Below are positions 1-34,395 of a DNA stretch of 34,395 nt, one piece after another. Origin of the DNA: a virus; IMG/VR virus record IMGVR_UViG_3300022745_000111, positions 1 to 34,395 of that record; one strand, 5' to 3'. The notes below the pieces were generated by a model. The model worked only from the letters and a program-made list of their open reading frames with translations. It did no database searches and had not been told where the DNA came from. Both the position numbers and the translations under genes were made by a program. Numbering within the stretch: position 1 is the stretch's first letter; every line of letters starts with the position of its first letter.

Positions 1-2
1 CC

Positions 3-248
3 ACAAGCCACCAGGCGGCCGCCAGCGCACGCGAACTGGCCGAGCGGCACGTCGGGATCATCCTGGCCACGTTGAAGGCTCACGGCCCCAGCGGAAAGGA
101 CCGCATCGCCGCCCGCTGCAAGCTCGATGGCGTGGCCGTCTGCCGCAGGCTGGGCGAGATGGAGCAGGCGGGCCTGATCGAGCAGACGGGGCGCACGGTC
201 AAAAGCACGGCCGGCAGGCTGGAGCGTGAATGGCGGGCCGCGCAGTGA
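3..248 (+). CDS. C-terminal part of a winged-helix-like protein (5' end outside window)
   Basis: An open frame enters at the left edge and runs 81 codons to a TGA at 246-248. The visible part resembles a winged-helix DNA-binding fold: a helix around LAERHVGIILATLKAHG, then DRIAARCKLDGVAVCRRLGEM as a possible helix-turn-helix, then GLIEQTGRTVK as a wing-like strand pair. Its stop overlaps the ATG of the primase gene by one base, which suggests translational coupling in one rightward operon. A regulatory or replication-accessory role is inference only. The start codon and any N-terminal domain are not visible. Confidence 0.6.
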   Translation, partial: TSHQAAASARELAERHVGIILATLKAHGPSGKDRIAARCKLDGVAVCRRLGEMEQAGLIEQTGRTVKSTAGRLEREWRAAQ

Positions 249-2170
249 TGGCCGAACAGCTCAACCTGTCCACCCCGCTGGCCTACGCCTTGGCCTATGC
301 GGCGCAGGGTTGGCACGTCCTGCCGCTCGAGCCACGCGCCAAGACCCCGCTCGGCCGGCTTGTCCCACGCGGCATGCACGACGCATCGACCGACGCCGAC
401 GTCATCCACAACTGGTGGCGCCGCTGCCCCGACGCCGGGATCGGCATCTCTCTCGCTCAGTCCGGCCTGGTGGCCGTGGACATCGACCCGCGCAACGGCG
501 GCACCGACACATTCGAGCAACTCCAGGCCGCGCACGGACGCCTCACCAGCGCCGTCATGGCGTTCACCGGCGGCGGCGGCGAGCATCACGTTTTCCTGGT
601 TCCCCACGGCGCAGCATTGAGCCTGCCAGGCACGCTGGGCCCCGGCGTGGACTTGAAGGCGAACGGCTACATCGTCGTCGAGCCGTCTGTCCACCCATCC
701 GGCAAGCAGTACGGATGGGAGGTCAGCAGCAGCCCATTGGACGGCGTTGTGCCGTCTCCGCTGCCCGATTGGATTCGCAGCCTGCGCGTCGAACTGCAGC
801 GGCCCGCCGTGCGCGTCGGAGAGGTGCCGGTCGATCCGGTTCAATCACGAGATGCCCGCGAAGCCCTGTACCTCCTTGACGCCGACGATCACGATCAGTG
901 GGTGAAGGCCGGCATGGCGCTGCACTCGACGCGCTGGGGACATCCGGCTTACGCGATGTGGTGCGCCTGGTCGCAGCAGTCCACCAAGTTCGACAGCACC
1001 GATCAGCGCAAGCGGTGGGAATCGTTCCATTCAGACGGCGAGCGCGGCCGCGCCGGCATCACGCTGGCCTGGGTGTTTGCCGAGGCGCAGCGCCGCGGCT
1101 GGGCGAACCCGGCGGCAAGGGTTGATGAAGTCGCAGCTGGTGTCGTGAAGGCACCAGAGTCTGCGGCGCGGGTGAAGCTGATGAGCCTGCGCGAGCTTGA
1201 CGAGGCTTCGAAGCAGGTTCGGTGGGCCGTCAAGCACGTTCTTCCAGCCGACAGCATTGGCGTGATGTTTGGCGCTCCTGGGACGTTCAAGAGCTTCATT
1301 GCCTTGGACATGGCCTTGCACGTTGCGCATGGCCTGCCCTGGCTGGGCAAGAAGACCAAGCAGGGCGCGGTGATCTACATCGCCGCTGAAGGTGGCACTG
1401 GGCTCATGCGTCGGGTGCGTGCATGGCACCAGGCGCGGAACTTGGCATGGGACGACATTCCGTTTCACGTTGTTCCGTCGGCTGTCATGCTGAGTTCGCG
1501 TGCCTCCGATGTGGTGGAGGCCGCGGGGCTGGTTGGCATTGAGCCGATTCTCGTTGTGGCCGACACCAAGTCTCAGACGGACGAAGGCGAGGAGAACAGC
1601 AGCACCGACACGGCGCACTATTTTCGAGAGCTTGGCGTGTGGTTTCGTGAGCTTTGGGCTTGCGCCATTCTTGTGATTCACCACAGCGGCCACAGCGCGA
1701 CGGAGCGCCCCCGCGGCTCGAGCGCGATTGTCGGCAACGTCGACTTCATGTTTGGCGTGTTTCGCGACGAGAAGGAAATGATGGCGACGATGGTGTGCGA
1801 GCGCCAGAAAGACGGGGAACTTTTCGACCCCGTCCCTTTTTCGTTGACCTCGCACACCGTCGGCCACGACGAGGACGGCGAGGCGATCAACTCACTCAGT
1901 GCGGCGCGGATTGGGTCCGCAGACGAGCTGCTGGCTGCGATGAACAACGAGAGCCAGGCTGGCCGCGGCGGCAGAAACCAAGCGCTTCTCAGCCTTTTGC
2001 AGAACGGCATGCCTGAGAAGGAATTGCGCAAGGCTTTTTACGACGTGATCGACACGACCGATCCAGAGGCCAGGAAAAAGGCGTTTTACCGCGCACGAGA
2101 TTGGGCCATTGCGAATGGCTTCATTGAGGTCGCAGAAGGCATTGTGATCATGCTGAAGGAGGTTTGCTGA
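248..2170 (+). CDS. Bifunctional primase-polymerase / RepA-like helicase
   Basis: The product (640 aa) has the layout of phage and plasmid replication proteins that prime DNA and unwind it. Residues 1 to about 190 look like a prim-pol domain, with VAVDIDPRNGG (D78 and D80 as probable metal ligands) and GGGGEHHVF. Residues about 200-290 resemble a PriCT-2 primase C-terminal domain (MALHSTRWGHPAYAMWCAWS). A RecA-like ATPase follows, with Walker A GAPGTFKS near 342-349, AAEGG after it, Walker B ILVVAD near 434-439 and VIHHSGHS. The ATG at 248 overlaps the previous stop; an upstream in-frame ATG at 230 is less likely. It should act at the phage origin with the host polymerase. No repressor or initiator is seen beside it. 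Confidence 0.88.
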   Translation: MAEQLNLSTPLAYALAYAAQGWHVLPLEPRAKTPLGRLVPRGMHDASTDADVIHNWWRRCPDAGIGISLAQSGLVAVDIDPRNGGTDTFEQLQAAHGRLTSAVMAFTGGGGEHHVFLVPHGAALSLPGTLGPGVDLKANGYIVVEPSVHPSGKQYGWEVSSSPLDGVVPSPLPDWIRSLRVELQRPAVRVGEVPVDPVQSRDAREALYLLDADDHDQWVKAGMALHSTRWGHPAYAMWCAWSQQSTKFDSTDQRKRWESFHSDGERGRAGITLAWVFAEAQRRGWANPAARVDEVAAGVVKAPESAARVKLMSLRELDEASKQVRWAVKHVLPADSIGVMFGAPGTFKSFIALDMALHVAHGLPWLGKKTKQGAVIYIAAEGGTGLMRRVRAWHQARNLAWDDIPFHVVPSAVMLSSRASDVVEAAGLVGIEPILVVADTKSQTDEGEENSSTDTAHYFRELGVWFRELWACAILVIHHSGHSATERPRGSSAIVGNVDFMFGVFRDEKEMMATMVCERQKDGELFDPVPFSLTSHTVGHDEDGEAINSLSAARIGSADELLAAMNNESQAGRGGRNQALLSLLQNGMPEKELRKAFYDVIDTTDPEARKKAFYRARDWAIANGFIEVAEGIVIMLKEVC

Positions 2171-2742
2171 TGTCCCGTTTTGAAGAAAAAGTGTCCCGTT
2201 TTACCGGGACAAACGACCGGGACGGGACTCGCGCGCGCATAAGGGAATCGGGACAATGTCCCGTCCCGTTTCCCGTCCCGTTTTGGCCCGTCGCTGTCCC
2301 GATTGGGCGTCCCGATGTGAAGCCAGCGGCTTGGGGGGTGCTTCACGAGAAGTCGCACCGGCTCGATGGTTGGTATTTCAATGAGTCCGATGCCATGGAA
2401 ATGGTGGAGTTTTTCAGGACTGAGTTTCCAAACGAAGAATTCAAGTTTGTGAGCCGCGGACAAAATGAATCCATTCGAATGCCGGCTTTGCGTGTCCACG
2501 ACGCATATTTGTGGGCCAAGCCGCGCAATGGTCGAGGCCGCAGCATGAACACCAACCTGACCCCACGCGAAGCCCAAGTCTTCGACGGCATCGTCGCCGG
2601 CCTGCGCGACAAGCAGATTGCCGAGAAGCTCGGTTTGAGCTACCGCACGGTCCAAGGCTGCGCCAGGCGTCTCTACCAGCGCATCGGCGTGCGCAACCGC
2701 TACCAGGCCATGCTGGAAGCCCAGCGACGGGGGCTGTGGTGA
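2170..2742 (+). CDS. Protein with C-terminal LuxR/GerE-type helix-turn-helix
   Basis: The product has 190 aa and its ATG overlaps the helicase stop (TGATG). The last 65 residues, starting LTPREAQVFDGIVAG and continuing with KQIAEKLGLSYRTVQ, are a clear GerE-type DNA-binding domain. The middle (about 50-120, with DGWYFNESDAMEMVEFF) looks like ordinary globular sequence of unknown family. The first 45 residues are low complexity (CPVPFPVPFWPVAVP) because the DNA under them is a cluster of GTCCCG/CGGGAC repeats. A downstream start, such as ATG 2545 giving 66 aa, is possible if the repeat zone is non-coding. It may be a late-gene or replication regulator; that is inference. Confidence 0.65.
   Translation: MSRFEEKVSRFTGTNDRDGTRARIRESGQCPVPFPVPFWPVAVPIGRPDVKPAAWGVLHEKSHRLDGWYFNESDAMEMVEFFRTEFPNEEFKFVSRGQNESIRMPALRVHDAYLWAKPRNGRGRSMNTNLTPREAQVFDGIVAGLRDKQIAEKLGLSYRTVQGCARRLYQRIGVRNRYQAMLEAQRRGLW
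2172..2314. repeat. Cluster of 11 GTCCCG/CGGGAC hexamers (candidate iterons or operators)
   Basis: GTCCCG starts at 2172, 2193, 2258, 2263, 2275, 2296 and 2309. The reverse form CGGGAC starts at 2205, 2218, 2223 and 2249. Many distances between neighbouring copies are 12-13 or 21 bp, near one or two helical turns. Two pairs form dyads: 2193-2210 (6-bp arms, 6-bp centre) and 2249-2263 (6-bp arms, 3-bp centre). The cluster lies directly after the primase-helicase gene and inside the start of a gene for a DNA-binding protein. It could be a replication origin or an autoregulatory operator. Confidence 0.75.
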
Positions 2743-3146
2743 GCGCAATGCAACGCACCAAGGGCCAGGCCGGGGAGCGCGAGTGCGCCGCCCTGATCGC
2801 AGACCTGACAGGCTGGAAGGTCACCAGGCGCGTGCGCAACCACGCTGGAGACTCCGACCTTGTGGGCGTCCCCGGCTGGAGCGTCGAGGTCAAGCGCCAC
2901 CGCACCGCCGGCCGAGCCGACGTCGCCGGCTGGTGGCGGCAAGCCTGTGCACAAGCCGGGGAGCAGATCCCGGTGCTGTTCTACAGGCTCGACCGCGATT
3001 CCTGGCGCGCCGTCTGGCCGGTGGCCGTTGGGTTGCATCTGCAGAACGCCTGCCAGTGGTCCGGCTACGAGTGGACCGTCGAGGGCAGCGTCGAGGCCTG
3101 GGCGGCTGTGGCGAGGGATGTTGGGGAACTGAAGGAGGCCGCGTGA
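2739..3146 (+). CDS. PD-(D/E)xK nuclease, possibly a Holliday-junction resolvase
   Basis: The product has about 135 aa. The core of a PD-(D/E)xK nuclease is visible: an N-terminal helix with GERE, then GDSDLVG (metal-binding Asp near residue 40) and WSVEVKRH (Glu and Lys near 50 and 52). The fold is shared by phage resolvases and other structure-specific or repair nucleases, so the substrate is not certain. Its place between replication genes and terminase suits resolution of branched DNA before packaging. The start chosen is GTG 2739, which overlaps the previous stop (GTGA) like neighbouring genes; ATG 2748 is a good alternative three codons later. Confidence 0.65.
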   Translation: MSAMQRTKGQAGERECAALIADLTGWKVTRRVRNHAGDSDLVGVPGWSVEVKRHRTAGRADVAGWWRQACAQAGEQIPVLFYRLDRDSWRAVWPVAVGLHLQNACQWSGYEWTVEGSVEAWAAVARDVGELKEAA

Positions 3147-3232
3147 TGCCGACCGAGCGTACGAATGAGCATGCCAGGGACGCGGCCATGCTGGTGTATC
3201 AGCGGGCGGTGATCGGAACAGGGAGACGGTGA
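3146..3232 (+). CDS. 28-aa hypothetical protein
   Basis: A very short frame is coupled on both sides. Its ATG overlaps the nuclease stop (TGATG), the sequence GAAGGAGG lies at a good ribosome-binding distance, and its own stop overlaps the ATG of the small terminase gene. The peptide starts MPTERTNEHARDAAML and shows no recognisable motif. The tight packing and strong ribosome-binding site support translation. It may mainly carry ribosomes on to the terminase gene. Confidence 0.5.
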   Translation: MPTERTNEHARDAAMLVYQRAVIGTGRR

Positions 3233-3708
3233 TGCCGTGGAAGAGCACCTACAACCGCGAGGACGGCGAGACGATCTGCTACGCGCTGTCCGAGGGGCAC
3301 TCGCTGCTGTCGATCTGTGAGGCGATGGGGATTCCGTACTCGACCGCAATGCGCTGGGAAGTGGAGGTGCCCGAGCATGCGAAGAATTCCGCCCGCGCGC
3401 GCGAAATCGGGTGCCATGCGCTGGCCGACGGGTGCCTTGAGATCGCCGACGACGGGCGCAATGACTGGATGGAGCAGCACGGCCAAGACTCACCAGGCTG
3501 GAAGGTCAACGGCGAGGGAATCCAGCGCTCCAGGCTGCGCATCGAGACGCGGATGCGCCTGCTGGGGAAGTGGTTGCCAAAGGTCTACGGCGAGAAGCTG
3601 GCACTGGGCGGCGCGGACGATCTACCGCCCATCAAGACGCTGCCGGATTCGCAGCTGCTGGCCCGCATCGAAGCGCTGCAGGCGAAACTGAATGCTGCCA
3701 AGGGCTGA
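3232..3708 (+). CDS. terS: Terminase small subunit
   Basis: The product has 158 aa, close to P22 gp3 (about 162 from memory). It sits directly before the large terminase gene and overlaps it by 17 bp. The N-terminal 45 residues read as a helix-turn-helix (EGHSLLSICEAMGIPYSTAM), the part of small terminases that recognises pac DNA. A helical middle and a charged C-terminal helix (LLARIEALQAKLNAAKG) follow, suitable for oligomerisation and contact with the large subunit. The start is ATG 3232, overlapping the 28-aa gene; GTG 3229 would add one residue. It is expected to form a ring that selects phage DNA for headful packaging. Confidence 0.8.
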   Translation: MPWKSTYNREDGETICYALSEGHSLLSICEAMGIPYSTAMRWEVEVPEHAKNSARAREIGCHALADGCLEIADDGRNDWMEQHGQDSPGWKVNGEGIQRSRLRIETRMRLLGKWLPKVYGEKLALGGADDLPPIKTLPDSQLLARIEALQAKLNAAKG

Positions 3709-5140
3709 ACTCGAGGAACTGGCAACGCTCCTCGAGGAGCAGGCCAGGCGCCAGAAATCCGTCCTGTACAGGGCAATCTTTCCCGGCCTGTACGAATGGC
3801 AGAACGAATTCATCCGCCGAACCTCGACCCATTCGCAGTGCTGCCTGATCGCGGCCAACCGCATCGGCAAGACGTACTTGGGCACCTACGTTGACGCCAT
3901 TCACGCACTGGGCGAATACCCGGACGGCTGGGATGGCCACAGGTTCGACCATGCGCCGTTGATCTGGTGCCTGGGCTACTCGGGCGAGAAGACGCGGGAT
4001 CTGCTGCAGACGCCGCTGGTCGGCCGCAAGAACGGCGACACGTTTGAGGGCGGGATCATCCCGGCCGATCGCATCCTCGGCTACGAGTCAATGACGGGCA
4101 CGCCGAACGCGGTGCGCACGCTGCTGGTCAAGCACATCAGCGGCGAGACGGCGCGCATCCAGTTCTGGTCTTACTCGCAGGGCCAGCACGCGCTGATGGG
4201 CGATGCGGTCGACTGGTTTCACATCGACGAAGAGCCGCGAGACCCTGCCATCTTTCCTCAGGTGCTGGTGCGCACAGCATCGGGCGACAAGGGCAGCGGT
4301 GGCCGCGGCATCCTGACGTTCACGCCGGAGAACGGCCGCACCGAGCTGGTCATCCAGTTCATGGACACGCCGAGCCGAGCGCAGTTCTGCATGCAGAAGG
4401 GGTGGGATGACGCGCCCCACCTGAGCGATTCAGTCAAAGCCGATCTGCTGTCCAGCTTTCCGGCGCACCAGCGCGAAATGCGGACCAAAGGCGTGCCGAT
4501 GCTGGGCCACGGGAGAATCTACGACATCGCTGAGGAGGAAATCACCTGCCCGCCGTTCGCCATTCCTCCGCATTTTCGCGTCATCGGCGGGATGGATTTC
4601 GGGTGGGATCACCCACAGGCCCAGGCGCAGCTTGTCATAGACCCCGAGACGGATTCGTTCTGGGTCACCAAGGCCTGGAAGAAATCGCACGCCAAACCCA
4701 GCGATGCCTGGACAGCGACCAAGGCCTGGGCGGCTGGCGTGCCCATCGCCTGGCCGGCGGACGGCTTGCAGACCGAAAAGGGCAGCGCCAAGCAGCAGAA
4801 GGCGTACTACATTGAGGCCGGGTTCACGCTGCTGCCAGAACACGCAACCTGGCCAGATGGTTCCAACGGCGTGGAAGCGGGCATTTTCGAGATTCGTGAC
4901 CTGATGATGCAGGGCCGATTCAAGGTGTTTGCCGGCCTGCGCGATTTTTTCGACGAGTTTCTGCAATACCACCGCGACGACAGCGGCAAGATCGGGAAAG
5001 TCCGAGACGACGTGCTGGACGCGGTTCGCACGGCGTACATGATGCGCCGGCGCGCCATCGCTTATGGCGACGTTGGCAAACCGAGGGCGCCGGTCACGGT
5101 CGTTCCTCTGCCGATGGTCAATCACTACGCCCGTCGGTAA
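3692..5140 (+). CDS. terL: Terminase large subunit (packaging ATPase-nuclease)
   Basis: The product (482 aa; P22 gp2 is about 499) is the motor that drives DNA into the prohead and cuts it. The ATPase domain has the Walker A-type loop AANRIGKT at 54-61 and Walker B VDWFHIDEE at 173-181, ending in the catalytic acidic pair. The C-terminal RNase H-like nuclease begins with GGMDFGWDHP (D302 as first metal ligand), and acidic residues of RDDVLDAVR near 438-445 probably complete the site. It overlaps the small-subunit gene and is followed by an 87-bp leader before the portal gene. Family resemblance and gene order suggest headful packaging. Confidence 0.93.
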   Translation: MLPRAELEELATLLEEQARRQKSVLYRAIFPGLYEWQNEFIRRTSTHSQCCLIAANRIGKTYLGTYVDAIHALGEYPDGWDGHRFDHAPLIWCLGYSGEKTRDLLQTPLVGRKNGDTFEGGIIPADRILGYESMTGTPNAVRTLLVKHISGETARIQFWSYSQGQHALMGDAVDWFHIDEEPRDPAIFPQVLVRTASGDKGSGGRGILTFTPENGRTELVIQFMDTPSRAQFCMQKGWDDAPHLSDSVKADLLSSFPAHQREMRTKGVPMLGHGRIYDIAEEEITCPPFAIPPHFRVIGGMDFGWDHPQAQAQLVIDPETDSFWVTKAWKKSHAKPSDAWTATKAWAAGVPIAWPADGLQTEKGSAKQQKAYYIEAGFTLLPEHATWPDGSNGVEAGIFEIRDLMMQGRFKVFAGLRDFFDEFLQYHRDDSGKIGKVRDDVLDAVRTAYMMRRRAIAYGDVGKPRAPVTVVPLPMVNHYARR

Positions 5141-5157
5141 ACTCTCATCCGCACCGA

Positions 5158-5202
5158 CCGGCCTGCGCCGGCCCGCTGAGTACTTGAGCCGCCAGCAGCT
5201 CA
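5158..5202 (+). promoter_or_regulatory. Structured leader element ahead of portal gene (copy A)
   Basis: The 87-bp gap before the portal gene has a perfect small hairpin (CCGGC at 5158-5162, GCCGG at 5167-5171). A 30-bp block at 5173-5202 follows, made of CCGCTGAGT, four variable bases and GAGCCGCCAGCAGCTCA. The second half can fold as TGAGC/GCTCA around an 8-base loop. The block recurs before the cupin gene with only the four middle bases changed. The function is unknown; a conserved 5' untranslated control element is the simplest reading. Confidence 0.5.
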
Positions 5203-5227
5203 TCAGCCCATCAACTGGGAAGATGAC

Positions 5228-7300
5228 ATGGCACGAACCAAGGAAGAACGGCTGGCCGACATCCACAGCGAGGCGCTGGCCGAGTTCGATCGGATCCAGT
5301 CCGCCCTGCGCGACGAGCGCATGCAGTGCCTGCAGGACCGGCGCTTTTACTCCATCGCCGGCGCGCAGTGGGAAGGCCCACTCGGCGACCAGTTCGAGAA
5401 CAAGCCGCGGTTCGAGTTCAACAAGGTGCACCTGAGCGTCATCAGGATCATCAACGAGTACCGGAACAACCGCATCACGGTCGATTTCACGCCCAAGGAC
5501 GGCGCGACGAACGCCGAGCTGGCCGACACATGCGACGGGCTGTACCGGGCCGACGAGCAGGATTCGGGCGCCCAGGAGGCCTACGACAACGCCTTCGAGG
5601 AAGCCGTCGGCGGCGGCTTCGGCGCGTTCCGGCTGCGGGCCGACTACGAGGACGACGACGACGACGAGAACGAGAAGCAGCGCATCCGCATAGAGCCGAT
5701 CTTCGATGCGGACAGCAGCGTCTTCTACGACCTCGACGCCAAGCGCCAAGACAAGGCCGACGCCCGCCGGTGCTTTGTGCTGACCTCGATGACGCACGCC
5801 GCGTTTGAAGAGCAGTTTGGGCACGCGCCCAGCACCTGGCCGAAGACGGTTCACCAGCGGATGTTTGACTGGTCAACGCCGGATGTGGTCTACATCGCCG
5901 AGTACTACCGGGTCGAAGAGACAACCGAGCTGATCCACATTTTCCGCGGCCTGGACGAGCAGGACATGCGCGTGCCGGACTCCGAGCTGAAGGAAGACCC
6001 GGACAAGCTGCCGATGCTGTTGGCCACCGGGTTCCGCGAGGTGCGGCAGAAGCGCGCCAAGCGCCGCCAGGTGCACAAGTACTTGCTGTCCGGGCTGAAG
6101 GTCGAGCAGGATGACGGCGTGATCGCCGGCCGGTGCATCCCGGTCATCCCGGTCTACGGCAAGCGCTGGTTCGTGGACAACATCGAGCGCTGCATGGGCC
6201 ATGTGCGCCTGGCCAAGGACGCGCAGCGCCTGTTCAACTCGCTCCTGTCGTGGCTGACGGAGATCGCCGCCCGGTTCGACACCGAAAAGCCGATCCTGAC
6301 GCCCGAGCAGATCATGGGCCACGCCACGATGTGGGCCGAGGACAACGTCAAGCGCTACCCGTACCTGCTGCTCAACCAGTTGCGGGACGCCGACAACAAC
6401 GTGATCCCGGGCAGCGCGCAGCCCGCCGGGTTCACCAAGGCGCCGAACGTGCCGCCGGCGATGGCCGCGCTGATCCAGATCGCCACGCAGGCGCTTGAGG
6501 ATCTGCTGGGCAACCAGCAGGCCGGCGAGCAGATGCAGCCAAACATCAGCGGCAAGGCCGTGGAGTTGATCCAGACGCGGCTGGACATGCAGGTGTTCAT
6601 CTACATGTCGAACATGGCCAAGGCGATGAAGCGCTGCGGCGAGGTTTGGCTGTCGATGGCCCGCGATGTGCTGTGCGAGGACGACCGGCCGATGAAGACC
6701 GTCTCGACCGACGGCACGGTGGGCTCGGTCACGCTGCGCACGCCCGCCATCGACCCGGCCACCGGCGAGCAGACGACCGAAAACAACCTTGATGACGCCC
6801 GGTTCGACGTCTGGGTGGACGTGGGCCCCAGCTCGAGCAGCAAGCGCGCTGCCACCGTGCGGGCGCTGACCGGCATGGCGCAGATCACCGACGACCCGGA
6901 GATCCGCCAGGTGCTGACGGCCGCCGCGATGATGAACATCGAGGGCGAGGGCCTGTCGGAAGTGCGCGACTTCTTCCGTGCCCGCCTGGTCAAGATGGGC
7001 GTGGTCAAGCCGACTGACGAGGAAGCGGCCGAACTGCAAGCCGCGGCGCAGAACCAGCAGCCGGACCCGCAAGCCGCGTTCCTGATGGCCAGCGCAGAGC
7101 AGGCCCAGGCCGACGCCGCGCAGTCTCGCGCCAAGACCGTCCAGGCCATCGCCGACGCCAACCTGAAGAAGGCGCAGACCGCGAAGACGCTGGCCGAGAC
7201 GATGGGCGAACACAACGACCAGCAGATCGCCAGCATCCAGGCCCTGCAGCGGCTGCTGACGCCCGCGCCTGCGCCGCAGATTCCGCCTCCGGCGCTGTAG
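5228..7300 (+). CDS. Portal protein, P22 gp1 type
   Basis: The product has 690 aa (P22 gp1 is about 725). It should form the dodecameric ring at one capsid vertex through which DNA enters and leaves. The N-terminal part has the P22-portal-like segments FYSIAGAQWEGP and NKVHLSVIRIINEYRNN. The middle contains the wing and stem region (LAKDAQRLFNSLLSWLTEIA), and the C-terminal 120 residues are helical, Ala/Gln-rich and barrel-like. The position between terminase and scaffold is diagnostic. ATG 5228 is preceded by GGGAAG. The acidic run around residues 139-147 (EDDDDDENEK) is noteworthy but not unusual for a surface loop. Confidence 0.9.
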   Translation: MARTKEERLADIHSEALAEFDRIQSALRDERMQCLQDRRFYSIAGAQWEGPLGDQFENKPRFEFNKVHLSVIRIINEYRNNRITVDFTPKDGATNAELADTCDGLYRADEQDSGAQEAYDNAFEEAVGGGFGAFRLRADYEDDDDDENEKQRIRIEPIFDADSSVFYDLDAKRQDKADARRCFVLTSMTHAAFEEQFGHAPSTWPKTVHQRMFDWSTPDVVYIAEYYRVEETTELIHIFRGLDEQDMRVPDSELKEDPDKLPMLLATGFREVRQKRAKRRQVHKYLLSGLKVEQDDGVIAGRCIPVIPVYGKRWFVDNIERCMGHVRLAKDAQRLFNSLLSWLTEIAARFDTEKPILTPEQIMGHATMWAEDNVKRYPYLLLNQLRDADNNVIPGSAQPAGFTKAPNVPPAMAALIQIATQALEDLLGNQQAGEQMQPNISGKAVELIQTRLDMQVFIYMSNMAKAMKRCGEVWLSMARDVLCEDDRPMKTVSTDGTVGSVTLRTPAIDPATGEQTTENNLDDARFDVWVDVGPSSSSKRAATVRALTGMAQITDDPEIRQVLTAAAMMNIEGEGLSEVRDFFRARLVKMGVVKPTDEEAAELQAAAQNQQPDPQAAFLMASAEQAQADAAQSRAKTVQAIADANLKKAQTAKTLAETMGEHNDQQIASIQALQRLLTPAPAPQIPPPAL

Positions 7301-7314
7301 TTGCGCTATCGCAT

Positions 7315-7343
7315 TTGCTGGCGCAATAGAATGTGACTATCAT
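7315..7343 (+). promoter_or_regulatory. Possible sigma70-like promoter before scaffold gene
   Basis: TTGCTG (7315-7320) and TATCAT (7338-7343) are separated by 17 bp. The -10 box matches five of six consensus bases, while the -35 box matches only three. It lies in the 99-bp gap between portal and scaffold genes, where a second late transcript could begin. Confidence 0.3.
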
Positions 7344-7361
7344 GCGCGCATTCGCGGCACC

Positions 7362-7383
7362 CACCGAGCCGATCTGATCGGTG
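7362..7383 (+). promoter_or_regulatory. Dyad just upstream of scaffold ribosome-binding site
   Basis: A perfect palindrome, CCGATC-T-GATCGG, lies at 7369-7381. The same stretch can alternatively pair CACCGA (7362-7367) with TCGGTG (7378-7383). It ends 16 bases before the scaffold ATG, so it could act as an operator or as an RNA hairpin affecting translation. No direct evidence chooses between these. Confidence 0.35.
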
Positions 7384-7399
7384 AGCAGAAGGGCAGACG

Positions 7400-8257
7400 A
7401 TGGCACTGGCGACCGACGACGATGTGGTGATCGACCCCGTGGACGAGGGCGAAGCGCCAGACATTGCCGTCGTGGACGAGCAGGCCGACGCTGCGCCGCC
7501 GGCCGAAGAGGCTGTCGGCGAGGTGGTCGTGACCCTTGGCGACGAGCCGCCGGCCGAAGACGAAGACCACCGCCAGGCGCCCGACTGGGTGCGCGAACTG
7601 CGCAAGGCCAACCGCGAAAAGGATCGCCGCATCCGCGAGCTGGAGCAGCGTGTAGCCGCGGCAGCGCCGGTCGCTGCGCCCGTGGTGGTCGGCACCAAGC
7701 CGACGCTTGCCGCTTGCGACTACGACGAGGACCGCTTCGACAAAGAGCTGGAGGCCTGGCACCTGCGCAAGCGCGATGCCGACGAGGCCCAGCGCAAGAA
7801 GGACGAGCAGGCTCGGGCCGCGCAGGATGCGTGGCAGGCCAAGCTGGCCGACTACGGCAGGGCCAAGACGGCGCTGAAGGTGGCCGATTTCGAAGACGCC
7901 GAGGCGGTCGCGCAGGAGGTGTTCAGCGTGGCCCAGCAGGGGATCATGCTCAGCGGGGCCGAGAACGCCGCGCTGCTGGTCTACGCCCTGGGCCGCAACC
8001 CGAAGAAGGCCCGCGAACTGGCGGCCATCACCGACCCCGTCAAGTTCAGTTTCGCGGTGGCCAAGCTGGAGACGCAATTGAAGGTCACGCCCCGCAAGTC
8101 CGCCCCGGTGCCCGAGCGCACGGTGCGCGGCTCCGCGCCGATCTCCGGGTCGGTCGATTCCAACCTTGAGCGCCTGCGTGCGGAAGCCGAGAAGACCGGC
8201 GACCTGACGAAGGTGCATCAGTACCGGCAGCAACTGCGCAGCAAAGCGCCGAAGTAG
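7400..8257 (+). CDS. Capsid scaffolding protein
   Basis: The product has 285 aa, acidic at the N-terminus and highly charged and helical in the middle (NREKDRRIRELEQRV; RKKDEQARAAQDAWQAKL). The C-terminus is basic. P22 scaffold gp8 (about 303 aa) has the same character, with a basic C-terminal helix-turn-helix that binds coat protein. Placement between portal and coat genes is the conserved position. It should direct prohead assembly and leave before or during packaging. ATG 7400 has a GGGCAGA-like site upstream. The call rests on order, length and composition rather than on a specific motif. Confidence 0.78.
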   Translation: MALATDDDVVIDPVDEGEAPDIAVVDEQADAAPPAEEAVGEVVVTLGDEPPAEDEDHRQAPDWVRELRKANREKDRRIRELEQRVAAAAPVAAPVVVGTKPTLAACDYDEDRFDKELEAWHLRKRDADEAQRKKDEQARAAQDAWQAKLADYGRAKTALKVADFEDAEAVAQEVFSVAQQGIMLSGAENAALLVYALGRNPKKARELAAITDPVKFSFAVAKLETQLKVTPRKSAPVPERTVRGSAPISGSVDSNLERLRAEAEKTGDLTKVHQYRQQLRSKAPK

Positions 8258-8264
8258 CCCGCTG

Positions 8265-8357
8265 GGCGCCTGCGCAAGGCGCCAACGGTCTCGCCCACCG
8301 TCAACGGGCAGAGATTGAGGCCCCCGTCCGGCCCTGAGCGGATGAGTCAACGACCGC
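8265..8357 (+). promoter_or_regulatory. Structured 5' leader of the coat protein gene
   Basis: The 140-bp gap before the coat gene has two hairpins in series. The first pairs GGCGCC (8265-8270) with GGCGCC (8278-8283). The second pairs TCTCGCCC (8289-8296) with GGGC-A-GAGA (8306-8314). Then comes TGAGTCAACGACCGC at 8343-8357, whose first 11 bases are identical to part of the leader element before the cupin gene. The hairpins could end upstream transcription, stabilise the abundant coat mRNA, or both. Confidence 0.45.
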
Positions 8358-8397
8358 GTGCAAACGCATCTGCCACTCATTCCATAGGAGCCCCATC

Positions 8398-9777
8398 GTG
8401 GCCTTTCTGACCCGCACCCTGGCGTTCATCGCCGCTTCCATCGTCTGGCTTGCGCTGCCCCTGCGCAACGCCCTGTTCGGCTACATGACCCGCACCGGCC
8501 TCGTGCTGGGTGCCAACCAGTTCAACAAGGAAGAGCGCATCGCGTTCGAGCAACTGCTCGAGGGCTTCCAAGATGCCCTGGTCCTGTCCAAGCTCGTCAA
8601 CGTGTTCAACACGGACTCGACCGAGATGGAGCGCTCGAGCAACATCATCTGGCGTCCGCAGCCCTATGTGTCGCAGTCGTTCAGCGGCACGGACCAGACC
8701 GCAAACTTCCGCGACTACATCCAGCTGTCGGTCCCGGCCACGCTCGGCTTCTCCAAGTCGGTGCCGTGGGTGCTGAGCGCGACGGAACTGCGCGATGCCC
8801 TGCAGGAGCAGCGCCTGGGCCAGTCGGCCCGCCAGAAGTTGGCCAGCGACATCAACGTCGCCATCAACAACGTGGCCAGCCTTCAGGGCACGCTGGTTGT
8901 CAAGCGCACCTCGGCCGCTTCGGGCTTCGATGACGTCGCGCAGTGCGATGCCATCATGAACGAGCAGGGCGTGATGTTCGACGACCGCTACCTGGGCCTT
9001 TCGACCCGCGACTACAACAGCGCCGCGTCGAACCTGGCCGGCCGCGGCACCGTCAACGGCATCGTGCAGACGGCGTACGAGCGTGCCTACGTGGCGCGGA
9101 TCTCGTCGTTCGACGTGCTGAAGATGGACTACACCCCGCGCCTGGCCGCCGCCGCCGGCACGACGGTGACCGTCAACGGGGCGAACCAGTACTACACGCC
9201 CAAGGCCGTGAGCGTGGCGTCCACGGGTGAGACGGCCAACGTCGACAACCGCTACCAGAACCTGGCCATCACGGTCAGCTCCGGCACGGTGAAGGTGGGC
9301 GACTGCTTCACCATTGCCAACGTCAACGCGGTGCACCACATCACCAAGCAGGACACCGGCCAGCTGAAGACCTTCCGCGTGACGGCCATCATCACCGGCG
9401 CCGGCGGCACGGGTACGATCCAGATCAGCCCGCCGATCATCTCCGGCACCGGTGCGACGGACGCCGAGCTGGAGTACCAGAACGTGACCGCGGCGCCGGC
9501 CAACAGCGCGGCGATCACCTGGCTGAACACGACGGCCGGCTACCTGAACCCGTTCTGGCAGAAGGACGCGCTGGAGATCCTGCCCGGGCACTTCATGCCC
9601 CCGACCGATGCCGGCGTGGCCATCATGCGCGCCGCCACCGACCAGGGCATCGAGTTGGTGATGCAGAAGTTCTACGACATCAACACGATGAAGACCAAGT
9701 ACCGCCTGGACACGCTGTTCGGCGTGGTGAACAAGCAGCCCGAGATGTCGGGCGTCATCCTGTTCAGCCAAGCCTGA
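8398..9777 (+). CDS. Major capsid (coat) protein, P22 gp5 type
   Basis: The product has 459 aa (P22 coat is about 430). Coat-like segments include EERIAFEQLLEGFQDALVLS, IIWRPQPYVSQSF and the C-terminal MKTKYRLDTLFGVV. A valine/threonine-rich stretch at about 245-350 probably corresponds to an inserted domain like the P22 I-domain. The GTG start at 8398 has AGGAG seven bases upstream. The first 30 residues (AFIAASIVWLALPLRNALFG) are strongly hydrophobic, which is unusual for a coat protein; ATG 8485 is an internal alternative beginning MTRTGLVLGANQF. It is followed by a GC-rich UUCG hairpin. Confidence 0.88.
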   Translation: MAFLTRTLAFIAASIVWLALPLRNALFGYMTRTGLVLGANQFNKEERIAFEQLLEGFQDALVLSKLVNVFNTDSTEMERSSNIIWRPQPYVSQSFSGTDQTANFRDYIQLSVPATLGFSKSVPWVLSATELRDALQEQRLGQSARQKLASDINVAINNVASLQGTLVVKRTSAASGFDDVAQCDAIMNEQGVMFDDRYLGLSTRDYNSAASNLAGRGTVNGIVQTAYERAYVARISSFDVLKMDYTPRLAAAAGTTVTVNGANQYYTPKAVSVASTGETANVDNRYQNLAITVSSGTVKVGDCFTIANVNAVHHITKQDTGQLKTFRVTAIITGAGGTGTIQISPPIISGTGATDAELEYQNVTAAPANSAAITWLNTTAGYLNPFWQKDALEILPGHFMPPTDAGVAIMRAATDQGIELVMQKFYDINTMKTKYRLDTLFGVVNKQPEMSGVILFSQA

Positions 9778-9787
9778 TGTAGACGCG

Positions 9788-9801
9788 GGGGCTTCGGCCC
9801 C
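9788..9801 (+). terminator. UUCG-tetraloop hairpin after coat gene
   Basis: GGGGC, a TTCG loop and GCCCC form a very stable hairpin ten bases past the coat stop codon. No T run follows, so full Rho-independent termination is doubtful. Partial termination or protection of the coat mRNA 3' end is likely. Confidence 0.5.
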
Positions 9802-9833
9802 TGCTGTCGGCTCACCCCCTCAAGGAGATCCTC

Positions 9834-10415
9834 ATGTCGTTCATTCCCCGTTCCGGCCAGGTCGATCTGGCCGTGGCCGCCGGCCAGTCTGTGGCCATCG
9901 GCTCGCTCGGCGCAGGCCAGACCAAGGTCTACACCGCGGCGGCCAGCGCTTCCAACCTGCCGCAGGTGTTCGCACTCGCGGCCGTGCTGACCGGCGCTTC
10001 GAGCTACACCACCTACGCATCGGCCACCACCGTGCGCATCGAGGCCTCGCCGGCCTGCGATGTGGAGTACGACTACGGCACCCAGCCCGCGCTGACGGTC
10101 GTCCCTGCTGCGGTGGCCACCGGCCTGACGGCCAAGGCCGGCGGCGGCCAGTCTGGCGCCACGGCGCTGACCGGCAACATCAACCGCGTCACGGTGTGCG
10201 CCACCATCGCCGATTCGGCCCTGCTGCCCCCCGGCACGGTCGGCAAGCGCGTGTCGGTCTACAACGCCGGCGCGGCAAGCTGCACGGTCTACCCGGCCAC
10301 CGGCGAGGCCATCAACTCCGGCGCGGCCAATGCCGGCTTCGCAGTGGCGGCCACCAAGGGCGCCATCTTCGAGTGCGTGGCCGCTGGCCTGTGGAATGCG
10401 GTTCTGAGCGCCTGA
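9834..10415 (+). CDS. Putative head decoration or minor capsid protein
   Basis: The product has 193 aa and is rich in Ala, Gly, Thr and Val with few charges, a composition typical of beta-structured virion proteins. It is preceded by AAGGAG at good spacing and lies immediately after the coat gene, where many phages encode a decoration protein. Segments such as GKRVSVYNAGAASCTVYPA and GAIFECVAAGLWNAVLSA suggest a beta-sandwich with a C-terminal strand. No family is recognised with certainty, and P22 itself has no decoration gene here. Confidence 0.5.
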   Translation: MSFIPRSGQVDLAVAAGQSVAIGSLGAGQTKVYTAAASASNLPQVFALAAVLTGASSYTTYASATTVRIEASPACDVEYDYGTQPALTVVPAAVATGLTAKAGGGQSGATALTGNINRVTVCATIADSALLPPGTVGKRVSVYNAGAASCTVYPATGEAINSGAANAGFAVAATKGAIFECVAAGLWNAVLSA

Positions 10416-10441
10416 TCGGCCTCTGACCGCGGGCAATGGAG

Positions 10442-10466
10442 GGGCCGCCAGTGCGCGGCCCTTCTT
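10442..10466 (+). terminator. GC-rich hairpin followed by T-rich stretch
   Basis: GGGCCGC (10442-10448) pairs perfectly with GCGGCCC (10455-10461) around a six-base loop and is followed by TTCTT. It could act as a weak intrinsic terminator or processing site. It overlaps the region just before the ribosome-binding site AAGGAG of the next gene, so it could also influence translation. Confidence 0.4.
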
Positions 10467-10480
10467 CCAAGGAGATCAAG

Positions 10481-10822
10481 ATGGACGAGTTTCCGCGCAT
10501 GCTGTACCGCGCCCCCGGCGCCGAGCCGATCCACGGCAGCATGCTGGCCACGCTGATCGTGCCGGATGCCGACGCCCAGGCCGCGGCGCTGGCCGACGGC
10601 TGGTCGCTGACCACCGACGAGGCCAAGCAGATCTACGCCGACGCCCAGGCCGCAGCAGCAGCCAAGGCCGCGGCGGATGCGCTGGCAGCGGTCACCAACC
10701 CCGACGCGCCACCGACGCGGGCCGAGCTGGAGCAGAAGGCTGCCGAACTGGGCCTGAAGTTCGACGGCCGCACCAGCGACCGCAAGTTGCGCGACTTGAT
10801 CGCCGCCACGCTGGAGACCTGA
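10481..10822 (+). CDS. Small virion-region protein with C-terminal HeH/SAP-like domain
   Basis: The product has 113 aa. The N-terminal half (PRMLYRAPGAEPIHG) is a motif I associate with phage proteins encoded near the head-tail joining genes. The middle is a long Ala-rich helix (AQAAAAAKAAADALAA). The last 35 residues (TRAELEQKAAELGLKFD and DRKLRDLIAATLE) resemble a helix-extension-helix domain that often binds nucleic acid. ATG 10481 has AAGGAG six bases upstream. A role in head completion is inference from position. Confidence 0.5.
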   Translation: MDEFPRMLYRAPGAEPIHGSMLATLIVPDADAQAAALADGWSLTTDEAKQIYADAQAAAAAKAAADALAAVTNPDAPPTRAELEQKAAELGLKFDGRTSDRKLRDLIAATLET

Positions 10823-10826
10823 AGCC

Positions 10827-11330
10827 GTGGGCTGGACAAAGCGCGAGCTGATCTCGGATGCTTATGGCGAGCTGGCCCTGGCCGGCTACGACTTCGACAT
10901 CAGCCCCGAGGAACTGCAGGCAGCGCTGAGGCGCCTGGACGCGATGATGGCGTCGTGGGCCTCGCAGGGCCTGCAGATCGGGTACGCGCTGTCCATGACC
11001 CCGTCCTCGAGCAGCCTGGACGCGGATTCCGGCCTGCAGAGCATCGCCGTGGCGGCCGTCTATCTCGGGCTGGCGATCAACATCGCCGGCGGCAAGGGCA
11101 AGGCCGTCCCGCAGACGACCAAGAGCAACTTCAAGGCGGCCTACGACGCCCTGATGTCGGCGGTCGCCAGCCAGCAGGTGATGGAGCAGCAGTACAAGAC
11201 CGGCACCCCCCGCGGCGCCGGGAACAAGACCTGGCGCACGGCCAACCAGCCGTTCGTCACCAAGCCCGACACGAGCCCGCTGCAGGGCGGCGAGGACGGC
11301 GGTTTGGCATTCATCGGCAAGGGCGACTGA
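10827..11330 (+). CDS. Tail accessory factor, P22 gp4 type
   Basis: The product has 167 aa, almost the same as P22 gp4 (about 166). P22 gp4 binds under the portal after packaging, starts tail assembly and helps retain DNA; it also has muralytic activity. The N-terminus (KRELISDAYGELALAGYDF, then LRRLDAMMASWASQG) is characteristic. The helical body (VYLGLAINIAGGKGK) and extended C-terminal tail also fit. GTG 10827 starts four bases after the previous stop. In P22, gp4 is followed directly by gp10; here four genes, including an esterase fibre, lie between them. Confidence 0.85.
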   Translation: MGWTKRELISDAYGELALAGYDFDISPEELQAALRRLDAMMASWASQGLQIGYALSMTPSSSSLDADSGLQSIAVAAVYLGLAINIAGGKGKAVPQTTKSNFKAAYDALMSAVASQQVMEQQYKTGTPRGAGNKTWRTANQPFVTKPDTSPLQGGEDGGLAFIGKGD

Positions 11331-11332
11331 TC

Positions 11333-11791
11333 GTGGCCATCAACAACCTCTCAAAGGTCACCTCGCTGGCCAGTAGCGATCTTCTTGCCGTGTTCTCCAG
11401 CTCCAGCGGGGTGGATTCCGGCGTGACGCTGGCCACGCTGCTGTCTTGGCTGCAGACGCAGCTCAGCGCGTCGGGCAAGTACATGACGCAGTACGCCGCG
11501 CCTGCCGCCACGGGCTTCTCTGTGACCGTGGCGCCGGCGGCCACCGGCACGAGCGTCTACTTGCTGATGACGCCGGGGGCCAGCTATGCAGCCGGCACGA
11601 TCCTGCTGCCCGCGAAGTCGTCTTGCGTCGACCAGCAGGAGGTGATGGTCTCCAGCACTCAGGCCATCACGACGCTGACGGTGTCGGGCAACGGCGCGAC
11701 CGTCAACGGGGCGCCTTCCACGCTGGCCACCAACGGATTCTTCAAGCTGCGCTACGACGGCGTCTTCGGCGCCTGGTATCGCGTCGGCTGA
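11333..11791 (+). CDS. Putative tail-associated protein sharing an N-terminal motif with the esterase fibre
   Basis: The product has 152 aa and starts with GTG two bases after the gp4-like stop. Its first 36 residues match those of the esterase fibre at 12155 at about half the positions (MAI-NL-KVT-LA--DL, then G-D and T--TL). This looks like a duplicated virion-attachment motif. The remainder is Thr/Ser/Ala-rich and ends FFKLRYDGVFGAWYRVG, like a short beta-structured tip. It may be a small fibre or fibre-adaptor protein; no family is assigned. Confidence 0.5.
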   Translation: MAINNLSKVTSLASSDLLAVFSSSSGVDSGVTLATLLSWLQTQLSASGKYMTQYAAPAATGFSVTVAPAATGTSVYLLMTPGASYAAGTILLPAKSSCVDQQEVMVSSTQAITTLTVSGNGATVNGAPSTLATNGFFKLRYDGVFGAWYRVG

Positions 11792-11818
11792 TAACCACAA
11801 CCAACCCAGGAGCGCGCC

Positions 11819-12139
11819 ATGAGCGTCGAGTCCCCCTTCCAGCCCAAGCGCGGCGCCAACTTCAAGCAGACGGCGACCACGACATCGCAGGCGATCACCA
11901 TCGGCCTGGGCTCCAAGTCCCTGCGCGTGCTGAACGCCGGCACAGTGGTTGTCTACTTCCGAACGTACAAGGCCAGCGATGAAACGCCGCTATGCACTGC
12001 GGCCGACACGCCGGTGGGCCCTGCCGGCGCCGCGTCGTCCACGCTGGTGATCGAGAAGCCGCAAGACCACGACACGCTGTGCTTCCTGGCCGACTCGACC
12101 ACCTCGGTGGTGCACTTCCAGCCCGGTGAGGGCTGCTGA
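11819..12139 (+). CDS. Small probable virion protein of unknown function
   Basis: The product has 106 aa and is predicted to be mainly beta strand (QAITIGLGSKSLRVLNAGTV, VVYFRTYKASDE, TLCFLADSTTSVVHF). CAGGAG lies nine bases before the ATG. It sits between the short tail-associated protein and the esterase fibre, within a block inserted relative to P22. A structural or fibre-joining role is plausible from context only. No signal peptide or membrane segment is visible. Confidence 0.45.
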   Translation: MSVESPFQPKRGANFKQTATTTSQAITIGLGSKSLRVLNAGTVVVYFRTYKASDETPLCTAADTPVGPAGAASSTLVIEKPQDHDTLCFLADSTTSVVHFQPGEGC

Positions 12140-12154
12140 TTCAGGGAGAGCGGC

Positions 12155-14056
12155 ATGGCAATTCAGAATCTGACGAAGGTCACCGCACTTGCAGACGCAG
12201 ACCTGGTCCCGGCGTACTCCCAGGCGGCCGGGCTGGATGTGGCGTGCACCGTCACGACTCTGAAGGCCCAGATCCTCAGCGGCCTGACGCTCACGCATGC
12301 GGCCGATGCCCTGACGACGTCGAATGTCGCCGCCCTGCAGGCGCAGATGACGCCCATCTCATCGGCCAACTTCGTAGCCCTGGCCACTGCTGGAGGCCTG
12401 GCGACTGGCGGCTATTACGACGTGACGGGCCTTGGGCTTCAGCATGCGCTCACTGCCAGCACCTATGCCCCAATCGGCCAAAGCTCGACTATCAAGTCGC
12501 AGCTTCAGGTGTGCTTCTTTGGCGACAGCATCACCAACAGCGCCGGCCAGGTCACGCTGTACGGGTTCCGCATTTCGACCACCAGCGGCGGGTTCACGTC
12601 GAACCAGTGGGCCATTCTCGGGTGCGATCCCGAGACGCCGGCCGGCACTGGCTCGCTGATCTACAACGCCACGACCAAGCTCATGACGTGGACGGCTCCA
12701 GGGGAGTCGGCCGGAGTGGCCGTCGACGTTTCGAGGACCGGCATCTACTACTGCGCCAGTTCTGTCGCTGGGCACGGGATCACGTTCACCTGGGACGGAA
12801 GCCTCACGACGAGCTATACCAGCGGCACGCTGAGCGTGACCGTGCCGGCCGATGGCAACCAATATCAGGCCGTTTTCAACTCACGCGGCTACCCCGTCTG
12901 CGCAATGGCTCAGATTGGCCAGGCCGCAGCGATTGCGCAGACCACGGTCTACCCGTACGGGCTGGCGCTGGGTGGCGTTCCGGGGTTTGGCTCGGCTTCG
13001 CTCTTGGCGGCCTCATGGCAGACCAGCCAGGTATTGGGCGATGCCGATGTGATCAATATCGGCACCAACGACATCCAGAACACAACCACGCACGCCCAGA
13101 TCATCGCCAATATTCAGGCGTTTATTGCCACTCGAATCGCCCTTGGTGTCCGTGCCATTGGCGTGTGCACGATTCCACCTCGAGCTACAGGAACGGGCCG
13201 GGCCAACACCGCCGCCGAAGATCGCAAGCGCAATGCCGTGAATCGGTGGATCAAGGACTATTGCTCGACCTACAAGTCGCTGGCCTGCCTGGACATCAGC
13301 GCGGCCATTGAAGACCCGACTTCTGGCGCGTGGCTGACCAACTACAGCACTGACGGGATTCACCCTGCCAACCTGGGCGCGTGGGCGATGGGGACGGTCA
13401 TCAAGAACTGGCTGGCCACAATGGTCAGCGGAAGCCCCTACTACCCGGCGTTCAACGACGTCTACAACGCCACCGACAACCCCTATGGCGCATGGGTGTC
13501 TGGCACGGGGTATCTTTCCTTTGAAGGAACCGGTGGCGCAACCACAGGAGGCGTCACTGCCACCATCCCGGCCAACTGGAATGTGAACCGCCAATCTGGA
13601 TCGACGGTCATAACGGCTGTTGGGTCCAAGGTGGCGCGCACCGACAACGTCGGCGGCAGTTGGTATCAGCTGGCCATCACGGGCGCGGCCAACGAATCGC
13701 TGAGCCTCACGCCGCAGTCAAACCCGCTCACGCTGTCCACGCTTGGAGTGGTGGCCGGTGACAAGCTGGAAGGGTTTCTTGAAGTCAACATCCCGGCGTC
13801 GTCGGGGATGCGGTTCTGCAATATGCGCTTGTCGTGGGTGGGCATCTTGGCGCGAACCGTCGAGGCTTTCACCGACGTAATCATCGGCAGCAATGCCGTG
13901 CTGACCGACAACATGGGCAAGTTCTGGCTTCGCCTGCCCGCGACAACAGTGCCAGTCGGAGCGACTGGCGTCAGCATCTCGATTCGGGTTGGCGCTGACA
14001 CGTCGGCAACGGTGCAACTGGGCCGGTGGTGGGTGGCCAAGGTGCGGCCGGTGTAA
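12155..14056 (+). CDS. Tail fibre or spike with SGNH/GDSL esterase domain
   Basis: The product has 633 aa. The N-terminal 40 residues repeat the motif of the gene at 11333 and probably anchor the protein to the virion. An SGNH hydrolase domain spans about residues 115-425. It has FFGDSITN with nucleophile S125, INIGTNDI with N305, and DGIHPANLGAWA with D400 and H403 as the catalytic pair. The C-terminal 200 residues are beta-rich, suggesting a carbohydrate-binding or trimer-forming domain. Such domains in phage tails usually remove acyl groups from capsule or O-antigen during adsorption. The exact sugar is unknown. In P22 no fibre is encoded at this position. Confidence 0.8.
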   Translation: MAIQNLTKVTALADADLVPAYSQAAGLDVACTVTTLKAQILSGLTLTHAADALTTSNVAALQAQMTPISSANFVALATAGGLATGGYYDVTGLGLQHALTASTYAPIGQSSTIKSQLQVCFFGDSITNSAGQVTLYGFRISTTSGGFTSNQWAILGCDPETPAGTGSLIYNATTKLMTWTAPGESAGVAVDVSRTGIYYCASSVAGHGITFTWDGSLTTSYTSGTLSVTVPADGNQYQAVFNSRGYPVCAMAQIGQAAAIAQTTVYPYGLALGGVPGFGSASLLAASWQTSQVLGDADVINIGTNDIQNTTTHAQIIANIQAFIATRIALGVRAIGVCTIPPRATGTGRANTAAEDRKRNAVNRWIKDYCSTYKSLACLDISAAIEDPTSGAWLTNYSTDGIHPANLGAWAMGTVIKNWLATMVSGSPYYPAFNDVYNATDNPYGAWVSGTGYLSFEGTGGATTGGVTATIPANWNVNRQSGSTVITAVGSKVARTDNVGGSWYQLAITGAANESLSLTPQSNPLTLSTLGVVAGDKLEGFLEVNIPASSGMRFCNMRLSWVGILARTVEAFTDVIIGSNAVLTDNMGKFWLRLPATTVPVGATGVSISIRVGADTSATVQLGRWWVAKVRPV

Positions 14057-14073
14057 AGCCTGGGCCGGTTGCC

Positions 14074-15492
14074 ATGCAGATCCCCATCATCAGCGGCATC
14101 TACACCGACAGCGGGGCGCCCGACTTCCGCTCGTCCTACCCGCGCAACCTGGTGCCGGTGCCCAAGCCGCAGGGCATCAGCAATGGCTACCTTCGGCCTG
14201 CCGATGGCATCGCGCAGATCGGCACGGGCCCGGGCGTCGACCGCGGCGGCATCAACTGGTCCGGCACGCATGTGCGGGTCATGGGCACCTCGCTGGTGTC
14301 GGTGACCGCCGCCGGCGCCGTGACAACGCTGGGCGATGTCGGGGCGGGCGGCCCGGTCACCATGGACTACAGCTTCGACCGGCTGGGCGTGGCCTCTGGA
14401 GGCAAGCTCTTCTACTGGAACGGCACCACGCTGACCCAGGTCACCGACCCGGACCTTGGCTACGTCAAGGACATGCGCTGGATCGCGGGGTACTTCCTGA
14501 CGACCGACGGCACCAACCTGATCACGACCGACCTGGCAGACCCGGCCAGCATCAACCCGCTGCACTACGGCTCGGCCGAAGCCGACCCGGACCCGATCCA
14601 GGCCGTGGACGAGCTGCGCAACGAGGCGTACGCCTTCGGCCGCTACACGGTTGAGGTCTACCAGAACATCGGCGGCACGGGCTTCCCGTTCCAGCGCATC
14701 GAAGGCGCCCAGGTCGGCAAGGGCATCATGGGCACGCACGCCTACTGCGGCCTGGGGGACACGTTCATGTTCACCGGCTCTGGTCGCGGCGAGGCGCCGG
14801 CGGTCTACCAGATGATCCCGGGCAACGTGACCAAGGTCAGCACCCGCGAGATCGACCAGATCCTGCTCGGCTACACCGAGATGCAACTGGCCACCATCGT
14901 GATGGAGACGCGGGTGGACAAAGCGCACCAGCATGTGCTGATCCACCTCCCCGACCAGACGCTGGTCTACGACACCATCGGCTCCCAGGCAATGGGCGAG
15001 CCGATCTGGTTCTCGCTCACCACCAGCCTGGTGGGCCTGGGGCAGTACCGGGCCCGTGGCCTCGTCTGGTGCTACGACCAGTGGAACGTCGGCGACCCGA
15101 CCAGCACGGCGCTTGGCAAGCTCACCAGCGACGTCTCGACGCACTACGGCGCGACCATCGGCTGGGACTTCGGCACCACGATCCTCTACAACGGCGGCAA
15201 TGGCGCCATCGTCCACGAGATCGAGTTGGTGTGCCTCACCGGCCGCGTGGCGGTCGGCACCGAGCCGGTGATCTGGACGCAGTACAGCCTGGACGGCCAG
15301 GCGTGGAGCCAGGAGCGCCCGACCAGGGCAGGCAGGCAGGGCCAGCGGGCACAGCGAATCTGCTGGCGCACGCAGGGCAAGATGCAGCACTGGCGCATGC
15401 AGCGGTTCCGCGGCACAAGCGAGGCGCACCTGTCCATCGCACGCCTCGAGGCGCAGATCGAGCCGCTGTTCACGAAGCCGAACAATGGTTGA
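14074..15492 (+). CDS. Packaged-DNA stabilising tail protein, P22 gp10 type
   Basis: The product has 472 aa, the same length I recall for P22 gp10. It forms a ring below gp4 and closes the tail with the needle. Several segments follow gp10 closely: GYVKDMRWIAGYFLTTDGTN, GIMGTHAYCGLGDTFMFTGS, and QLATIVMETRVDKAHQHVLI running into HLPDQTLVYD. ATG 14074 was chosen over the in-frame ATG at 14026, which lies inside the fibre gene. Its 3' end overlaps the next gene by eight bases. Confidence 0.87.
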   Translation: MQIPIISGIYTDSGAPDFRSSYPRNLVPVPKPQGISNGYLRPADGIAQIGTGPGVDRGGINWSGTHVRVMGTSLVSVTAAGAVTTLGDVGAGGPVTMDYSFDRLGVASGGKLFYWNGTTLTQVTDPDLGYVKDMRWIAGYFLTTDGTNLITTDLADPASINPLHYGSAEADPDPIQAVDELRNEAYAFGRYTVEVYQNIGGTGFPFQRIEGAQVGKGIMGTHAYCGLGDTFMFTGSGRGEAPAVYQMIPGNVTKVSTREIDQILLGYTEMQLATIVMETRVDKAHQHVLIHLPDQTLVYDTIGSQAMGEPIWFSLTTSLVGLGQYRARGLVWCYDQWNVGDPTSTALGKLTSDVSTHYGATIGWDFGTTILYNGGNGAIVHEIELVCLTGRVAVGTEPVIWTQYSLDGQAWSQERPTRAGRQGQRAQRICWRTQGKMQHWRMQRFRGTSEAHLSIARLEAQIEPLFTKPNNG

Positions 15493-15988
15493 CGTCGTCG
15501 CTCAGACCCAGCGCCTGACACGCGAGCAGATCGCGCAGATCGTCGGCAAGAACCCCCGCGCCGTGAAGGTGCTGGAGAACTTGACCGCAGACGTGGGCGA
15601 CACCCTGACGGTGGCCGTGAATGCGGCATCAGCGGCGGCGGCGGCGGCGCAGACGGCGGCCAATGCGGCACAGGCTGACGCCACGACGGCCCTGGCCAAT
15701 GCAGCGACAGCGCTGGCCAACGCTGCGACGGCGCTGGCGCAGATAGCCGCGCACGTTGCGCTGACGGCCGCGCACGGCACGTCTGGCGCAGTGGTGGGCG
15801 ACACGGACACGCAGACCCTGACGAACAAGACGCTCGGCTCGCCGGCCAAACTCACGGCGCAAACGGTGGGCACAGGAACGGCCACGCCGACGCTGTCGGG
15901 CAACAAGCCGGGGGCCAATACCGGCGTTTCGACCTGGCTGTCAGTGGATGTGAACGGCAGCACCTACTACCTGCCGCTCTGGACGTAG
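15485..15988 (+). CDS. Coiled-coil tail protein at the P22 needle (gp26) position
   Basis: The product has 167 aa. Residues about 48-85 are Ala-rich with a visible seven-residue period (ATALANA repeated), a pattern for a trimeric coiled coil. GDTDTQTLTNKTLGSP follows, a segment common in phage fibre tips. The gene directly follows the gp10 homologue, exactly where P22 encodes its needle gp26 (about 233 aa). A short tail needle that plugs the portal channel is therefore likely but unproven, because the sequence itself is not diagnostic. Confidence 0.55.
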   Translation: MVDVVAQTQRLTREQIAQIVGKNPRAVKVLENLTADVGDTLTVAVNAASAAAAAAQTAANAAQADATTALANAATALANAATALAQIAAHVALTAAHGTSGAVVGDTDTQTLTNKTLGSPAKLTAQTVGTGTATPTLSGNKPGANTGVSTWLSVDVNGSTYYLPLWT

Positions 15989-15997
15989 CGCAATGGC

Positions 15998-16073
15998 GCC
16001 GGCCGCGCCTACAATTCGGCCAACTCGACCGGGCACGCCTGGTCCGCTGAGTCAACGAGCCGCCAGCAGCTCA
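15998..16073 (+). promoter_or_regulatory. Structured leader before cupin gene (copy C of the shared element)
   Basis: GGCGC and GCGCC around CGGCC form a small hairpin just past the stop of the needle-like gene. The stretch then has TACAAT, a good match to a -10 box but without a clear -35 box. The 30-bp block at 16044-16073 (CCGCTGAGT, CAAC, GAGCCGCCAGCAGCTCA) matches the portal leader in 26 of 30 positions. The gap is 111 bp, long for this compact operon, so new transcription or leader control is plausible. Confidence 0.45.
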
Positions 16074-16099
16074 CCGAAACCCCCAAGGGGAGACGAGTG

Positions 16100-16555
16100 A
16101 TGCTGGATGTGATCGACAAGGCGGAAATTTCTGATCTGCGCCCCTCCAGCGAGGCGAGCCGACAGATCTGGAAGTTGCAAGCGGCTGCGCGTGAACTGCC
16201 GGCAATCGAGATCGAGACGAAGCACTTCTTTGCACCGGGCATGTACGCCCGCGCCGGGCGTCTTTCCAAGGGCTCCGTCATCGTCGGCAAGGTGCATCGC
16301 ACGACGCACTTCTTCATCGTCACCAGCGGCCGTGTGGCCGTAAGCGACAAGACCGGCACTGTCGAACTGGAGGCCGGGGCGGTTGTTGTGTCGGCCCCAG
16401 GCACCAAGCGCGCCATCGTGGCGCTGACGGACGCCTCGTGCCTTAATGTGCACCGCACCGACCTGACCGATCTGGACGCCATTGAGGCAGAACTGGTCGA
16501 GCCTGACCCGACCGCGCTGTTTGATGCGCGCAACCTGCTGATCGGGGGTGCGTGA
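16100..16555 (+). CDS. Cupin-like protein at the P22 gp14 position
   Basis: The product has 151 aa. The centre reads as a single cupin barrel: GKVHRTTHFFIVTSGRVAV resembles the first cupin motif with two His that could bind metal, and APGTKRAIVALTDASCLNVH resembles the second. The N- and C-terminal extensions are helical and acidic. The gene lies between the needle-like and gp7-like genes, where P22 has gp14 (about 172 aa). It could be a structural replacement of gp14 or a sugar- or metal-binding virion part. ATG 16100 has GGGGAG upstream. Confidence 0.6.
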   Translation: MLDVIDKAEISDLRPSSEASRQIWKLQAAARELPAIEIETKHFFAPGMYARAGRLSKGSVIVGKVHRTTHFFIVTSGRVAVSDKTGTVELEAGAVVVSAPGTKRAIVALTDASCLNVHRTDLTDLDAIEAELVEPDPTALFDARNLLIGGA

Positions 16556-17289
16556 TGTGGGTTGCAGTGGCCATTGCGGGCACCAACTTGATTGGCGGCC
16601 TGATCAACTCGGACTCGCAGCGCAGCGCCGCCAACACCGCAGCCGACGCGCAGACCGCCGCCAGCCAGGCCGGGATCGCAGAGCAGCGCAGGCAGTTCGA
16701 CGCCATCCAGCAACTGCTCTCGCCCTACGTCAACGCGGGCACCGGGGCGCTGGGGCGCCAGCAGGATCTCATCGGCGTCAATGGTGACGCGGCGCAGAAA
16801 GCGGCCATTGACGCCCTGCAAGCCTCGCCCGCGTTCACCTCGGCGCAGCAACTCGGCGAACGCAGCATCCTGGCCAATGCATCGGCCACCGGCGGGCTGC
16901 GTGGCGGCAACACCCAGGCAGCGCTGGCGCAGTTCGCGCCGCAACTGCTGGCGCAGTCGATCAACGACCAGTACTCGCGCCTGGGAGGCCTGACCTCCAT
17001 CGGCCAGAACGCGGCGGCCGGCGTCGGCAATGCCGGCATGTCCACCGGCAACAACGTGGCCAACCTGCTCGGGCAGATCGGCAGCGCGCAGGCTGGCGCG
17101 GCAATCGGGCAAGGCAGGGCGACGGCCGGGGCGGTCAACGGATTCACCGGTGCGCTGGGGCAGTTCTATGGCTTGGGCGGGTTCAGCCGCCTGGGCATGG
17201 TCTCCCCGAACGCGGCCGGAGGCGCCAACTCTGCGGGCTTCGGCTCGGGGGCTGGGTTCGGCAATCTTGACCTTGGGTTGAACTTCTGA
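16555..17289 (+). CDS. DNA ejection protein, P22 gp7 type
   Basis: The product has 244 aa (P22 gp7 is about 229). A hydrophobic N-terminal stretch (WVAVAIAGTNLIGGLIN) recalls the removable leader of gp7. It is followed by an Ala/Gln-rich helical body (ALAQFAPQLLAQSINDQYSR) and a Gly-rich C-terminus. It is the first of three consecutive Ala/Gln-rich proteins, the arrangement of gp7, gp20 and gp16, which are packaged in the head and ejected to form a conduit across the envelope. The ATG overlaps the cupin stop (ATGA); GTG 16552 is also possible. Confidence 0.72.
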   Translation: MWVAVAIAGTNLIGGLINSDSQRSAANTAADAQTAASQAGIAEQRRQFDAIQQLLSPYVNAGTGALGRQQDLIGVNGDAAQKAAIDALQASPAFTSAQQLGERSILANASATGGLRGGNTQAALAQFAPQLLAQSINDQYSRLGGLTSIGQNAAAGVGNAGMSTGNNVANLLGQIGSAQAGAAIGQGRATAGAVNGFTGALGQFYGLGGFSRLGMVSPNAAGGANSAGFGSGAGFGNLDLGLNF

Positions 17290-18695
17290 TGCCTGGACCC
17301 TACGACTACAGCATCGGGGCCATCCCCGACCCGTCCGCCTCCTTCATGCAGGGCGTGCAAGGCGCCGTCGGCCTGCAGAATTTGCAGTTGCAGCAGCAGC
17401 AGGCCGCCGCAGCGCTGGCGCAGCAACAGCAACAGGCCCAGGTGGTCGGCGCGCTGCTGCGCAACCCAAACCCAAGCGCCGACGACTACTCGCGGGCTAC
17501 GCTGGCCGTGCCCGGGCTGCGTGAGCATTTCAAGCAGTCGTGGGAGATGCGCAACTCCGACCAGCAGCAATCGCTCCTGTCGGAGATCGGCCAGGTGCAC
17601 GCCGCGCTGACCGCTGGCCAGCCGCAGTACGCCGCCGACATCCTGCGCAACCGGGCCGCAGCGCTGAAGAACAGCGGCGGGTCTCAGCAGGAGATCCAGG
17701 CGGCCCAGGACATGGCGTCCACCATCGACGCCAACCCCGACTTTGCTCGCACGCTCACCGGCATGAAGCTGGCCAGCATCCCGGGCGGCGATAAGGTGTT
17801 CGCCAACCTCAAGACGGCGCAGGACACCACCCAGGCTGCAGCCGAGGGCCCCGCCAAGGCGCGCACGGCCGAGGCCGAAGCCAGGATCAAAGAAGCCGAA
17901 GCGGCCGTGGCTCCGCAAACGCAGCAGCAGAAGCTGCAGACGGGCGTCTGGAACAACGCCAATGTGCAGAGCCAGATCGCCGAACGTGCTGCGCGCCTGG
18001 GCCTGGACAAAGACAAGCTCACGACCGAGACGCAACTCAAGCTCACCGAGCTCAACCAGAAGCTCGGCCAACTGCCGGACGACGCCCGCAAGATCGTGAA
18101 CGAGTCGGCCGTGTCTGCCGTGTCGTCCGAGCAGCAGGTGCAGCAGTACCACACGCTGGCCAGCCAACTCGACGGCATCGGCTCGAGCTGGGGCGCTGGC
18201 AGTTCGGCGCACGAATGGCTCAAGCGCGCCACCGGCAGCGAGGACGCGGTCAGTGCGCTCAAGCGCGAATACACGCGCATGGCCTCGCAGGGCGTGATCA
18301 AGCTTCTGCCGCCCGGGCCGGCCAGCGACAAGGACATCGCCAACGCCAAGGAGGGCATCCCGAACGCCAACGCAGCGCCGGAGGTCATGGCCTCGTACCT
18401 GCGCGGCATGGCCAAGCTCAGTGCCTACGACGCGGTGCTGAACAACGCCAAGGCCGAATGGGCGGGCGCCGTGCAGCACTTGGGCAAGACCAAGGCCGAC
18501 ATCGAGATTGACGGCGTGAAGGTGCCCGCCGGGACGACCTTCAACGACTTCGCCCGGGGCTACATTGGCAAGAAGGCCGACGCGCTGAACGCGGCCGCCA
18601 CGGTCGGCACGCGCAGCTACATGCGCTACGCCGCGCCCCCGGCTGCGCCTGCGGCATCTGGCGGCTCAACTGGCGGTCTGGTGAGCGGCGACTGA
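17289..18695 (+). CDS. DNA ejection protein, P22 gp20 type
   Basis: The product has 468 aa, close to P22 gp20 (about 471). Near the N-terminus is a Gln-rich segment (LQNLQLQQQQAAAALAQQQQ), followed by long helical stretches and a central coiled-coil region (TAEAEARIKEAEAAVAPQTQ). The C-terminal tail is Ala/Pro/Gly-rich. It starts one base before the end of the gp7-like gene and ends one base before the gp16-like gene. By analogy it leaves the head with the DNA and helps form the periplasmic tube. Assignment is by order, length and composition. Confidence 0.72.
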   Translation: MPGPYDYSIGAIPDPSASFMQGVQGAVGLQNLQLQQQQAAAALAQQQQQAQVVGALLRNPNPSADDYSRATLAVPGLREHFKQSWEMRNSDQQQSLLSEIGQVHAALTAGQPQYAADILRNRAAALKNSGGSQQEIQAAQDMASTIDANPDFARTLTGMKLASIPGGDKVFANLKTAQDTTQAAAEGPAKARTAEAEARIKEAEAAVAPQTQQQKLQTGVWNNANVQSQIAERAARLGLDKDKLTTETQLKLTELNQKLGQLPDDARKIVNESAVSAVSSEQQVQQYHTLASQLDGIGSSWGAGSSAHEWLKRATGSEDAVSALKREYTRMASQGVIKLLPPGPASDKDIANAKEGIPNANAAPEVMASYLRGMAKLSAYDAVLNNAKAEWAGAVQHLGKTKADIEIDGVKVPAGTTFNDFARGYIGKKADALNAAATVGTRSYMRYAAPPAAPAASGGSTGGLVSGD

Positions 18696-18696
18696 C

Positions 18697-21636
18697 ATGG
18701 CCTCGCCCAACAGCTACCGCGACCCGTTCTGGACCGACCTGGCGGCTTCGACCGAGCAGAAGCTCGGCCTGCCCGACGGCCTGCTCGTCTCGGTGCTGAC
18801 CAAGGGCGAGCGCAGCAACGCCAGCCAGGTCTCGGAGGCCGGGGCCCGCACGCCGTTTCAGATCATCCCGGCCACGCGCAAGGCGGCCGTCGACAAGTAC
18901 GGCATCGACCCGTACCTGAGCGCGCAGAACGCGGCCGAGGTGGCCGGCCGGCTGCTGCAGGACTCGCTCAAGCGCAACGGCGACGACCCGGCACTGGCGG
19001 TGGCCGAGTACCACGGCGGCACGGATCGCAGCAACTGGGGGCCGCGCACCAAGGCCTACGTCGCCCGCGTGCTGGACGGCACGCAGTCGTTCGGTGTGCC
19101 CGACCCGGCGCCGGTGGCGGCCGTGCCGCTGCAGCCGGATGTCTCGCAGCCGATGCCGGCCGGCCAAAGCACCTTCGACCGCTTGATGGCCAAGATGGGC
19201 AAGCCGGAAGAGTCGCAGATCGCCAACGTCTACAAGGCCTACCAGGGCGGCCAGATGACGCCGACCGATTCGGCGCAGTTCGAGGCCGACGTAAAGGCCG
19301 GCCGGCTGATGCTGCCGCGTGGTGCATCGCTTAAGACTGCCCAGCAGGCCACCGGGCCGATGACGCTGCCGCCCGGGGTGGTGGACGCCTACAACCAGGG
19401 CAAGATGTCGCAGCCCGAGCGGACTCAACTTGACGCCGACTTGCGCGCTGGCCTAGTGCAGTTCCCGCAGACCGCGGCGATCCCAGGGGCCGAGGGTGAG
19501 CCGCTGCGCCAAGCCAAAGCGGCCGCGGTGCCCGGGCCCACCCTGACCGATCGGGCCATCGGCGCAGGCGAGGCGGCGCTGACCGGCGTCACCGGCGCAG
19601 TGGGCGGCACGTTTGGCATGGTCGATGGCACCGTGCGCGGGCTGGCCACGGCGGTCCTCAACGGCACCTTCGGTACGCAGGACGCAGCCAACATGGTCGA
19701 GCAGGCGGCATCGCAGGGGGCGCAGGCGCTGACCTATGCGCCGCGCACGCAATCCGGCCAAGACCAGACCGCCGCCGTCGGCCAGGTGCTGCAACAGATG
19801 CTTCCGGCGGTGCCACTCACAGGCGAGGTCGGCGCGTTGGCGCGCGGCATGGAAGTGGCCCGCAAGTCGTCTGCGCCAATGATCGGCTCGGCAGTGAGCC
19901 GAGTGCTTGGGCGGGCCGAAACCGGCATGCCTCAGACCGAGGCAGGCGCAATCGCGCAAGGAGAAGCCGCACAAGCTGCAGCGGCGCCAGCGGGCGCTCC
20001 TGCAGCGCCAGTTGCCTCTCCCGTCGCCCCTGTCGCCCCTGCGGCGCCAGTTGCCCCGGTCGCTGCCGCTGCGCCGATGGCTTCAGCGGTGCCGCTCGAG
20101 CAGCTTGCTGGCGTTGCCAAAAAAGCCGCAGGAGGGTCTGAAGCCGCGGCGGCTGATCTTGCGTCTGCTGCCGCGCCGAATGCTGCAACCGTTGCGGCGG
20201 CCAAGCGCTTGGGCATCCTTGACTACCTGCAGCCCGACCATGTGACGACCAGCCAGACGTACCGCGAGCTGGCGCAGGCCGTGAAATCCATCCCAGGGTC
20301 AGAAACCCGCGCTGCGGAACTGCAAGGCCTTGAGCGAGTCGGCGCCCGGGCGGCAAAGATCATCGACGACCTGGGTGGTTCGGATGTCAGCGCCGTCTCG
20401 GAAAACGTTCAGCAGGCGCAACTGGGCCGGATCTCTGACCTGTCCAAGATGGAGCGCCGGCTGTATGACCAGGTGCGCGACAAGTTGCCGGCCCGCACGC
20501 CTGCGCCTGCGGATGGAGCGCTGGGGTTCCTTCGCCAACGCGCCGAGGAGCTTGGCGGCGCGCAGAACCTGTCCCCGATGGAAAAGACCATCGCCACTCG
20601 GCTGACGCCAGGAGAAGGCGGCATTCAGCCGACGTACACCCTGCTTGATGATGTGCGTCGGGATGTCGGCGCTGTCACGGCTCGTGGCGGCCCATTTGCA
20701 GACGCGGACGTCGGCCTGGCCAAGAAGTATTACGGCCTGCTGGCCAAGGACCAACTGCGGGCCGCTGACGCGGCTGGGCAGAAGTGGCCGTACCTCGCGG
20801 CCCAGTACGCGACCAAGCTGCGCAAGGGCGTCGAAGACGACATGACGGCGCTTTTTGGCCGCGAACTGGACAAGAGCATTGCAACGCCCGTTGCATCAGC
20901 GGTCACGGCGGCCGCAAAGGGCGATGCAGCGAAGTTGGCCAAGGTGCTGCAGGCCGTGCCTGAAGACATGCGCCGCGACGTAGTTGCAGCCGGCCTGCAA
21001 GCGGCATTCCGCACTCAAGGCACGCCGGGGCCGATCAGCTTTTCCCACTACGCCAAGTGGTACGGAGGCCTGCTATCAAACAAGCAGGCCTATGCAACTG
21101 TGATGACCAATCTGGAGCCTGCCGCCCGCAAGCAGTTAAGCGACCTGTATCGGGTCAGCCGGGGGATCGCAGAAGCCTCGCGTGAGCGGATCACAACGGG
21201 CAGAATCCAGGCTGCAACCGAGCTATTCCGTGCACCTGATTCGCTGGCTGGCCGTCTCTATGATGCTGCGCATCGCGGCGCCGTTGGTGCGGCTGTGGGC
21301 ACTACTGTGGGCTATCTGGCTGGGCCTGGCATTGGTGGTGCCATCGCGTCGGCGCTCACCAAAGGGCCCAAGCCAGCAGCGATCAGAGCCGTAGACGCGC
21401 TCATCGCCTCGCCTGAGTTTGACAGGCTGGCACGCGCCGCAAATCCGGCGCAACAGCAATCGGCCGTCAAGAAGGTTGCCGCCTCGGCCAACTTCGCCAG
21501 GTTCATGCGCCAGATCGGCGCAGCCACCTCCAGCGTGTTCGATCGGGAAGCGTGGATCTATGACGCGATGACGCCGGTTTCGCAGGGGGCAGCAGAAGAA
21601 GCATCGCGCCAGGAATCGCGGCGCACAACTCACTGA
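18697..21636 (+). CDS. Large ejection protein with N-terminal lytic transglycosylase domain (gp16 position)
   Basis: The product has 979 aa, far longer than P22 gp16 (about 609). Residues about 20-130 form an SLT-type transglycosylase: GERSN with E38 as likely catalytic acid, ARTPFQIIPATRKAAVDKYG, and AVAEYHGG. This would open peptidoglycan during DNA entry. A linker near 410-465 is Ala/Pro-rich (GAPAAPVASPVAPVAPAAPV). The region after it is helical, with a Gly/Ala-rich hydrophobic segment (GAVGAAVGTTVGYLAGPGIG) near 870 that could enter membrane. From about 19930 the DNA looks less GC-rich than upstream, suggesting a mosaic join at the linker. Confidence 0.75.
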   Translation: MASPNSYRDPFWTDLAASTEQKLGLPDGLLVSVLTKGERSNASQVSEAGARTPFQIIPATRKAAVDKYGIDPYLSAQNAAEVAGRLLQDSLKRNGDDPALAVAEYHGGTDRSNWGPRTKAYVARVLDGTQSFGVPDPAPVAAVPLQPDVSQPMPAGQSTFDRLMAKMGKPEESQIANVYKAYQGGQMTPTDSAQFEADVKAGRLMLPRGASLKTAQQATGPMTLPPGVVDAYNQGKMSQPERTQLDADLRAGLVQFPQTAAIPGAEGEPLRQAKAAAVPGPTLTDRAIGAGEAALTGVTGAVGGTFGMVDGTVRGLATAVLNGTFGTQDAANMVEQAASQGAQALTYAPRTQSGQDQTAAVGQVLQQMLPAVPLTGEVGALARGMEVARKSSAPMIGSAVSRVLGRAETGMPQTEAGAIAQGEAAQAAAAPAGAPAAPVASPVAPVAPAAPVAPVAAAAPMASAVPLEQLAGVAKKAAGGSEAAAADLASAAAPNAATVAAAKRLGILDYLQPDHVTTSQTYRELAQAVKSIPGSETRAAELQGLERVGARAAKIIDDLGGSDVSAVSENVQQAQLGRISDLSKMERRLYDQVRDKLPARTPAPADGALGFLRQRAEELGGAQNLSPMEKTIATRLTPGEGGIQPTYTLLDDVRRDVGAVTARGGPFADADVGLAKKYYGLLAKDQLRAADAAGQKWPYLAAQYATKLRKGVEDDMTALFGRELDKSIATPVASAVTAAAKGDAAKLAKVLQAVPEDMRRDVVAAGLQAAFRTQGTPGPISFSHYAKWYGGLLSNKQAYATVMTNLEPAARKQLSDLYRVSRGIAEASRERITTGRIQAATELFRAPDSLAGRLYDAAHRGAVGAAVGTTVGYLAGPGIGGAIASALTKGPKPAAIRAVDALIASPEFDRLARAANPAQQQSAVKKVAASANFARFMRQIGAATSSVFDREAWIYDAMTPVSQGAAEEASRQESRRTTH

Positions 21637-21644
21637 GGCCCCTC

Positions 21645-22808
21645 ATGTTCGCCATCACGTCCATCTACCCGCAGTTCTTCGACACCGACGGCACGCCCCT
21701 GGAGGCCGGGGCGCTCTACTTCGGCACGGCCAACGGCAACCCGGAGACCAGCCCGACGACGGTCTACTGGGACTCTGCCGGCACGCAGCCCTGCGCGCAG
21801 CCGCTGACGACCTCCGGCGGCTACATCATGCGCTCGGGCACGCGGGCGCGGGTCTATGCGTCCGGCGACTACGCCCTGAGCGTGCGCAACAAGGCCGGCA
21901 CGCTGGTGGTCTACACCGCCACTTCGGCGGAACTCACCGTTGCCCTGACCGGGACAACGGCCGGGACTGGCGCCGACATGGTCGGGTTTTCGTCTGGCAC
22001 CACTTACGCTGCCGGGACGGTGGGCGAAGCGCTGAAGACGGCAATTCTGACGTCTGGCGGGACGATCAGTGGCAACCTGGTGGTCACCGGAACGCTAAAC
22101 GTCAGCGGCGCGACAACGTTGGCCGGATTGACGGCCGGGTCTACCGTGGTCAGTTCCCTGACTTCAAGCGGCCAGGTGATCGTTTCAACCGCCGGTTCGC
22201 CCTACTACCAAAGCGCGGATCTGTTTGGCGGCGGCCACACCTATGCGTTTGGCTCTGGCGGCTCCAACTTCACCTCGGGCACGTTCGGCATTGTCGACTC
22301 GACAGCCGCGGCAACCCGCTGGACCATTGACTCATCCGGCCACATGGCGCCAGGCGCCGACAACACGCAGAACTGCGGCACGGCGGCCAAGCGGTGGGCG
22401 GTGGTCTACGCCGGCACAGGCGCGATCAATACCTCCGACGCTCGGGTCAAGACACCCGTGCAGCCGCTGACGAACGCCGAGGTTTGCGCGGCGATGGCGC
22501 TTTCCCGCGAGATCGGCACCTTCAGGTTCCTCGATGCCGTGGCCGTCAAGGGCGACCGGGCCCGTTTGCACATCGGCATGACCGTGCAGCGCGCTGTCGA
22601 GATCATGACAGCGCATGGCCTGGACGCTCAGCAGTACGGGTTCATCTGCTATGACCAATGGGACGCCGACACGGTGCAGACCGGACCGGACACGTTCGAG
22701 ACGCACGGCGCGCCGGGTGATCGCTGGGGCTTCCGCGTGGATGAACTGCTGCTGTTCATCGCCCGCGGGTTCGATGCTCGGCTGTACGCATTGGAGACCA
22801 AGGCATGA
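21645..22808 (+). CDS. Tailspike/fibre with P22-like head-binding domain and S74 chaperone domain
   Basis: The product has 387 aa. Residues 1-105 have the head-binding pattern of P22-type tailspikes (FFDTDGTPLEAGALYFGTAN, VYWDSAGTQP, then LTTSGGY and GDYALSVRNKAG). The middle is a short Thr/Gly-rich beta region. From S264 the protein reads as a peptidase S74 intramolecular chaperone: SDARVK gives the Ser264/Lys269 pair, and YGFICYDQW and WGFRVDELLLFIARGF follow. Such domains help trimer folding and then cut themselves off near the Ser. No clear polysaccharide-degrading domain is seen between them, so the spike is short and may bind rather than digest. Confidence 0.82.
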   Translation: MFAITSIYPQFFDTDGTPLEAGALYFGTANGNPETSPTTVYWDSAGTQPCAQPLTTSGGYIMRSGTRARVYASGDYALSVRNKAGTLVVYTATSAELTVALTGTTAGTGADMVGFSSGTTYAAGTVGEALKTAILTSGGTISGNLVVTGTLNVSGATTLAGLTAGSTVVSSLTSSGQVIVSTAGSPYYQSADLFGGGHTYAFGSGGSNFTSGTFGIVDSTAAATRWTIDSSGHMAPGADNTQNCGTAAKRWAVVYAGTGAINTSDARVKTPVQPLTNAEVCAAMALSREIGTFRFLDAVAVKGDRARLHIGMTVQRAVEIMTAHGLDAQQYGFICYDQWDADTVQTGPDTFETHGAPGDRWGFRVDELLLFIARGFDARLYALETKA

Positions 22809-23044
22809 ACCTCCTGACCCTGCGCACCGACAAGTACCTGCACGTCATCGCCAGCGTGCTGATCTTCGCCGTCGTCCACTACCTGACCCACCACGCACAA
22901 CTTGCCGCGGGCGTGGCTGTCCTGGCGCATGTGGTCAAGAAGGGCTGGGACATCGGCAAGGGCCTGCGCGACATGGACGACATCCTGGGCGACATCGCTG
23001 CCGGTGTCGTTGGCGCGCTGCTGGCATGGGGGTGCGCGCTGTGA
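22805..23044 (+). CDS. Small membrane protein, holin candidate
   Basis: The product has 79 aa and overlaps the tailspike gene by four bases (ATGA). Two membrane-length hydrophobic stretches are visible: HVIASVLIFAVVHYL near 13-27 and AAGVVGALLAWGCAL at the C-terminus. A soluble charged loop (VVKKGWDIGKGLRDMDDILG) lies between them. It opens the lysis block. The loop pattern also recalls small periplasm-facing membrane proteins of unknown role, so holin is one possibility among the four small membrane proteins here. Confidence 0.5.
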   Translation: MNLLTLRTDKYLHVIASVLIFAVVHYLTHHAQLAAGVAVLAHVVKKGWDIGKGLRDMDDILGDIAAGVVGALLAWGCAL

Positions 23045-23145
23045 GGGCCTTTGCCGCCTGGCTGCGCAAGCTTGCCGACAAGATCGACCCGCCAAAGCCG
23101 ACGCCGGACGTCGGCGGTGGCGGCGGGCCGCCGGAGCCGGTGTGA
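23041..23145 (+). CDS. 34-aa basic/Pro-Gly-rich peptide
   Basis: A short GTG-started frame is coupled on both sides by GTGA overlaps. The product begins MRAFAAWLRKLADKIDPP, a basic amphipathic helix, and ends in a Gly/Pro-rich tail. No family is recognised. Overlaps at both ends and lack of any gap support it as a real small gene. The amphipathic helix could associate with membrane. Confidence 0.45.
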   Translation: MRAFAAWLRKLADKIDPPKPTPDVGGGGGPPEPV

Positions 23146-23495
23146 GCCTCGCGCCGCTCCTGCTGGCCGTGGGCGCCTCGCGGCACTACCTGTGGGCGCA
23201 GTTCCCACCGGCGATGCAGGGCGGCGTGTCCAAGGCCCTGGGCGCGGCGGCAACGCTGATCCTGCTCGGGTGCGTCTACCGGGCGCAGCCGTCCAAGCCG
23301 ATGGCCTGGGTGCTGCTCTGGTGGGCCTGGGAAGAGGCGCAGACGCTGCTGTGCGGCGCTGCGTGGGCGGCAGGCCCGTGGCCGGTGGCGCCAGGGCAGG
23401 GCATCTGCTCGGGGCGGCTGGACTTCGACCTGGGGGCCATTGGGATTCTGATCGTCGCGGCTATAGCCATGCGGCTGACACCTGTCAAGATGTAA
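23142..23495 (+). CDS. Three-segment membrane protein in the lysis block
   Basis: The product has 117 aa and starts with GTG overlapping the previous stop. Hydrophobic segments include SLAPLLLAVGAS, LGAAATLILLGCVY and AIGILIVAAIAM, with a Trp-rich region (WVLLWWAWEEAQ) between the last two. The topology resembles three-pass holins, although no family signature is certain. A 37-bp gap follows it before the next gene. Confidence 0.5.
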   Translation: MSLAPLLLAVGASRHYLWAQFPPAMQGGVSKALGAAATLILLGCVYRAQPSKPMAWVLLWWAWEEAQTLLCGAAWAAGPWPVAPGQGICSGRLDFDLGAIGILIVAAIAMRLTPVKM

Positions 23496-23532
23496 TTGCG
23501 TACAGTATCAACAGCAAAGGCTAACTCGTAAC

Positions 23533-23877
23533 ATGAGCGAACCCGACGACAAGCCGGCCACGACGGTCGCAGAACTGGATCTGCACTTCCGCTACCAGAG
23601 GCGCGACATGGCCGCGCTGATGGAGCGGCTCGATGCGATCACCCGCAACATGGCGACGAAGGCAGACATCGAGACGCTGACGACGCAGATGCGCGAGTTC
23701 GTGCGCAGGGGTGAATTCGAGGACTTGAAGAAGCTCGTCACTGACGGCAACGCCTCCACCACCTTCTGGCGGCTGGTCGAGGCGGTGACCAAGATCGGCG
23801 CGGCCGTGGCGGTGATCGCCACCATCGGCGGGCTGGTGGTGGCGCTGGTCCACTTCGCCGACAAGGTGCCGAAGTGA
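23533..23877 (+). CDS. Coiled-coil protein with one C-terminal membrane segment
   Basis: The product has 114 aa. Residues about 20-75 are highly charged and helical (FRYQRRDMAALMERLDAI; MREFVRRGEFEDLKKLV). A single transmembrane segment near 85-108 (VTKIGAAVAVIATIGGLVVA) leaves a short tail. This architecture is common in phage lysis modules, where such proteins act as holin partners or antiholins. It overlaps the next gene by four bases (GTGA). The function is inferred from context. Confidence 0.5.
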   Translation: MSEPDDKPATTVAELDLHFRYQRRDMAALMERLDAITRNMATKADIETLTTQMREFVRRGEFEDLKKLVTDGNASTTFWRLVEAVTKIGAAVAVIATIGGLVVALVHFADKVPK

Positions 23878-24104
23878 GCGACATCCTGCGGCAGTTGCTC
23901 ACGGGCCAGGACAACCAGACGCACGACGTGATGCGCTGGATCGGCCTCGGCGGCGCGCTGACGGCGCTCGGGCTGCAGATCTACGTCGTGGCCGTCAAGG
24001 GCCAGCCTTTCGACCTGCAAGCGTTCGGCATCGGATTCGGCGCGCTGTGCGCTTCGGTCGGCGCGGCGCTGCGGCTGAAGGAAACGACGGAGCCGCGGCC
24101 ATGA
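23874..24104 (+). CDS. Two-pass holin candidate immediately before endolysin
   Basis: The product has 76 aa. Two hydrophobic segments (WIGLGGALTALGLQIYVVAV and FGIGFGALCASVGAAL) are joined by a short charged turn (KGQPFDLQ), with a charged C-terminal tail. It lies directly before the endolysin gene, whose ATG overlaps its stop (ATGA), the usual place of a holin. Of the small membrane proteins here this is the best holin candidate, but the sequence cannot prove it. Confidence 0.6.
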   Translation: MSDILRQLLTGQDNQTHDVMRWIGLGGALTALGLQIYVVAVKGQPFDLQAFGIGFGALCASVGAALRLKETTEPRP

Positions 24105-24538
24105 TCAGCATCGCGGACTACTTCGGCGACCGGCGCACAACGCACAGCACAGAGTGCAGCCCGGACATCGAGCGCAACGCAGCCAGGACGGTCGGCATCG
24201 TCAATGAACTGCTGACCCAGGCGGCGCGGTTCGGCGTCAAGGTGCCGGTCAACGAGACGTGCGGCTGCTTCCAGGGCACGCAGTTGAACAGCGGCTGGCG
24301 GCCGCCGTCCGTCAACGCTTGCACGGGCGGGGCCAGCCCAACCAGCCTGCACATGACCGGCGAGGCCGTGGACCTGCACGATCCGACCGGCGAGCTTGAC
24401 GCATGGCTGATGACGCCGGAGGGGCAGTACATGCTGCAGGACCTGGGCTTGTGGATGGAGCATCCTGATCGCACGCCCGGATGGACGCACGTTCAGGTCA
24501 AGCCGCCGCGCTCAGGCAAGCGCGTTTTTCTGCCGTGA
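24101..24538 (+). CDS. Endolysin, peptidase M15 family
   Basis: The product has 145 aa and the zinc-peptidase pattern of M15 cell-wall peptidases: NSGWRPPSVN, then SLHMTGEAVDLHD with H84 and D91, and WTHVQV with H130. The Glu of GEAVD and the order of ligands fit enzymes that cut peptide crosslinks in peptidoglycan. No signal peptide is seen, so release by a holin is expected. It is coupled to the holin candidate (ATGA) and to the Rz gene (GTGA). The precise bond cut cannot be told from sequence. Confidence 0.82.
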   Translation: MISIADYFGDRRTTHSTECSPDIERNAARTVGIVNELLTQAARFGVKVPVNETCGCFQGTQLNSGWRPPSVNACTGGASPTSLHMTGEAVDLHDPTGELDAWLMTPEGQYMLQDLGLWMEHPDRTPGWTHVQVKPPRSGKRVFLP

Positions 24539-25068
24539 ACCCGTTGGCGCTTCTGCCCCTGCGCGACTGGGGCTACATCGCCGCAGCGGTGGCCGTGGCT
24601 GGCGCTGGCGCGGTGTTCGTCTCGCACGAACGCGAGATCGGCGCGCACAAGGCAGAGGCCGCGCTCCAGCACGAACGCGCAGAGATTGCCGCAGTGGCCG
24701 CCAGCGCAGCCCAGGCCGCGGCCGTCGAATCGCAACGGCGGGAGACCGCCATCCAGGGGATCGCACATGACGCGCAACAGACCGCCATTCGTGTCGCTGC
24801 CGACGCTGCTGCTGGCGCTGCTGATCGGCGCGCTCTCAGCGTGCAGCTCGACGCCTACGTTCGTGCCAACACCCGCGCCGCTGATCCCGCCGCTGCCGCA
24901 GGAAGCGCGCCAGCCCGCGACCCCCTCGTTGTGCTTGCCGACCTGTTCAGCCGCGCTGACGCAAGAGCAGCAGAACTGGCGCGGATTGCTGACGAGCGGG
25001 GTGCTGCCGGGGTTGCCTGCGTCAGGGCCTACGACGCGCTGACAGGTACGAAATCCGGCCCGGAATAA
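24535..25068 (+). CDS. Rz: i-spanin (Rz-like)
   Basis: The product has 177 aa. One N-terminal membrane anchor (WGYIAAAVAVAGAGAVFVSH) is followed by a long periplasmic, Ala/Glu/Arg-rich helical region, the design of inner-membrane spanins. GTG 24535 overlaps the endolysin stop. A lipoprotein gene is nested in another frame from 24767 to 25042, as in lambda Rz/Rz1, which strongly supports the call. With Rz1 it should fuse the inner and outer membranes in the last step of lysis, so the host has an outer membrane. Confidence 0.8.
   Translation: MNPLALLPLRDWGYIAAAVAVAGAGAVFVSHEREIGAHKAEAALQHERAEIAAVAASAAQAAAVESQRRETAIQGIAHDAQQTAIRVAADAAAGAADRRALSVQLDAYVRANTRAADPAAAAGSAPARDPLVVLADLFSRADARAAELARIADERGAAGVACVRAYDALTGTKSGPE
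24767..25042 (+). CDS. Rz1: o-spanin lipoprotein (Rz1-like), nested inside Rz
   Basis: The product has 91 aa and is read in the +1 frame relative to Rz, entirely inside it. A basic start (MTRNRPP) precedes the hydrophobic segment LPTLLLALLIGALSAC, which ends in the lipobox LSAC with C26 as the lipid-modified residue. The mature part is Pro-rich (TPTFVPTPAPLIPPLPQEAR), a hallmark of Rz1 proteins. Most Rz1 mature chains are shorter. It is expected in the outer membrane, binding Rz across the periplasm. Confidence 0.8.
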   Translation: MTRNRPPFVSLPTLLLALLIGALSACSSTPTFVPTPAPLIPPLPQEARQPATPSLCLPTCSAALTQEQQNWRGLLTSGVLPGLPASGPTTR

Positions 25069-25340
25069 ACACGTCGGCGGGATGTGTCGATTGGGTCACC
25101 GCATCAGCCTGCAACGTGTTCCGCAGCATCTGCTAAGGTGTTGATTCATATGGCGGCGACTGCTGCTGTTTTGTCTGCCGCAGCCGCCAGAAAACAACCG
25201 CCGAAAGCGTCCTAAGTGCTTGATTTCCTGAGGAAAAAGCGCCCGGTCATTCGCGTTTTGATGGTCTGCATGGGCACTAGCCGTTTCCCCTGGGATGTGC
25301 GGCTTTTGTTCCGATGACGTTCCGATCAGTCATCCATAGA
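25069..25340. other. Convergent intergenic region; possible attP zone
   Basis: No gene is seen in these 272 bp. Besides the terminator candidate there is an imperfect dyad, TGGCGGC at 25151-25157 with GCCGCCA at 25183-25189. A short tandem repeat of GTTCCGAT occurs at 25308-25315 and 25319-25326. In temperate phages attP usually lies close to int. This gap and the one at 25842-25904 are the places to look, but no core can be named without host flanks. Confidence 0.3.
25234..25259. terminator. Bidirectional terminator candidate between convergent operons
   Basis: AAAAAGCG (25234-25241) and CGCGTTTT (25252-25259) pair with one mismatch around a ten-base loop. They give an A tract before and a T tract after the stem, the form of an intrinsic terminator readable in both directions. 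The late operon ends at 25068 and the leftward HNH gene ends at 25341, so a shared terminator is expected here. Confidence 0.5.
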
Positions 25341-25841
25341 TCACAAAGTACACCCGGCATGCATCAACCGTTTCGCGGTGAGGTACGCCGTGCTGGCGGC
25401 TTCAATGGTGTCGAAGTAGCCAAGCGCCATCTTCTTGCCTCTGACTTGAATTTGAGCCTTGTACTTTGAGCTTCTGGCGTACCAAGACACGCCCAGCACG
25501 CCGGTCTTGTTGTCAGACCGGGCGCGCCTCTGGTTCTCCATGTTGGTCATCCGATCAAGTGCGCGCAGGTTCGATAGACGGTTGTCCGTCCTGACGCCGT
25601 TGATGTGGTCGATGTCGCCAACAGGGTAGTGGCCGTGATGCATTGCCCACCCCAAGCGATGGGCGCATCGCGATTTGCCTTTGACCGAGATCTTGATGTA
25701 CCCGTTGCTATCGATTGACCCGGCAATGCTGCCGGCGAGAGCCAACTGATTTCGGGTGACTTTCCATCGGACTAAGCCAGTGTCTGGCTCATAGGAAAGA
25801 AATTCGCGCAGTGTTTCAACGCTAACATCGTCAATAGCCAT
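25341..25841 (-). CDS. HNH endonuclease with AP2 DNA-binding domain (homing type)
   Basis: The product has 166 aa. An HNH core is visible: CAHRLGWAMHHGHYP, then DIDHINGVRTDNRLSNLRA, the usual His-Asn arrangement of phage homing nucleases. The C-terminal 55 residues (TGVLGVSWYARSSKYKAQIQ and KMALGYFDTIEAASTAY) are an AP2-type DNA-binding domain. The start has GAGGTG upstream. Its DNA looks less GC-rich than the neighbours, consistent with a mobile gene. It sits downstream of integrase, separated by a strong hairpin, and may be a free-standing homing gene; no interrupted host gene is visible. Confidence 0.85.
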   Translation of the reverse strand: MAIDDVSVETLREFLSYEPDTGLVRWKVTRNQLALAGSIAGSIDSNGYIKISVKGKSRCAHRLGWAMHHGHYPVGDIDHINGVRTDNRLSNLRALDRMTNMENQRRARSDNKTGVLGVSWYARSSKYKAQIQVRGKKMALGYFDTIEAASTAYLTAKRLMHAGCTL

Positions 25842-25867
25842 GATGCACCTCAGATGCGGAGTGGTCA

Positions 25868-25903
25868 GAGGCTCGTCAGTGTTACCAGCACTTGACGAGC
25901 CTC
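25868..25903. terminator. Strong hairpin between integrase and HNH gene
   Basis: GAGGCTCGTCA (25868-25878) pairs perfectly with TGACGAGCCTC (25893-25903). Three more pairs extend the stem around a TTACCAG loop with one bulged base. It begins one base after the integrase stop codon on the minus strand. No T run follows in that direction, so it may be a terminator, an mRNA end protector, or part of an attachment site. Confidence 0.5.
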
Positions 25904-25904
25904 G

Positions 25905-26975
25905 CTATTTTGGCTTACCAACTCGGACTTGGATAGGGGCAATGCCTCTCAAGTCGGAGTAGAGATCAGACATTTTTTCGGTCTTGTGCCCAAGAAGAGC
26001 CCGCGTGTCCACATCCCCCTGAGCGTCGTACAGACGCTTGGAAAGAGACCTGATTTCATGCAGGGTAGGCGCCGCCTCGTCAGCAATGCCCGCCAGCACC
26101 CGCGCCTCAGTGAACGCCCTGCTGATCCGATCCGGGTGCACCTTCGACCCTGCCGGCGCATTGCCCCACGGATCGACGTGATGCAGCAGCAGCGGCGACA
26201 CGACGCGAAACCGGCGCGCCACCAGTTCCTCAAGCGACCAACCAAGCGCATCCAACCGCAGAGCCAGCGGAATCGCTATGCGCGCCCCGGTCTTGCCTCG
26301 GGTGAGGGTAAGGTAGCCATCGGCCACGTCGGCGCGCTGTAGGCCCGCTATCGTCGAGCGGTCTGCGCCTGTGACCAGGGCCAGCGCCATCGCGTGCTGG
26401 AGCCATTCTGCGACCTCTGGCGCCTTGGCGTAGATCAGCAAGAACGTCTCCAGCGTCAGCCTGCCTCGCTGAACCGTGACCTTCGGCCGTCCGGTGATGC
26501 TGGCTGGGTCGTGATCCATCCAGCCCAACTCCTGGCCGCGCCGACAGATGGCGATCAGGCGCGAACGGATGGCCTCGGCCGACCTGGCCTTGCCCTCGCC
26601 GACGATGCGCTCTATCAAGCCGGCGCAATCCGCGACGGTCAGGGCGCCGCACTGAATCGAGCCGATGGCAGCGGTGATGATCTTGTCCTGGCTGCGCACG
26701 GTCTTCGCGGTGTTCGGCACGCTGCTGGTTGGCATCTTCGCAATCAACGCGGCCACAGTGTTGTCGGTGCCGGTCAGCTTGTCCATGAGCGACGGCCGCT
26801 GCGACTGGACGTACTGATTCGCCAGCAGGGCCTCATTGCGGGCGACGGCCAAGGACACGCGGCCGATGATGAGCAGGCGGCCGTCTGGGTGCGACCAGGC
26901 GTAGTAGCCGGGGCGCGGTTCGCGGAGGCCTCGGGGCCATCCGATGCGCTGCCGGGAGCGGCGGGCAGAGTTCAC
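25905..26975 (-). CDS. int: Tyrosine-recombinase integrase
   Basis: The product has 356 aa. The N-terminal part (PGYYAWSHPDGRLLIIGRVS) resembles the arm-site-binding domain of lambda-type integrases, and residues about 70-170 fit the core-binding domain. The catalytic domain has R206 (GADRS), K228 (RGKTG), H306 and R309 (HEIRSLSKRLYD), H330 (LLGHKT) and Y339 (MSDLYSD), so all key residues are present. It starts with GTG overlapping the stop of the Ntn-hydrolase-like gene. It should integrate the phage into the host chromosome, with the excisionase two genes away. It is not an integron integrase: no extra IntI-type patch is seen. Confidence 0.92.
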   Translation of the reverse strand: MNSARRSRQRIGWPRGLREPRPGYYAWSHPDGRLLIIGRVSLAVARNEALLANQYVQSQRPSLMDKLTGTDNTVAALIAKMPTSSVPNTAKTVRSQDKIITAAIGSIQCGALTVADCAGLIERIVGEGKARSAEAIRSRLIAICRRGQELGWMDHDPASITGRPKVTVQRGRLTLETFLLIYAKAPEVAEWLQHAMALALVTGADRSTIAGLQRADVADGYLTLTRGKTGARIAIPLALRLDALGWSLEELVARRFRVVSPLLLHHVDPWGNAPAGSKVHPDRISRAFTEARVLAGIADEAAPTLHEIRSLSKRLYDAQGDVDTRALLGHKTEKMSDLYSDLRGIAPIQVRVGKPK

Positions 26976-27418
26976 TGCTCAGGCTCCTGAAACGCCAATT
27001 GATCAATGCCGTTTCCGCACCCATTGTCCAAGGCGCACGCCACTTCAACAGCTTCTGAAGCGGACTTCCCTAGGTGCATAGCGGCCAACGCAAAATCTCG
27101 CCCGCTTCCAATGGCGAAGTGCTGCGGGGGAAATTTGATCGGGTGGGGCGTGCGTTCAAACTTCCAGATTTCTCCATTGGCCCAAACGATCATCAGCCCG
27201 GCGTACTCATCGCGATCACGCTGCGATGGGGGAAACTTGTCAGGATTGCGCCCATCTTTGAACCACGCCAAGACCTCCTCGCCCGCATCGGCGTTTCCCG
27301 CGTAGGCTGCGAACGCATCGCCCAGGTCGAATATCTTCGTTGTCGTTCGGTACAACGATCCCAAACACGCCCGCTTGTCAGCGGCCAACGTCTTGCCATC
27401 CCATGCGATGACGCTCAT
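26972..27418 (-). CDS. Ntn-hydrolase (proteasome beta/HslV-like) phage protein
   Basis: The product has 148 aa. The order of segments follows the HslV/proteasome-beta fold: N-terminal SVIAWDGKTLAADKRA, then TTTKIFDLGDAFAAYAGNAD, IVWANGEIWKFE, and FAIGSGRDFALAAMHLGKSA. After Met removal, Ser2 would occupy the nucleophile position usually held by Thr; D14 and K28 fit the supporting Asp and Lys. Similar small phage proteins are known but their role is unclear. It overlaps both integrase (GTGA) and excisionase (ATGA) genes. Whether it is proteolytically active cannot be told from sequence. Confidence 0.65.
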   Translation of the reverse strand: MSVIAWDGKTLAADKRACLGSLYRTTTKIFDLGDAFAAYAGNADAGEEVLAWFKDGRNPDKFPPSQRDRDEYAGLMIVWANGEIWKFERTPHPIKFPPQHFAIGSGRDFALAAMHLGKSASEAVEVACALDNGCGNGIDQLAFQEPEQ

Positions 27419-27630
27419 TGATGCACCCCCAACTGCGCCAGCAGCCCGCCATTGACCGGCACGTTGCCCGTGATCCTGCGCGCTGTCTCCAGAATCATCC
27501 ACCGCTTGCCGACACGCTCGGGGGCGGGGTGAATCTCGCCACGGCGGCACCATTGGCGCAGCACGAACGCACTCGGCGGCGGGTCGTATCGCAGCGCTGC
27601 CCAAGACTCCAAAGGGATCATCTTTGCCAT
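27415..27630 (-). CDS. xis: Excisionase-like DNA-binding protein
   Basis: The product has 71 aa. MIPLESWAALRYDPPPSAFV followed by LRQWCRRGEIHPAPERVGKR is the winged-helix pattern of small phage excisionases: a helix, a turn with an R-W pair, and a Pro-rich wing. The gene is two steps upstream of int in the same leftward operon. ATG 27630 overlaps the stop of the next gene. Excisionases bend attachment-site DNA to direct integrase to excision, so this is the likely partner of the integrase. Confidence 0.78.
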   Translation of the reverse strand: MAKMIPLESWAALRYDPPPSAFVLRQWCRRGEIHPAPERVGKRWMILETARRITGNVPVNGGLLAQLGVHQ

Positions 27631-27953
27631 CAGAACATCTCCAGCGTGTTCGCCCGCTGCCGGCGCGTGGCCGCCGAACTCTGCGCGTGGTGCTTGGCGT
27701 CGTATACCAGATGGCAGCGCTGGCACCAGTGGCGCAGGTTCGCCAGATCGCAGTTCTCCGGCACATGGTCAAGATGCGCTGTCGTCAGCACGACGCGGCT
27801 TCCGGTCTCCGGGTGCGGCTCACCGTTCACTGCGCGGCAGTCAGGCCACATTGGCGAGCCCTCGCAGCGATTGCCGGAGCGTTCGCGGATGGCGGCAACG
27901 ATGGCCTTCCAGTTGCCGGGATAGCGGGCGCGGTTCTCGGGCTTGATGGGCAT
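27630..27953 (-). CDS. HNH nuclease-like protein
   Basis: The product has 107 aa. AHLDHVPENCDLANLRHWC followed by QRCHLVYDAKHH is an HNH core with Cys pairs (RCEGSP with PDCRA, and CQRCH) that probably bind structural zinc. It is short and lacks a separate DNA-binding domain, unlike the AP2-HNH protein at 25341. It is not beside terminase, so a packaging role is doubtful here. ATG 27953 overlaps the stop of the upstream gene (ATGA). Confidence 0.72.
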   Translation of the reverse strand: MPIKPENRARYPGNWKAIVAAIRERSGNRCEGSPMWPDCRAVNGEPHPETGSRVVLTTAHLDHVPENCDLANLRHWCQRCHLVYDAKHHAQSSAATRRQRANTLEMF

Positions 27954-28183
27954 CACGGCTCCTTCATCGCGGCGTCGATTGCGGCGTCAAGGTTTGGCCC
28001 CTTCAGCGAGAGGTTGCGCCGATACACCCACGCATGGTTGCCGTCGATGTTCAGCCCCATCGGGCTGAAATCTTGGCGAAGGAAGTCGTATCGCATCGCA
28101 TCCTGCCGCAGCCGATCCCGCTCCACCAGCGCACAGGCGTGGCAGTCGCAGTCGGGCAGCGGGGGGTGGGGGTCGGGGGGCAT
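27953..28183 (-). CDS. Hypothetical early protein
   Basis: The product has 76 aa. It begins with a Pro-rich stretch and two close Cys (DCDCHACALVERDR), then a helical segment (DAMRYDFLRQDF) and an aromatic middle (GNHAWVYRRNLSL), ending DAAIDAAMKEP. The ending is a form I associate with small phage early proteins of unknown function. It is the first gene past the attC-like array in the direction of transcription. Confidence 0.55.
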   Translation of the reverse strand: MPPDPHPPLPDCDCHACALVERDRLRQDAMRYDFLRQDFSPMGLNIDGNHAWVYRRNLSLKGPNLDAAIDAAMKEP

Positions 28184-28194
28184 GCTGTGTCTCA

Positions 28195-28250
28195 GGTGTT
28201 AGGGGATCAGGGGTGCGCCATCCGGGGTGTTATGGGCGCAGGGGTGCGCC
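28195..28250. repeat. Two 25-bp near-identical repeats at 31-bp period
   Basis: Unit 1 is 28195-28219 and unit 2 is 28226-28250. Both start GGTGTTA and end CAGGGGTGCGCC, and they match at about 22 of 25 positions. The second unit also forms a long hairpin with the sequence after it (GTGTTATGGGCGCA at 28227-28240 against TGCGCCCTACAACAC at 28245-28259). It separates the lone attC half-site from the gene at 27953. Confidence 0.6.
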
Positions 28251-28259
28251 CTACAACAC

Positions 28260-28266
28260 GTTAGGC
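28260..28266 (+). other. Lone attC core half-site (GTTAGGC) at the array end
   Basis: GTTAGGC matches the GTTRRRY right box of integron attC sites. On the minus strand it reads GCCTAAC two bases after a TGA stop, as in classical cassettes. No left box (RYYYAAC) is found within 150 bp; the left side is replaced by the 31-bp-period repeats. It is probably a truncated or degenerate fourth attC marking the array boundary. Confidence 0.5.
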
Positions 28267-28267
28267 A

Positions 28268-28483
28268 TCACCAAATGCGAGCCCACTGCCACGCCCGTTG
28301 CAGCGCGGCTACCAACGGCGCCAATCCAACCGCCGCCGCCCATTTCGGTATGGTCGCATCCACTTCGTACACCTCAAGTCCGGCCGCGCGCCACTCGGCA
28401 ATGTGGGTTGGGTCTGCGCGTACCTCAAACCCCCACCAATTGCCGTTGTTGTCGCGCACCATCATCAGCAGTGGGCGCTTCAC
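28268..28483 (-). CDS. Cassette-like hypothetical protein
   Basis: The product has 71 aa. The N-terminus (RPLLMMVRDNNGNWWGFEVR) suggests a beta hairpin, and the C-terminal third (AAVGLAPLVAALQRAWQWA) is a hydrophobic helix that might touch membrane. GTG 28483 overlaps the stop of the upstream gene. Its TGA lies two bases before a GCCTAAC box on the same strand. It shares a segment between two attC-like sites with the next gene. No family is recognised. Confidence 0.5.
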   Translation of the reverse strand: MKRPLLMMVRDNNGNWWGFEVRADPTHIAEWRAAGLEVYEVDATIPKWAAAVGLAPLVAALQRAWQWARIW

Positions 28484-28650
28484 GAGAACATGCCCCGCTC
28501 AATCGGCAATCCTTCTTCCACCATGCGGGCAGCTTCGCGGAGCGCCCATGCAATGCTGGCGCGGTCGCTCTCGCTGCTGCCGGCGTCTTCCACCTGCACA
28601 TGCAGGTCGCCATCATCGTCGTGCTGTATCTGTACGGTGTAGGTGCTCAT
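28480..28650 (-). CDS. Cassette-like 56-aa acidic protein
   Basis: The product has 56 aa and begins MSTYTVQIQHDDDGDLHVQV, two beta strands around an acidic turn. An acidic helix follows (SIAWALREAARMVEEGLPIE). GAGG lies seven bases before the ATG, and that leader starts right at the edge of attC-like site 1. The compact strand-strand-helix form recalls small antitoxin or HicB-type domains, but this is a weak resemblance and no partner toxin is evident. Confidence 0.5.
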   Translation of the reverse strand: MSTYTVQIQHDDDGDLHVQVEDAGSSESDRASIAWALREAARMVEEGLPIERGMFS

Positions 28651-28671
28651 GTTGTCCTCGTTGCAGGCGCT

Positions 28672-28730
28672 GCCTAACAGGTCGCTCAAACGGACGGGCC
28701 TACGGCCCGCCGTTTAGCTTTGCGTTAGGC
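28672..28730 (+). other. attC-like integron recombination site 1 (59 bp)
   Basis: The left box is GCCTAAC (28672-28678) and the right box GTTAGGC (28724-28730). Inner arms 28684-28700 and 28704-28718 pair perfectly over 15 bp when C28687 and A28694 are left unpaired. This is the same pair of extra bases, on the same side, as in the classical aadA1 attC. The total length is 59 bp, that of a standard short attC. The stop codon of the gene at 28700 lies in the hairpin loop. Confidence 0.85.
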
Positions 28731-29131
28731 CCTGGAATCCGCTCGCCAAGTGCGCGCAGTTCGCCCCACATCGGATCTTCTGCGGGAAGGCCCTTGCTCA
28801 GTTCGCCGCAGGCAATGGCGTAGTCCATCACAAGCGCCCGCCACCGCTCGATCTCGTCGGCAGCCTCGTGCTCAATGCACCGGTTTTCGTAGGGCCTTAC
28901 TTCATGGGTGCGGTGCGTCTCCGCATGTTCTTGCAGCCATGTTCTGGCTTTGCGCTCCGTGTGAAACTCCTTACGCTCGCTGAACCAGATGACTATGCCG
29001 TCGGTCTTCGTGTTGACCACGGCCCATCCGTGCTCCGGCACAACGTCGCGCAGCCTGCTCACAATGTCACGCTCCGGCGCCAGGCCTAACCTCTCGTTCG
29101 AGCCGACCTCGGCCGGCAGCTTGGTGTTCAT
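28700..29131 (-). CDS. Cassette-like hypothetical protein spanning two attC-like sites
   Basis: The product has 143 aa. ATG 29131 has AGGAAG eight bases upstream and lies within attC-like site 2. The C-terminal residues GPNAKLNGGP are encoded by attC-like site 1, with the TAG in its loop. The interior has a strand-rich part (GWAVVNTKTDGIVIWFSERK), a helix (ERKARTWLQEHAET) and an acidic helical end (EIERWRALVMDYAIACGELS). No family is recognised. The protein composition is realistic, whereas opposite-strand frames are not. Confidence 0.6.
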   Translation of the reverse strand: MNTKLPAEVGSNERLGLAPERDIVSRLRDVVPEHGWAVVNTKTDGIVIWFSERKEFHTERKARTWLQEHAETHRTHEVRPYENRCIEHEAADEIERWRALVMDYAIACGELSKGLPAEDPMWGELRALGERIPGPNAKLNGGP

Positions 29132-29177
29132 GCGGTCTTCCTTTCTGGCCTCGGCGGGCTCAACTCAGACGTTAGGC
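29084..29177 (+). other. attC-like integron recombination site 2 (94 bp)
   Basis: The left box is GCCTAAC (29084-29090) and the right box GTTAGGC (29171-29177). The inner left arm GTTCGAGCCGACC (29096-29108) pairs with GGCGGGCTCAAC (29153-29164) when C29099 and A29106 are unpaired; one extra base bulges on the right. The loop is longer than in site 1 and contains the start codon and ribosome-binding site of the gene at 28700. The TAA of the gene at 29172 is formed by the right box read on the minus strand. Confidence 0.78.
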
Positions 29178-29561
29178 CCCAATTCCATGCGCGCGCTCCA
29201 GCAGGCGCGCGAAAATCTCGTGCACGTCTGCGTGGTCGCCTTTGGCCTGGTTCCACTGCTCGTGCGCCTCGTCCCACAGTTCCTCGATCTCCAGCGGGTC
29301 ACGCGGCGTCTTCTCCGCCGCGTGCAGCGCTGCGTGCATGGCGCGCAGTTGCACGGTGGCGTGCGCGTGCCAGTTCGCACCTCGCTGCGCCACCGGCACC
29401 CACGAAAGCTCCAGCGCCACATCTCGGTCTGCCGGCGCTGCGCGTTCGGCCGCAAGCTGTTCCACGGCCCGCGCGAACGTCAGCCACCACGGGCTGTCGT
29501 TGTTGCCGTCTTGCAGGCTGTGCTTGTTCATCAGTTGCGCAATGTCGTGGTCAGTCAGCAT
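29172..29561 (-). CDS. Cassette-like hypothetical protein
   Basis: The product has 129 aa and is helical (MLTDHDIAQLMNKHS; FARAVEQLAAERAA; ELWDEAHEQWNQAKGDHADV), with a C-terminal ARLLERAHGIGA. The stop codon is the TAA inside an attC right box, as seen in many integron cassettes. ATG 29561 was chosen; GTG 29585 would add eight residues and start close to attC-like site 3. The N-terminal form resembles small phage early proteins. No function can be assigned. Confidence 0.55.
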   Translation of the reverse strand: MLTDHDIAQLMNKHSLQDGNNDSPWWLTFARAVEQLAAERAAPADRDVALELSWVPVAQRGANWHAHATVQLRAMHAALHAAEKTPRDPLEIEELWDEAHEQWNQAKGDHADVHEIFARLLERAHGIGA

Positions 29562-29589
29562 GGTCAATCGTCTCGCTTCGGCCACAGGG

Positions 29590-29676
29590 GCCTAACAGGT
29601 CAGTCAACCGGACGCGCGACAGGCCGCCGCGCTCCGGGTCATTGGTCACGCGCGCCGGTTACCTCCGGCGTTATGG
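29590..29676 (+). other. attC-like integron recombination site 3 (87 bp)
   Basis: The left box is GCCTAAC (29590-29596) and the right box GTTATGG (29670-29676), a slightly divergent core. The inner left arm (29603-29618) pairs perfectly over 14 bp with 29649-29662 when C29605 and A29612 are unpaired. The same two extra bases are on the same side as in sites 1 and 2. The gene at 29683 ends six bases beyond the right box, so this is the upstream boundary of the array for leftward transcription. Confidence 0.8.
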
Positions 29677-29682
29677 CTCATG

Positions 29683-29958
29683 TCACTCCTTCGGCTCGGC
29701 CCGGTACAGTGCATTCTTCAATGCGCGCAGCAGTTCATAAACACGCAGGTCGTTGTTGTCTGCCGCTGCCAGTGCCATCCCGATCACGCCGTCTGCCCAG
29801 CGCTTCTGCTCTGCGGCCACGGCTGCGTCGAGGGCGGCGCTGTCGTAGAGCATGTGCGTGCCTCGCAGGTACTGCTGTGCAAGCACATAGTCTGGTGCGG
29901 GCACATGCCAGCGCAGCACGCCGCCCACGATTTCAGCGATGGGCTTCGGGTCAGTCAC
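29683..29958 (-). CDS. Hypothetical early protein
   Basis: The product has 91 aa and opens MTDPKPIAEIVGGVLRWHVP, a start common in small phage proteins. A helical half follows (LDAAVAAEQKRWADGVIGMA). GTG 29958 overlaps the stop of the next gene (GTGA). The stop is beside attC-like site 3, so it may be the last fixed gene before the array, or the first cassette. No function is recognised. Confidence 0.55.
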   Translation of the reverse strand: MTDPKPIAEIVGGVLRWHVPAPDYVLAQQYLRGTHMLYDSAALDAAVAAEQKRWADGVIGMALAAADNNDLRVYELLRALKNALYRAEPKE

Positions 29959-30266
29959 GGCATCGCCCTCCCAATCTCAGCAGCGGCGCGGACGATTGCG
30001 CGGCGGGTCAGTGTTGCGTTGTCGGCCAGTTCATCCAGCCAGACATGGTGCTGTTGGTATGGCTTGCCAGCAGAGGGGCGGCTGCAGTCGATGACCAGCC
30101 CTAGACTCACCGCCAGCCTCAGCGCATCCCCGTCGTTGTGCAACGGGTTCCACAGCACGCCAACGGCTTTGCTGTCCAAGAACGTAAGCCCGCTCACATC
30201 GTCAAACTCCACGCCATGCCCGTCAGCCTTCGCCGCCCACTCCAGCAGTCGCCGGTCGTCAGTCAT
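29955..30266 (-). CDS. Hypothetical early protein
   Basis: The product has 103 aa, with an N-terminal helix (DDRRLLEWAAKADG), a central stretch (AVGVLWNPLHNDGDALRLAV) and a C-terminal helix ending in a basic/Ala run (RRAIVRAAAEIGRAMP). The segment around WNPLHNDGDALRLAV is a recurrent theme in small phage proteins that I recognise but cannot assign a role. It overlaps genes on both sides by 4-8 bases. Confidence 0.55.
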   Translation of the reverse strand: MTDDRRLLEWAAKADGHGVEFDDVSGLTFLDSKAVGVLWNPLHNDGDALRLAVSLGLVIDCSRPSAGKPYQQHHVWLDELADNATLTRRAIVRAAAEIGRAMP

Positions 30267-30540
30267 TGCCGCCCCCGATCTTCTCGTTCATCGCCGTCTC
30301 CAGCGACTCGGCCTCGTCGGCCAGTTCGATCATCTTCTGCGCCGTCTCGCGCAACGCCTTGTGCCCGCACAGCACGCGCATGTCAGTCACCGTGCGGCTG
30401 CTCTTGAGCCCGTCCACACCGTAGTCGTAGGTCGGCTCGGTGCAGATCAGGATCAATTCGATGCGAGCCTTGACCTTCGGCGGCGCATCCATGTCCGGCG
30501 CCAGGATCAGATTGCTGGCGTGGCCGAGAAGCTCTTTCAT
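30259..30540 (-). CDS. Hypothetical early protein
   Basis: The product has 93 aa. A strand-rich N-terminal half (KARIELILICTEPTYDYGVD) is followed by an amphipathic acidic helix (LRETAQKMIELADEAESLET). ATG 30540 overlaps the stop of the Lar-like gene (ATGA). There is no metal motif or membrane segment. The strand-then-helix design would fit a small dimerising regulator or inhibitor, but this is speculation. Confidence 0.55.
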   Translation of the reverse strand: MKELLGHASNLILAPDMDAPPKVKARIELILICTEPTYDYGVDGLKSSRTVTDMRVLCGHKALRETAQKMIELADEAESLETAMNEKIGGGND

Positions 30541-30935
30541 GATTGGCCACCGATCCCGTGGGCGCGCTCGACGGCGCGGGCGCCAAGTTCAAACGCTCGC
30601 CAGTGGTGGCGTGCGCCAATGGCCTCCACTGCAAAGTCGCGGTTGTTCTCGGCCAACTCAAGCAAGCCGATGTCGTTTGGGTAGAGCTTGGCAAACTCTG
30701 CCCGCAGTTGGTCATGCGTCAGCGGCACCGGCTGCGCGGCAGGCACGCTCAGGCGCTCGACCTCTGCGCGACGGTTCCAGGCATCGACACAATCTGCGTC
30801 GGGCAGCGTGTCCCTGTTGCCGCAGCACGCACCACAAGTGGGGCACATCACGAAGCTGCATTCGTCATCGTCGGCGATGCGAGTCAGCGTGGCGGCGTTG
30901 CCGCAGAACGGGCACGGCTTCAGGTCGGCGCTCAT
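30537..30935 (-). CDS. Lar-like zinc protein (restriction alleviation family) with extension
   Basis: The product has 132 aa. Residues 1-60 match the Lar pattern: KPCPFCGN near the start, then VMCPTCGACC and VDAWNRRA, giving two Cys pairs for one zinc. Lar of the Rac prophage eases type I restriction by modulating the host enzyme. The C-terminal 70 residues (THDQLRAEFAKLYPND; HHWRAFELGARAVERA) form an added helical domain not needed in short Lar proteins. An anti-restriction role in early infection is plausible, but this zinc family is broad. Confidence 0.65.
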   Translation of the reverse strand: MSADLKPCPFCGNAATLTRIADDDECSFVMCPTCGACCGNRDTLPDADCVDAWNRRAEVERLSVPAAQPVPLTHDQLRAEFAKLYPNDIGLLELAENNRDFAVEAIGARHHWRAFELGARAVERAHGIGGQS

Positions 30936-31465
30936 GCCCGCACCCCCGCCAACGTCGCGCCCAGCGGCAGCTTGCCAAAGCCCAGCGGCGGCTCATCCGG
31001 CTGCATCTGCCACCGCGCCGTCGGCCGTGGCGTCGTGTCCAGGGTGTAGACGGCGCGGCTGTAGTCCACCTCGCCCGCCGGATCGCGCCAGGCCAGATCG
31101 ACGGTCACAGGCGGCGGCACTGCGCGGCGCTGGTCCGATCCGGCCAGCAGCGGCGGGGCTTTGCTCGGCTGGCGGCTGCGGTTCTTCAGCGGCTTGCCGA
31201 TGGCGGTCAGTCGCTGCGGCATCACGGTCTGAGCGTTCTGGCCGGTCGGCGCGGCCAGCATCCAGGCATCACGGGCCTCGGTGCTGGTGAACCAGCGCAG
31301 CCGCTCGCCGGCACGCTTGCCTCGGTACAGCCTGCCGCCGTTCACCATCGTCAGCGTTTCCGATGCGACGTGATAGGCGGAGACGTTGCAGGCGGCTTGA
31401 AGCTCGGCGCTGTTGACGCCGTGCGGCCGGCTGGCCAGGGCGATGATCTGGTCTCTGATGGTCAT
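30932..31465 (-). CDS. Winged-helix-like DNA-binding early protein
   Basis: The product has 177 aa. Residues 1-60 look like a winged helix: MTIRDQIIALASRPHGVNSA, then ACNVSAYHVASETLTMVNGG as recognition region, and LYRGKRAGERLRWF as wing. The rest is Pro/Arg-rich and probably flexible (PLKNRSRQPSKAPPLL). A role in replication or early regulation fits its position before the recombination genes. ATG 31465 was chosen because it overlaps the upstream stop (ATGA) and begins the structured part. Confidence 0.55.
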   Translation of the reverse strand: MTIRDQIIALASRPHGVNSAELQAACNVSAYHVASETLTMVNGGRLYRGKRAGERLRWFTSTEARDAWMLAAPTGQNAQTVMPQRLTAIGKPLKNRSRQPSKAPPLLAGSDQRRAVPPPVTVDLAWRDPAGEVDYSRAVYTLDTTPRPTARWQMQPDEPPLGFGKLPLGATLAGVRA

Positions 31466-31668
31466 GATGGGAAATGCCCCTCCGGCACATCGGCCCACGA
31501 CACCACGGCGCCGTCAATCGGCATGCCGTCGACCTGGCGCCAGTCGCCGTCGTCGAGGTAGCCGAGCCACACCGGCTCGCTGCCGCCGTGGATGCTGATC
31601 AGCACCGTCGTGTCGTCGCTCGGCGGGGCGGTGGCGGCGTTGCGCCAGACAATCGTCTCGGTTGTCAT
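31462..31668 (-). CDS. DUF551-like small protein
   Basis: The product has 68 aa. The pattern WRNAATAPPSDDTTVLISIH, then GYLDDGDWRQVDG and VVSWADVPEGHFPS, fits the small phage DUF551-type family: N-terminal W, a D-T-x-V-L strand, a GY-x-x-G-x-W turn and a C-terminal W-x-x-x-P. The function of the family is unknown to me. It is coupled to both neighbours by four-base overlaps. Confidence 0.6.
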   Translation of the reverse strand: MTTETIVWRNAATAPPSDDTTVLISIHGGSEPVWLGYLDDGDWRQVDGMPIDGAVVSWADVPEGHFPS

Positions 31669-32345
31669 GCGGTCACCCCCGAGAACGTCATGCGGCGGTA
31701 GCAGGCGCGGGTGATCTCGACGTCGTGGCGGCAATACTCGGCCACCTCCTTGATGCGGCCGGCCTGCACCATTGGCCACACATCCGCGCCAGTCGGGCCG
31801 CCGGTCTTGCCGCCCACACCCAGCACCCGGCAGAGCTTGTCCAGGCTGATGCGCTCCTTGACGCCGGCCCACTGCGTCATCGTGTCGTAGACCGTCTCGC
31901 CCCAGGGCTTCGGGTCACGCGGCCACCACACCGGTGGCTTGATGCCGTGCACCACGCTGCGCTTCCACACAAATGGCAGATCGAATGCCACGATGTTGTG
32001 CCCGACCAGCGGCGGGCGGCGGCCAGCGTTGTCGTGATGGAAGCGCATGGCCGCAAAGAACTCCCGCAGCACCTCCGCTTCGTTCTCGGGCGACAGGTTG
32101 GCCGTGTGCAGGCTTTCCGGCTTGTTGTCGTCAATGGCCCAGCCGATGCACACGATCTGGCCCATGCCGCCGTCGAATGACGTCTTCAGCCAAGCGGCCT
32201 CGCCTTCGGCCTGGCGGTTCTCTTCGAGCCACTTCTGGATGGACTCGGGCTTCGAGTACGACGCCGGGGCCTTGACCGCGGCGGCATACTCATCACGGAT
32301 GCCGGCCCATTGGCACGGCACCGTTTCGATGTCGATGACGATCAT
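31665..32345 (-). CDS. 3'-5' DNA exonuclease, DEDD family (PolB-type proofreading fold)
   Basis: The product has 226 aa. Exo I is IDIETVP with D5 and E7, Exo II is VGHNIVAFDLPF with D122, and Exo III is YCRHDVEITRACY with D208. The spacing fits stand-alone DnaQ-like or PolB-like 3'-5' exonucleases of phages. It is followed upstream by a DUF669-type ssDNA-binding protein and a Sak4-like ATPase, so it probably works in phage recombination or repair. ATG 32345 begins right at the DIET motif; no N-terminal extension is missing. Confidence 0.82.
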   Translation of the reverse strand: MIVIDIETVPCQWAGIRDEYAAAVKAPASYSKPESIQKWLEENRQAEGEAAWLKTSFDGGMGQIVCIGWAIDDNKPESLHTANLSPENEAEVLREFFAAMRFHHDNAGRRPPLVGHNIVAFDLPFVWKRSVVHGIKPPVWWPRDPKPWGETVYDTMTQWAGVKERISLDKLCRVLGVGGKTGGPTGADVWPMVQAGRIKEVAEYCRHDVEITRACYRRMTFSGVTA

Positions 32346-32354
32346 GGCGGCCGA

Positions 32355-32870
32355 TCAGTACGGGATGTCCGAATCCATGTCGTCAAACGCCGTCCCGCCG
32401 CGCTTCATCTGCGCATGCGTCGGCTGCGCCTGACGCGGCACCGGGACGCCGGCCGGCTCGTAGCCGGTCACCTCGGCGCGGGCCTCGTAGCCGTTGTCGG
32501 CGGGCTTGACCTTGGTGCGGATGCGCAAGACCTTCTGGAACAGGTCGGTTTCGTCGGGCTGGTCCAGGTCCAGCACCAGGCACAGGTTCGACAGTTCGCG
32601 CAGGCCGATTTCCTGAGCCTGGGCGTTGTCGTGCTTGATGTTGAGGTTCTGCCAGACCTTGCGGCGGGCGTGCGGCGCCGGGTCGATGACGGTGAATTCG
32701 AGCGACAGGCCGGTGCCGCGGCCCGACTTCAGGGCGCGGACCTCGGCGTTGGTGATCTCGACGGTGTAGATGCCGGCGGGCAACGGGGTGTTGTCGCGCT
32801 CGGCGGGGGCGCTGGTCGAGGTGTAGGTGCTGGCCTTGAAGCCCTTGGGGAGAACGCTGGCGAGAGACAT
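32355..32870 (-). CDS. DUF669-type single-stranded-DNA-binding protein
   Basis: The product has 171 aa. PLPAGIYTVEITNAEVRAL, then GLSLEFTVIDPAPHARRKVW and QNLNIKHDNAQAQEIGLREL, follow the DUF669 pattern found in phage recombination cassettes. The C-terminus ends AFDDMDSDIPY, an acidic tip like those by which SSB proteins recruit partners. It lies between the exonuclease and the Sak4-like gene. The ATG is preceded by an unusual CCAACC-rich leader rather than a clear Shine-Dalgarno site. Confidence 0.72.
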   Translation of the reverse strand: MSLASVLPKGFKASTYTSTSAPAERDNTPLPAGIYTVEITNAEVRALKSGRGTGLSLEFTVIDPAPHARRKVWQNLNIKHDNAQAQEIGLRELSNLCLVLDLDQPDETDLFQKVLRIRTKVKPADNGYEARAEVTGYEPAGVPVPRQAQPTHAQMKRGGTAFDDMDSDIPY

Positions 32871-32902
32871 GGTTGGTGACTTTCAGTGGTTGGTTTGCTG
32901 CT

Positions 32903-33802
32903 TCATGCGGCTGCAGCGGCGCCGTGGAACTCGTCGGCCTTCGCGGCCTCGGCCTTCAGCCTGGCCGACTCGGCCAGCCAGATCGGGGGGAACTCAGGCG
33001 TGCCCTTCAAGTCCTCGTAGGCGCGGCGCAGTTCAGCGCTGCCGACCTTCGCGGCCTCGTTCAGAAACGTGAGCGTCATCTCGGCGGGGCTGATCTCGCG
33101 CTGGGCCGGCATGGGCTCTGCGCCGGACTCCAGCCAGCGCAGCAGCTGCGCGCCGGTCTCGGGCGTGATCGCCTTCGGGTCTTGATCCACGAACAGGCCC
33201 GTGCGGTCCTTGCTGGCCACCGCCCAGTGCCCGTTGTGCACGATGTCCAGCACCACCGACATCTCGTACTCGAACCCGTCGCGCTGCTCGGCCTTCATGC
33301 CGAGCTTGACCACCGTCTTGCGGCCGTTCACCTCGGCCTGGGTCGTCTCGGTCTTGCTGCGCATCGTCGCGATGACGTGGCAGGGGCTGCGCAGGATGGC
33401 GTCGAGGAAGGCGCGATGCCGGGGCGTCGTCTCGTTCCAGGCCGACCAGGTGTTGCCGCGGAACCGGCTCTGCGCCAGTTGCTCGTTGATCTCCAGACAG
33501 CCGCCAGAGCCGCTCCACTCATGCGTGATGCTGTCGAGAATCACCACTTTGTAGCCAGCGGCAGCGGCGGCTTCCATCGCTTCGATGAAACGCTCGGGAG
33601 AGTAGGGCGGCTGGAGTTCGAGGACATCGAAGTCCAGCAGGTGCGCGTACATGCTGGCGCTGCCGGTTTCGGTGTCGATGACGGCCACCTTGCCGCCCAA
33701 GCCCTTGGCGATGAGAAGGGCGCCGTAGGTCTTGCCGCTGCCGCTCGGGCCGGTCAGGCCGAGACGGAGCTTGCTCTTGCGTCGAACTGCTTTCTGGAAC
33801 AT
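32903..33802 (-). CDS. Sak4-like RecA-family ATPase (phage single-strand annealing/recombination)
   Basis: The product has 299 aa. Walker A is GPSGSGKT at 18-25, followed by VAVIDTETGSASMYAH, and Walker B is YKVVILDSITHEW ending at D90. This is the short RecA-like core of phage ATP-binding proteins often grouped as AAA_24 or Sak4. The C-terminal 70 residues are a helical tail. Sak4 proteins work with a phage SSB in annealing-type recombination, and the DUF669-type gene is adjacent. The leader again carries CCAACCAACC and GAAAG but no clear Shine-Dalgarno site. Confidence 0.72.
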   Translation of the reverse strand: MFQKAVRRKSKLRLGLTGPSGSGKTYGALLIAKGLGGKVAVIDTETGSASMYAHLLDFDVLELQPPYSPERFIEAMEAAAAAGYKVVILDSITHEWSGSGGCLEINEQLAQSRFRGNTWSAWNETTPRHRAFLDAILRSPCHVIATMRSKTETTQAEVNGRKTVVKLGMKAEQRDGFEYEMSVVLDIVHNGHWAVASKDRTGLFVDQDPKAITPETGAQLLRWLESGAEPMPAQREISPAEMTLTFLNEAAKVGSAELRRAYEDLKGTPEFPPIWLAESARLKAEAAKADEFHGAAAAA

Positions 33803-33826
33803 GGTTCGCTTTCGTTGGTTGGTTGG

Positions 33827-33913
33827 TCAGTCGCGGAAAGTGCCCGCCGCGTCGGTTTCGTAGCCGTCCTCGGGGAGGCTGGAATCGGGGTCGGTGAAGT
33901 CGTCGGGGCTCAC
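33827..33913 (-). CDS. 28-aa acidic hypothetical peptide
   Basis: A short GTG-started frame overlaps the stop of the upstream membrane protein gene (GTGA). The peptide is acidic (MSPDDFTDPDSSLPEDGY at the start) with no hydrophobic segment. Tight coupling supports it, but its size leaves doubt. It is followed by the CCAACC-rich leader of the Sak4-like gene. Confidence 0.4.
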   Translation of the reverse strand: MSPDDFTDPDSSLPEDGYETDAAGTFRD

Positions 33914-34194
33914 AGGAAATGCCTCCAGGCCGCATGCCCAAGGGCCAGCACAAACGCGCCGCTCAGTGCGTACACGACCACCAGCAGCACGCGCTCGAGG
34001 TCGTCCATCTCGTCCCGCTTGTCGTCGTCCGCACCGACATCCGTCGCTGCGTCTGCCGCAATGGGCTGGCGGGTGGGATAGCGGCCCTGCTGATCCAGGC
34101 CGATGGGCTGCAGCTTCTCGGCAACCTGCTTGTCAAGGTCGGCCTCGGTCAGGCCCAGGCGGGCCTCGGGGTCGCGGGTGAATCCTGCGTACAT
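33910..34194 (-). CDS. Small protein with C-terminal membrane anchor
   Basis: The product has 94 aa. The N-terminal two thirds are soluble and charged (TRDPEARLGLTEADLDKQVA; DDDKRDEMDDLERV). A single membrane segment near the end (VLLVVVYALSGAFVLALGHA) leaves a short tail. ATG 34194 was chosen as the start of plausible coding sequence; a longer in-frame start would read back over the next gene. No family is recognised. Confidence 0.5.
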   Translation of the reverse strand: MYAGFTRDPEARLGLTEADLDKQVAEKLQPIGLDQQGRYPTRQPIAADAATDVGADDDKRDEMDDLERVLLVVVYALSGAFVLALGHAAWRHFL

Positions 34195-34204
34195 GTCGGG
34201 CTCC

Positions 34205-34288
34205 TCAGAATCCAGCGGCAGCGAGAGCCGCCAACATGATCCCGACGGCGATGGCCGCCAGGGCGTCAATCCAGGCTTCCTTGCTCAC
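34205..34288 (-). CDS. 27-aa single-span membrane peptide
   Basis: GTG 34288 overlaps the stop of the gene at the right edge (GTGA). The peptide has a short charged start (MSKEAWID) and then one hydrophobic segment (ALAAIAVGIMLAALAAAGF). The coupling and membrane-length helix make it a plausible real small gene, but nothing more can be said of its role. Confidence 0.4.
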   Translation of the reverse strand: MSKEAWIDALAAIAVGIMLAALAAAGF

Positions 34289-34395
34289 TTGGATGCCTCC
34301 TCGGGGAGATCGTCTGAAAACTCGGAGCGCAGGAACTCGCGCCGCTCCTGCTCACCCATGTGGCGCCCCAGAAGCTCAATCACCAGCGCCTTGCA
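34285..34395 (-). CDS. C-terminal end of an unknown protein (5' end outside window)
   Basis: An open frame enters from the right edge and runs 36 codons to a TGA overlapping the next start. The visible end reads ALVIELLGRHMGEQERREFL and then an acidic tail (SDDLPEEASK). It is helical and acidic without a known motif. It shows the leftward operon continues beyond the window. Confidence 0.5.
   Translation of the reverse strand, partial: CKALVIELLGRHMGEQERREFLRSEFSDDLPEEASK

Follow-up and report, generated by a model that had tools for sequence, protein, structure and literature searches.

The phage DNA analysed here, a virus record from IMG/VR (34,395 bases) referred to throughout as the window, very likely carries an integron cassette array inside the genome of a temperate phage, as a member of a wider group of phage integrons with inverted cassettes. 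The structure of the attC and attI-like sites, the identity of cassettes across phages, the breakpoints at core sites, the antisense orientation of the cassette genes and the occurrence of integron integrase (IntI) in related phages are shown; recombination activity, the source of the integrase and the model of transcription are inferred.

Results

The window is a P22-like temperate phage

The contigs in IMG/VR are predicted to be viral. PHROG and Pfam scans of the genes identified the window as a P22-like temperate phage without IntI, and the criteria for a temperate tailed phage are met by genes for the terminase large subunit (TerL, 3692–5140), portal (5228–7300), major head (8398–9777), integrase and excisionase; scaffold (7400–8257), DNA ejection (16552–17289) and tail spike or fibre (21645–22808) genes are also present. 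The gene at 230–2170 was considered as a terminase and ruled out, as it encodes a primase/helicase.

The integrase (25905–26975, minus strand; phrog_7244/phrog_1; PF00589, hmmscan 9e-9) is a phage tyrosine integrase and not an integron integrase, with zero NCBIfam matches, TIGR02249 included. The excisionase (27415–27726, minus strand; phrog_629, PF07825) and an HNH endonuclease (27630–27956, minus strand; phrog_1571) lie between it and the array, and genes for a Lar-like protein, an exonuclease, SSB and a Sak4-like ATPase occupy the right end of the window. A first-pass annotation of this DNA, made from the sequence alone, had placed the array amid phage genes, and this held, with excisionase and integrase on one side and the Lar-like, exonuclease and Sak4-like genes on the other. 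Downstream of the integrase is an HNH endonuclease with an AP2 domain (25341–25841), likely a free-standing homing endonuclease. The DNA of the array region had almost no match among GenBank phages or plasmids. A Burkholderiales host is inferred from relatives and attC type but is not shown.

Three attC sites in the window

An Rfam scan of the window at the gathering threshold gave zero family matches. As Rfam apparently has no usable attC family, we built our own covariance model (R1) from 23 bona fide attC sites, none of them from the window, that adjoin integron integrases, either in class 1 integrons on plasmids or in the chromosomes of Burkholderiales. R1 is mainly of the Burkholderiales type and blind to other attC types, so that the phage sample is biased; in a Shewanella phage integron it finds a single weak site.

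The first-pass annotation had proposed three attC sites, at 28672–28730, 29084–29177 and 29590–29676, to be checked by a covariance-model search with three expected hits. Exactly three strong matches were obtained, all on the plus strand, and the claim held: attC1 (28672–28730, 59 nt, GCCTAAC...GTTAGGC; 54.8 bits, E 5.2e-12), attC2 (29084–29177, 94 nt; 53.2 bits, E 1.3e-11) and attC3 (29590–29676/7; 39.7 bits, E 3.3e-8), the fourth-best place in the window reaching only 17.3 bits. Sites in bacterial arrays score from about 73 bits downward. Only one attC was found by R1 in 80 contigs or loci holding relatives of the phrog_5086 gene described below, indicating that the model is not triggered by phage DNA at large. 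The orientation of the sites is clear (top strand = plus strand), since the reverse strand scores far lower (12.9 bits at attC1 and 9.8 bits at attC2). A misreading of this orientation was considered and ruled out on these scores and on the position of IntI, which, like that in bacteria, is on the side of attI.

Both attC1 and attC2 meet the full attC plan, with R'' (RYYYAAC) and R' (GTTRRRY) boxes, paired L'' and L' arms, extrahelical bases and a variable loop; attC3 meets it except for a degenerate R' box (GTTATGG), and still scores as given above. The arm that carries the bulged A and C is R''-L'', which is also the case in the aadA attC. The three sites are far beyond chance and genuine; that they recombine is inferred.

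A CALIN requires two or more closely spaced attC sites and no IntI nearby; with three attC sites within 1 kb and no IntI nearby these criteria are met, and the first-pass description of a phage-borne CALIN without integron integrase held for the window record. The sole integrase among its listed genes is the phage integrase that lacks a TIGR02249 match, and the IntI gene that a full integron requires was absent from the record in PHROG, Pfam and NCBIfam searches; the record may be incomplete, and absence from the phage itself is unproved.

An attI-like site beside the first cassette

The core box at 28260 had been described in the first-pass annotation as a lone box that ends the array. This held in part: the core is real, but it is half of an attI-like site (28195–28266, plus strand) made up of two 25-nt direct repeats (28195–28219 and 28226–28250) and a 39-nt core region (28228–28266; TGTTATGGGCGCAGGGGTGCGCCCTACAACAC-GTTAGGC, with GTTAGGC at 28260–28266). 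TGTTA precedes this GTTAGGC at an attI1-like distance, and alignment of the site to attI1 scored 47, compared with a maximum of 39 in 2000 core-keeping shuffles. Of 58 viral IntI loci, 12 had TGTTA-N-GTTRRRY immediately upstream of IntI (background rate 0.4%), and 11 of these 12 matches were exactly 39 nt like the window site; the same 39-nt architecture is present in loci L246 and L258. It is this spacing, together with the repeats, the 39-nt length and the attI1 alignment, that identifies the supposed lone core as the right half of an attI-like site. The integron criterion of an attI next to the first cassette is met by 28228–28266, which is attI-like by sequence, its activity being untested; a cut would be expected after G28260.

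Cassettes and possible former cassettes

Cassette 1 (28261–28724 by core positions, plus strand; TTAGGC...attC1...G) carries two small genes of unknown function, both antisense to attC: gene b (28268–28483, minus strand, 71 aa), 63% identical to L270 1649–1861 and without a match in PHROG, Pfam or NCBIfam; and gene a (28480–28650, minus strand, 56 aa), 77% identical to L270 1437–1649 and without a match in the family libraries. Cassette 2 (28725–29171, plus strand, between the attC1 and attC2 cores) holds an antisense gene of 143 aa (28700–29131, minus strand) whose Shine–Dalgarno sequence and ATG lie inside the attC2 loop and whose last codons and stop lie inside attC1; no relative of its product was found in IMG/VR, PHROG, Pfam or NCBIfam.

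Cassette 3 (29172–29670, plus strand, between the attC2 and attC3 cores) likewise holds one antisense gene (29172–29585, minus strand) of 137 aa (130 aa if an internal start is used), and its TAA stop is part of the attC2 R' box. This gene is 65% identical to L268 1088–1513 and clusters with L246 1489–1857, both of these relatives lying within attC arrays. Its product had no match in GenBank phages and only a weak match among 399 Burkholderiales genomes, and on this basis the window cassettes are not shown to occur in host integrons. The classical criterion for a cassette, a single promoterless sense gene upstream of its attC, is unmet because the genes are antisense and, for cassette 1, also because there are two of them.

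Three neighbouring genes have cassette relatives elsewhere. Those of the HNH gene at 27630–27956 are attC-flanked cassettes in L242/L247/L285 and L248 (64–65% identity); those of a phrog_5086 gene (29955–30266, minus strand) are cassettes in L246 and L270; and a small gene (30259–30540, minus strand) is 73% identical to the first cassette beside IntI, next to attI, in L258. The phrog_5086 gene could be a former cassette, and the same possibility exists for the small gene.

Cassette genes are antisense to their attC sites

The genes between the window attC sites are all encoded on the minus strand and thus run antisense to the top strand of attC. These inverted cassettes are the most unusual feature of the array and were missed by the first-pass annotation. 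Across viral arrays, 350 cassette genes were antisense and 6 sense in 80 informative dereplicated loci, 78 of which were scored as antisense and 2 as sense; bacterial integrons (22 arrays/loci) had 11 antisense and 111 sense genes (Fisher P = 1.7e-18 for viral versus bacterial orientation, on loci). Genes were called with a home-made codon model and loci were dereplicated by visual inspection of alignments. Three routes led to the viral set: relatives of the ATPase, an attC DNA pattern and an IntI profile applied regardless of attC. The antisense orientation agrees across all three.

The coding strand does not depend on the gene caller alone, since Pfam matches fall on antisense cassettes (two DNA methylases of C5/N4-N6 type, Dam, an RNA ligase and two Lar proteins) and the deposited phage genome MW202573 has its GenBank genes on the plus strand and four attC sites on the minus strand. 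This circular P22-like genome from Manatee Spring (MW202573.1; L302 2069–3739) has the four sites antisense to annotated genes; it is in the list of Qi et al. (2023; PMC9892861), in the relevant sections of which orientation is not discussed. The cassettes of phage TJE1 are sense, as published. One phage contig, L244, has two attC arrays on opposite strands (220–2162 and 8646–12926), and in both the genes are antisense to the sites of that array.

The 401 antisense cassette proteins fell into 282 clusters, 214 of them singletons, with a median length of 100 aa; DNA methyltransferases and Lar-like restriction alleviation proteins are among them. Starts lay inside the gene's own attC for 39 of 154 antisense genes near their attC; among 151 stops close to an attC, 101 were within the site. 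Long phage attC sites, for example in the loops of L252, L263, L270 and L267, encode recurrent N-terminal leader peptides of cassette proteins (AGPVERxVRP or GLSEGLG). Adjoining the recombination genes of another phage, L002, is a gene (2090–3076) for a protein with many near-identical short repeats of the AAGGSIEAG/KAGEGIEAG type.

Cassette relatives share breakpoints at the core

The first-pass annotation had suggested that the phage could exchange accessory genes, and held that gene content in relatives should change at the core boxes, the proposal being refuted if differences never fell there. Gene content does change at core boxes, and this refutation was not met; exchange is supported by shared cassettes and core breakpoints, without a recombination assay. 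Cassette 1 and its L270 counterpart are 74.7% identical over 446 nt (window 28258–28695), with homology that begins 2 nt from the core in both. This island is one of 5, among 23 homology islands between the arrays of unrelated phages, for which both partners have the start no more than 6 nt from a core; random displacement of the cores gave a mean of 0.007 and a maximum of 1 in 2000. Two phages that are about 99% identical, L267 and L282, differ by exactly one 381-bp cassette with its junction at the core, although homologous recombination between attC sites that are 95% identical may also account for the cassette missing from L282. A near-identical relative of the window differing by one cassette was not found. 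Evidence for recombination at G^TTRRRY is indirect only and consists of such breakpoints between phages, cassette 1 included.

The ends of four contigs (L001, L003, L004 and L005), each about 99% identical to L002, fall no more than 220 nt apart (L002 7387–7603), inside its cassette array; it is possible that the L002-type phage population is polymorphic within the array.

Integron integrases in related phages

IntI above the curated cut-off is carried by three of 50 array-bearing records: L258 and L246, which are phages with head, tail or terminase genes, and L278, an isolate with a bacterial-type, all-sense array. A scan of IMG/VR with the IntI profile gave 295 relatives, and 58 of the best 80, the loci closest to the phage enzyme, had attC arrays. 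In those 58 loci attC was always IntI-proximal, in the classical IntI-to-attC geometry, with 185 antisense and 5 sense genes, and in many related phages IntI adjoins attI and is co-directional with the cassette genes. Among 50 array-bearing records with lengths of 20 kb or more, 29 gave terminase matches in a search limited to two terminase families.

A tree of IntI sequences, 65 viral and 25 from elsewhere, needs 4 label changes, compared with 21.9 after shuffling, so that phage and bacterial IntI are for the most part separate; the two viral entries that match IntI1 exactly (L376/L378) are likely bacterial. The closest chromosomal IntI in the Burkholderiales sampled is 62% identical to phage IntI. 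Some IntI match was present in 143 of 399 Burkholderiales genomes, and an integron integrase above the cut-off in 95 of 250; as so many carry IntI, supply in trans by the host is also plausible. The first-pass suggestion that a host integron integrase could be used therefore held only in part, as many related phages encode IntI and the integrase need not come from the host.

Several records are worth describing individually. L263 (record G430) has an N-terminal integron integrase fragment (7669–7869) beside an eight-attC array, and might be a phage integron in the course of losing IntI, intermediate toward the state of the window. Virus Rctr41k (KX853513.1; L395) encodes an IntI-like protein (4680–5678) that is 47% identical to the L258 IntI, with small co-directional genes upstream in the layout of the inverted phage integrons; no attC was found in it by R1. 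L275 and L280, from the same 55-kb record, are two array copies accompanied by two terminase matches, which could reflect two related phages in tandem or a misassembly.

Discussion

In the mechanism that we propose, the array would lie within the phage early operon and comprise the attI-like site and, after it, three cassettes with a working-type attC at the end of each. The attC bottom strand would fold when the DNA is single stranded, and an integron integrase provided in trans, from a related phage or a host chromosomal integron, would join attC to attI, or to another attC, at G^TTRRRY; accessory genes would thereby be inserted, lost or shuffled among phages. The inverted orientation would let the early transcript from the recombination-gene side read all of the cassettes in series, and attC, at the 5' end of its own gene, would serve as an intercistronic joint, often with one stop and sometimes with the next start.

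Phage CALINs have been published and are not new in themselves: Qi et al. (2023; PMC9892861) reported that phage genomes contain 17 CALINs as well as three complete integrons, and five of six tested attC sites from virulent phages recombined with attI1 through IntI1. The window resembles those phages (TJE1, P12002L, PH101 and MW202573) in having an attC array without IntI in a phage genome, and in cassettes with small or methyltransferase genes. It differs in layout, as these authors found a same-direction arrangement typical in TJE1 and PH101 and put odd directions down to mosaicism, whereas MW202573 and almost all of the IMG/VR arrays are antisense. A phage IntI lineage with inverted cassettes is undescribed in the sections of that paper bearing on it, and in the literature that we searched, which took in no preprints and few subscription papers, so that priority is uncertain.

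With sedentary chromosomal integrons and CALINs of bacteria such as Burkholderiales, the phage arrays share the attC plan, the core cut site and the IntI-attI-attC geometry, but phage cassette genes are antisense (350/356) where bacterial ones are sense (111/122). Likeness to the class 1 integron extends to the attI-like site, which aligns to attI1, and to attC1, which is built like the aadA attC; unlike a class 1 integron, the window has neither an IntI gene nor resistance genes, and its genes are read toward attI and not away from it. Integron integrases on phages are also known from Shewanella phage M16-3 and Vibrio anguillarum phages, whose IntI is 45% identical to that of L258; the M16-3 cassette genes are sense, as in a captured bacterial integron and unlike the inverted phage arrays.

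Three other explanations need to be weighed. The array might be a fossil, a fragment of a bacterial integron captured once, now decaying and no longer exchanged, with its genes kept only for phage use. In favour of this, the window record lacks IntI and its sole integrase is of another kind, the attC3 R' box is degenerate, and the neighbours at 27630, 29955 and 30259 look like cassettes that have lost their attC. We consider it unlikely: the cassette genes are small, phage-type and antisense, unlike bacterial cassettes; these cassettes recur in other phages, where the breakpoints fall at the core; and the scores of attC1 and attC2 reach the level of functional sites. There is still less support for convergence, in which the hairpins are intercistronic regulatory or terminator-like RNAs that merely resemble attC and differences arise by homologous recombination between repeats. 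On mRNA the sites do fold as strong hairpins between genes, many stops and some starts lie inside attC across the group, and homologous recombination could account for the L267/L282 difference. Against this, the agreement with true attC spans 61 positions and takes in the boxes, the bulged C and A and the strand asymmetry; related phages have integron integrase and attI together with such arrays; and the islands stop at the cut point and not anywhere in the repeat, in partners with different attC bodies.

Finally, the viral contigs could be misassigned bacterial integrons. Membership of IMG/VR is only predicted, and L278 (an isolate, all sense) and L376/L378 (IntI1 copies) do look bacterial. 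For the group as a whole this is all but excluded, given that the window and many other records carry terminase, portal, head and tail genes, that gene orientation is opposite to that of bacterial integrons and that MW202573, a deposited circular phage genome, has the same layout.

Our preferred reading remains that of an integron cassette array belonging to the phage, and a bolder form of it seems likely to be correct. Here, phages of diverse morphotypes would own an ancient integron system, with a phage-type IntI, a 39-nt attI and attC arrays, in which inverted cassettes are read by the early transcript, attC acts as the intercistronic joint and small accessory and anti-restriction genes circulate in a shared exchange network; the window would be a member without IntI that needs integrase in trans. 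This raises the question of why cassettes in phages have an orientation opposite to that of bacterial cassettes. Given that DNA methyltransferases and Lar-like proteins are among the cassettes, it is possible that phages trade counter-defence genes by this route. In phage mosaicism, the exchange of small accessory genes is usually ascribed to illegitimate or homologous recombination; if our reading is true, many phages would have a site-specific system devoted to cassettes, a concrete mechanism whose breakpoints can be predicted, and this would link phages to the integron gene pool and locate a large stock of unknown cassettes.
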